A stretch of DNA of 40,698 bases from a virus, in the IMG/VR virus record IMGVR_UViG_3300033142_000163, positions 1 to 40,698 of that record. One strand, written 5' to 3'. Position numbers and translations under genes: made by a program. Below are positions 1-40,698 of the stretch, piece after piece. Numbering within the stretch: the first letter of the stretch is position 1; each line of letters opens with the position of its first letter. Below the pieces are notes generated by a model. It ran no database searches and was not told the DNA's origin. It saw only the letters and a list, made by a program, of their open reading frames with translations.

Positions 1-1155
1 AACTACTATTGTGACGTAAAAGTCCAATCAGACATATTAACTACAGATATTTCGGAATCTAGAGTAGGTGTTAATACACCTGCACCAGCAACAACGTTTC
101 ATGCAAATGGAATAGTTAGAGCAGGTGGAACTAACGCTCAATCATATGTTCAAATAGGAGATGATAGTGTATTTCTTTATAACTCTGGTGTTTATAGAGG
201 AAGTTTAGATTTATATCCAAATAGTTCTTCTGGTAATTTATATATAACTGGAGCTAATGGCACGACTGTTTTTTTTGGTGCGCCAACTAGTTGGACAACA
301 AATATAAGTGTTCAAGGTCAAGCAACATTAAATACTATAAATCAAGCTAGTTCAGATACAGATAAGTTTTTAGTATCAGACAGCGGTACAATAAAATATA
401 GAACCGGCGCTGAAGTTAGATCTGATATAGGTGCTGGTACAGGTGATGGCACAGTAACTGGTAGCGGTACAGTAAATCAAATTGCAATTTGGAATGGTAC
501 TTCAGAGTTATACGGTGATTCTGGAATGACTTGGAATAGTACATCAAATATACTAACTGTATCAGGTAGATATACTTGTTCGGCTGCTGGTTCAGCATCA
601 GGACCTGTTTATTATTTCGCTGGAAGATCTAACACTGGTATGTATTTTAATTATAGTCCAGAAGAAATTAGATGGTCTATAGCTAGTAATGAAAGAATGG
701 TGCTAGGCGCTTCTCGAATGAAAGTTAATGGAAATATTGAAGTTCCAGATGGTAATATATTCTATACAGATGGAGATGTAGTAAAATTAATGGCTGGTGG
801 TACTGCTGGTGTTAATGTAGAAGTTGATGATTCTAATGGTATTATAACTCTCAGTACAGATACAACATGTTCAGCAGCAGTAACTGCTACTAACTTTATA
901 TTATCATCAGATAAAAGATTAAAAGAAAATATCAAAGATTTAAAACCAAAACATTTAGATATAAAATGGAAAAGTTTTGAATTAAAGTCTAAACCAGAAG
1001 TATATAGAGCTGGTGTAATAGCTCAAGAACTTGAAAAAACAAATCCAGAGTTTGTTAGAGAAGATAAAGATGGATTAAAGTCTGTAGCTTATATAGATTT
1101 ATTAATAGCTAAAATTGCTGAATTAGAAGCAAGATTAGAAAAAGCAGGATTATAA
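1..1155 (+). CDS. Tail fibre / spike, C-terminal part, with peptidase S74 intramolecular chaperone domain (5' end outside window)
   Basis: The reading frame is open from base 1, so the protein starts upstream of the window; the first internal ATG at 526 is not a convincing start. The visible 384 residues begin with Ser/Thr/Gly/Asn-rich beta-type sequence typical of phage fibre shafts, including short repeats such as GTVTGSGTVNQIAIWNGT. The last ~85 residues start with SSDKRLKENI, the signature of the S74 (Intramolecular Chaperone Auto-processing) family. The Ser-Lys pair there is the expected self-cleavage site, and the domain ends in an Ile/Leu-rich helix (IAKIAELEARLEKAGL). In known members the domain drives trimerisation and is then released. 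The stop codon overlaps the ATG of the next tail gene by one base (TAATG), so the two are probably co-translated. It likely contributes to host recognition. Confidence 0.88.
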   Translation, partial: NYYCDVKVQSDILTTDISESRVGVNTPAPATTFHANGIVRAGGTNAQSYVQIGDDSVFLYNSGVYRGSLDLYPNSSSGNLYITGANGTTVFFGAPTSWTTNISVQGQATLNTINQASSDTDKFLVSDSGTIKYRTGAEVRSDIGAGTGDGTVTGSGTVNQIAIWNGTSELYGDSGMTWNSTSNILTVSGRYTCSAAGSASGPVYYFAGRSNTGMYFNYSPEEIRWSIASNERMVLGASRMKVNGNIEVPDGNIFYTDGDVVKLMAGGTAGVNVEVDDSNGIITLSTDTTCSAAVTATNFILSSDKRLKENIKDLKPKHLDIKWKSFELKSKPEVYRAGVIAQELEKTNPEFVREDKDGLKSVAYIDLLIAKIAELEARLEKAGL

Positions 1156-1874
1156 TGGCAGTGCCAAATACTAATACTTTTTCGCTTCAAGACGTTGTAG
1201 ATGAATTTACTAAGGTTACGGTGGATGATTTAGTCGATTGTTTTGCTAATGCTCAATCTAATTTTTTTGATCCATCATACGAAGGAAATAAAGATAGATT
1301 GTCTAATTTTAGAAACTACGGAGGAGTTTGGGCTGGTCAATTTAATACTATAGTATCTGGTTCTGTGCCAAATTCTACATCATGGAGTAATCAAGTTTTT
1401 ACTCTATCAGATGATTATATAGGTCACACCGTGCAGGTTGTTTGGCGCTACCAAAGTGGATCAGATTATAGAGGAGATTTACAATTAGGTGGCAATGTAA
1501 CTTTAGGTGAAACAACTTTTGATCTTGATACCTACAGCGGTACATCTTGGTCTACAAGTAGAGCTAATGAGAGTTCTTATAGTTCTGTTGTTTGGTATCC
1601 TATTGCTACAGGTACAACTGCTTTAAGGTGGAACAAAAGAAGCGGATCTGGAACTCCGTCGGGAGGCACTGGTTTAACACCTCCTCCTTATACTGGAGGC
1701 GATAGCACTTATTATTATGCAGAAACATCTAGTAATGGATCTCCTAGTAAGTATTTTTGGTTAAGAAGCCCTGTTGTAACAATATCAAGCGGAAATAAAA
1801 CCATAGACTGGTGGAGGGGTAATTATGGAGCAACAATGGGTAGTTTGAATATTTATATAGACGTAATAACATAA
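1155..1874 (+). CDS. Putative tail-tip / receptor-binding structural protein
   Basis: This 239-residue protein starts on the A of the previous stop codon. Residues 1-58 form a compact module (MAVPNTNTFSLQDVVDEF, then DLVDCFANAQSNFFDPSY, then LSNFRNYGG). I associate this module with N-termini of tail-associated proteins in Bacteroidota phages. The rest is rich in Ser, Thr, Gly, Tyr and Trp with predicted beta strands and no charged coiled coil, as in carbohydrate-binding or fibre-tip domains. Its position directly after an S74 fibre supports a role at the fibre or tail tip. The exact function is inferred from composition and context, not from a catalytic or binding motif. Confidence 0.6.
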   Translation: MAVPNTNTFSLQDVVDEFTKVTVDDLVDCFANAQSNFFDPSYEGNKDRLSNFRNYGGVWAGQFNTIVSGSVPNSTSWSNQVFTLSDDYIGHTVQVVWRYQSGSDYRGDLQLGGNVTLGETTFDLDTYSGTSWSTSRANESSYSSVVWYPIATGTTALRWNKRSGSGTPSGGTGLTPPPYTGGDSTYYYAETSSNGSPSKYFWLRSPVVTISSGNKTIDWWRGNYGATMGSLNIYIDVIT

Positions 1875-1879
1875 AGAAT

Positions 1880-2149
1880 ATGGAATTTAAATGGGGTTAT
1901 AATTGCAATACAGTAAAAGAAGGCAGAGAATTTAGGTATGAAATACAATGGGTTTTGACTGGATGGGGTCACGGAAAAGTAGCTAATAGATCTGGTTGGT
2001 TAAACTCAACACCTGAAGAAATACACGGTGAATTTATAGGTTTTCCTGAAATTATAGATAAAGATTATATAAGTTTTATTAAAACTAGTTTATATGGAAA
2101 TATAACTAGAATTAAAAACGAAATAAGAGAAGAACTAAGAGAAGAGTAA
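1880..2149 (+). CDS. Small hypothetical protein in the tail-fibre operon
   Basis: This 89-residue protein begins five bases after the preceding stop. The N-terminal two thirds are rich in Trp, Gly and aromatic residues (YEIQWVLTGWGHGK; SGWLNSTPEEIHGEF), and the C-terminus is a charged helix ending in EIREELREE. I do not recognise the family. Position suggests a tail-fibre accessory, for example an assembly helper, but nothing in the sequence proves this. Codon use matches the neighbours. Confidence 0.6.
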   Translation: MEFKWGYNCNTVKEGREFRYEIQWVLTGWGHGKVANRSGWLNSTPEEIHGEFIGFPEIIDKDYISFIKTSLYGNITRIKNEIREELREE

Positions 2150-2230
2150 AAATAAAGAAAAACAAGTAATAATAAATATATACCTGCTCGGTAAAGAGCG
2201 TAACCAAATATTAATTAAAAACCAAAACCA

Positions 2231-2521
2231 ATGACAGTTTATTATTCGACTAATTCGTGGAGTAGTCAACCACAACCAAACAAAAACCATTTAAAATTAT
2301 GGAACCACATTGCAGATAAAGCAAACTGGAGAATTGTTCAGTTACAAAATGGATATTACCAGACTGAATACAAAGACATGCGTAAAGACGACGAATGGGT
2401 TGATGTTACAAGGCGTGAAACAATTGAAGCGGCTGAAACATCTATAGATAAAACAATAGAGCATTATTTAAAGAAAATAGATTTTGCAAACGGCCCTAAA
2501 GTTGTTAAGACTTTTGAATAA
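2231..2521 (+). CDS. Small hypothetical protein
   Basis: This 96-residue, Trp- and Lys-rich soluble protein (NSWSSQPQPNKNHLKLWNHI; DDEWVDVTRRETIEAAETS) has a helical C-terminal half. It is preceded by an A/C-rich leader (AAAAACCAAAACCA) with no Shine-Dalgarno sequence. It sits alone between the tail genes and groEL, with 81 bases before it and 39 after. I do not recognise the family. Confidence 0.6.
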   Translation: MTVYYSTNSWSSQPQPNKNHLKLWNHIADKANWRIVQLQNGYYQTEYKDMRKDDEWVDVTRRETIEAAETSIDKTIEHYLKKIDFANGPKVVKTFE

Positions 2522-2534
2522 AAATAAATAAAAA

Positions 2535-2560
2535 TTTAATATAATTTAATATAATACAAT
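2535..2560 (+). promoter_or_regulatory. AT-rich tandem repeat before groEL, candidate promoter / translation-start element
   Basis: Two head-to-tail copies of TTTAATATAA (2535-2544 and 2545-2554) are followed by TACAAT and the groEL ATG at 2561. It resembles the AT-rich elements just upstream of the genes at 18337, 21073 and 29076. No Shine-Dalgarno sequence is present. The promoter role is inferred from recurrence and position at the start of a new gene block. Confidence 0.4.
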
Positions 2561-4114
2561 ATGTCAGATAACATAGTTAAAAATCTAAGCTTTGGGCACG
2601 AAGCTAAAAAAGAGGTTTTTAAAGGTATAGAAAAATTAGCTAAAGCAGTTAGTTCAACTCTTGGAGCTGGAGGAAGTTGTGTTTTGCTAGAAGATAACTT
2701 TGGAAACCCAACAATAACAAAAGACGGTGTAACAGTAGCGGAAAGTGTAGTACTTAGAAACCCAATAGAAAACTTAGGGTGCAACTTGTTAAAACAAGCA
2801 GCAAAAAAAACAGTAAAAGAAGCGGGTGATGGTACTACAACCGCAACCGTTTTAGCTCATGCGATATTAGAAGAAGCTGATAAAATAGATTCTAGTATAA
2901 ACAATAGAGAATTAAAAAAAGGTATAAATGATACTGTTGGTAAAGTAATACAATATTTAGATGATATATCATTACCAGTAAAAGGCAATATGATAAATCA
3001 AATAGCTACAATATCAACAAATAATGATAAAGAGCTAGGAAATTTAATAGGAAAAGCTTTTAATTCAGTTGAAAATACTGGTGTTGTTATGATGGAGCAA
3101 TCTGAGTCTGGTCAAACAGAATTAGAAATTATAGAAGGTGCTCAATACTTTAAAGGTTTAACAAGCCCTCATTTTGTTACAAATAAAATTAAAAATACAG
3201 CTGAGTTAAATAATCCTTTAGTTTTATTAATAGAAAATAACGTAGAAAGTATAAGACAAATACAGTCTGTTTTAGAGTATGTTATTAAAAATAATAAACC
3301 ATTATTAATAATTGCAGACTTAAGCAATGAAGTTTTATCTGCTTTAGCAATGAATAAAACAAAAGGTAACATAAAAGTAAATGTAATAAACGCTCCTGTT
3401 TTAGGAGTTAATAGAAAACAAATGCTTGATGATTTAGCTATATTAACAGGGGCTACATTAATAAATGAAGATCTTGGAGATGATATGGATTTAATTCAAG
3501 TTGATCATCTTGGTTCTTGTTTAAAATCAATAACAAGCGAAACAGACACAATACTTCAATTTGAAAAACAAAATGAAGATTGTTTAAGTATTACAAATAA
3601 AATAAAAAAGCAACTTTTAACTTGTAAAATACCTGATAAAATAATAAGTTTAGAAAAAAGATTAGCAATGCTTTCTGCTAAAATAGCAGTTGTAAAAGTT
3701 GGTGCTAATTCTGAAATAGAGTTAAAAGAAAAAATGGATAGAGTCGAAGACGCTATCTGTGCTACAAAAGCCGCTGTCAAAGAAGGTATTGTACCAGGCG
3801 GAGGTGTTGCTTTATTAAATGCTTCTCTTTATTTAAAAAGTAAAAATAAAGCTGAAGAAGTATTAATAAAAGCTATAACAGCCCCTTATAAAACAATACT
3901 AAAAAATGCTGGACTAAAATTTGAAATTTTTAATAAGAAAGGTTTTGGTTTAGATGTAGTTACAGGAAGTATGGTAAACATGACTAAACAGGGAATTATT
4001 GACCCTGTCTTAGTTACTAAAAGCGCTTTAAAAAACGCGGCTTCTGTAGCAACTACTATATTATCTACTGATTGTGTAATAAATAATTTAAGAGTAGATG
4101 AAGGCGGTAGGTAG
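2561..4114 (+). CDS. groEL: Phage-encoded group I chaperonin (GroEL, Hsp60)
   Basis: This 517-residue protein is recognisable as GroEL along its length. The ATP-site segments are present: TKDGVTVA with Asp55, GDGTTTATVLA with Asp90, and RVEDA with Asp397, corresponding to E. coli Asp52, Asp87 and Asp398. The catalytic residues therefore look intact. The apical domain has EGAQYFKGLTSPHF (usually a Tyr where His sits) and INAPVLGVNRKQMLDDLAIL. The C-terminal equatorial domain has VPGGGVALLNA and GIIDPVLVTKSALKNAASVA. It is ~25-30 residues shorter than typical bacterial GroEL and ends in NLRVDEGGR, with no Gly-Gly-Met tail. The 3' end overlaps groES by 17 bases. It presumably folds virion proteins too large or too divergent for the host chaperonin; its true clients are unknown. 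Confidence 0.95.
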   Translation: MSDNIVKNLSFGHEAKKEVFKGIEKLAKAVSSTLGAGGSCVLLEDNFGNPTITKDGVTVAESVVLRNPIENLGCNLLKQAAKKTVKEAGDGTTTATVLAHAILEEADKIDSSINNRELKKGINDTVGKVIQYLDDISLPVKGNMINQIATISTNNDKELGNLIGKAFNSVENTGVVMMEQSESGQTELEIIEGAQYFKGLTSPHFVTNKIKNTAELNNPLVLLIENNVESIRQIQSVLEYVIKNNKPLLIIADLSNEVLSALAMNKTKGNIKVNVINAPVLGVNRKQMLDDLAILTGATLINEDLGDDMDLIQVDHLGSCLKSITSETDTILQFEKQNEDCLSITNKIKKQLLTCKIPDKIISLEKRLAMLSAKIAVVKVGANSEIELKEKMDRVEDAICATKAAVKEGIVPGGGVALLNASLYLKSKNKAEEVLIKAITAPYKTILKNAGLKFEIFNKKGFGLDVVTGSMVNMTKQGIIDPVLVTKSALKNAASVATTILSTDCVINNLRVDEGGR

Positions 4115-4358
4115 AAACATTATTATTAAAAAGCTTAAAGAAGGAACTACTAAAACGAAAGGTGGTTTGTTATTAGCTGAAAACCATAGAGATGACATTA
4201 GATATGTTCAGGCTACAGTTTACTCTGTTGGCGATGAAATACAAGGTTTAAATAAAAATGATGTTATATTGTATGATCGGCACGCTGGTCATAAAATAGA
4301 ATATGAAAAAAATATATATCACGTTATAAAAATACAAGACGTGGTCGTTGTTTTATGA
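4098..4358 (+). CDS. groES: Phage-encoded co-chaperonin (GroES, Hsp10)
   Basis: This 86-residue protein is slightly shorter than bacterial GroES (about 95-100). It has the GroES beta-barrel start (AVGRNIIIKKLKE) and a mobile loop at about residues 15-33 (EGTTKTKGGLLLAENHRDD). The hydrophobic GGLLLA tripeptide in the loop corresponds to the GGIVL motif that docks into GroEL. The C-terminal half has DVILYDRHAGHKIEYEKNIY and VIKIQDVVVVL, matching the usual final strands. The start lies inside the 3' end of groEL in another frame, and the stop overlaps the next ATG as ATGA, so translational coupling is likely. Having both partners implies a self-sufficient chaperonin system rather than only a host-GroEL adaptor like T4 gp31. 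Confidence 0.92.
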   Translation: MKAVGRNIIIKKLKEGTTKTKGGLLLAENHRDDIRYVQATVYSVGDEIQGLNKNDVILYDRHAGHKIEYEKNIYHVIKIQDVVVVL

Positions 4359-4801
4359 GAAAGCTTGATGCAGAAGATTTAAAAGAATTAAACCTGCTAA
4401 AACATTACCGTATAATACGCAAATGGGCTTGTAAAAACAACGACTTAACAGATGCTGAATTAGAGTTACTTGTATATTTAGACGCTATAGAATATTTTAC
4501 TAAAAAAGATTTTATAGAAGGTAGTTATTCTTTTAGTTGGAATAATAGAAGATGGAATAAGTTAATAAAAAACAATTGGATTGTTGTTTGGAGAAATAGA
4601 AATAGAACTACTCAAAAATATAATATATATAAAGTTTCTTTTAAGTTTAAACAATTAATAAATAGAATTTACAAAATAATGCTAGGTGAAGAAAACATAC
4701 CAACTAGCGAAAGAAGAAACACTATTATAAAGTGTAAATCATATAGTGATAAAGTTTTAACAAAAGCTATATACAACGTAAATAAAGATAAATATAGATA
4801 A
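4355..4801 (+). CDS. Putative winged-helix DNA-binding protein
   Basis: This 148-residue basic protein overlaps the groES stop by four bases (ATGA). Residues ~8-50 (LKELNLLKHYRIIRKWACKN, LTDAELELLVYLDAIEYFTKKDF) look like the opening helices of a MarR-like winged helix. They are followed by a probable recognition region (SFSWNNRRWNKLIKNNWIVVW) and a wing-like RNRNRTTQKYNIYKVS. The C-terminal ~50 residues are Lys/Asn-rich. I infer DNA binding from this pattern; the family was not confirmed. It could regulate structural-gene expression or be an unknown virion protein. Confidence 0.5.
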   Translation: MRKLDAEDLKELNLLKHYRIIRKWACKNNDLTDAELELLVYLDAIEYFTKKDFIEGSYSFSWNNRRWNKLIKNNWIVVWRNRNRTTQKYNIYKVSFKFKQLINRIYKIMLGEENIPTSERRNTIIKCKSYSDKVLTKAIYNVNKDKYR

Positions 4802-4802
4802 A

Positions 4803-5867
4803 ATGGGTTTTAAATCAAGCATGCCTTATTCGTTTAATCCTCAACTAGAAAAACAGGTTGAACTAAGCAGATTTGATAGAGATTTTGGTGTAAAAAATCT
4901 TAATGCTAAAATAGCTGGTAGAAACGAAGATATAGTATCTTTCGAAGATTACCAAAAATACGGTGGTAAAGCACCTAGTACAGCTGTTGATAGATATGGT
5001 ATGCCTGTTTATAAAGGAAAAGACCTAAACAAGCCATATTTTCAGCAACCAGATCACATAAGATATGACGAGGCTAATGTAACTGATTTAGACAGACAGG
5101 GTATGGGTTATAAGAAGTACCAAGAAAATCTTGCTTATCAACAACAACAAGCTGATCTAAAAACATATGGTGATGCTGGTAGACCAACTATAATAAATGA
5201 CACGATGCAAAATACTCAAGAAAACCAAAATATGCTACTAGGTGATTCTAGTCCTTTCAATGACACTACTCAAAATGCAGCCACAGGTATATATGGTAAT
5301 TTACAAGAAAGAACAGCTGCTGTATCTCCTTTAGCTAAAAAAATAGATCCAAAAGCAATATTTAATGCAGTAGACGCATATAATACAGCTATGAATTTAG
5401 GAGGAGCGATAGCAAGTCAAGCACAATCACCAGGTGTAAATAGTTATAACACCAAGTCAAATTCAACGAGTAGTGTTCCACTACCTGGTTTACCAACAAG
5501 TTCAACAAAACCATCAACTAATACTGGTTCATATAGCAACCCATTAAATAACCCAGGCGGAACTCAAAACACTATAAATTTAAACACTGGAGGTAATACT
5601 CAAAATTCAAAATATTCTTTTTTAGACAATCAAGATTCTTTTAAAATAAGTGATCCTAATCGGAGTTCTTTTTTAGGTACTTATAAAAGAAATACAAAGT
5701 CTTTTGATGATAGAATAGCAAAGGCTACTGAGCAAGGTAAAATGAGAAAAGTAGCTAGACTAAAACAAAGACAGGAAAACTTTAATGAAAATCAAAAGCA
5801 ACAAGGAGGTATAAATATAGGTTTTAGAATGCCTTTTGGTAAAAACAAAAATAAAAAAATAATTTAA
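4803..5867 (+). CDS. Hypothetical low-complexity protein, possibly virion-associated
   Basis: This 354-residue protein has no recognised catalytic motif. Residues 1-130 are polar and charged with many Tyr and Gln. Residues ~200-275 are low-complexity Ser/Thr/Asn/Gly (SNSTSSVPLPGLPTSSTKPS and similar). The last ~70 residues are strongly basic (RMRK-type segments ending GKNKNKKII). One VSPLAKK segment resembles the SPxK-type motif of the following small genes. It starts two bases after the previous stop and is transcribed with the cluster to 6929. A structural or DNA-associated role is possible but unproved. Confidence 0.5.
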   Translation: MGFKSSMPYSFNPQLEKQVELSRFDRDFGVKNLNAKIAGRNEDIVSFEDYQKYGGKAPSTAVDRYGMPVYKGKDLNKPYFQQPDHIRYDEANVTDLDRQGMGYKKYQENLAYQQQQADLKTYGDAGRPTIINDTMQNTQENQNMLLGDSSPFNDTTQNAATGIYGNLQERTAAVSPLAKKIDPKAIFNAVDAYNTAMNLGGAIASQAQSPGVNSYNTKSNSTSSVPLPGLPTSSTKPSTNTGSYSNPLNNPGGTQNTINLNTGGNTQNSKYSFLDNQDSFKISDPNRSSFLGTYKRNTKSFDDRIAKATEQGKMRKVARLKQRQENFNENQKQQGGINIGFRMPFGKNKNKKII

Positions 5868-5877
5868 AAACAAAATT

Positions 5878-6096
5878 ATGCATCATAGAAAATACGATCC
5901 ATCAATGGAAAGATTAAAGCCAGGAACAAAAGTAGGTGTTGTAGGTGAAAACGCAATATGGGACGGACCATTAGACCAAGTTGGTAGAGCTCATAAACCA
6001 GGAAGTAGTTCAGGAGCTGATCCTATAGAAGTATTAAAGGCTTCATGTGAATGTGGAGCTGGTATGCCTATAACTAAAAGAGCTAAATTAGGATAA
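5878..6096 (+). CDS. Small hypothetical protein
   Basis: This 72-residue protein starts after an A-rich leader (AAAAACAAAATT) without a Shine-Dalgarno sequence. It is Gly/Pro/Lys-rich (MERLKPGTKVGVVGENAIWD) and has a CECGAG segment near the C-terminus. A lone CxC is not enough to claim metal binding. Its stop overlaps the next ATG by one base. I do not recognise the family. Confidence 0.55.
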   Translation: MHHRKYDPSMERLKPGTKVGVVGENAIWDGPLDQVGRAHKPGSSSGADPIEVLKASCECGAGMPITKRAKLG

Positions 6097-6251
6097 TGGC
6101 AAGTTCACCAATAAAAAAAATTAGTTCAGCATGTAAAGCTGCTGCTAAAAGAAAATTTAAAGTATGGCCTAGCGCTTATGCTTCAGGCTGGGGTGTGCGC
6201 TGTACTAAAGCTGGAGGTCCTAGTAAATTTGGTGGTAAAAAGAAAAAATAA
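6096..6251 (+). CDS. Very small basic protein with SPIK and WPSAYAS motifs
   Basis: This is a 51-residue frame tightly linked by one-base stop/start overlaps on both sides (TAATG at 6094-6098 and 6249-6253), which strongly supports it as a real gene. It begins MASSPIKKISSACKAAAKRK, continues FKVWPSAYASGWGVRCTKAG and ends GGKKKK. The K-V-W-P-S-A-Y-A-S pattern recurs, as I recall, in small uncharacterised basic proteins of marine phages and large DNA viruses. The function is unknown; its charge suggests nucleic-acid binding. Confidence 0.7.
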   Translation: MASSPIKKISSACKAAAKRKFKVWPSAYASGWGVRCTKAGGPSKFGGKKKK

Positions 6252-6622
6252 TGCAAGGATATAAGCAACCCTTTAATTCACCTGTATTAAAAAGATGTTG
6301 GCCTGGTTACTCTGCTGTTCCTGGCAAAGATCCATATAGTAAAGGTAGTTGTAAAAAAAATTCACCAGTTAAGAAGAAAAAACAAAAAGGCGGTGGTACA
6401 ACCAAAACTTGTTTACCAGCTTCTAAAATAAGAAGCATGAGTAAAGAACAAAGACAAAAGCTAGTTAACTCTAAAAAAGCAGCTGGAGCCAAAGGTAAAT
6501 ATAAAAGATCATCAAAAACAAACGTAAAAGGAGCTCGTAAAAAAGGAGCTACATTACGTGACTGGTTTGAAAAAGAAGACTGGAGAAGAGTAGATGATCC
6601 AAGTAAAAAATGTGGAGAATAA
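6251..6622 (+). CDS. Lys-rich small protein, DUF5872-like segments
   Basis: This 123-residue, strongly basic protein has two SP motifs (NSPVLK at 9-14 and NSPVKKKK from 37). Two further segments look familiar: CLPASKIRSMSKEQRQKL with KKAAGAKGKY, and LRDWFEKEDWRRVDD near the C-terminus. Both resemble parts of DUF5872 proteins of phages and algal viruses, but apparently in the opposite order. That is from memory and needs a profile search. Opposite-strand open frames here are hydrophobic mirror images of AAA-rich codons and are not genes. It overlaps both neighbours or sits one base from them. Confidence 0.7.
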   Translation: MQGYKQPFNSPVLKRCWPGYSAVPGKDPYSKGSCKKNSPVKKKKQKGGGTTKTCLPASKIRSMSKEQRQKLVNSKKAAGAKGKYKRSSKTNVKGARKKGATLRDWFEKEDWRRVDDPSKKCGE

Positions 6623-6623
6623 T

Positions 6624-6929
6624 ATGACTTGGTTAAAAAGAATAAAAGAATCATCATCAATAGAATCACCGTTACATAAAAACGAGCCAAGAAAAACTAC
6701 TAAGGGTAAAGGTAGAAATTTTAGAACTACTAAAGAAGGCGCTGGTATGACAGAAAAAGGCGTTAAAGAGTATAGAAAAAAAAATCCTGGTAGTAAACTT
6801 AAAACAGCTGTAACAGGTAAAGTAAAACCTGGCAGCAAAGATGCTAAAAGAAGAAAATCATTCTGCGCTAGATCCAAAGGTTGGACAGGCGAAAGAGGTA
6901 AAGCAGCGCGTAGACGCTGGAAATGTTAA
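6624..6929 (+). CDS. Small basic protein, DUF6321-like
   Basis: I chose ATG 6624 (MTWLKRIKES), one base after the preceding stop, over the upstream in-frame ATG at 6594 that lies inside the previous gene. This gives 101 residues. The core GAGMTEKGVKEYRKKNPGSK, then LKTAVTGKVKPGSKDAKRRK and SFCAR, followed by a terminal RRRWKC, matches my memory of the DUF6321 family of phages and large DNA viruses. An IESPLHK motif is present near residue 15. The function is unknown; the high Lys/Arg content suggests nucleic-acid association. Confidence 0.7.
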   Translation: MTWLKRIKESSSIESPLHKNEPRKTTKGKGRNFRTTKEGAGMTEKGVKEYRKKNPGSKLKTAVTGKVKPGSKDAKRRKSFCARSKGWTGERGKAARRRWKC

Positions 6930-6940
6930 AATAAAAAATT

Positions 6941-7285
6941 ATGCCATCACCAATTAAAAATCATCACGACAAAAAAAATATATTGCAAGACGACGGGTCT
7001 TCAATAAAAGTATCATCAAGCGATCTACAAAAAAGAGGAGTAGACGCTATTAAAAGTCAAATGTTACAAAACAATCCTCCTGGTAGTAAAGGTAGAAGAG
7101 CTGTTTATGACAAACTTGACTGGAAATATGATAATACAATACCAAAAACTTTTTCAGAAAAAGTTAGTGACTTTACTAGTGATGCTAAAAAGTTTGTTAA
7201 TAAAAACAAATTTAAAATCGCAGATGCTGCGACAGGTGGATTACTTGGCATTGGTAAAAGCATAATAGACAAACTCAAACAATAA
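6941..7285 (+). CDS. Small hypothetical protein with N-terminal SPIK motif
   Basis: This 114-residue protein begins MPSPIKNHHDKKN and continues with charged, probably helical sequence. Near the C-terminus there is a small apolar segment (AATGGLLGIGKSIIDKLKQ), too short and Gly-rich for a confident membrane helix. It follows an AT-rich 11-base spacer. It belongs to the run of SPxK-motif genes and has no recognised domain. Confidence 0.6.
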   Translation: MPSPIKNHHDKKNILQDDGSSIKVSSSDLQKRGVDAIKSQMLQNNPPGSKGRRAVYDKLDWKYDNTIPKTFSEKVSDFTSDAKKFVNKNKFKIADAATGGLLGIGKSIIDKLKQ

Positions 7286-7313
7286 CAACAACAATAACAA
7301 AAACAAAACCAAA
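7286..7313 (+). promoter_or_regulatory. A/C-only unstructured leader before the gene at 7314
   Basis: The 28-base spacer contains only A and C apart from one T, with no G, so it can form neither a Shine-Dalgarno helix nor a hairpin. A comparable CAAAAACAAAAACAAA run precedes the gene at 7932. Bacteroidota are known to initiate largely without Shine-Dalgarno pairing and to favour A-rich leaders, so this is read as a translation-initiation leader adapted to such a host. Confidence 0.5.
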
Positions 7314-7868
7314 ATGGGAAATTATTCAGGAAATCATCCGAGATATTCTTCGGGTCAAAAATATGATGCTAGAGAAGCTTACAATAAAGACCTTACTGCT
7401 AAAGCTAGACTGCATTATTTAGAAAATAGTGAACACGACAAACACTCTCATCCAGCAAAAAAGCACTGTGTTGCTAAAATGTACGGAGAGCCAGCTGCTA
7501 AAATGTATGGAGATCCAGCACCTAAAGTAGCTGTAAAAGACATGCCAGACGCTCAAAGAAAAGCTGTAATGGCTAGCAAAGCTGAGGCTGCTGCTAAAAT
7601 GGAGCACGCTCCTAAAAACTTAGGCTTTATAAAAGCTGAAACTTTAAAGAAAGATCCAAACGCAAAAACAATGCAAGTAGATGGAGAAACTTTTCCTATA
7701 AAAAACCTAGCTGATTCAGACGATATTAAAGATATGTCTGGAGCTTATAATGCTATGGGTGATGCAAACGATCCAGCTATGATGAAAGGAGATCCTATCA
7801 TGCTTAAAAAGATTCATGCGTTAAAAATGAAAGTCGATAAAGGACTTAAATTTGGATTAAAAGGATAA
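7314..7868 (+). CDS. Hypothetical soluble protein with short tandem repeat
   Basis: This 184-residue protein is rich in Ala, Lys, Met and Asp. Residues ~47-70 contain an imperfect tandem repeat (AKMYGEPA, AKMYGDPAP) next to a HPAKKHC segment. The C-terminal half has several Met-rich stretches (DPAMMKGDPIMLKK). There is no recognisable enzyme motif, signal peptide or membrane segment. The A/C-rich leader and position put it in the basic-protein cluster before the structural protein at 7932. Confidence 0.55.
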   Translation: MGNYSGNHPRYSSGQKYDAREAYNKDLTAKARLHYLENSEHDKHSHPAKKHCVAKMYGEPAAKMYGDPAPKVAVKDMPDAQRKAVMASKAEAAAKMEHAPKNLGFIKAETLKKDPNAKTMQVDGETFPIKNLADSDDIKDMSGAYNAMGDANDPAMMKGDPIMLKKIHALKMKVDKGLKFGLKG

Positions 7869-7931
7869 CAGTAGGGAACTGTAAAACCCAAGTCAAACAA
7901 ATTCATTAACACAAACAAAAACAAAAACAAA

Positions 7932-8321
7932 ATGGCAAAATTCATTAAATTTAATATTGTTGACACTAGCACACCTGCAAATCAAAAAGCACACTTACTA
8001 GATGTTGATAATATCGGGGACATTTCTTACGATGGAACAAACAAAGTAAGTATTGTATTAAGATCACCAGCTGGTGGAAACTCACAAGCTGCAGGGATTG
8101 CTGGAAGAGTTGTAGAAATAGAAGTATCTAAAGCTAAAGGTGCGCTAACTAATCCAACAATCACTAATGGTTCAGCTGCTCCTGATCAGGCTATTGTAAA
8201 AGCTATGACTGCTAATCCAGGTGGTGTTGCTGCTACAGCTCAATTAGGTAAAGACGAGTCTGCTAGTCCAGCACAAATGTACTGGCACTCATGGGCCGTT
8301 GTAACTGATACAACTGTATAA
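7932..8321 (+). CDS. Putative small virion structural protein (decoration-like)
   Basis: This 129-residue protein opens with MAKFIKFNIVDTSTPANQKA and has an even beta-type composition rich in Ala, Thr, Val and Gly with few cysteines or long helices. Proteins of this size and composition in phages are often head-decoration or tail-associated subunits. The strong A/C-rich leader before it and the hairpin terminator straight after it (8346-8376) suggest high, self-contained expression, as expected for a structural protein. Identity is inferred. Confidence 0.5.
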   Translation: MAKFIKFNIVDTSTPANQKAHLLDVDNIGDISYDGTNKVSIVLRSPAGGNSQAAGIAGRVVEIEVSKAKGALTNPTITNGSAAPDQAIVKAMTANPGGVAATAQLGKDESASPAQMYWHSWAVVTDTTV

Positions 8322-8345
8322 AAACTAACCATCAATTAAATATAT

Positions 8346-8376
8346 CCTCGCGGCTTAACTGTCGCGGGGTTTATTT
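8346..8376 (+). terminator. Rho-independent-type terminator
   Basis: CCTCGCG (8346-8352) pairs with CGCGGGG (8363-8369) through 7 base pairs including one T-G wobble, with a 10-base loop, followed by TTTATTTAT. It lies in the 71-base gap between two genes and is far more G+C-rich than its surroundings, as expected for a terminator hairpin. Confidence 0.75.
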
Positions 8377-8392
8377 ATAAAAAAACTAATAT

Positions 8393-8860
8393 ATGGGTTC
8401 ACCTATAAAACACTGTTGGAGTTCTTTAATGCATAGTCCTGAGTGGAACAAAGCAAGAAAAAGATCTGGCGCTGGAACTGGAAATGACGCTTCTTTAAAA
8501 GCAGCTAAAAGCAAAAGAACTTCTCCTTTAAAAATGGGTTTTAAAATGAAAGGATCACCATATAATGAAGAAAATTCTAACACACCTATAATGCACGTAG
8601 ATATGGGTGATGATACTTTAGGTATGGCTACTAACAATGGTAGTATACTTATAAATAAAGACATTAAAGATCCAAAGCAAAAACAAGATGTCATAGATCA
8701 TGAAATGGTGCATATTAAACAAATAAAAGATGGTAGGCTAAGTTATGATGACGATAATGTTTATTGGGAAGGTAAAACGTATTCAAGAGATGATATGAAT
8801 GAAGGTGCAAAAAATTTACCTTGGGAAAAAGAAGCTTATCAAAAAACTAAAAATGCTTAA
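8393..8860 (+). CDS. Small HExxH zinc-metallopeptidase-like protein
   Basis: In this 155-residue protein, residues 1-60 are a basic region with SPIK, HSPEW, TSPLK and GSPYN motifs (MGSPIKHCWSSLMHSPEWNK). Residues ~70-155 form a compact domain with DHEMVHIKQ at 102-110, where His103, Glu104 and His107 form an HExxH zinc site. A downstream PWEKEAYQK offers a candidate third ligand. This matches the shape of small zincin domains found in phage cargo or polyvalent proteins. It is the first gene after the 8346 terminator and stops three bases before the next ATG. The substrate is unknown; it may act on virion proteins or be delivered into the host. Confidence 0.65.
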   Translation: MGSPIKHCWSSLMHSPEWNKARKRSGAGTGNDASLKAAKSKRTSPLKMGFKMKGSPYNEENSNTPIMHVDMGDDTLGMATNNGSILINKDIKDPKQKQDVIDHEMVHIKQIKDGRLSYDDDNVYWEGKTYSRDDMNEGAKNLPWEKEAYQKTKNA

Positions 8861-8862
8861 TT

Positions 8863-10809
8863 ATGGGACTTAAAAAAAATTATTTCGGAAAACTAAGAAG
8901 TTCTAGTCCTGTTAAAATGCATGAAGGTAAACCTCATAGCAAAAAAGATGGTCAACAAATAGTTGATGATTTAGAATATAAAACTCAATCAGAGAGAGGT
9001 ATGTCAGATGCAGAATATGCTAAATACTTTGGAGAAGGTTCGATACATAGACCAAATCTTGATGAAGTGGTAGTAAGATCAGATGTAGATTATAATCAAT
9101 ATCCTTTATTTGATGAACTTTCTGATCAACAAAAAGAATATTTTAATGACTCAGGGGCAATTGGCAGAGGTGTTAGAAGAAGAGCTCAAACAAGCGAAGG
9201 TTTAGCTGGTGATGTCACAGATATGGTAACAGGTATGTTAGTAGATCAGCCTTTAGCGGTGCTACAAACTCCTCAATCACTTATGGTTGAAGGTATAGAA
9301 GCTTTGAGAGGAAATCCTTACAACTTTGCAGATGCTCTTTCACCTGGATCACAAAGACTACCATCTGAAACAATGGGTTTTGAAGATAAACCTGGATGGG
9401 ATTTAGGAGGTTCTTTAAATACAGCTATGGATATAGTAGCAGATCCAACTAATTTAATCGGAGCTGGATTACTAACTAAAGGTTACAAAGGAGCTAAAGC
9501 AGTAAAAGGACTAGCAAACAAAGCAGATGATTTAGTTTATAGTTTGGCTGCAAAAGGAGACGAAGCTGCTAGTGCGGCTAGTAAATTACCAGAATCACCA
9601 GGTATATTTGGAAGATTTAATCCAAAAACTAGAGAATCTATGTATAATACTCTTGAAGATTTAAGTAAAAACGCTGAGGTTAGTAAGTTTGAAAGATTAA
9701 AAACAATGGAGCGATTAAATACGCCTGAAGGTCGAAAAAGATTATATGATCAAGAGCTAGGTTATTTACAGGGTGAAATGGAAAAATTAAGAAAAACATT
9801 GCAAAACCCAAAAGCACAAGCTCATCCATTTATAAGAAAACAAACACCTGGTAATGAATTTTTAGAAATTGAACAAAACGTTTTAGGTGGTCTTGGCACA
9901 AAAACAAAAAAACTATTTGATGCTGACTTAGCTGAACAAGCACAAAAAAATGTTGATTTTAGAATACAAGAAATTTCTAGACCTAATTTAAATGAAAGGG
10001 CAGCTGAGGCTATAAAAGGAGGAAAATTAAATTACAGCCAAGCAGAAGACATATTATATAATTCTGTTCCTCAAAAATATTTAGATTCCAATGCTACTTT
10101 TGGTGGTTTTAAACAAGCTAATGATGTTAATAGATTTTCATTACAAGGCGTTCAAAATGCTTCTCAATTAAATAAAGGTAATTTTATTTTAGGAAATAAA
10201 AATCTGCCTAAACCAAAAACAACTTATGCTCACGAGCAACAACACGGTTTTCAAGTTGGTAGAACAACACCTCTTGACAAAGATTTATCTAGTGGTATTA
10301 AACCTAACAAAGAGGTTTTAGATTATAACAAAAAATATGATGATCTGCTATCTGCAAGAGATAATATAAGTGCTTATAGCGATAATTTTGTTGAAAAATA
10401 CAAAGCAGCAGATTCAAAACTTAAAGATCTTGTAGCAAATAAACCAGCATCAGTCATAGATTACAATTATTTTAAATATGGCGGAAGTGGAAACATGGAG
10501 CCTAGAGCTTTTGCAGGAGAATTAAGACAATCCTTGCTTGATCAAGGTTTTATAAAAAATCCTTATGATAAAATAACTCCACAGATTTTATCTAAAGCTA
10601 AAAATTATTTTGATAAAAATCCAGCAATTCAAGCCGTGTTAAAAAGTGGTGGTAGAGATGTAAACGTAAGTGGTACTAGAATTCTTGATTTTATGGATAA
10701 ATCTAAAAGTAATTTTTCTTCATTAGCTAAATCAATGAATAAATTACCAGCTATTACGGGCGGTTTATTTAGTGGTAAAATGGTTTTTAGTGGAGATAAA
10801 AATAAGTAA
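8863..10809 (+). CDS. Large polyvalent-type protein with HExxH metallopeptidase-like domain
   Basis: This 648-residue protein has an N-terminal SSSPVK motif at 13-18. A helical region follows, with an apolar, Ala/Gly-rich stretch around residues 180-225. The C-terminal domain carries AHEQQHGFQVG with His457, Glu458 and His461, and about 85 residues later EPRAFAGELRQ, whose Glu546 or Glu553 could be the third zinc ligand. This HExxH plus distant E-containing helix is the layout I expect of zincins in phage large polyvalent proteins. The protein is probably packaged with DNA and injected, but that is inference. It forms a two-gene unit with the smaller HExxH gene before it. Confidence 0.6.
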   Translation: MGLKKNYFGKLRSSSPVKMHEGKPHSKKDGQQIVDDLEYKTQSERGMSDAEYAKYFGEGSIHRPNLDEVVVRSDVDYNQYPLFDELSDQQKEYFNDSGAIGRGVRRRAQTSEGLAGDVTDMVTGMLVDQPLAVLQTPQSLMVEGIEALRGNPYNFADALSPGSQRLPSETMGFEDKPGWDLGGSLNTAMDIVADPTNLIGAGLLTKGYKGAKAVKGLANKADDLVYSLAAKGDEAASAASKLPESPGIFGRFNPKTRESMYNTLEDLSKNAEVSKFERLKTMERLNTPEGRKRLYDQELGYLQGEMEKLRKTLQNPKAQAHPFIRKQTPGNEFLEIEQNVLGGLGTKTKKLFDADLAEQAQKNVDFRIQEISRPNLNERAAEAIKGGKLNYSQAEDILYNSVPQKYLDSNATFGGFKQANDVNRFSLQGVQNASQLNKGNFILGNKNLPKPKTTYAHEQQHGFQVGRTTPLDKDLSSGIKPNKEVLDYNKKYDDLLSARDNISAYSDNFVEKYKAADSKLKDLVANKPASVIDYNYFKYGGSGNMEPRAFAGELRQSLLDQGFIKNPYDKITPQILSKAKNYFDKNPAIQAVLKSGGRDVNVSGTRILDFMDKSKSNFSSLAKSMNKLPAITGGLFSGKMVFSGDKNK

Positions 10810-10837
10810 ATCGTAATTAATCAAAATAACATGTAAC

Positions 10838-10864
10838 TATTTATATATAGATTATATATAAATA
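10838..10864 (+). promoter_or_regulatory. Perfect AT-only inverted repeat before the gldL-like gene
   Basis: TATTTATATATA (10838-10849) and TATATATAAATA (10853-10864) form a perfect 12-base inverted repeat around GAT, 15 bases before the ATG at 10880. It could be an operator or a promoter core; its right arm contains TATAAATA, the T4-type late promoter sequence. The hairpin would be weak because it is all A-T. The function is inferred from symmetry and position. Confidence 0.4.
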
Positions 10865-10879
10865 ATTAAATTAAATGTT

Positions 10880-11320
10880 ATGTTAAAAAATTTAAAATTA
10901 GACTTTACTAATATGCTCTACGGGCTCGGAGCTGCAGTCGTTATTTTAGGAGCTCTTGCTAAAATTCAGCACTGGCCATACGGCTCATTATTGTTGACAA
11001 TAGGTATGATAACAGAAGCTATTGTTTTCGCTTATTCTGCATTCGAGACAACTAAAGATACAAACGATAACTCACATGTAGTTTATGAACCTTATGACAC
11101 TAGTGAAATAGTTAAAGCTCAAAAAGAATATGCTAATAAAATACAGAAAGCTGTTGAGAATATTAATTTAATAAATAAATCACATGCTGCTCATTTAAAA
11201 CTTAGTAAGTCATCTGTAAAAGCTTACGAAGATATAAATAAAAATTCTGTATCTTTAGCAAAAAACACATTCGATATAAATAAAATTTATCAATCAATAC
11301 TAAAGGTAATTAAAAAATAA
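10880..11320 (+). CDS. GldL-like membrane protein (gliding / type 9 secretion motor subunit homologue)
   Basis: This 146-residue protein has an N-terminus that strongly resembles Bacteroidota GldL: MLYGLGAAVVILGALAKIQH, followed by WP, then LLLTIGMITEAIVFAYSAFE. Two membrane helices span about 12-29 and 35-54. Lys28, His31, Glu46 and Glu56 sit where GldL carries its protonatable residues. The 90-residue tail is helical (EYANKIQKAVENINLINKSH) like the cytoplasmic part of GldL, but the protein is shorter than the ~210+ residues usual in bacteria. In hosts GldL works with GldM as a proton-driven motor; no GldM is visible here. Its stop overlaps the holin ATG by one base. It might interfere with host motility or secretion, block superinfection, or take part in lysis; none of these is shown by sequence. 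Confidence 0.8.
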   Translation: MLKNLKLDFTNMLYGLGAAVVILGALAKIQHWPYGSLLLTIGMITEAIVFAYSAFETTKDTNDNSHVVYEPYDTSEIVKAQKEYANKIQKAVENINLINKSHAAHLKLSKSSVKAYEDINKNSVSLAKNTFDINKIYQSILKVIKK

Positions 11321-11784
11321 TGCCAGATAATAAAAAGAAGTTTAAAGATACAAAAGTCGGTCAGTTTTTATTAGGAACTGCGCCTAAGCTAGTTGATGGT
11401 ATATCTGATGTTTTACCAGATCAAGGCTTATTAGGTGTAGTTAAAAACTTAATAAAAAAAGAAGATCCTGTAATTTTACCACCAGAAGATAAAGAAAAAG
11501 CTTTAAAGTTATTAGAGCAAGACATGGTAGAAATGCAAGAAATATCTAAGCGTTGGGCTAGTGATATGAAATCAGATTCATGGTTATCTAAAAACACACG
11601 CCCTATGACTCTTATATTTTTAACTATATCTTTAATAATTTTAATAGTTCTTGAAAGCTCTAATATACAGTTTGATGTTGATAGCGGTTGGGTTGATCTA
11701 TTAAAATCTCTTTTAATTACAGTTTACGTGGCTTATTTTGGTTCACGAGGTGCAGAAAAATTTAAAACAATAAGTAAAAAATAA
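11320..11784 (+). CDS. 3TM-type holin
   Basis: This 154-residue protein has a soluble N-terminal region (about 1-90, with a charged helix at LKLLEQDMVEMQEI). Two apolar helices follow, PMTLIFLTISLIILIVLESS and LLKSLLITVYVAYFG, then a short basic tail (GSRGAEKFKTISKK). The WLSKNTRPMT lead-in and VAYFGSRGAEKF ending match the holin-of-3TMs family as I remember it. Holins pierce the inner membrane at lysis. No endolysin is recognised nearby in this window. It starts on the stop codon of the GldL-like gene, so the two membrane proteins should be produced together. Confidence 0.75.
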   Translation: MPDNKKKFKDTKVGQFLLGTAPKLVDGISDVLPDQGLLGVVKNLIKKEDPVILPPEDKEKALKLLEQDMVEMQEISKRWASDMKSDSWLSKNTRPMTLIFLTISLIILIVLESSNIQFDVDSGWVDLLKSLLITVYVAYFGSRGAEKFKTISKK

Positions 11785-11789
11785 AAAAA

Positions 11790-12350
11790 ATGTCAAAATT
11801 TATAACTAATGATGGTATTGTAGGTAAAGCAATGCCTTTAACGGGTTTAGTAGGAGCCCCAAATCCTTTACCAGCTTGGGTTTTTGAAAACCAAACCGGA
11901 ACATTAGGAACTTTTTTAAATAGTTCTGTACTTTACGTTGGTGTAAGCGGTGATGTTAGTGTTATATTACCTGGTACTAATTTAAGTTCTGTAAAAGCTC
12001 TTTCAATCACAAATGGAGGCAGTGGTTACAGTAATGGTACAGGTGTTGCAACAACAACATCTGGTGATGGATTAGGTTTAACTGTAAACACAACAGTAAC
12101 TTCTAACGTAATAACTGCTGTAGCAATAAATGCTGCAGGATCAGGTTACAATGTAAATGATATTGTAACAGTAAGTGGTGGTGGTGGAAATGCCACTCTA
12201 CAAATTACAGCCGTAAACGATGGTGTTCCTGTAGCTGCACAAGCTATAACTTTTAAAAACGTTCCAGCGGGTAGTATACTACCTGTAGCTGTTGACTATG
12301 TTACTGCTCTAAACACTGTTGCAGCTGGTGACATAATTGTATGTAAATAA
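11790..12350 (+). CDS. Putative small structural protein with inserted GSGY repeats
   Basis: This 186-residue protein has a beta-rich frame (N-terminal MSKFITNDGIVGKAMPLTG; C-terminal FKNVPAGSILPVAVDYVTA, ending IIVCK). Two similar segments are inserted in the middle: SITNGGSGYSNGTGVATTTS and INAAGSGYNVNDIVTVSGGG. Gly-Ser-Gly-Tyr repeats of this type occur in phage fibre and neck proteins. It has no signal peptide. It is probably a virion surface or decoration subunit that acquired a repeat module; this is inferred from composition. Confidence 0.5.
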   Translation: MSKFITNDGIVGKAMPLTGLVGAPNPLPAWVFENQTGTLGTFLNSSVLYVGVSGDVSVILPGTNLSSVKALSITNGGSGYSNGTGVATTTSGDGLGLTVNTTVTSNVITAVAINAAGSGYNVNDIVTVSGGGGNATLQITAVNDGVPVAAQAITFKNVPAGSILPVAVDYVTALNTVAAGDIIVCK

Positions 12351-12383
12351 TAAAAAAATATATTAATCAAATTTAATTAAATC

Positions 12384-12632
12384 ATGGCAAAAGCAAAAAA
12401 AATAAAAAAAGAAGAATTAGAACTTGTTAATGAACAACAAAATAAGTTAAATGAATTGTTGAAACATTTAGGTATTTTAGATGTTGAAAAAATAAATACG
12501 CATAGCGTTATTAAAAAATTAAGCGATGAAATACAAGAAACTAAAGAACAGTTAGAAAAAACTTATGGTTCTGTTAACATAGATTTACAAACTGGTAAAA
12601 TATCTGAAATTACTAAACAAGATGTTGAGTAA
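12384..12632 (+). CDS. Small coiled-coil protein
   Basis: This 82-residue protein is almost wholly charged heptad-like helix (KKEELELVNEQQNKLNELLK; IKKLSDEIQETKEQLEKTYG), with a short non-helical tail. It is preceded by TTTAATTAAATC and overlaps the next gene by 11 bases. No function is recognised; it may be a small assembly factor. Confidence 0.6.
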   Translation: MAKAKKIKKEELELVNEQQNKLNELLKHLGILDVEKINTHSVIKKLSDEIQETKEQLEKTYGSVNIDLQTGKISEITKQDVE

Positions 12633-12849
12633 TATTAGAAAAATAAGCATTGGATCTGATTATAAAAACGACGCAATGCATTATTCAGTAGGACAACAAG
12701 TTTACGGTGGTCACGAAATATCACATATACTTCTTGACGAAAACGATAATTCCTATAATATTCATATAAAGAAAAACAACGAGGTATTGCCATGGAAGAA
12801 GTTTAATTCTAACATGGCTATATCAGTTGAGTACGATTTAGAGTATTAA
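12622..12849 (+). CDS. Small conserved-type hypothetical protein
   Basis: This 75-residue protein starts inside the end of the coiled-coil gene and ends on the first base of the next ATG. It contains SVGQQVYGGHEISHILLDEN, an HEISH string that matches HExxH by chance or design, and then beta-type sequence (NEVLPWKKFNSNMAISVEYD). The length is too small for a metallopeptidase. I recall similar proteins just upstream of terminase genes in related phages, but no function. Confidence 0.55.
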   Translation: MLSNIRKISIGSDYKNDAMHYSVGQQVYGGHEISHILLDENDNSYNIHIKKNNEVLPWKKFNSNMAISVEYDLEY

Positions 12850-13454
12850 TGAAAAGTCTATATGATTTTATAGTAAAACCATTTGGTAAAGAATATTCTA
12901 ATAGCATAAAGGTAGATGATAAAGAATTAGTATTAAATACTAAGGTTGAAAACTGGAAGTTTGTTAATAGAATAGCCGAGGTTATAGAAACACCTAAAGC
13001 TTTTAAAACACCTATAAGAAAAGGTGATTTAATAATAGTTCATCAAAATGTGTTTAGAACATTTTACGGTATGAAAGGTGTTAAGAAAAAAAGCAGATCA
13101 TATTTTAAAAATGATTTGTATTTTTGTAGCTTAGACCAAATATATCTTTATAAAAACAATAATGGTTATCACTCGTTTGGTGATAGATGTTTTGTTAAAC
13201 CGATAATAAATAAAGATAAATTAAGCAACAAAAAAGAACAAGCCCTTATAGGTATACTAAAATATAGTAATAACTCATTAGAAGCGCTTAATATTAATCC
13301 TGGTGATGTTGTAGGTTTTACACCTAACAGCGAATGGGATTTTATTATTGAAAATGAAAGAGTTTATTGTATGAAATCAAATGATATTGTAATTAAATAT
13401 GAGCACAAAGGAAACGAAGAAGAATATAATCCAAGCTGGGCGCGTAGCTGTTGA
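12849..13454 (+). CDS. Beta-rich protein, possible double GroES-like fold
   Basis: This 201-residue protein has two halves that each look like a GroES-type small barrel. Residues ~7-105 hold FIVKPFGKEYSNS, VNRIAEVIETP, KGDLIIVHQNVFR and FCSLDQIYLYK. Residues ~115-190 hold RCFVKPI, ALIGILKYSNNS, PGDVVGFTPNSEW and SNDIVIKYE. The order of a VKP strand, an I-G/A-x-V strand, then a GD-V-I/V-x-F/H strand is the Cpn10 pattern. The assignment is by eye and needs a profile or structure comparison. It overlaps the next gene by 56 bases in another frame and stands just upstream of the terminase genes. A role in capsid folding would fit, but is unproved. Confidence 0.45.
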   Translation: MKSLYDFIVKPFGKEYSNSIKVDDKELVLNTKVENWKFVNRIAEVIETPKAFKTPIRKGDLIIVHQNVFRTFYGMKGVKKKSRSYFKNDLYFCSLDQIYLYKNNNGYHSFGDRCFVKPIINKDKLSNKKEQALIGILKYSNNSLEALNINPGDVVGFTPNSEWDFIIENERVYCMKSNDIVIKYEHKGNEEEYNPSWARSC

Positions 13455-13680
13455 AGAACTTATAAAGGTTGCTAAAGAACCTATTGTAGATTCAGACGAT
13501 GATATATCTGCAGACAGACTTAAAAATGCTGCAGCAACAAAAAAATTAGCAATATTCGATGCTTTTGAAATATTACAACGTTTACAAGAAGAAGAGGATA
13601 TGTTAAACGAAAAACCAAAAGAAGTTAAAAAAGAAAGAACTTTTGCTGGTTTTGCTGAAGGTAGATCTAAAAATGTATAA
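13399..13680 (+). CDS. Putative terminase small subunit
   Basis: This 93-residue, mainly helical protein (KKNIIQAGRVAVEELIKVAK; SADRLKNAAATKKLAIFDAF) has a short basic C-terminus. Size, helical character and position immediately before the large terminase gene fit a small terminase, which recognises phage DNA and feeds it to the motor. Its start lies 56 bases inside the preceding gene and its end overlaps the terL start by eight bases, suggesting coupling. No helix-turn-helix is certain by eye. Confidence 0.6.
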   Translation: MSTKETKKNIIQAGRVAVEELIKVAKEPIVDSDDDISADRLKNAAATKKLAIFDAFEILQRLQEEEDMLNEKPKEVKKERTFAGFAEGRSKNV

Positions 13681-15889
13681 TCAAACTTTATATAAAATAC
13701 TAGAAGATCATATTCCAAGTAAAGTTTTAAAAAGAAATAATAAAAACAGTAGTTGGGAATATGGTTATAACGAAGAACACGATGTTGTAGTTATAAGTAA
13801 AACTGGTAAAATAGGTCAAGTTTATGAGATACAAAACTTAAAAATAGCTTTACCAAAAAAAGAAAATATATATAAGTTTGATAACAATAAGTGGACACAA
13901 TTTGAATATCCAAAAGAGTTAGATAGAATTAAATCTACTTTTGATTGGAAACAATATCCACTAGATTTTAAAGAAAAGTGGTATGATTACATCGATAATG
14001 AGTTTACTCGTAGGGAGAAAGGTTTTTGGTTTTATAACAAAGACATTCCTACTTATATTACTGGTACTCATTACATGTACTTGCAGTGGAGTAAGATTGA
14101 TGTCGGGGCACCAGACTTTCGGGAGTCAAATAGATTATTCTTCATTTTCTGGGAAGCTTGTAAAGCCGATGATAGATGTTACGGACTGTGCTACCTTAAG
14201 AACAGACGTTCTGGGTTTTCCTTTATGGCGTCAGGAGAGGTGGTTAACTTGGCAACCATATCATCTGACTCTAGATATGGTATATTATCAAAGTCCGGTC
14301 CTGATGCTAAAAAGATGTTCACAGACAAGGTGGTACCCATATCGGTTAATTACCCCTTCTTTTTCAAGCCGACCCAGGACGGTATGGACCGCCCAAAGAC
14401 CGAGCTTGCCTACCGTGTACCAGCCTCCAAGTTTACCCGTAGAAAGCTCACCGCTGCCTACGACGAAACCGAGGACGAATTACAGGGATTGGACACCACG
14501 ATCGACTGGAAGAATACCGGCGACAACTCCTACGATGGGGAAAAACTTAAACTCCTCGTCCATGATGAAAGCGGTAAATGGGAAAAGCCGAACAACATCC
14601 TCAACAACTGGAGGGTTACGAAAACCACGTTAAGATTAGGTGGTAGAATTATAGGTAAGTGTATGATGGGATCAACTAGTAATGCACTTGACAAAGGTGG
14701 TAATAACTTTAAAAAACTATATTATGATTCGAACGTCAAAGAAAGAAACGCCAATGGAGAGACTCGCTCAGGATTATATTCTTTGTTCATACCTATGGAA
14801 TGGAACTACGAAGGATACATTGATTCTTATGGCTTACCTGTCTTCGAAACTCCAATCGAAAATACAGAGGGTCCGCACGGAAGAAAAATAAAAATAGGTG
14901 TACTAGAATATTGGCAAAACGAAGTTGATGGTTTAAAAAAAGATCAAGAAGGTTTAAATGAATTTTATAGACAGTTTCCAAGAACAGAACAACATGCGTT
15001 TAGAGACGAAGCTAAACAATCTTTATTTAACTTAACTAAAATATACGAACAAATAGATTATAACGAAGATTTTAGAACAAACACTTTTGTTACAAAAGGA
15101 TCGTTTCAATGGCAAAATGGTGTTAAAGATACTAAGGTTTTATTTGTTCCTAATGATTCAGGTAGATTTAGTGTAACTTGGGTTCCACCTTTAAATTTAC
15201 AAAATCGTGTAATAATTAAAAATGGATTAAAATACCCAGGAAATGAACATTGTGGTTCTTTTGGTTGTGATCCATATGACATATCAGGTACTGTTGACGC
15301 GCGTGGTTCTAAAGGATCACTTCACGGATTAACAAAGTTTTCAATGGAAGATGTACCTAATAGTATGTTTTTTTTAGAATACATAGCAAGACCACAGACT
15401 GCTGAGATATTTTTCGAAGATGTTCTTATGGCTTGTGTATTTTATGGAATGCCTATATTAGCAGAAAATAATAAACCTAGACTTTTATATCATTTTAAAA
15501 GAAGAGGTTATAGAGGTTATTCTATGAATAGACCAGATAAAGTATATATGAAATTATCTGTAACAGAAAGAGAAATAGGTGGAATACCTAATTCAAGTCA
15601 AGATATAAAACAAGCTCATGCGGCTGCTATAGAATCCTATATTGAAAATTATGTAGGTAAATTAGACGAAGGTTATGGAAACGTATATTTTCAAAAAACT
15701 TTAGAAGATTGGTCTAGATTTGATATAAATGATAGAACAAAACACGATGCTTCTATTAGTTCAGGTTTAGCAATAATGGCTTGTAATAAAAATCTTTACA
15801 CGCCAGTTTTTAAAAGAAAATTAGAAGTTAAAAACCTTGGTTTTAAAAAATATGACAATAAAGGATTTAGTTCAAAAATAATAAGATAA
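13673..15889 (+). CDS. terL: Terminase large subunit (packaging ATPase / nuclease)
   Basis: I chose ATG 13673 (MYNQTLYKIL, 738 residues), eight bases inside the previous gene; an in-frame ATG at 13643 would add ten residues. The ATPase domain has a variant Walker A, LKNRRSGFSF at about 175-184, of the KxRRxGxS kind, followed by conserved FTDKVVPISVNYPFFFKP and KLLVHDESGKWEKP; the D-E there is the likely Walker B pair. The C-terminal nuclease has GSFGCDPYDIS with Asp533 and DRTKHDASISSGLA with Asp692 as candidate metal ligands of the RNase H-like fold. It pumps DNA into the prohead through the portal encoded next. Residues about 220-320 are encoded by DNA of strikingly higher G+C than the rest. 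Wording of several motifs matches crAss-like terminases as I remember them. Confidence 0.93.
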   Translation: MYNQTLYKILEDHIPSKVLKRNNKNSSWEYGYNEEHDVVVISKTGKIGQVYEIQNLKIALPKKENIYKFDNNKWTQFEYPKELDRIKSTFDWKQYPLDFKEKWYDYIDNEFTRREKGFWFYNKDIPTYITGTHYMYLQWSKIDVGAPDFRESNRLFFIFWEACKADDRCYGLCYLKNRRSGFSFMASGEVVNLATISSDSRYGILSKSGPDAKKMFTDKVVPISVNYPFFFKPTQDGMDRPKTELAYRVPASKFTRRKLTAAYDETEDELQGLDTTIDWKNTGDNSYDGEKLKLLVHDESGKWEKPNNILNNWRVTKTTLRLGGRIIGKCMMGSTSNALDKGGNNFKKLYYDSNVKERNANGETRSGLYSLFIPMEWNYEGYIDSYGLPVFETPIENTEGPHGRKIKIGVLEYWQNEVDGLKKDQEGLNEFYRQFPRTEQHAFRDEAKQSLFNLTKIYEQIDYNEDFRTNTFVTKGSFQWQNGVKDTKVLFVPNDSGRFSVTWVPPLNLQNRVIIKNGLKYPGNEHCGSFGCDPYDISGTVDARGSKGSLHGLTKFSMEDVPNSMFFLEYIARPQTAEIFFEDVLMACVFYGMPILAENNKPRLLYHFKRRGYRGYSMNRPDKVYMKLSVTEREIGGIPNSSQDIKQAHAAAIESYIENYVGKLDEGYGNVYFQKTLEDWSRFDINDRTKHDASISSGLAIMACNKNLYTPVFKRKLEVKNLGFKKYDNKGFSSKIIR
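14341..14640. other. High-G+C tract inside the large terminase gene
   Basis: Hand counting gives 151 G+C in 300 bases (50%), and 97 in 180 (54%) for 14341-14520, against 36 in 120 (30%) at 15601-15720 in the same gene. Codons such as GCC, CCC, CGC, CTC and ACC cluster here and are rare elsewhere in the window. A milder rise extends from about 14100 to 14880. The encoded protein is continuous and conserved in appearance. This looks like a recombination or gene-conversion tract from a higher-G+C relative. Confidence 0.85.
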
Positions 15890-18304
15890 ATGATTTACAC
15901 TAATTACGCAGGTTCGTTTCCTAGTCAGGTAGTATCTGATGAAGAAAAGCAAAGTTATGATTATGGTTACGCCGTAGGACGAGCTATTGAAGGAGAGTGG
16001 TTTTCTGGAGATAGAGGGGGTTTAGGTAATAGATACCAGAACAGCTGGTTAAATTTTCATAGATTAAGACTTTACGCAAGAGGTGAACAACCTGTACAAA
16101 AATACAAAGATGAATTAGCTGTCAATGGCGATTTATCTTATTTAAATTTAGACTGGAAACCAGTACCTATTATACCTAAGTTTGTAGATATAATAGTTAA
16201 TGGTATGTCTCAAAAAATATTTGACATTAAAGCTTTTGCTCAAGATCCTGAATCTTTAAAGCAAAGAACAAAATATGCAGACGCTATAATGCGAGATATG
16301 TATGCTAAAGAAATAATTGAAGCAACTAATCAAGCTACTGGTATGAATTTTTTCAATACCAATGATCCTAATAATATACCAGAATCTCAGCAAGAATTAG
16401 ATCTTCATATGCAATTAAGCTATAAACAATCAATTGAAATAGCTGAAGAAGAGGCTATAGAAAATGTTTTATCTTATAACAAATACGAATTAATAAAGAA
16501 AAGATTAATACAAGATTTAACTATAATAGGTATAGCTGCTGTTAAAACAGATTTTAATTTAGCTAATGGTGTTACTGTTAATTATGTTGACCCTGCTAAT
16601 TTAGTTTATTCTTACACAGAAGATCCTAACTTTGATGATATATACTATGCTGGAGAAGTTAAATCAATAAGCTTAGTTGAGCTTAAAAAACAATTTCCTG
16701 GTTTAACAGATGAAGAACTTAAAAAAATAGAAAAATTTCCAGGTGACGCAAATTATACTAGAAATTTTTACGCACAACAAGATTCATATAATCAAGTTCA
16801 AGTTTTATATTTTGAATATAAAACATATAGCAATCAGGTATTTAAAATAAAACAAACAGATCAAGGTTTAGAAAAAGCCTTAGAAAAACCAGATACTTTT
16901 AATCCTCAACCAAATGATAATTTTGAAAGAGTAGGTAGAAGCATAGAGGTTTTATATACAGGAGCAAAAATACTTGGTCACGAAATGATGTTAGATTGGA
17001 GACTATCTGAAAATATGACTAGACCTAATTCTAATTTAACAAAAGTTAATATGAATTACTCTATATGTGCACCACGTATGTACAAAGGTGCTATTGAGTC
17101 TACAGTTAGCAGAATAACAGGTTTTGCTGATATGATACAATTAACACATTTGAAGTTACAACAAGTATTATCACGCATGGTTCCTGACGGTGTTTTTGTT
17201 GATGTAGATGGTTTAGCTGAAGTTGATTTAGGTAATGGAACAAATTATAATGCGTCTGAAGCGTTAAATATGTATTTTCAAACAGGTTCTATTGTTGGTA
17301 GATCTATGACGCAAGATGGCGATTTAAATAGAGGTAAAGTGCCTATTCAAGAGCTTCAAACAAGTAATGGCGGCGCTAAAATACAAAGCTTAATTCAAAC
17401 TTATCAATATTATCTACAAATGATACGTGATGTAACCGGTTTAAATGAAGCAAGTGACGCTAGCACACCTAGTAAAGACGCATTAGTAGGTTTACAAAAA
17501 TTAGCTGCTGCTAATTCAAATACTGCATTAAGACATATTATGCAAGGTGGTTTATATTTAACATTGAGATCTTGTGAAAATATAGCTCTTAGAATAGCAG
17601 ACGCGTTAAATTACCCTTTAACAAGAGCTGCTTTAATAGATTCTATATCTTCATATAACACAGGAACTTTAGAAGAATTACAAGAAAAAAATCTTCAAGA
17701 TTTTGGTATATTCTTAGAATTAGAACCAGATGAAGAAGCTAAAGCTCAATTAGAGCAAAATATACAAATAGCTTTGCAGTCAGGCGGTATAGATTTAGAC
17801 GATGCTATAGATATTAGACAAGTTAAAAACATAAAATTAGCAAATGCTTTATTAAAGCAGAAACGTAAAGAAAAAGCTAAAAAAGATCAAGAAAACCAAA
17901 GAGCTAATATACAGGCTCAAGCTCAAGCAAACGCACAAGCTTCTGAAGCTGCTATAACCGCAGAAATGCAAAAACAACAAGCTTTAGCAGAAACTGAAAT
18001 ACAAATTGAAACCTCTAAAATGCAATTAGAAATAAAGAAAATGTTACAAGAGGCGGAAATAAAGAAAGGTTTGATGGCTGAGGAATTTCAATACAATATG
18101 CAGTTAGCAAAAATAAAAGCTGATGCAGAGACTCAAAAAGAACAAGAAATAGAAAATAGAAAAGATAATAGAATAAAAATGCAGGGTTCTCAAGAGTCAA
18201 AACTAATAGATCAAAGAAAAAATAATACATTACCTCAAGATTTTGAATCCGCTGGATTTGATAATTTAGGTGGTTTCGGGTTAGAACAATTTGACCCTAG
18301 ATAA
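15890..18304 (+). CDS. Portal protein
   Basis: This 804-residue protein begins directly after the terL stop. The segments DLTIIGIAAVKTDFNLANGV, VNYVDPANLVYSYTEDPNFD and TGLNEASDASTPSKDALVGL with NSNTALRHIM are characteristic, as I recall, of portals of crAss-like and related Bacteroidota podoviruses. The last ~150 residues are a long Gln/Ala/Lys-rich coiled coil (ANIQAQAQANAQASEAAITA and following). They then end in a Gly/Phe-rich tail. The portal forms the dodecameric ring at one capsid vertex through which the terminase pumps DNA and to which the tail binds. Position between terL and the scaffold-like gene supports this. Confidence 0.88.
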   Translation: MIYTNYAGSFPSQVVSDEEKQSYDYGYAVGRAIEGEWFSGDRGGLGNRYQNSWLNFHRLRLYARGEQPVQKYKDELAVNGDLSYLNLDWKPVPIIPKFVDIIVNGMSQKIFDIKAFAQDPESLKQRTKYADAIMRDMYAKEIIEATNQATGMNFFNTNDPNNIPESQQELDLHMQLSYKQSIEIAEEEAIENVLSYNKYELIKKRLIQDLTIIGIAAVKTDFNLANGVTVNYVDPANLVYSYTEDPNFDDIYYAGEVKSISLVELKKQFPGLTDEELKKIEKFPGDANYTRNFYAQQDSYNQVQVLYFEYKTYSNQVFKIKQTDQGLEKALEKPDTFNPQPNDNFERVGRSIEVLYTGAKILGHEMMLDWRLSENMTRPNSNLTKVNMNYSICAPRMYKGAIESTVSRITGFADMIQLTHLKLQQVLSRMVPDGVFVDVDGLAEVDLGNGTNYNASEALNMYFQTGSIVGRSMTQDGDLNRGKVPIQELQTSNGGAKIQSLIQTYQYYLQMIRDVTGLNEASDASTPSKDALVGLQKLAAANSNTALRHIMQGGLYLTLRSCENIALRIADALNYPLTRAALIDSISSYNTGTLEELQEKNLQDFGIFLELEPDEEAKAQLEQNIQIALQSGGIDLDDAIDIRQVKNIKLANALLKQKRKEKAKKDQENQRANIQAQAQANAQASEAAITAEMQKQQALAETEIQIETSKMQLEIKKMLQEAEIKKGLMAEEFQYNMQLAKIKADAETQKEQEIENRKDNRIKMQGSQESKLIDQRKNNTLPQDFESAGFDNLGGFGLEQFDPR

Positions 18305-18320
18305 AAAAAATTGTAAATTT

Positions 18321-18336
18321 TTAATTATATTATATT
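18321..18336 (+). promoter_or_regulatory. 15-base AT element before the scaffold-like gene
   Basis: TTAATTATATTATAT occupies 18321-18335, one base before the ATG at 18337. The identical 15-mer lies at the same distance before the gene at 21073, and a close variant precedes 29076. It could be a promoter giving nearly leaderless mRNA, or a translation-start element. Role inferred from exact repetition. Confidence 0.5.
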
Positions 18337-19536
18337 ATGTCAGAAAAAAACAATGAACCTGTAAAACAGGAAGGAGATTTTAAAATTAAATCTAAAAAAA
18401 GAGTTCCTAAAAAACTTACAACACCAGAAGAAACAATTAAAATGGATATGGCTTCTGCTAAAAAAGAGGAACCTGCAAAAATAGATTTATCAAAAACAAA
18501 AGAAAAACAAGATGCCGTTCAAAAGCAAGAAACAGAGAGCAGCGTGTTACGCGAAGAAGGATCCGAGGTGGGATTGCAAAAAGTGGGACAAACACACGAA
18601 GAGCCCGCTGAGACTGTTATTAAAGAAATACCAGTAGAAGAAAACAAAGAAGAAAAAGAAATAAAAAAACAAGTTGAAGAGGCTGTAAGAGATGAAAAAG
18701 TTTTAGGTAAACCATTACCTGAAAATATTGAAAAGCTTGTTAATTTTATGGAAGAAACTGGTGGAACGGTTCAAGACTATGTAAGACTAAGTGCTGATTA
18801 CAGTAAAGTAGATGACACTAGCTTACTAAGAGAATATTATAAAAATACTCGTCCACATTTAGATTATGAAGAAGTTAATTTTTTATTAGAAGATAACTTT
18901 AAATATGACGAAGAAGTAGACGATGAAAGAGATGTTAGAAAGAAAAAACTAGCATATAAAGAAGAAATTGGAAAAGCTAAAAGCTTTTTAGAAGATCTTA
19001 AAGGTAAATATTACGATGAAATCAAGTTGAAATCAAACGTAAATAAAGATCAACAAAAAGCAATTGACTTTTTTAATAGATACAATGAGGAACAAAAAGT
19101 GTTATCCAAACAACGAGAAGATTTTGAACGTGTAACAAGAAGTACTTTTAATGATAAATTCGAAGGTTTTGATTTTGATTTAGGAGAAAAAAAATTTAGA
19201 TACGGTATTAAAAATCCAAACGAAGTGGTTGACAATCAACTAGACATTACTAATTTTGTTAAGACGTTCTTAAATGAAAAAGGTGTACTAGAAGATGCAA
19301 AAGGTTATCACAAAGCCATGTATGCTGCAAGAAATGCAGATACAATAGCTAAACATTTTTACGAACAAGGCAAAGCCGACGCTGTAAAAGACGTTGTTGC
19401 TAAGTCTAAAAACATAACTACAGAACCTAGAAAAGAAGGCAATGCTGGAAGTGTTTTTGTTAATGGTCTAAAAGTAAGGGCTATAAGTGGTGCTGATTCT
19501 TCTAAATTAAAGATAAAAACAAAAAAATTTAACTAA
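18337..19536 (+). CDS. Putative capsid scaffolding protein
   Basis: This 399-residue, highly charged protein is rich in Lys and Glu with long helical stretches (EENKEEKEIKKQVEEAVRDE), few aromatics in the N-terminal third, and no Cys. Location between the portal and major capsid genes, the helical charged composition and the size are all typical of scaffolding proteins, which shape the prohead and then leave or are cleaved. A short segment, SSVLREEGSEVGLQKVGQ at about residues 68-85, is encoded by a locally G+C-rich stretch (30 of 60 bases at 18541-18600). No protease motif was seen. The identification rests on context and composition. Confidence 0.65.
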   Translation: MSEKNNEPVKQEGDFKIKSKKRVPKKLTTPEETIKMDMASAKKEEPAKIDLSKTKEKQDAVQKQETESSVLREEGSEVGLQKVGQTHEEPAETVIKEIPVEENKEEKEIKKQVEEAVRDEKVLGKPLPENIEKLVNFMEETGGTVQDYVRLSADYSKVDDTSLLREYYKNTRPHLDYEEVNFLLEDNFKYDEEVDDERDVRKKKLAYKEEIGKAKSFLEDLKGKYYDEIKLKSNVNKDQQKAIDFFNRYNEEQKVLSKQREDFERVTRSTFNDKFEGFDFDLGEKKFRYGIKNPNEVVDNQLDITNFVKTFLNEKGVLEDAKGYHKAMYAARNADTIAKHFYEQGKADAVKDVVAKSKNITTEPRKEGNAGSVFVNGLKVRAISGADSSKLKIKTKKFN

Positions 19537-19552
19537 TTAAAAATTAAAGATT

Positions 19553-20992
19553 ATGGCTTTAACACCACAATTTGGGTCAATTGTCCCATCTCAAAAGCAA
19601 GAAGTCTTAAATAGCAATTATCTACAGTGGACTGACAAAGCTGCTGCTGATTTTGTAGATTTCGCGCAACAATACCTACCTGAGGTATACGAACAAGAAG
19701 TAGAGCGTTATGGAAACAGAACGTTAGGCGGATTTTTACGTATGGTAGGGGCTGAAATGCCTATGACCTCTGATCAAGTAATTTGGTCTGAGCAAAACAG
19801 ACTACATATAGCTTATACTGGTCTTACACCTGCTTACGGTGCAAGTAATGTTATCAATTTTACAGGTACAGCTGCTGATGTAATTAACGTTATATCTGTA
19901 GGAGCTACTATCGTAGTTTTAGATGACAATGGAGTAGAAGCAAAATGTTATGTTAGTGCTACTGTTCCTGGTGGAGCTGGTGTAGGACAAATTACTGCTC
20001 TACCTTATACTGCTAATACTTTAGCTCTTGCTGGTTTAACTGGTAAAGTAAAAGTATTTGTATATGGTTCTGAATACGCTAAAGGTTCTTCAACACCTAA
20101 TTATAGTGCAACTTCAACAGACGGCTATATTAGTGTTGATCCTTCATTTAAGCAATATTCTAACTCACCAATCATTATTAGAAACAAATACGTTGTAAAT
20201 GGTTCTGATATGGCACAAATCGGTTGGGTAGAAGTTGCAACTGAAGACGGAACTTCTGGTTATTTATGGTATTTAAAAGCAGAGTCTGAAACAAGACTAC
20301 GTTTTGAAGATTACCTAGAAATGGCTATGGTTGAAGGAGAATTAAAAAATAACGCTGCTATTCCTGCTGGATTAGGTGGTACTCAAGGTTTATTTGCTGC
20401 TATCAACGATAGAGGTAATGTACAAACTGGTTTTACTGCTGCTGCTGGAATTGATGCTTTTGATGCAATTCTTAAAAACTTAGACACTCAAGGTGCTATT
20501 GAAGAAAACATGCTTTTCTTACAGAGACAAACTGCTCTTGACTTTGATGACATGCTAGCTAGCATTTCTGGCGGATACGCTGGAGGTACTGCTTTTGGTT
20601 TGTTTGAAAATTCTGAAGAAATGGCTCTTAACCTTGGATTTTCAGGTTTCCGTAGAGGATCTTATGATTTCTACAAAACTGACTGGAAATACTTAAATGA
20701 CGCTTCTACAAGAGGTGGAATGGTTGGACCTTCATCAATCGAAGGTGTTTTAATTCCTGCTGGAACTTCAACAGTATATGATCAAATCTTAGGTACTAAC
20801 ATTAGAAGACCTTTCTTACACGTAAGATATAGAGCTTCTCAAGGTGATGACAGAAGAATGAAATCATGGTTAACTGGTTCTGCTGGTGGTGCTTTTACAT
20901 CTGATCTAGATGCTATGGAAGTAAACTTCCTATCTGAAAGATGTTTAGTAACACAAGCTGCTAACAACTTTGTATTATTCAAAGGATTATAA
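19553..20992 (+). CDS. Major capsid protein
   Basis: This 479-residue protein starts MALTPQFGSIVPSQKQEV; YLPEVYEQEVERYGNRTLGG, FLRMVGAEMPMTSDQVIW and SEQNRLHIAYTG follow. These match the N-terminal region of crAss-like major capsid proteins as I remember it. A beta-rich insertion follows at about 85-180, then a long mixed domain ending SERCLVTQAANNFVLFKGL, compatible with an HK97-type fold. It is more G+C-balanced than its neighbours, in keeping with high expression. It follows the scaffold-like gene by 16 bases and is closed by the strongest hairpin terminator in the window, which would isolate its abundant transcript. Confidence 0.9.
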   Translation: MALTPQFGSIVPSQKQEVLNSNYLQWTDKAAADFVDFAQQYLPEVYEQEVERYGNRTLGGFLRMVGAEMPMTSDQVIWSEQNRLHIAYTGLTPAYGASNVINFTGTAADVINVISVGATIVVLDDNGVEAKCYVSATVPGGAGVGQITALPYTANTLALAGLTGKVKVFVYGSEYAKGSSTPNYSATSTDGYISVDPSFKQYSNSPIIIRNKYVVNGSDMAQIGWVEVATEDGTSGYLWYLKAESETRLRFEDYLEMAMVEGELKNNAAIPAGLGGTQGLFAAINDRGNVQTGFTAAAGIDAFDAILKNLDTQGAIEENMLFLQRQTALDFDDMLASISGGYAGGTAFGLFENSEEMALNLGFSGFRRGSYDFYKTDWKYLNDASTRGGMVGPSSIEGVLIPAGTSTVYDQILGTNIRRPFLHVRYRASQGDDRRMKSWLTGSAGGAFTSDLDAMEVNFLSERCLVTQAANNFVLFKGL

Positions 20993-21009
20993 TAATCCAT
21001 AGGTGATAT

Positions 21010-21036
21010 TTACCCCTGATGTAATTTCAGGGGTAA
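21010..21036 (+). terminator. Strong hairpin terminator after the major capsid gene
   Basis: TTACCCCTGA (21010-21019) and TCAGGGGTAA (21027-21036) form a perfect 10-bp stem with a 7-base loop. Eighteen bases separate it from the capsid stop. The following CTATTACTCTT is only moderately T-rich. A strong terminator after the capsid gene is a common phage arrangement. Confidence 0.8.
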
Positions 21037-21056
21037 CTATTACTCTTATAAACTAT

Positions 21057-21072
21057 TTAATTATATTATATC
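21057..21072 (+). promoter_or_regulatory. 15-base AT element before the gene at 21073
   Basis: TTAATTATATTATAT occupies 21057-21071, one base before the ATG, identical in sequence and spacing to the element before 18337. It lies directly after the capsid terminator, where a new promoter would be needed, which favours a promoter role. Confidence 0.55.
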
Positions 21073-21828
21073 ATGAAAAAAGAAAAAAAAGAAACTTGGG
21101 AAATAAAAGACAGAAGATATATTCTTTCTAATGGAATAGAACCATTGACTTTTACTATCCCATCAAAACATACAAGAAAACATGCTCTTTTATATTTTGA
21201 CGAAGATAAAAAAGAACAAAGAGAAATAAGATATGCTACAAATCAAAATTCTGTATTTGTAGACGAACAAAAAGGTGAAGCCACTTTAGGTCATATTGTG
21301 TTTAGAGACGGTGTATTAGCTGTTCCAAAATCTAAACAAAATCTTCAAAAATTATTATCTCTTTATCATCCGTTGAGAAATAAAAGTTATTACGAATTTG
21401 ATCCTGTTGAGGTTGCTGTAGATGAATTAGATGTTTTAAATTTACAGGTTGACGCTTTAAATGCCGCTAGAAATGTTGATATAAACATGGCAGAAGCAAT
21501 AATGAGAGTTGAAGTAGGTTCAAGAGTAAATGAAATGAGTTCTAAAGAACTTAAAAGAGATTTATTAATATTTGCTAGAAATAATCCCGAATTATTTATA
21601 GAACTAGTTAATGATGAAAATGTAGAGTTAAGAAACTTTGCTATTAAAGCTGTTGAAGCTAATATAATAGACTTATCTCAAGATCAAAGATTCTTTACTT
21701 GGGCGTCAAACGGTAAAAAGCTAATGACTGTTCCATTTGACGAAAATCCATACTCTGCAATGGCTGCATTCTTTAAAACAGATGAAGGTGTAGAAATATT
21801 TAAATCTATAGAGAAAAAGTTTAAATAA
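21073..21828 (+). CDS. Hypothetical virion-associated protein
   Basis: In this 251-residue protein, residues 1-110 are beta-type (RRYILSNGIEPLTFTIPSKH; GHIVFRDGVLAVPKSKQN) and residues 115-251 are helical (RDLLIFARNNPELFIELVND). It lies between the capsid and connector genes, flanked by hairpins on both sides. I recall proteins of similar layout directly after capsid genes in related Bacteroidota phages but know no function. It is likely a head-associated or assembly protein. Confidence 0.6.
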   Translation: MKKEKKETWEIKDRRYILSNGIEPLTFTIPSKHTRKHALLYFDEDKKEQREIRYATNQNSVFVDEQKGEATLGHIVFRDGVLAVPKSKQNLQKLLSLYHPLRNKSYYEFDPVEVAVDELDVLNLQVDALNAARNVDINMAEAIMRVEVGSRVNEMSSKELKRDLLIFARNNPELFIELVNDENVELRNFAIKAVEANIIDLSQDQRFFTWASNGKKLMTVPFDENPYSAMAAFFKTDEGVEIFKSIEKKFK

Positions 21829-21845
21829 CATGTAATACTAATATA

Positions 21846-21866
21846 GGGCTCGATTACTCGGGCCTT
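21846..21866 (+). terminator. Weak hairpin, candidate terminator
   Basis: GGGCTCG (21846-21852) can pair with CGGGCC (21859-21864) leaving one bulged G and one T-G wobble, with a six-base loop, followed by TTATGTT. It is the only G+C-rich stretch in the 60-base gap, so it may be a weak terminator. Confidence 0.5.
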
Positions 21867-21888
21867 ATGTTAAAATAAAGATATAAAA

Positions 21889-22833
21889 ATGGCAATAAAC
21901 GTAGATCAAGTCTATAAAACAGTCTTGTTAATTATAAACAAAGAACAAAGAGGCTATTTAACGCCTAACGAGTTTAATAAACTAGCAACACAAGTTCAGT
22001 TAGACATAGTTGATGATTACTTTCAAACTATAAATCAACAAATGAGATTGCCACAAAATGATAGCGAATACGGTAATCGCTACAAAAATGTACAAGAAAA
22101 ACTAGATGCTTTTAAAAGAATAGGTAACTGTACTTATACAGCTCCAACTACAACCTACCCTGGTTACTTTACAACACCAAATTCTTCAGGTGTTGCAACT
22201 GGCTCTCAGGTTTTTGCTACTGCAAACAACACAACATCATATCCATTAACATCAATAACACAAGCTCAAGTAGAAACTAGTAATGTTCAAGTAACATTGG
22301 AAACACCTACAGGTAGCCCAGGTGTAGCATATGCTAATTTTAATATAACTGGCGGTGCTTTTAATTTAACCGCTGGTGCTATTGCAACTGGAAGCACTAT
22401 AAGAATAATATTATATCCTCAAGATTTTTATAGATTAGGAACTGTTTTATATAAAGAAGATAAAGCTGTTGAAATGATAGAAAGACATGAACTTGCTTTA
22501 ATGAATTTATCTCCTATAACTAAACCATCAGATTATTTTCCTGTTTTTGTTTATGAAAACAAACAAATAATAGTTTATCCTCAAACTATAAATTCTAGCA
22601 TACAAGCTACTTATATAAAAAAACCTGCAGATGTTGTTTGGAATTTTGACTCATCAGCTGGTTATTATGTTTGGGATCCTGCTACTTCTGTGGATTTCGA
22701 ACTAGATCCTACAGAGCAAAACAATGTTATATTACAAATATTACAATATGCTGGTATAGTTATAAAAGATCCTTTAATTATACAAGCTGCTACAGCTGAA
22801 GTTCAAAAAGAAGAACAAAACAAAAGAAATTAA
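21889..22833 (+). CDS. Head-tail connector / ring-type structural protein
   Basis: In this 314-residue protein, residues 1-80 are helical (KTVLLIINKEQRGYLTPNEF; QLDIVDDYFQTINQQMRLPQ). Residues 85-165 are a Thr/Ser/Gly beta segment, and the C-terminal part mixes strand and helix (KPSDYFPVFVYENKQIIVYP; NNVILQILQYAGIVIKDPLI). Its place straight after the capsid block and just before the next ring-like protein fits an adaptor that bridges portal and tail. The assignment is by context and general resemblance to podovirus ring proteins, not a diagnostic motif. Confidence 0.55.
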   Translation: MAINVDQVYKTVLLIINKEQRGYLTPNEFNKLATQVQLDIVDDYFQTINQQMRLPQNDSEYGNRYKNVQEKLDAFKRIGNCTYTAPTTTYPGYFTTPNSSGVATGSQVFATANNTTSYPLTSITQAQVETSNVQVTLETPTGSPGVAYANFNITGGAFNLTAGAIATGSTIRIILYPQDFYRLGTVLYKEDKAVEMIERHELALMNLSPITKPSDYFPVFVYENKQIIVYPQTINSSIQATYIKKPADVVWNFDSSAGYYVWDPATSVDFELDPTEQNNVILQILQYAGIVIKDPLIIQAATAEVQKEEQNKRN

Positions 22834-22839
22834 TAAGAT

Positions 22840-24102
22840 ATGGCAATATTACCACCAAATAATGGATTAATAAGCGAAACAGCTCAACAGTATTATCAAG
22901 GAGCGCAGGGTTTTAGAGGTGACAATAGTAATTCCACAAATCAAAAGTTTGTAACTACTTTTGACACTGACTTATATTTAGGTAACTGGGATTCTAATAA
23001 TGCAGATTATGCTTTAAATAATTTTAAAGTTTACACAAGTCCAACAGGTTTACCAAATTCTTATACAGAATGGAATACTAGTATGTCTGTGGAAGCTGAC
23101 AATAAAACAGTAGTTTTAGCAGCGGCACCTGGTGCTGATGCTTTTATAGTAGTTCAATTAACTATTTTAACAGGTGGTAAATATGGATTAGATGAATCAC
23201 AAAAAGCATATGGCGAAGCTACTGAAGATAATTACGGTAGTTATCAATACATAAAATTAAATGATATTATAAATAATTTTCAAGTTGGATATGTCGGACA
23301 AGATAAATTATTGCCAAATGCTAAAAGAAGTGATATTATTTTCTTCGCAAAAAGAGCAATGCAGGAGTTTAGTTACGATACATTAAAAAGTATTAAATCA
23401 TCTGAATTAACAATACCTTCTAATTTAACACTTGTCTTACCTCAAGATTATGTTAATTACGTTAGATGCTCTTGGATTGATGATTTAGGTGTAAAACATA
23501 TTATATATCCTGCAGACAACATTACTATAAGTCCATATTATACTCAAGCTCAAGATTCAGAGGGTATACCGACTCAGGATAATTTTGGTAACGATCTTGA
23601 AGGTACATCAATTATTCAACACAGATGGCATAAAGCAGATCCTAATTTGTTAGATGGTATTGTTGAAAACGCATTTACAGAAGAAGATTGGTATGGATAT
23701 GGATATGGTTGGGGAGGTTTTGGCCAATGGGGTTATGGTCAAATGTACGGTTTAGAACCTAGCGCATCTCAAGCTAATGGTTGGTTTAATATAAATGAAA
23801 GAGAAAATAAATTATCTTTTTCAAGTAATTTGGTAAACAAGTTAATATCATTTGAATACATATCTGATGGTTTAGCTTATGATTTAGATAGTAGAGTACC
23901 TAAACTAGCAGAGGACGCAATGTATGCAACGATATTATATTCTTTAATATCAGGTAGAATTAATCAACCAGAGTATATAGTACAAAGATTAAGAAAAGAT
24001 AAAATATCTAAATTAAGAAATGCTAAAATAAGACTATCTAACATAAAACTTGGAGAAATAGTTCAAGTAATGAGAAATAAGTCTAAGTGGATAAAAAATT
24101 AA
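22840..24102 (+). CDS. Tail ring / tubular-type structural protein
   Basis: This 420-residue protein has a DIIFFAKRAMQEFSYDTLKS helix, then LTLVLPQDYVNYVRCSWIDD, and a C-terminal helical part (PKLAEDAMYATILYSLISGR) ending in basic KWIKN. This layout recalls tubular or stabilisation proteins of podovirus tails. A Tyr/Gly/Trp-rich insert at about residues 284-305 (YGYGYGWGGFGQWGYGQMYG) is probably a flexible, glycine-rich loop. It is packed between structural genes with gaps of six and three bases. The exact place in the tail is inferred. Confidence 0.6.
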   Translation: MAILPPNNGLISETAQQYYQGAQGFRGDNSNSTNQKFVTTFDTDLYLGNWDSNNADYALNNFKVYTSPTGLPNSYTEWNTSMSVEADNKTVVLAAAPGADAFIVVQLTILTGGKYGLDESQKAYGEATEDNYGSYQYIKLNDIINNFQVGYVGQDKLLPNAKRSDIIFFAKRAMQEFSYDTLKSIKSSELTIPSNLTLVLPQDYVNYVRCSWIDDLGVKHIIYPADNITISPYYTQAQDSEGIPTQDNFGNDLEGTSIIQHRWHKADPNLLDGIVENAFTEEDWYGYGYGWGGFGQWGYGQMYGLEPSASQANGWFNINERENKLSFSSNLVNKLISFEYISDGLAYDLDSRVPKLAEDAMYATILYSLISGRINQPEYIVQRLRKDKISKLRNAKIRLSNIKLGEIVQVMRNKSKWIKN

Positions 24103-24105
24103 TAC

Positions 24106-27100
24106 ATGGCAGAAGCTAAAAATAGTTTCATTAAGTCTAAAATGAATAAAGACTTAGATGAAAGACTAATTCCAAATAACGAATATAGAGATGCTTTAAA
24201 CATAGCTATATCTAGATCAGAAAATAGCGATGTTGGTGCTGTTGAGTCTATATTAGGTAATTCAACAACAGGCGTAACACCGGCTAGTGGTCATATTATA
24301 ATTGGTGTTTACGAAGATGAAGCTAATAATAGATTATATTATTTTAGAACTAATTATTTTGGAACTGATCCCGCGCCTTTAAACGCTTTGTGTAGTATTG
24401 GTTATGTTAACATATTAACAAACAATAGAACAGAATTAGTAAGTGGTAGTTTTTTAAATTTTTCTGGTAATAATAATTTTTTCATGTCTGGAATAAGTTT
24501 AATAGAAAATCAATTATTTTTTACAGACAATAGAAATCAACCTAGAAAAATAAATGTAGATAAACCATTAGGTTATTATACTAATGAAGATCAAATATCT
24601 GTAGCTAAATTTGCTCCTTATTCTCCACCATCTTTTATAAATATGAGAGCTGGAGCTTCTTATTATGCTAATTTTCAGCAAGTATTAAAACCATCAACAA
24701 TGTCTGATGCTGCTGATCCTCCAATAGTAGAAATAGGTATATATAAAATATCTCAAGAAAATTTAGCTGTAAAAAAATATAGAAATGGAGATGCAATACC
24801 TGAAGCTCAAAATATAGCAGACTGGACAACAGCCGATCAAAACCAACAAGGCAGATGGTGTTATTATGCTAATTATAACGGTAATGGTGTAACATATGGT
24901 TTATTATATAACAAGTGGGCTGTTATAGATCCTAGAGGTTTAGCTCCTGTTGGTCATAGAATACCTACTTTAGCTGAATGGAATGGTATTATAGGTACAG
25001 CTGGATCTGCGGCTAGTATTTATAAAAGTCAATTTTTATGGGCTTCTGGAGCTGGTAACGATCAACTTGGTACAGATGTTTTACCAGCTGGTTATAGAAA
25101 CAGTACAACAAGTCCTGATCCTCAAGGTTTTTTAAATTTAACTACAGAAACTAGATTTTGGACATCAGATGCTTATGATTCTTCAAATCCCAATGCAAAT
25201 GCTTTTGTTAAATTCAATACTACAAATGCTATAAGTACGACGGGTACTAGCGCTACAGTTGATGGTTACTCTGTAAGAGTTTTAAGAAATTCTAATTACA
25301 CTGGTTGGAATGGAGATCCTGATTATTTATCAGAAAGATTTGTTAGATTTTCTTATAGATTTAAATTTGATGATAATGAATATTCAACTATAGCTCCATT
25401 TAGTCAAGATGTATTTATACCTTATCAAGAAGGTGAATTTGTTAATGATGATGAAAATCAAGCTTTTATAACTAGTGTTGTAGAGTTTATGCAGAACTCT
25501 ATAAACAACGCTGTTTTAAATATTGAGTTACCATGTATTGATATAATAAACAATTATAAGGTAAAAGCTATAGATATAATATACAAGCAGTCAGATACTC
25601 AAGCATATCAAGTTATTGAAACAGTAAAAGTAGATTCTAGTTTTATAAACTCATTGAACAATACTAACATTTATCAATACTCTTATCAATCAACTATACC
25701 CATAACAACTTTACCAGCAATACAAACGACTAGAGTATTTGATAAAGTTCCTGTTAAAGCTTTAGCGCAAGAAACAAGTGGTAATAGAATAATGTACGCT
25801 AATTATCTAGAAGGTCACAGTGCTCCAAATGGATTAGATTATTACGTAGGTGTTGCTGATAAAAGCGCTCAGCAGTTTATAGAATATCCTCAGCACTCAG
25901 TAAAACAAAATAGAAATTATCAAGTTGGTATTGTTTTGTCTGACAAGTATGGTAGACAAACCGATGTTGTATTATCTAATTATGATGGTGTTTTAGATTC
26001 AAATGGCGATCCTCAACCTGGTTCTAATTTTTATCACGATTACAAACCAATAAGTTTCAGCAATTCACTTCAACCTTGGACAGGTGATACTCTTGCTTTA
26101 AATTACCTACAACAAATACCAGAAGGTGATATAGGTATATCTGGTTATCCAGGCGCATATGCTAGGGGTAATTACTATGAAGTAGACACAGAAACTGCAA
26201 GCGCGCCAAGTGCATTATATGCTTATTTTAGAAGTTTAGGTACAGAGTGTTTAATAGCAACTGCTAATCAAACAGTTTTTTCAACAACCATATTGTATGC
26301 AGATGCTAATTCAAGTGATAATACTTTTAGGGTTTTAGTTGATAGCGGTAATGGTTGGATACTACAAGCTAGTACTTCATACACTATAGCTAATTCAAAT
26401 AATTATGTACAGGTGACTTTTTCAACAGGAATACCAGTTGGTGATGTTGTAAAGTTTGAAGTCTTATACACATCTGAAAACCTATACAAATATGATACAG
26501 GCGCTTCATCTAGTACAAACAGACCTTTATTTCCTGATTTTCCTTCGACATATGCTGATTATTATGCCGTCGGAAAAAAGTTAAAAGGATTATATATAGA
26601 TTATACAGAAATCACAAGCGTAACAGCTGTTAGTGATTCTAATGGAGTTAGAGGTGTTGAATTTTTTACAAAAGAAGAGGTTGCAACAAACTATTTATTT
26701 GATAACACACCAGGAACAAGACCAGAACCTAGTAAATTAGGTGAAATAAACACTTACGCAACTTACGATATAAATGTTTTAGGTTTTTATATTTATAAAT
26801 CTGTAGTAAAACAACAACAACAAGATTATTATAATGTTTATTTACCAGGGATTATAAATGGTTATCCTATAAAAGGCGAAACAAAAGAACAAAATGAAGT
26901 AGGATTTATATCTTTAGTTAATGATAATATAAATAAAGTACCTCGAAATTTACAAGATGTTGGGCCTCAACAAAATCAATTTACAAGTGATGTTGCTATG
27001 TGGCCAAGAGTTACTAATATAAATGAAGTAGCTTCTACTACAGTAACTTATTCTACTTTTAATAAACAAATAGATCCAGAAGCATCTTCTGATCAAGTTG

Positions 27101-29040
27101 ATTTAGTAGGTGGTATACAAGATTTGTTTCCAGGTTTAGAACCAGCAAATCCTCCAACAATTGCTGTTGGAGAAATAAACTTTTATTCAATATATAGTTA
27201 TGAAACAAAACCGTTTATAGCTAAAATATCAACTCAAAAAGCTGTAGGTTTAAAAGAAGGTCAATATACAATACCTGCGCAAGGTAGTGGTAATTTTCCT
27301 TATTCACCTGACTTGGGGCTAGCTGTTTACGAAACAGCACCTTATGTTTCACCTTTAGAGTTATTCTATGAATCTTCAACATCTAGTTTAATATCTGAAT
27401 TAAATTTAGATATAGAAAATGAAAATACAAATATAACAGGTTTAAGTAATTTTAATTATGGATTTTTTGAATCAATGGCTTCTGGTGTTGCAATAACTAC
27501 AGACTTTTTTCCAACCGCTGGTGGTCAGAATTTAACAAATACTACTTTAGCAGGTTTCACATGCTTTAGTTATTTTTCAAGTGGTCCTAATATAGGTCAA
27601 TTAGATTCAAGCACGTCTCAAGCAAATAGATTTACAGTTGAAACAGGTGCTCAAACTGGAAGTTACGTTATAAAAACAAATGATAGATTTTACGCAGGAG
27701 CAACGTTTGAGTCAGATAGTGTTGCTACTAGAGGTAAATTTTTATTTACATTTACATTTGTTCAAATAGATGGTACTCAAGTTGATCAATCAACAATAAT
27801 TCAGTTAGAAAATACAACTCCAATATGCACGCCAGCCGTTGTTTATCCTACGGTTACATCATCAAGTGGAGGTATAGTTACACATAACCCTGGAGCAAAT
27901 CAATCAATGGCGGGTGAAAACGGTTCAGCAAGAGCAAACAGTTTAAATGATAGTGCGCCAACAAAAATAACTTTTTCTTCTTCAAATTTTACATCTGGTT
28001 GGACAATAGATAGTGCGGTAAAAACTAATTCTGGTACTGGTGTTACTCAAACAATAACAGAAACATCAACACCTTTAAATTTATCTCAAGTTTTTAACAC
28101 GTATCAAAATAGTAGTAATTTTCCAACTTATCAAGATGGTCAAGCTACTAGTAGTAGTGGTGATCAAGTTTTTTTCTCACTAACTGCTAAACCAAATGCA
28201 AATGGACAATTCCCTGGTTGGGCAAATGAACCAGGTAATCAGTATGAAATATATATGAATTTGACTGATACTTTAGGAGCTCAAAGTACTCAACAGCCAA
28301 ATGGAACAAGTGCTAAAATAGAATACTATGTAGGAGCTTATCAAGGAACAGGTGTTATAATAAACATGTATAATAATTCTGGTGCTGGTGGGGGTGCTAA
28401 CGGTTATTCTTCTTTCTCTGGTGCTGCTCAAAATCAATATTATCAAATTCAAAACTGGACACCAAATAAAATATATTTATATATAAAAGCATCAATATCA
28501 AGTTCTACTCAAAGCTCTTCTTCCCAACACAGGACAATTGCTGGAGGACGATTTGGAGATAACACAACAGGTGGTACTGACGCACAAGGAAACACATATA
28601 CTTTTATACCAAATGCGACGGCAAATAGTAATTTCTCAAATCCGCCTTCTTCGCCAACAGCCGGAATGGCGACAGCACCAGTAACTTTTGCTGTATTACA
28701 GCCTTTTACAGCTGCCTCAGGTGGTCTAACTACAAGTGAATTTAATACTGCTAAGCAAAATGGATTAAGACCAGGAATGAAAAACACAAACACTCCTAAC
28801 TATGGTAGTTATGATTATTCAGGTTGTGCTTTAGTTAACTTGCAATTTCAACAAACTCCAGGAAACGCAACAACTGTTGGTGCATTTGAAGTAACTTATT
28901 CTACAACTCAAAACGCAGCTTTAGGGACAACTATAGGTATAACAAATCCAAATACTACAACACCTTTTTATGCTGATTCAGGTGGTAGTGTTCCAGGTTA
29001 TCCTACTGATTTTGGATCACAATTTGTTGGACCAGCATAG
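24106..29040 (+). CDS. Very large tail protein with inserted FISUMP domain
   Basis: This 1644-residue protein starts MAEAKNSFIKSKMNKDLDER and continues IPNNEYRDALNIAISRSENS, a start I associate with tail nozzle or stabilisation proteins of related phages. Residues ~245-395 look like a Fib_succ_major (FISUMP) domain: YGLLYNKWAVIDPRGLAPVG, HRIPTLAEW, ETRFWTSDAYDSSN and GYSVRVLRNS. That domain is typical of Bacteroidota and Fibrobacter surface proteins and probably has a C-type-lectin-like fold. The remainder is Ser/Thr/Asn-rich beta sequence to the end, with no membrane segment. Together with the following gene it probably forms the tail muzzle or an attached adhesin. Confidence 0.7.
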   Translation: MAEAKNSFIKSKMNKDLDERLIPNNEYRDALNIAISRSENSDVGAVESILGNSTTGVTPASGHIIIGVYEDEANNRLYYFRTNYFGTDPAPLNALCSIGYVNILTNNRTELVSGSFLNFSGNNNFFMSGISLIENQLFFTDNRNQPRKINVDKPLGYYTNEDQISVAKFAPYSPPSFINMRAGASYYANFQQVLKPSTMSDAADPPIVEIGIYKISQENLAVKKYRNGDAIPEAQNIADWTTADQNQQGRWCYYANYNGNGVTYGLLYNKWAVIDPRGLAPVGHRIPTLAEWNGIIGTAGSAASIYKSQFLWASGAGNDQLGTDVLPAGYRNSTTSPDPQGFLNLTTETRFWTSDAYDSSNPNANAFVKFNTTNAISTTGTSATVDGYSVRVLRNSNYTGWNGDPDYLSERFVRFSYRFKFDDNEYSTIAPFSQDVFIPYQEGEFVNDDENQAFITSVVEFMQNSINNAVLNIELPCIDIINNYKVKAIDIIYKQSDTQAYQVIETVKVDSSFINSLNNTNIYQYSYQSTIPITTLPAIQTTRVFDKVPVKALAQETSGNRIMYANYLEGHSAPNGLDYYVGVADKSAQQFIEYPQHSVKQNRNYQVGIVLSDKYGRQTDVVLSNYDGVLDSNGDPQPGSNFYHDYKPISFSNSLQPWTGDTLALNYLQQIPEGDIGISGYPGAYARGNYYEVDTETASAPSALYAYFRSLGTECLIATANQTVFSTTILYADANSSDNTFRVLVDSGNGWILQASTSYTIANSNNYVQVTFSTGIPVGDVVKFEVLYTSENLYKYDTGASSSTNRPLFPDFPSTYADYYAVGKKLKGLYIDYTEITSVTAVSDSNGVRGVEFFTKEEVATNYLFDNTPGTRPEPSKLGEINTYATYDINVLGFYIYKSVVKQQQQDYYNVYLPGIINGYPIKGETKEQNEVGFISLVNDNINKVPRNLQDVGPQQNQFTSDVAMWPRVTNINEVASTTVTYSTFNKQIDPEASSDQVDLVGGIQDLFPGLEPANPPTIAVGEINFYSIYSYETKPFIAKISTQKAVGLKEGQYTIPAQGSGNFPYSPDLGLAVYETAPYVSPLELFYESSTSSLISELNLDIENENTNITGLSNFNYGFFESMASGVAITTDFFPTAGGQNLTNTTLAGFTCFSYFSSGPNIGQLDSSTSQANRFTVETGAQTGSYVIKTNDRFYAGATFESDSVATRGKFLFTFTFVQIDGTQVDQSTIIQLENTTPICTPAVVYPTVTSSSGGIVTHNPGANQSMAGENGSARANSLNDSAPTKITFSSSNFTSGWTIDSAVKTNSGTGVTQTITETSTPLNLSQVFNTYQNSSNFPTYQDGQATSSSGDQVFFSLTAKPNANGQFPGWANEPGNQYEIYMNLTDTLGAQSTQQPNGTSAKIEYYVGAYQGTGVIINMYNNSGAGGGANGYSSFSGAAQNQYYQIQNWTPNKIYLYIKASISSSTQSSSSQHRTIAGGRFGDNTTGGTDAQGNTYTFIPNATANSNFSNPPSSPTAGMATAPVTFAVLQPFTAASGGLTTSEFNTAKQNGLRPGMKNTNTPNYGSYDYSGCALVNLQFQQTPGNATTVGAFEVTYSTTQNAALGTTIGITNPNTTTPFYADSGGSVPGYPTDFGSQFVGPA

Positions 29041-29060
29041 TAATAAATTAAAAAAATAAG

Positions 29061-29075
29061 TAATTATAATATAAC
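29061..29075 (+). promoter_or_regulatory. Variant AT element before the gene at 29076
   Basis: TAATTATAATATAAC sits directly before the ATG at 29076. It aligns without gaps to TAATTATATTATATC before 21073, with two mismatches, at the same spacing. It lies in the 35-base gap after the 1644-residue tail gene. Confidence 0.4.
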
Positions 29076-30350
29076 ATGGCTATAACACCAGTAAAATACT
29101 ATAACACCTTTGTTTTAAAAAAAATAGTACAAGGAGATGTAAACACTGCTTATAATTGGTTTATTGAAGAATCTAGAATAAAAGGCGGATATAATAATGT
29201 TCAAACAGGTCTAGCACCAAGAGCTTTTTTAAGAGCAGAGCAAAATTTACAAGAATCTTTAGGAAATTCTATTATATACTCTGGAATACTTAACTCTAGA
29301 ACTGGTATAAATCAAACTAATCAGTTTCCTTCTGGTGAAGACATAACTAGAACAGTTGATCCAACAAAAGGCTCTATACAAAAACTTTACGCTGAAGATA
29401 CTAATTTAATTATATTTCAAGAAAACAAAGTTAATAGAGCTCTTATTGATAAAGACGCCATATATACTCAAGAAGGGCAACCTGTCCAAACAGCGTCTAA
29501 CGTTGTTATTGGCGCTATAACACCTTATGCTGGTGAGTTTGGTATAAGCACAAATCCAGAAAGTTTTGCTGTTTATGGCTATAGAAAATACTTTACAGAC
29601 GCATCACAGGGAGCTGTTTTAAGGCTTTCTATGGACGGTATTACAGAAATATCAGCTTATGGTATGTATGATTATTTTAGAGACAGATTTTCAACCTTAA
29701 ATAATGGTAGAGTAGTTGGCGGATGGGATATTCACAACAAATGTTATGTTGTTTCTATACAATCTAAAGCTAGTGGCATAGATGTAGAAACATTAAGTTT
29801 TGACGAACAAGTTCAAGGTTGGTCAAGTAGATATAGTTATGCTCCAAACAACATGGCTAGTGTTCAAAATAATTTTTATTCTACAAATTCAGGAGGAATA
29901 TATTTACACTACGCATCAAATGTTAATAGAGCTAATTTTTACGGCACACAATACAACTCAACTGTTACTACTATATTTAACAAACAGCCTTCATTAGTTA
30001 AAAACTTTCAAACAATAAATTATGAAGGTGGATCTAACTGGTCAATGACAAGTATATCAACTAACTCAGGAGATTCTGGTCTTCCAATAAATGTTTATGT
30101 AATGCCTACTACTTTAAATGATTTAGAAAGTCAATTATTTAAAAACGAATTTAAAAGAAAAGAAGATAAATACTTTGCAAACATAGTTAATTCTACTGCA
30201 TTTGCTCAAGGTGAAGTTGTTTATGGTGGATCTATTTCTGGTATAAAAGGATATACAGCAGAAGTTTTATTTACCGCAACAAACACTGGAGATTCTGGTA
30301 ATAATGAATTATTTGCCATATCTACAGAGTACAAAGAATCTTCTTATTAA
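29076..30350 (+). CDS. Tail structural protein, nozzle / stabilisation type
   Basis: This 424-residue protein starts MAITPVKYYNTFVLKKIVQG. The middle is beta-repeat-like (KLYAEDTNLIIFQENKVNRA; GITEISAYGMYDYFRDRF; GGWDIHNKCYVVSIQSK; TLSFDEQVQGWSSRYSYAPN), reminiscent of propeller-type nozzle proteins. The C-terminus is a separate beta domain with GLPINVYVMPTT. It has no catalytic motif. It directly follows the giant tail protein and could once have been one protein with it or forms a complex with it. A tail role is well supported by context; the exact subunit is not. Confidence 0.6.
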   Translation: MAITPVKYYNTFVLKKIVQGDVNTAYNWFIEESRIKGGYNNVQTGLAPRAFLRAEQNLQESLGNSIIYSGILNSRTGINQTNQFPSGEDITRTVDPTKGSIQKLYAEDTNLIIFQENKVNRALIDKDAIYTQEGQPVQTASNVVIGAITPYAGEFGISTNPESFAVYGYRKYFTDASQGAVLRLSMDGITEISAYGMYDYFRDRFSTLNNGRVVGGWDIHNKCYVVSIQSKASGIDVETLSFDEQVQGWSSRYSYAPNNMASVQNNFYSTNSGGIYLHYASNVNRANFYGTQYNSTVTTIFNKQPSLVKNFQTINYEGGSNWSMTSISTNSGDSGLPINVYVMPTTLNDLESQLFKNEFKRKEDKYFANIVNSTAFAQGEVVYGGSISGIKGYTAEVLFTATNTGDSGNNELFAISTEYKESSY

Positions 30351-30353
30351 TAT

Positions 30354-30746
30354 ATGATAAAATTTAATAAAATAAAATTAAAAGATAAAGAAGAAATAAA
30401 TAAATGGTGGCTGGCTTGGGGCTTAGAAAAACCTCACGATGATTGTTTGTCACCAAATGGTTTTATAATATCAAAAAATAATTTAAATATAGCAGCTGGT
30501 TATTTATATTTAACAGATGCTAAAATAGGTTATGTTGATTTTCTTGTATCTAATCCAGAATATAGAGATAAAGACAGAAATAAGCTAATAACAGAATTAA
30601 TAGATTATTTAGTAAATATAGGACTAAATAAAGATTGTAGATTTATATGGGCCACATCTTCAAACACCAATATAAAAGACAAAGTAAAAAAATTAAATTA
30701 TAATGTTTTAGACGATAAACATTATGTAATATATAAACATAGATAA
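30354..30746 (+). CDS. GNAT-like acetyltransferase domain protein
   Basis: This 130-residue protein has the order of a small GNAT fold: KIKLKDKEEINKWWLAWG, GFIISKNNLNIAAGYLYLTD, then AKIGYVDFLVSNPEYRDKDR (the beta4 strand and start of the CoA loop region), then NKLITELIDYLVNIGLNKDC and a closing IWATSSNTNIKDKVKKLNYN. The Q/RxxGxG/A pyrophosphate loop is poorly preserved, so activity is uncertain. It is embedded between tail and internal virion genes with 3- and 2-base gaps. It may modify a virion or host protein. Confidence 0.6.
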   Translation: MIKFNKIKLKDKEEINKWWLAWGLEKPHDDCLSPNGFIISKNNLNIAAGYLYLTDAKIGYVDFLVSNPEYRDKDRNKLITELIDYLVNIGLNKDCRFIWATSSNTNIKDKVKKLNYNVLDDKHYVIYKHR

Positions 30747-30748
30747 TA

Positions 30749-31429
30749 ATGGGAGCAGCCTCAGTAATTTCCGCCGGTATCGGTATGATAGGTGCTAATC
30801 AAGCTAAAAAAAGAGCTCAAGGTGAATTAAATAATGCTAAGAGAGAAAGAGATAGATTAAACTCTGAATTACAAGCTTTAGAAGATAGTAGACAACCTAT
30901 TGTAAATCCATATGAAAATGTAACTGATACTTCAGGCAATATAAGTAATACATATGCAAATTTAGGAGTAGCAACGCAAGCAGCTGAATTTCAAGCTGAA
31001 CAAGCTGAAATATCTTTAGCAAACACATTAGATACATTGAGAGCTACAGGTGCTTCCGCTGGTGGCGCAACTGCTTTAGCCCAAGCTGCTTTAGCAAGCA
31101 AAAAACAAATATCAGCTAGCTTAGAAATGCAGGAAGCTAAAAATCAACAATTGTATGCAAAAGGCGAACAAGCATATCAACAATTAAAAATGCAAGAAGC
31201 TCAAAGACTTCAAAGTGCAGAAGTAATGGGCAAACAATTTGTATTTGGAGCTCAAGAAACTAGAGAAAATCAAAAACTAAATAGAGTAGCTAGACAACTT
31301 GACAATGCAGAAGGTGATGTTAGAGCAGCTAGATCCGCTTTTGGCGCTGCTGAGGGTAATATGTATAGTTCTGCACAAAATTTAGTTGGTAGTATTGGTA
31401 GTGTAATAGCAAGCGGAAACAATAACTAA
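30749..31429 (+). CDS. Putative internal virion (ejection) protein
   Basis: In this 226-residue protein, residues 1-15 are apolar (MGAASVISAGIGMIGANQAK). The rest is Ala/Gln/Glu-rich helix (ALAQAALASKKQISASLEMQ; QQLKMQEAQRLQSAEVMGKQ), with a short apolar end (AQNLVGSIGSVIASGNNN). An N-terminal apolar segment, long amphipathic helices and a location just before two very large proteins match podovirus gp14-type ejection proteins. The assignment is by architecture rather than sequence identity. Confidence 0.6.
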   Translation: MGAASVISAGIGMIGANQAKKRAQGELNNAKRERDRLNSELQALEDSRQPIVNPYENVTDTSGNISNTYANLGVATQAAEFQAEQAEISLANTLDTLRATGASAGGATALAQAALASKKQISASLEMQEAKNQQLYAKGEQAYQQLKMQEAQRLQSAEVMGKQFVFGAQETRENQKLNRVARQLDNAEGDVRAARSAFGAAEGNMYSSAQNLVGSIGSVIASGNNN

Positions 31430-31430
31430 A

Positions 31431-33164
31431 ATGAAAAACATGGGAGCATATGAAAATCCATCTCGCATAACACCTGTTGACACTGGTGCTATGAGCTTTG
31501 TTAAAGCTTTGCAACAAGGACAGATGAGCCAACAAAAGGCTTTAGAAGAACAAGAGAAGATAAAACAACAAAAAGATCTAGAGCAAAAAAGAATACTAGA
31601 GAGAATGCAAAGAGTTCAAGGAGACGCCGATGTGTGGAATCTTGAGCAAATGAATAAATTAGCTACATCACCAAAAACAAACGCTATTCAAGATGAATTA
31701 ATGAAAACATTAAACGGAAGAATAGACATTGCTACTCAAGCTCAAATATACTTAAAAACACAATATGGTGATAATGAAAAAAGAAACTCAGCCAAAAAAG
31801 CAATACAAGATTATTACGATTTGTTAAATCTAACACAAAAAACCACGCAAAACTTAGTTTCTACAGGTGAATATTGGAGAGAAAACGCAGCTAAAATAGG
31901 TAAAGAAGTTACTATAATAGGAGATACAGAAGACGAGATAGCTGGTAATCAGTTTTTAGTTAATGCTTTAGCTGGTATATATTCACAAGCTGATTTTGAA
32001 ATGGTTTATGATGAAGAAAAAAATGATATACTTATTAAAGTTTCTGGTTATGAACCTAAAAGAATGCAAGACGGTAAGTTAACTCAAGGTGAATATAGAG
32101 AAAAATATTTAAGTGCTAGAGCGTGGGATCAAAATGTTACAGAAGGTCAAACATTTTCTTTTATATCAACAGTTCCTCAACTTGTTAGTGAAAGTTTAGA
32201 GCGAATGAAACCAGCGGACAGAACAAAAGACAACAACGGACTAGGTATTGTTGGCGCAAATGGTCAATTTCAAGATAAATACTGGACTGATCCTGTTATA
32301 TTTAGAGATAAAGTAAAAGTAGAAGGTAGCAGTAAATCTAGAAATACCGAAGAAGTCAGACAATACTTAAACATGGATTTGGTTAGACAAGATATGGAAT
32401 CTATTTTGTCTTCTAAAGTCGCTGGCGTAACGTCAAATGTGCAGCAAGCCGCAAATGGTTGGAACGTTGATTTAAGAAAACTTGATGAAGGTATTGAAAA
32501 TGAATACCAAAGACTACAACCATCAGATGAAGAATATAAAACAGCTTTATTTGACGCTATAATGAAAGCTAGAACATCTGGCTTGGTTCAAGATTCTCAA
32601 GGTAGATGGTATAAAGCAGGTAATAAAACAGTTATTCAACCAAAAGTTAGAACACCAAAAGATCCTAATATAGGTTATAGAGCTAGTTATTTCAACAATA
32701 TAGTAGTTGGAGGTGATGATAATCAAGCTATAGTTTTAGACAACATGTTTAAAATAGAAGGACCAAAAGGTAGATATATGAGTAGAGATAACATATATGA
32801 GAGATGGTTACAAAATCCTAATAATCCAAAAATATCAAACTCTAAAACAAATGAAGAGTTTTATAAAGATAAAGATAAAGATCCTAGAGCCGTATTTAAT
32901 GAGTTAGCTCCAAAAGATGGTTTATATAAAATAATAAACGGAAAACCTGTTTATGCTGGTGATTATAATTTTGATAGCGCTGTAGGTAGATTAGAATTTG
33001 CTTTAGATAATACTACACAATCTGAAAGAAAAGCAATTGAAAATGAAACTAATTTAATGCTTAGAGCTACTAAAATAGATTGGATAAGATCAAATCCTAA
33101 GAATACAGGCGAAACTGACGATGACTATATTAAGAGAATGAATAAGGCTTTGAAAATAAAATAA
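31431..33164 (+). CDS. Putative internal virion / cargo protein
   Basis: This 577-residue protein begins two bases after the previous stop (MKNMGAYENPSR; a second ATG at 31440 gives MGAYENPSR and is equally plausible). Residues 22-65 are a Gln/Glu/Lys coiled coil (QMSQQKALEEQEKIKQQKDL). The rest is mixed helical and polar with no Cys and no membrane segment. It lies between the small ejection-like protein and the 2452-residue protein, the middle position of a three-gene cargo set as in T7-like phages. No enzymatic motif was seen. Confidence 0.55.
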   Translation: MKNMGAYENPSRITPVDTGAMSFVKALQQGQMSQQKALEEQEKIKQQKDLEQKRILERMQRVQGDADVWNLEQMNKLATSPKTNAIQDELMKTLNGRIDIATQAQIYLKTQYGDNEKRNSAKKAIQDYYDLLNLTQKTTQNLVSTGEYWRENAAKIGKEVTIIGDTEDEIAGNQFLVNALAGIYSQADFEMVYDEEKNDILIKVSGYEPKRMQDGKLTQGEYREKYLSARAWDQNVTEGQTFSFISTVPQLVSESLERMKPADRTKDNNGLGIVGANGQFQDKYWTDPVIFRDKVKVEGSSKSRNTEEVRQYLNMDLVRQDMESILSSKVAGVTSNVQQAANGWNVDLRKLDEGIENEYQRLQPSDEEYKTALFDAIMKARTSGLVQDSQGRWYKAGNKTVIQPKVRTPKDPNIGYRASYFNNIVVGGDDNQAIVLDNMFKIEGPKGRYMSRDNIYERWLQNPNNPKISNSKTNEEFYKDKDKDPRAVFNELAPKDGLYKIINGKPVYAGDYNFDSAVGRLEFALDNTTQSERKAIENETNLMLRATKIDWIRSNPKNTGETDDDYIKRMNKALKIK

Positions 33165-33169
33165 AATAA

Positions 33170-36100
33170 ATGGAAATATATATATTACCAAACGGCGAAG
33201 AAGTTGATTTGACTAACATGCCAGAAGAACAAAGAATAATTTTCTTATCTGAAAACCCGGATGCAAAATTAAAAAAAGTGGAGGGTGTTGCAGCAGGTGC
33301 AGATGCGATGCCTTCAAACAACCTGTTCGCACCGAATCAAGATGGGGATTTAACTTCGGAAAATTTTTCTTCGGTATCTCTAGATAATTTTGAATACTTT
33401 AATCCACAAGGAAACGAGGAGTTGTCTCAAAAAATAGGTGGAGCTATAAGTAAAACTAATCCTGAAGATTTATTAGAAGTTAATGAGTTTGGTACTTTTG
33501 AAGACCAAAACGTTCAAAGAGCTTTAGACTATGGTTTTATTTCTGAAGATGATTTAATAAAAGCTGGTTATAAGCAAGATCCTCTTGGTATATCTACGTT
33601 GATTATGCCTAGTGATTATGAAAGAAAAAAAGCTAGAAGTAAAATAGGTACATTTCAAACAAAAAGCCCTAATGAAATACAAGCTTATATAGATATACAA
33701 AATTTAAATAAACCATATATATACGAAGACAAAAGTCCTAATGACGGATTTGTAGACGATGTATATGGTGATATTTATTTAGAAAACATGAATCAGGTAG
33801 ATTTTGCTGGTTACATGAAAGAAAAAGGCTATGATGAAGATTTAAAAAGATTTTTAGAATTAGATTTAAATGAAAGATCATATGGTAATAATTATGATCC
33901 TGAATTAGCTTATGAGAGAAAAAAATTACAATATCTAAACATGTATATAAATGATCAACTGCAGAGAGATATTAAGCAGCAGCAGTTGATGTATGAACTA
34001 GAAACAGGTGTTGATCCAAAAGTAACAAATAAAAAGTTTAATTTATCTCCTGAAAATATAAATATATATCAATACGAAAATTATTTAAGAGAAGAATTTC
34101 CTCTTATATCTGCTAAAATGCAAGAGGTTGATGAAAGAGAACAACTTCAGTATAAACAATTATTAGATACAAATGGAAATATTGGCACAGGTAAATTTAT
34201 ATTAAATGTGTTAGGTAATGGTTGGAATGGTTTTAGCAAAAGTGTAAGTGAATTAAGTGCTTCTGCTTATGGTTTATTACCTGGTGATTATTTTGAAGGA
34301 GTATCAGAATCTATAAGAGAAGAAATAGCTTTAGAAGCTATGGGTTTTGATTTTGGTTTGACATATAATACTGGTCCTGGTAGATATGTCTCTGGTATTG
34401 GAAAGTCTATAGTTGATCAAGAAACAGGTACTAAATACTTGGTAACAGGAGATGGTAGAATATTAGATGTAGATAGAAAAATAGATGCAACAAATTTTTT
34501 ATCAATAGAAAAAGGTGATGAAATAAGAGAAAAAGCAAGAAAACAAGGTGTAAAAGATAACTCGTTTAGCACACTTGGTGCTTTTGATGCTGGATCTCAA
34601 GTTATAGGTGATCTAATTGTTCAGATAGCACTTTCAAGAGGAATGGGTAATGGTATTAGAGCTGTTGGAGGGTTTACAAAAGGTTTAGGTGTTCTAGGTA
34701 AAACAAGAAAATTTTTAAAATCTATTCCTATTAAAAGAACAATGTCTGATGCTATAATAGGTCAAGCAACTATAGGTTTCTCTAGAGGATATGAAAATAC
34801 ATTAGCCGAAGCTAGAAAAGCTGGATTAAATGATCAAGAAGCTAAAGAATTAGCAGCTGTAGGATCCATACAAACAGGTATATTATATGCGATAACAGCA
34901 CCAATATCACCTCAAACAAGAGCAACAGATGCTATATTTGGAAAATTAACAACTAAAAACTTTGTTGCTAACGCCGTACAAGAATATACTAAAAAAGGTA
35001 AAAAAGGTTTTATAGATTATTTTAGAACAGGAAATATAGGTAAATTAATAAATCTTGGTGGCGAAGGTTTTAAAGAAATGTTTCAAGAAAATGTGCAACA
35101 AATAGGTGAAACTTTTGCTGTTAATAGAAATGTAAACGATAGAGCTGGTAGAAAAATATTAAAAGACACAATGAGCCTTCAAGACTTTATTGACACTAGT
35201 GTTTTATCTTTCTTTGCTGGAGCTGTTTTACCTGGTGCGGGTGTCACTGTTGATTTAGCAAAACAAACAGCTAGACAGCTTCTTGGAATGAGCGCTATAG
35301 ATAGATTTAACGCATTAAGTTTTTTAGCTTATAAAAAAGATTCTGTTAAAGATTTATTAGCAACTCAAGTTTCACAAGGTATTTACACTCAACAAGAGGC
35401 TGATCAATTATTAGAAGAAATAAATGCTTTTGATAATAATATAAATAGAATGCCTCAAGATTTATCTGCTGAAGCTGCAACTCAAATATTAGGAGATGTA
35501 AATGAAGTAGCTAAACTAAGACAACAAAGAAAAACAGAAGATCCCTCTTTTCACTCAGAAACAGATGCTAGAATAGCAGCATTAGATGAAAAAATAAAAA
35601 CAGCTTATTATAATGACATAACAAAAAGAAAGTCAGGTATAATAGAAAAAGCTATAAAAAGTGGTAAAATAGAAAATGTCTCTTGGAATGAATTTAATTC
35701 TACAAGTGAAGTTGTAGATTTTCTAGTAAATGAATTAGGTTATACAAAAGCAAAAGCTATAGCTACAGCTGGTAAATACGGAACAACAATACAAAGAGGT
35801 GATCAGCAATATATAGTAATAAATAACGAAAAAGCAGCTAAAGATGGTAAAGTTACGGTTAAAGAACACGAGTTTTTACACGCCGTAATGTATGAAACAA
35901 TAAGAAATAATCCACAAGCACAAGTTCTTTTAGGAAAATCTTTATTAGCTGAGGTAATGAAAATACAAGATAAACTAGATAACAACGAGTCTCTTGAAAA
36001 AGCTTTACCAGATGAATTTTTATCTGATTTTACTAGTTATATAAATTTTTATAATAATGTTATAAAAGGTTTTGATGCTGATTTAAAAGCTGGTACTATA

Positions 36101-39100
36101 ACTAAACAAGAATATGATAGAAAAGTAGCTGAAGCTGTTGGTAATCAATGGGAAGAAGTTTTAACTCTTTACTCAGATGCTATTACAGTAGGTGCTGTAA
36201 CATATGAAGCAGACACTTTTACTAAAATAGCAGATACAATAAGACAAGTTTTGCAGTTTTTAGGATTAAAAGATATAAAATTTAACTCAGCTAAAGATGT
36301 TTATAATTTTATAAAAGACTATAACTCTAGTATAAATGCTAGAATATTAACAGCAGATAGAAACAAAGCTTTATCCAAAGTAGCTAAACAAGGAGCAAAA
36401 GTAGATACTAAAGCTCTTGAAACTGAATCACAAGAATTTGTAGATAAAAACAAAAAACAAGCGCCTAAACAACCTGTTGTTGATAGAGAACCAACACCTG
36501 ATGAAATAAAAGAAATAGAAGATAATTATACTTTTGACGAAAAGTTTGCTTTAAAAACTAAAAGACCTATATCTAGTGAAGAGTTTAAAGCTAAAGTAAA
36601 TTCTTTTTATAATAAAAATTTATGGGGTAAATCTACAGGTGTAGATTCTGTTCTTTATGATATTCTAAATGAATATGAAAAACCTATATTAGACAAGGCT
36701 AGTGTATTATATGGTAATTTACCTGATTATAGCGCGGAAGACATGTTAGCTGAAACAGCTATTGCTTTAATACCTCACATTAGAAACTTTAATAAAGAAT
36801 TTTTACAGTTAAGAGAAAAGAAAAGAAAAGAGTTAAAAGAAAAAGGTTTGTCTTCTTCTGAAATTAATAACACGTTAAATAAGCTTGACGAAAAAGGATA
36901 TAAAAATTCTGAAGGTGAAATTGTATTAGAAAACAATAATCTTAACGGTTGGATAAATAGCCAGTTAAGAAATAAAATGAAAAACGCGCTTAAAACTGGT
37001 AACGTTACGAGTCAAAAATTTACAGATGAAATAGACGAAAGATCTACATCTGTAGAAACAACTAGTCAAAGTGAAATACAAGAACAAAAAGAAGAATTTG
37101 AAAAAAATCAAGATGAATTAATAACATTATTAACTGATCCTGTTTTTGGTTTTTCAAATAAAGATGGTCAACCTATATTAATAGAAGGAGTACCGGTTGG
37201 AGGTGATTTTGCTTTAAGCGCAAACGATCCGTCTATTGCTGTCAATAAAAAGCTTAAAACAGTAACTGACCCTGCAATAAAAAAACAATTAGAACAAGAA
37301 AAAAGAGATCTTGAAAGAGGCTTAGAATTAGAAAGCAAAAAGTATTTAACAGATGAAGAAGTTAAAGAACTTAAAAAGCTTAAGTCATTTAAAACCTATA
37401 GTGTAGCCTCTGGTGGAATGATAAAAACATATAAAGCTTATTCCCAAGAGATAAATCCAGCAGCTATAATAGCGGCAGAAGTTAGAAGAGAAATAATATC
37501 ATCACCAAATATAGAAACTTTAGATTTTAGAAATTTTAAAAAGAAATTATCTATTCTTTCACAAACTCTTTCAAGAAGAATGACTTTTCAAAATAGTAAA
37601 GATTTAGATTCTTTTATGTTTAATAATTGGAAATTAATATGGGATGTTATTAATAATCCTGTAGATCCAATTACAGGTGAATCAACTTATGCAATTAAAA
37701 AAATACCGCCAAGATTAAAAAATACAAATGATCAAGGTCAACCTATTAAAACCAAAGATATAAACGTAGCTACTTTCTTACAAAGTTACTTTGGCATAGA
37801 TGAAGCTACTAGAATAATTAGAACATATAGTAAAAATCCAAATGTTTTAATAAAAAAGTTTTTACCTGTAGAATTAGGCAGAACTGGTAATAAATTATGG
37901 TCAACTGCTTATTTTGACAGAAGAACAGCACTAATGGAGTTATTTGGTGATGTTGTTGTTTTACAAGAAGGTAGAAATTCATTGAGAAACGATGCTTTTT
38001 TAAATGAAATATCTAATAAAAATCCTAATTTATATAATGATTTAAAAAATATAAATACTAGAAATAAAGTAATAAATAATTTTGCTACAGGTAAATCTGA
38101 TAAAATTAAATTTAGCATGAGTAATGGAACTAAAAACAACGCTAAATTAAACTCTTATTTAAGATATACAAATAATACGGCAGATCAATTTTTTACGGCT
38201 AGAATAATGGATCAAGCCGCTAGAGAGGTTATAAAATATAAGAAAAGAACAAATAAATTTAATGTACCTGACTTAGGTAAAATGAATGATAAAGCTATTT
38301 CTTATTATTTAATAGATAAAATATCTCAAGGTTACAATGATTTTAATTTTAAAAACGAAAACAATAGAAAAGGTAAAATAACTAAAAACGTTTTAGACGT
38401 TTCAGATGTTAAATTTTCTATGCAAAATGAAAGAAAGCAATATAGTGATAATTTAAATACTGCTTTTAATGAGATAATAGAAGAAAATACAGGTGTTGCA
38501 GTTGAAGAAAGTTTTTCTAAAGCTAGAGCAGAACAAATGGCTAAAAGTATTTCTAATCAAGGAATTTATTTACCACCAGGTGATGCTGACTTTTTAGGAT
38601 TAATGTATATTGTGGCTTCAGCTAGTGGTACAAAAGGTCAAAAACAAATAGACTGGGTTACTGAAAACTTAATTAAACCTTACTCAGAAGGTAGTTTAGA
38701 TTTAATTAATGCTAGAAACTCAGCACATAGAGATTGGAAAAATTTATTTGATAAACCAACTAAAAAACTTTTAAGAGAAGATTCTAGCTATTCTGGCTTT
38801 AGCAATGATCAAGCTATAAGAGTTTATTTATGGAAAAAAGCAGGTTATCAAATACCTGATTTGGAAAATAAAGATATTTTTAATTTATCTGAAGTTGTAA
38901 GAACAAATCCTAAACTTAAAAAGATAGCAAATCAAATATCTCTTTTATCAAAACAACCTAATGGATATATAGAGCCACCACAACAATGGATAGATGGTAG
39001 TGTATTAGGTGATGTTCAGTCAATACTAACAAAATTAAATAGAGCTAAATATCTTCAAAAATGGAAACAAAATAAAGATATTATATTTAATAAAGAAACA

Positions 39101-40528
39101 ATGACTAAGCTTGAAGCTGTTTATGGTACACCTTTTGTTGATGCTTTAACAGATATACTTCATAGAATGGAAACAGGTACCAACAAACCTAAAGGAATGA
39201 GTAAAGCCACTAGAGGCTGGGTTGATTGGTTAAATGGTTCTGTTGGTGTTACTATGTTCTTTAATATGAGATCTGCTTTGCTTCAAACAATATCAGCTAC
39301 AAACTTTATTAATATGACATTTAATAATCCTTTAGCTGCTGGTAAAGCTATATTAAATGTTCCACAAATGGCTAAAGATTTTAACACTCTTTGGAATTCT
39401 CCTTATTTAAAAGATAGAAGATCTGGTTTGTTAAGTGATTTACAAGAATCTGAAATAGTAGACGTATTAAATAATCCTAATAATAAAACATGGGCACAAA
39501 AAACAAAAGGTTTAATATTTTGGGCTCTTAAAAAAGGTTTTATACCAACTAGAGCTGCAGATAGTTTAGCTATAACATTAGGTGGTGTTACATTTTATAG
39601 AAATAGAATAAATGATTTAGTTAGTAAAGGAGTAGATTTAGCAGATGCAGAAAAACAAGCAATGAGAGAGTTTTACGAAACAGCTGAAGTTAGTCAACAG
39701 TCTGCGGATCCTGCTAGAATATCTAAAAATCAAGCATCAGTTGAAGGTAGATTATTTTTGTCTTTTCAAAATACTCCTCTTCAATATTCTAGAATTATAA
39801 AAAGATCTGCAATTGACATAGCTAAAAGAAGAGGTAGTTTTGCTGGTAATGTTTCTAAAATAGTTTATTATGCTGCGGTTCAAAACTTCATATTTAATTT
39901 TCTACAAAACGCGTTGTTTAGAATGTGGGACGATGATGATGATCAACAGGTAGATTACACGCAAAGTAAAACTAGAGCCGCAAACGGTATGTTAGATACA
40001 TTAATAAGAGGAGCTGGTTTATATGGTGCTTATATTGCCGCTATAAAAAATGTAGGTTTAAAAGCTTATGAATTAAGCCAAGATCCTAGAAAAGGTAGAG
40101 GTAAAGAATATCAAGTAGTTTTAGAAGCTTTAAATGTTTCACCTTCAATAGGTATTAAAGCTAGAAAAATAGCGAAAGCTTGGCAATCTTATAGTTATAA
40201 TTCAGAGTATTTTGATTACTACGGTTGGAATCCTTTTAAAAATAAATATGCGCTTGAAGCTTTAACTACTATGACTTCTGCCACTTTAAATATACCTCTT
40301 GATAGGTTGATGATAAAAGCAGAGAATGCAATGTCTGTTTTAGACAGTCAATATGAAACTTGGCAAAGAATAGCGTTTTTCTTTGGCTTTAGTAAATGGA
40401 ATTTAGACTTAGACGAAGATCAAAACCAAAACAATAACACTCCTAACAATCCTTTTGGTATTGATTTTGGAGGTGAAATAGAAGATATAGATCTAGATGT
40501 AGATTTAGATTTGGATATAAATTTATAA
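33170..40528 (+). CDS. Giant internal virion / polyvalent cargo protein with HEFLH metallopeptidase motif
   Basis: This 2452-residue protein shows an N-terminal low-complexity part containing VEGVAAGADAMPSNN (about 35-50). A region at about 480-700 has Gly/Ala-rich apolar helices (LGVLGKTRKFLKSIPIKRTM and flanks). A metallopeptidase-like domain has KEHEFLHAVMYE with His900, Glu901 and His904. A long helical middle follows. The C-terminal third has WLNGSVGVTMFFNMRSALLQ and LFLSFQNTPLQYSRIIKRSA, typical of phage large-polyvalent-protein associated domains as I remember them. It ends in an acidic Asp-Leu/Ile/Val repeat (DIDLDVDLDLDINL). The size and position after two ejection-like genes suggest a protein injected with DNA. 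No RNA-polymerase motif was found. Confidence 0.7.
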   Translation: MEIYILPNGEEVDLTNMPEEQRIIFLSENPDAKLKKVEGVAAGADAMPSNNLFAPNQDGDLTSENFSSVSLDNFEYFNPQGNEELSQKIGGAISKTNPEDLLEVNEFGTFEDQNVQRALDYGFISEDDLIKAGYKQDPLGISTLIMPSDYERKKARSKIGTFQTKSPNEIQAYIDIQNLNKPYIYEDKSPNDGFVDDVYGDIYLENMNQVDFAGYMKEKGYDEDLKRFLELDLNERSYGNNYDPELAYERKKLQYLNMYINDQLQRDIKQQQLMYELETGVDPKVTNKKFNLSPENINIYQYENYLREEFPLISAKMQEVDEREQLQYKQLLDTNGNIGTGKFILNVLGNGWNGFSKSVSELSASAYGLLPGDYFEGVSESIREEIALEAMGFDFGLTYNTGPGRYVSGIGKSIVDQETGTKYLVTGDGRILDVDRKIDATNFLSIEKGDEIREKARKQGVKDNSFSTLGAFDAGSQVIGDLIVQIALSRGMGNGIRAVGGFTKGLGVLGKTRKFLKSIPIKRTMSDAIIGQATIGFSRGYENTLAEARKAGLNDQEAKELAAVGSIQTGILYAITAPISPQTRATDAIFGKLTTKNFVANAVQEYTKKGKKGFIDYFRTGNIGKLINLGGEGFKEMFQENVQQIGETFAVNRNVNDRAGRKILKDTMSLQDFIDTSVLSFFAGAVLPGAGVTVDLAKQTARQLLGMSAIDRFNALSFLAYKKDSVKDLLATQVSQGIYTQQEADQLLEEINAFDNNINRMPQDLSAEAATQILGDVNEVAKLRQQRKTEDPSFHSETDARIAALDEKIKTAYYNDITKRKSGIIEKAIKSGKIENVSWNEFNSTSEVVDFLVNELGYTKAKAIATAGKYGTTIQRGDQQYIVINNEKAAKDGKVTVKEHEFLHAVMYETIRNNPQAQVLLGKSLLAEVMKIQDKLDNNESLEKALPDEFLSDFTSYINFYNNVIKGFDADLKAGTITKQEYDRKVAEAVGNQWEEVLTLYSDAITVGAVTYEADTFTKIADTIRQVLQFLGLKDIKFNSAKDVYNFIKDYNSSINARILTADRNKALSKVAKQGAKVDTKALETESQEFVDKNKKQAPKQPVVDREPTPDEIKEIEDNYTFDEKFALKTKRPISSEEFKAKVNSFYNKNLWGKSTGVDSVLYDILNEYEKPILDKASVLYGNLPDYSAEDMLAETAIALIPHIRNFNKEFLQLREKKRKELKEKGLSSSEINNTLNKLDEKGYKNSEGEIVLENNNLNGWINSQLRNKMKNALKTGNVTSQKFTDEIDERSTSVETTSQSEIQEQKEEFEKNQDELITLLTDPVFGFSNKDGQPILIEGVPVGGDFALSANDPSIAVNKKLKTVTDPAIKKQLEQEKRDLERGLELESKKYLTDEEVKELKKLKSFKTYSVASGGMIKTYKAYSQEINPAAIIAAEVRREIISSPNIETLDFRNFKKKLSILSQTLSRRMTFQNSKDLDSFMFNNWKLIWDVINNPVDPITGESTYAIKKIPPRLKNTNDQGQPIKTKDINVATFLQSYFGIDEATRIIRTYSKNPNVLIKKFLPVELGRTGNKLWSTAYFDRRTALMELFGDVVVLQEGRNSLRNDAFLNEISNKNPNLYNDLKNINTRNKVINNFATGKSDKIKFSMSNGTKNNAKLNSYLRYTNNTADQFFTARIMDQAAREVIKYKKRTNKFNVPDLGKMNDKAISYYLIDKISQGYNDFNFKNENNRKGKITKNVLDVSDVKFSMQNERKQYSDNLNTAFNEIIEENTGVAVEESFSKARAEQMAKSISNQGIYLPPGDADFLGLMYIVASASGTKGQKQIDWVTENLIKPYSEGSLDLINARNSAHRDWKNLFDKPTKKLLREDSSYSGFSNDQAIRVYLWKKAGYQIPDLENKDIFNLSEVVRTNPKLKKIANQISLLSKQPNGYIEPPQQWIDGSVLGDVQSILTKLNRAKYLQKWKQNKDIIFNKETMTKLEAVYGTPFVDALTDILHRMETGTNKPKGMSKATRGWVDWLNGSVGVTMFFNMRSALLQTISATNFINMTFNNPLAAGKAILNVPQMAKDFNTLWNSPYLKDRRSGLLSDLQESEIVDVLNNPNNKTWAQKTKGLIFWALKKGFIPTRAADSLAITLGGVTFYRNRINDLVSKGVDLADAEKQAMREFYETAEVSQQSADPARISKNQASVEGRLFLSFQNTPLQYSRIIKRSAIDIAKRRGSFAGNVSKIVYYAAVQNFIFNFLQNALFRMWDDDDDQQVDYTQSKTRAANGMLDTLIRGAGLYGAYIAAIKNVGLKAYELSQDPRKGRGKEYQVVLEALNVSPSIGIKARKIAKAWQSYSYNSEYFDYYGWNPFKNKYALEALTTMTSATLNIPLDRLMIKAENAMSVLDSQYETWQRIAFFFGFSKWNLDLDEDQNQNNNTPNNPFGIDFGGEIEDIDLDVDLDLDINL

Positions 40529-40533
40529 AAAAA

Positions 40534-40698
40534 ATGACAAAAATACCACAAATAGGCGAAAATACTAAATTTACATTAGATGTGAAAACAATAGGTATAA
40601 TTATAAGTTTTGTTGTAGGATTATCTACAACTTATTTCACTTTAAAATCTGATATAGCTTTAGCTATGGAAGAACCAAAGCCAGAAATAACTTCATTA
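40534..40698 (+). CDS. Small membrane protein, 3' end outside window
   Basis: The first 55 residues are visible: MTKIPQIGENTKFTLDVKTI, then an apolar helix at ~20-37 (GIIISFVVGLSTTYFTLK), then a charged segment (SDIALAMEEPKPEITSL). One transmembrane helix with a short cytoplasmic N-terminus is likely. It starts five bases after the giant cargo gene. Similar one-helix proteins occur near structural genes of Bacteroidota phages, but the function is unknown. Confidence 0.6.
   Translation, partial: MTKIPQIGENTKFTLDVKTIGIIISFVVGLSTTYFTLKSDIALAMEEPKPEITSL

Follow-up and report, generated by a model that had tools for sequence, protein, structure and literature searches.

The 40.7-kb viral contig IMGVR_UViG_3300033142_000163, analyzed over its whole length and called the window here, carries GroEL and GroES genes (2561..4358, + strand), a series of small accessory genes (4803-12850) and the terminase large subunit gene TerL (13673..15889, + strand, phrog_6681). 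GroEL/GroES and TerL form the left and right edges of the accessory module. Genes for a portal, a scaffold-like protein, a major capsid protein and ring-type proteins follow (15890..24102, + strand). Family matches assigned the portal to phrog_6547 and the MCP-type structural protein to phrog_13704; the labels "scaffold" and "ring" were given by gene position and by eye. The window comes from a marine phage with kinship to Cellulophaga phi38:1 and the Flavobacterium elemo phages, and spans its GroEL-to-TerL plus head and tail module. Among cultured phages that share its capsid protein, the closest were Flavobacterium elemo phages, Cellulophaga phi38:1-like phages and Maribacter phage Panino, and the closest record overall was the environmental MW202828. 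In one relative (G001 23275-24711, L167), the major capsid protein frame has one in-frame TAG; apart from this, the protein matches the window's at 100% identity. A 148-aa protein beside GroES (4355-4801) has no Pfam match and a winged-helix look by eye. It is present in nearly all contigs with the N-terminal tag described below, and in a diverged form in untagged relatives.

GldL is a motor protein of gliding and type IX secretion in Bacteroidota. Its N-terminal membrane domain (PF22827, E 2.4e-23) was found in a window protein (10880-11320), which points to a Bacteroidota host, and also in a related locus (L254 3081-3503). A decoy, exclusion or lysis role of this phage protein is possible. 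Bacteroidota genome bins also gave matches, in agreement with such a host; some matches fell in archaeal or proteobacterial bins, apparently cases of mis-binning.

The initial annotation had reported S-P-[I/V/L]-K/H motifs in the proteins starting at 6096, 6251, 6624, 6941, 8393 and 8863, and translation found every one that it had named, all seven strict ones among them. All six genes are on the + strand. The DUF5872-like small basic protein (6096..6251) begins with MASSPIKK (SPIK 6105-6116, residue 4). The small CWPGY...SKGSC protein (6251..6622) has two motifs, SPVLK at 6278-6292 (FNSPVLK, residue 10) and SPVK at 6362-6373 (KNSPVKK, residue 38). The DUF6321 protein (6624..6929) contains IESPLHK (SPLHK 6666-6680), at residue 15 when counted from ATG 6624. 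This ATG, inside ORF 6594-6929, is most likely the start, since relatives begin with MTWL. Another small protein (6941..7285) begins with MPSPIKN (SPIK 6947-6958, residue 3). The HExxH protein (8393..8860) begins with MGSPIKH (SPIK 8399-8410, residue 3) and has a second motif, RTSPLKM (SPLK 8522-8533, residue 44). In the 648-aa protein with an HEQQH motif (8863..10809), SSSPVKM places SPVK at 8905-8916, residue 15; its relatives read HSPLKMH at this site. The motif had been described as mostly close to the N-terminus. This holds for the six proteins, at residues 3-15, and fails for the looser VSPLAKK (5325-5339) of the 354-aa protein (4803..5867, + strand), which is internal, at residue 175. 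It is a weak case, probably a bystander rather than a tag.

HExxH zincin motifs occur in three window proteins: HEMVH (8393-8860), HEQQH (8863-10809) and HEFLH (33170-40528). The core of the 8393-8860 protein is predicted by its AlphaFold model to be minigluzincin/SprT/IrrE-like, and the fold likeness is weak.

Within-protein shuffling was used as the control for enrichment. The pattern SP[ILVMF][KRHN] occurred 8 times in the genes from 4803 to 8863, against 0.38 expected, and none of 1000 shuffles reached 8. It was carried by 7 proteins, against 0.36 expected, and the remainder of the window had none. One of the 8 matches, SPFN at residue 150 of the 4803 protein, was not in the initial list. 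Relatives were then gathered by their portal and by their DUF6321 protein, together with 11 long contigs. Because ORF calling took the longest frames that did not overlap, a few start sites may be off. SP-hydrophobic-(x)-[KRH] was present within the first 45 residues in 33 of 269 unrelated small-protein families, against 3.1 expected, which bears out the proposal that otherwise unrelated small proteins share an N-terminal tag, one that behaves like a targeting signal. As some families are low-complexity variants of one another, this number is a slight overestimate. At the family level, SP ranked first of 400 dipeptides in this N-terminal context, with a ratio of 11 (3.5 for the runner-up), and large protein families had the tag no more often than by chance. 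Among the tag matches, 52 of 99 began in residues 1-30, against 5.6 expected. De novo enumeration of three-residue patterns in 428 N-termini, one per family, also put SP-hydrophobic at the top (44 vs 15.8, P 10^-8.4), where the best null pattern reached 10^-5.5. A width-12 EM motif search was uninformative and returned only hydrophobic signal sequences. A lack of enrichment over shuffled proteins had been named as an outcome against the proposal; enrichment was found both in this phage and in its relatives. Short, lysine-rich proteins do lift the background, and the tag could in principle be a chance or composition effect. Every shuffle control contradicts this explanation, which was ruled out and has a negligible probability.

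The tag is confined to late-strand accessory proteins, and core virion and assembly proteins do not have it. In the window, the proteins encoded at 15890..24102 are untagged. In loci chosen by portal only, it was present on 26 of 239 small non-core accessory proteins (3.6 expected) and on 1 of 635 core proteins (7.8 expected). In the long contigs, with DUF6321 omitted, 22 of 197 accessory proteins on the late strand were tagged, against 2.1 expected, and 1 of 316 on the early strand, against 2.2 expected. The two strands were inferred from which one bears the head and tail genes. All 11 of 11 contigs with DUF6321 had tags. This correlation was kept out of the evidence, because most of these contigs were chosen via DUF6321.

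A longer tag, approximately M-[AGS]-[FY]-K-[ML]-x-G-(x)n-S-P-[FLIVMYA]-(x)-[K/R/H], has the SP motif as its second half. The initial annotation was correct about the SP half and missed the preceding FK half. In relatives, unrelated proteins begin with MAFKMKG, often followed by SP-x-K, such as MSGPFKMKGSPMKRNFGIGASPAKQ, MAFKMKGMSFKNSPLKKD and MAFKMKGFPMIQGSSPAKNYN. Of 64 proteins having both halves, 59 had the FK half ahead of the SP one. Members of the HExxH family begin with a nearly invariant M-[AGS]-F-K-[MLI], even though this region is predicted to be disordered. The window copy has gained an extra front piece of 47 residues with two more SP motifs, and its SPLK at 8522-8533 is followed by the other half of the tag, MGFKMKGSPY (8534-8563). 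Among the matches listed by a homology-free DNA scan of IMG/VR for MAFKMKG, 74 of 80 loci had genes of this clade, and several unrelated tagged ORFs were present per listed locus. In AlphaFold models, pLDDT was about 37-55 for the tagged tails and about 80-96 for the cores, which predicts that the tails are disordered. These features fit a short linear motif in the flexible tails of late, hypervariable accessory proteins.

DUF6321 and DUF5872 proteins were compared with and without the tag. Window ORF 6594-6929 passed the Pfam cut-off for DUF6321 (PF19846; 45.1 bits vs 28.5). The 6096 protein was under the cut-off for DUF5872 (PF19197; 17.5 bits vs 27.5), and its kinship to this family is through the KAAAKRKFKVWPSAYA core only. 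In pelagiphages, a methylophage and a cyanophage, DUF6321 proteins begin right at the core and are untagged (e.g., MAIRKTTKGKNANYRPTKSGAGMT), whereas those of the clade begin with MAYVQHGSPFTRLRKTTKG or MTWLARQRSASPFKEIKKTTKG. SP-hydrophobic was present in 58 of 63 N-terminal extensions of DUF6321, against 5.9 expected by shuffling; the 63 are distinct extensions of at least 8 residues, grouped into several classes, and some of them are not independent of each other. The DUF5872-like core behaves in the same way, and its pelagiphage form is untagged, as in HTVC027P gp49, a homologue of the 6096 protein. The cassette of pelagiphages and cyanophages has the same protein cores as the window and, in HTVC027P, the same order (DUF5872, a small protein and DUF6321), but its proteins lack the N-terminal tag. 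By these sequence comparisons, the tag is a clean add-on segment to existing protein cores. In the loci L351-L356, the pelagiphage DUF6321 gene sits among small genes, and the methylophage one adjoins endonuclease and terminase genes. Given these surroundings, DUF6321 probably did not serve originally as a virion protein.

The selected residues argue against several readings. A hydrophobic residue followed SP in 104 cases, against 37 expected, and a basic one in 14, against 12 expected. TP in place of SP was found 9 times, against 7.1 expected, so that no substitution was seen; AP, GP and PS were at or near chance, and NP and SA were slightly raised. The pattern [ST]P[KR][KR] was at chance level, with 11 cases against 10.9 expected. 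The initial annotation had suggested minor-groove DNA binding of the SPKK/histone H1 type. The tag shares with histone H1 and with kinase sites (S/T-P-x-K) the S-P-x-K spelling, but differs from the SPKK motif in its hydrophobic third residue, the lack of TP and the lack of SPKK enrichment. Tagged proteins are lysine-rich, which would suit DNA binding, and are more basic than untagged ones; against DNA binding, 21% of them have an acidic body. A relative (G002 45145-45927, reverse-complemented contig of 68,415 bases, loci L180-L183) encodes a 260-aa protein with eight SPxK motifs, whose SPAKKYKKSPAKKYKK repeats resemble a histone H1 tail. Its SPAKK repeats speak for DNA binding, and the idea may fit individual proteins. 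As an account of the tag itself, SPKK-like or histone H1-like DNA binding is highly improbable. A proline-directed kinase site was also rejected, because TP was at chance and the third residue is constrained; a one-residue spacer is allowed. The hydrophobic third residue, together with SPKK and TP at chance, excludes both SPKK and a general proline-directed kinase site.

A DNA or RNA element near start codons, or exon-like swapping of N-termini of common ancestry, could mimic a protein motif. In line with this, the serine codon TCA was used in 98 of 194 motif cases, against 27% overall, and some extensions are clearly related to one another. However, the motif cases used six serine and four proline codons and had 98 distinct 9-mers in 194 cases, and the motif also occurs away from a start codon, at residue 44 of the 8393 protein. 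The varied codons indicate selection at the protein level, with the mild TCA bias left unexplained, and we regard an element or swapping as very unlikely.

The tag is patchy among relatives. Cultured relatives with the common MCP, portal and scaffold had no tag, and a search for tagged proteins in cultured phage records found no isolate with it. No mention of FKMKG was found in the literature. Three loci with a close TerL (L333, L336 and L345) have almost no tags, which suggests that the function of the tag is dispensable or replaced there. Co-variation of tag presence between proteins of one genome was not significant (P about 0.19). TerL relatives in bacterial genome bins gave few strict matches (SP 5 vs 2.8), and 9 against 2.4 expected when asparagine was allowed and only small non-core proteins were counted; some of them gave zero tag matches. 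Pfam scans assigned no function to any of the ten tagged proteins examined from relatives.

Homologues of phi38:1 gp99 and elemo gp20, which are annotated as virion structural proteins, were tagged in 5 of 14 relatives. The window homologue (30749..31429, + strand), ejection-protein-like, is untagged. Only through this homology would the tag be linked to the virion; a virion proteome of the clade was looked for and not found. The tag might instead bind a structure of the infected cell, such as the phage GroEL, a membrane, the nucleoid or a host enzyme, and localize or fold late proteins that are never packaged. The clustering of tagged genes next to the phage GroEL/GroES and the greater basicity of the tagged proteins would agree with this. 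Against it, several relatives carry the tag on a virion protein family, and early proteins are untagged, though localization would profit them too. We consider such targeting within the cell unlikely.

Proteolytic processing is a further candidate: a phage protease, such as the 8393 HExxH protein, could trim proteins at the tag during maturation or after entry. No prohead protease family was recognized in profile searches, and the HExxH protein is a candidate protease. Its family belongs to the accessory module and bears the tag as well, its fold weakly resembles minigluzincin/SprT/IrrE proteases, and disordered tails suit cleavage. However, the tag has no invariant scissile position and is sometimes repeated (6251 and 8393) or extended in front, and the HExxH protease was not found in the tag-bearing contig G012, which may be partial. 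Processing is quite unlikely to be what the tag is for. As in T4, processing and targeting do not exclude each other.

Cargo-loading peptides of encapsulins are short, flexible and basic-hydrophobic and bind an HK97-fold shell; they are usually C-terminal and found on dedicated cargo enzymes. The clade tag is likewise short, flexible and basic-hydrophobic, but differs from them in its position and its carriers. In phage T4, the capsid targeting sequence (CTS) steers internal proteins to the scaffold core, and gp21, a prohead protease, cleaves it off. For the clade tag, scaffold binding and cleavage would be hypothetical, and the two spellings, compared by eye, are unlike. The T4 internal proteins are a highly diverse set with the conserved CTS alone in common (PMC3012670). 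As in the clade, a short N-terminal tag is found on diverse, hypervariable, small and often basic late proteins (IPI, IPII, IPIII and Alt; PMC3012670). The clade tag is of the T4 type in that late proteins which are otherwise unrelated bear a conserved tag at the N-terminus. In crAss001, a podovirus of Bacteroidota, the head and tail hold a large load of virus-encoded proteins, including gp45, gp46 and RNA polymerase subunits (PMC10172136). Unlike the small tagged proteins of the clade, these are large conserved proteins, and no common tag is seen on them in the excerpts of that paper used here (PMC10172136).

By analogy, we give an even chance to the reading that the tag is a cargo or capsid-targeting signal, which would work like the CTS of T4 internal proteins with another sequence. 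One phage protein (the scaffold, the inner capsid face or the portal) would bind the tag during assembly. The tagged proteins would travel as cargo in the particle and, once ejected into the next host, would act there as early effectors. The tag would perhaps not be cleaved, unlike the T4 CTS. More tentatively, a clade of marine Bacteroidota phages may pack fast-changing effectors into heads via its own FKMxG...SP-hydrophobic-x-K address, read by the capsid or scaffold and independent of T4.

If the tag is a packaging address, a sequence rule would predict which unknown small proteins reach the host first in an abundant marine phage group, and this first-entering set would be expected to hold anti-defence and takeover proteins. 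The tag would also be a short peptide with which foreign proteins could be loaded into phage heads, and a CTS-like solution would have arisen again outside T4.
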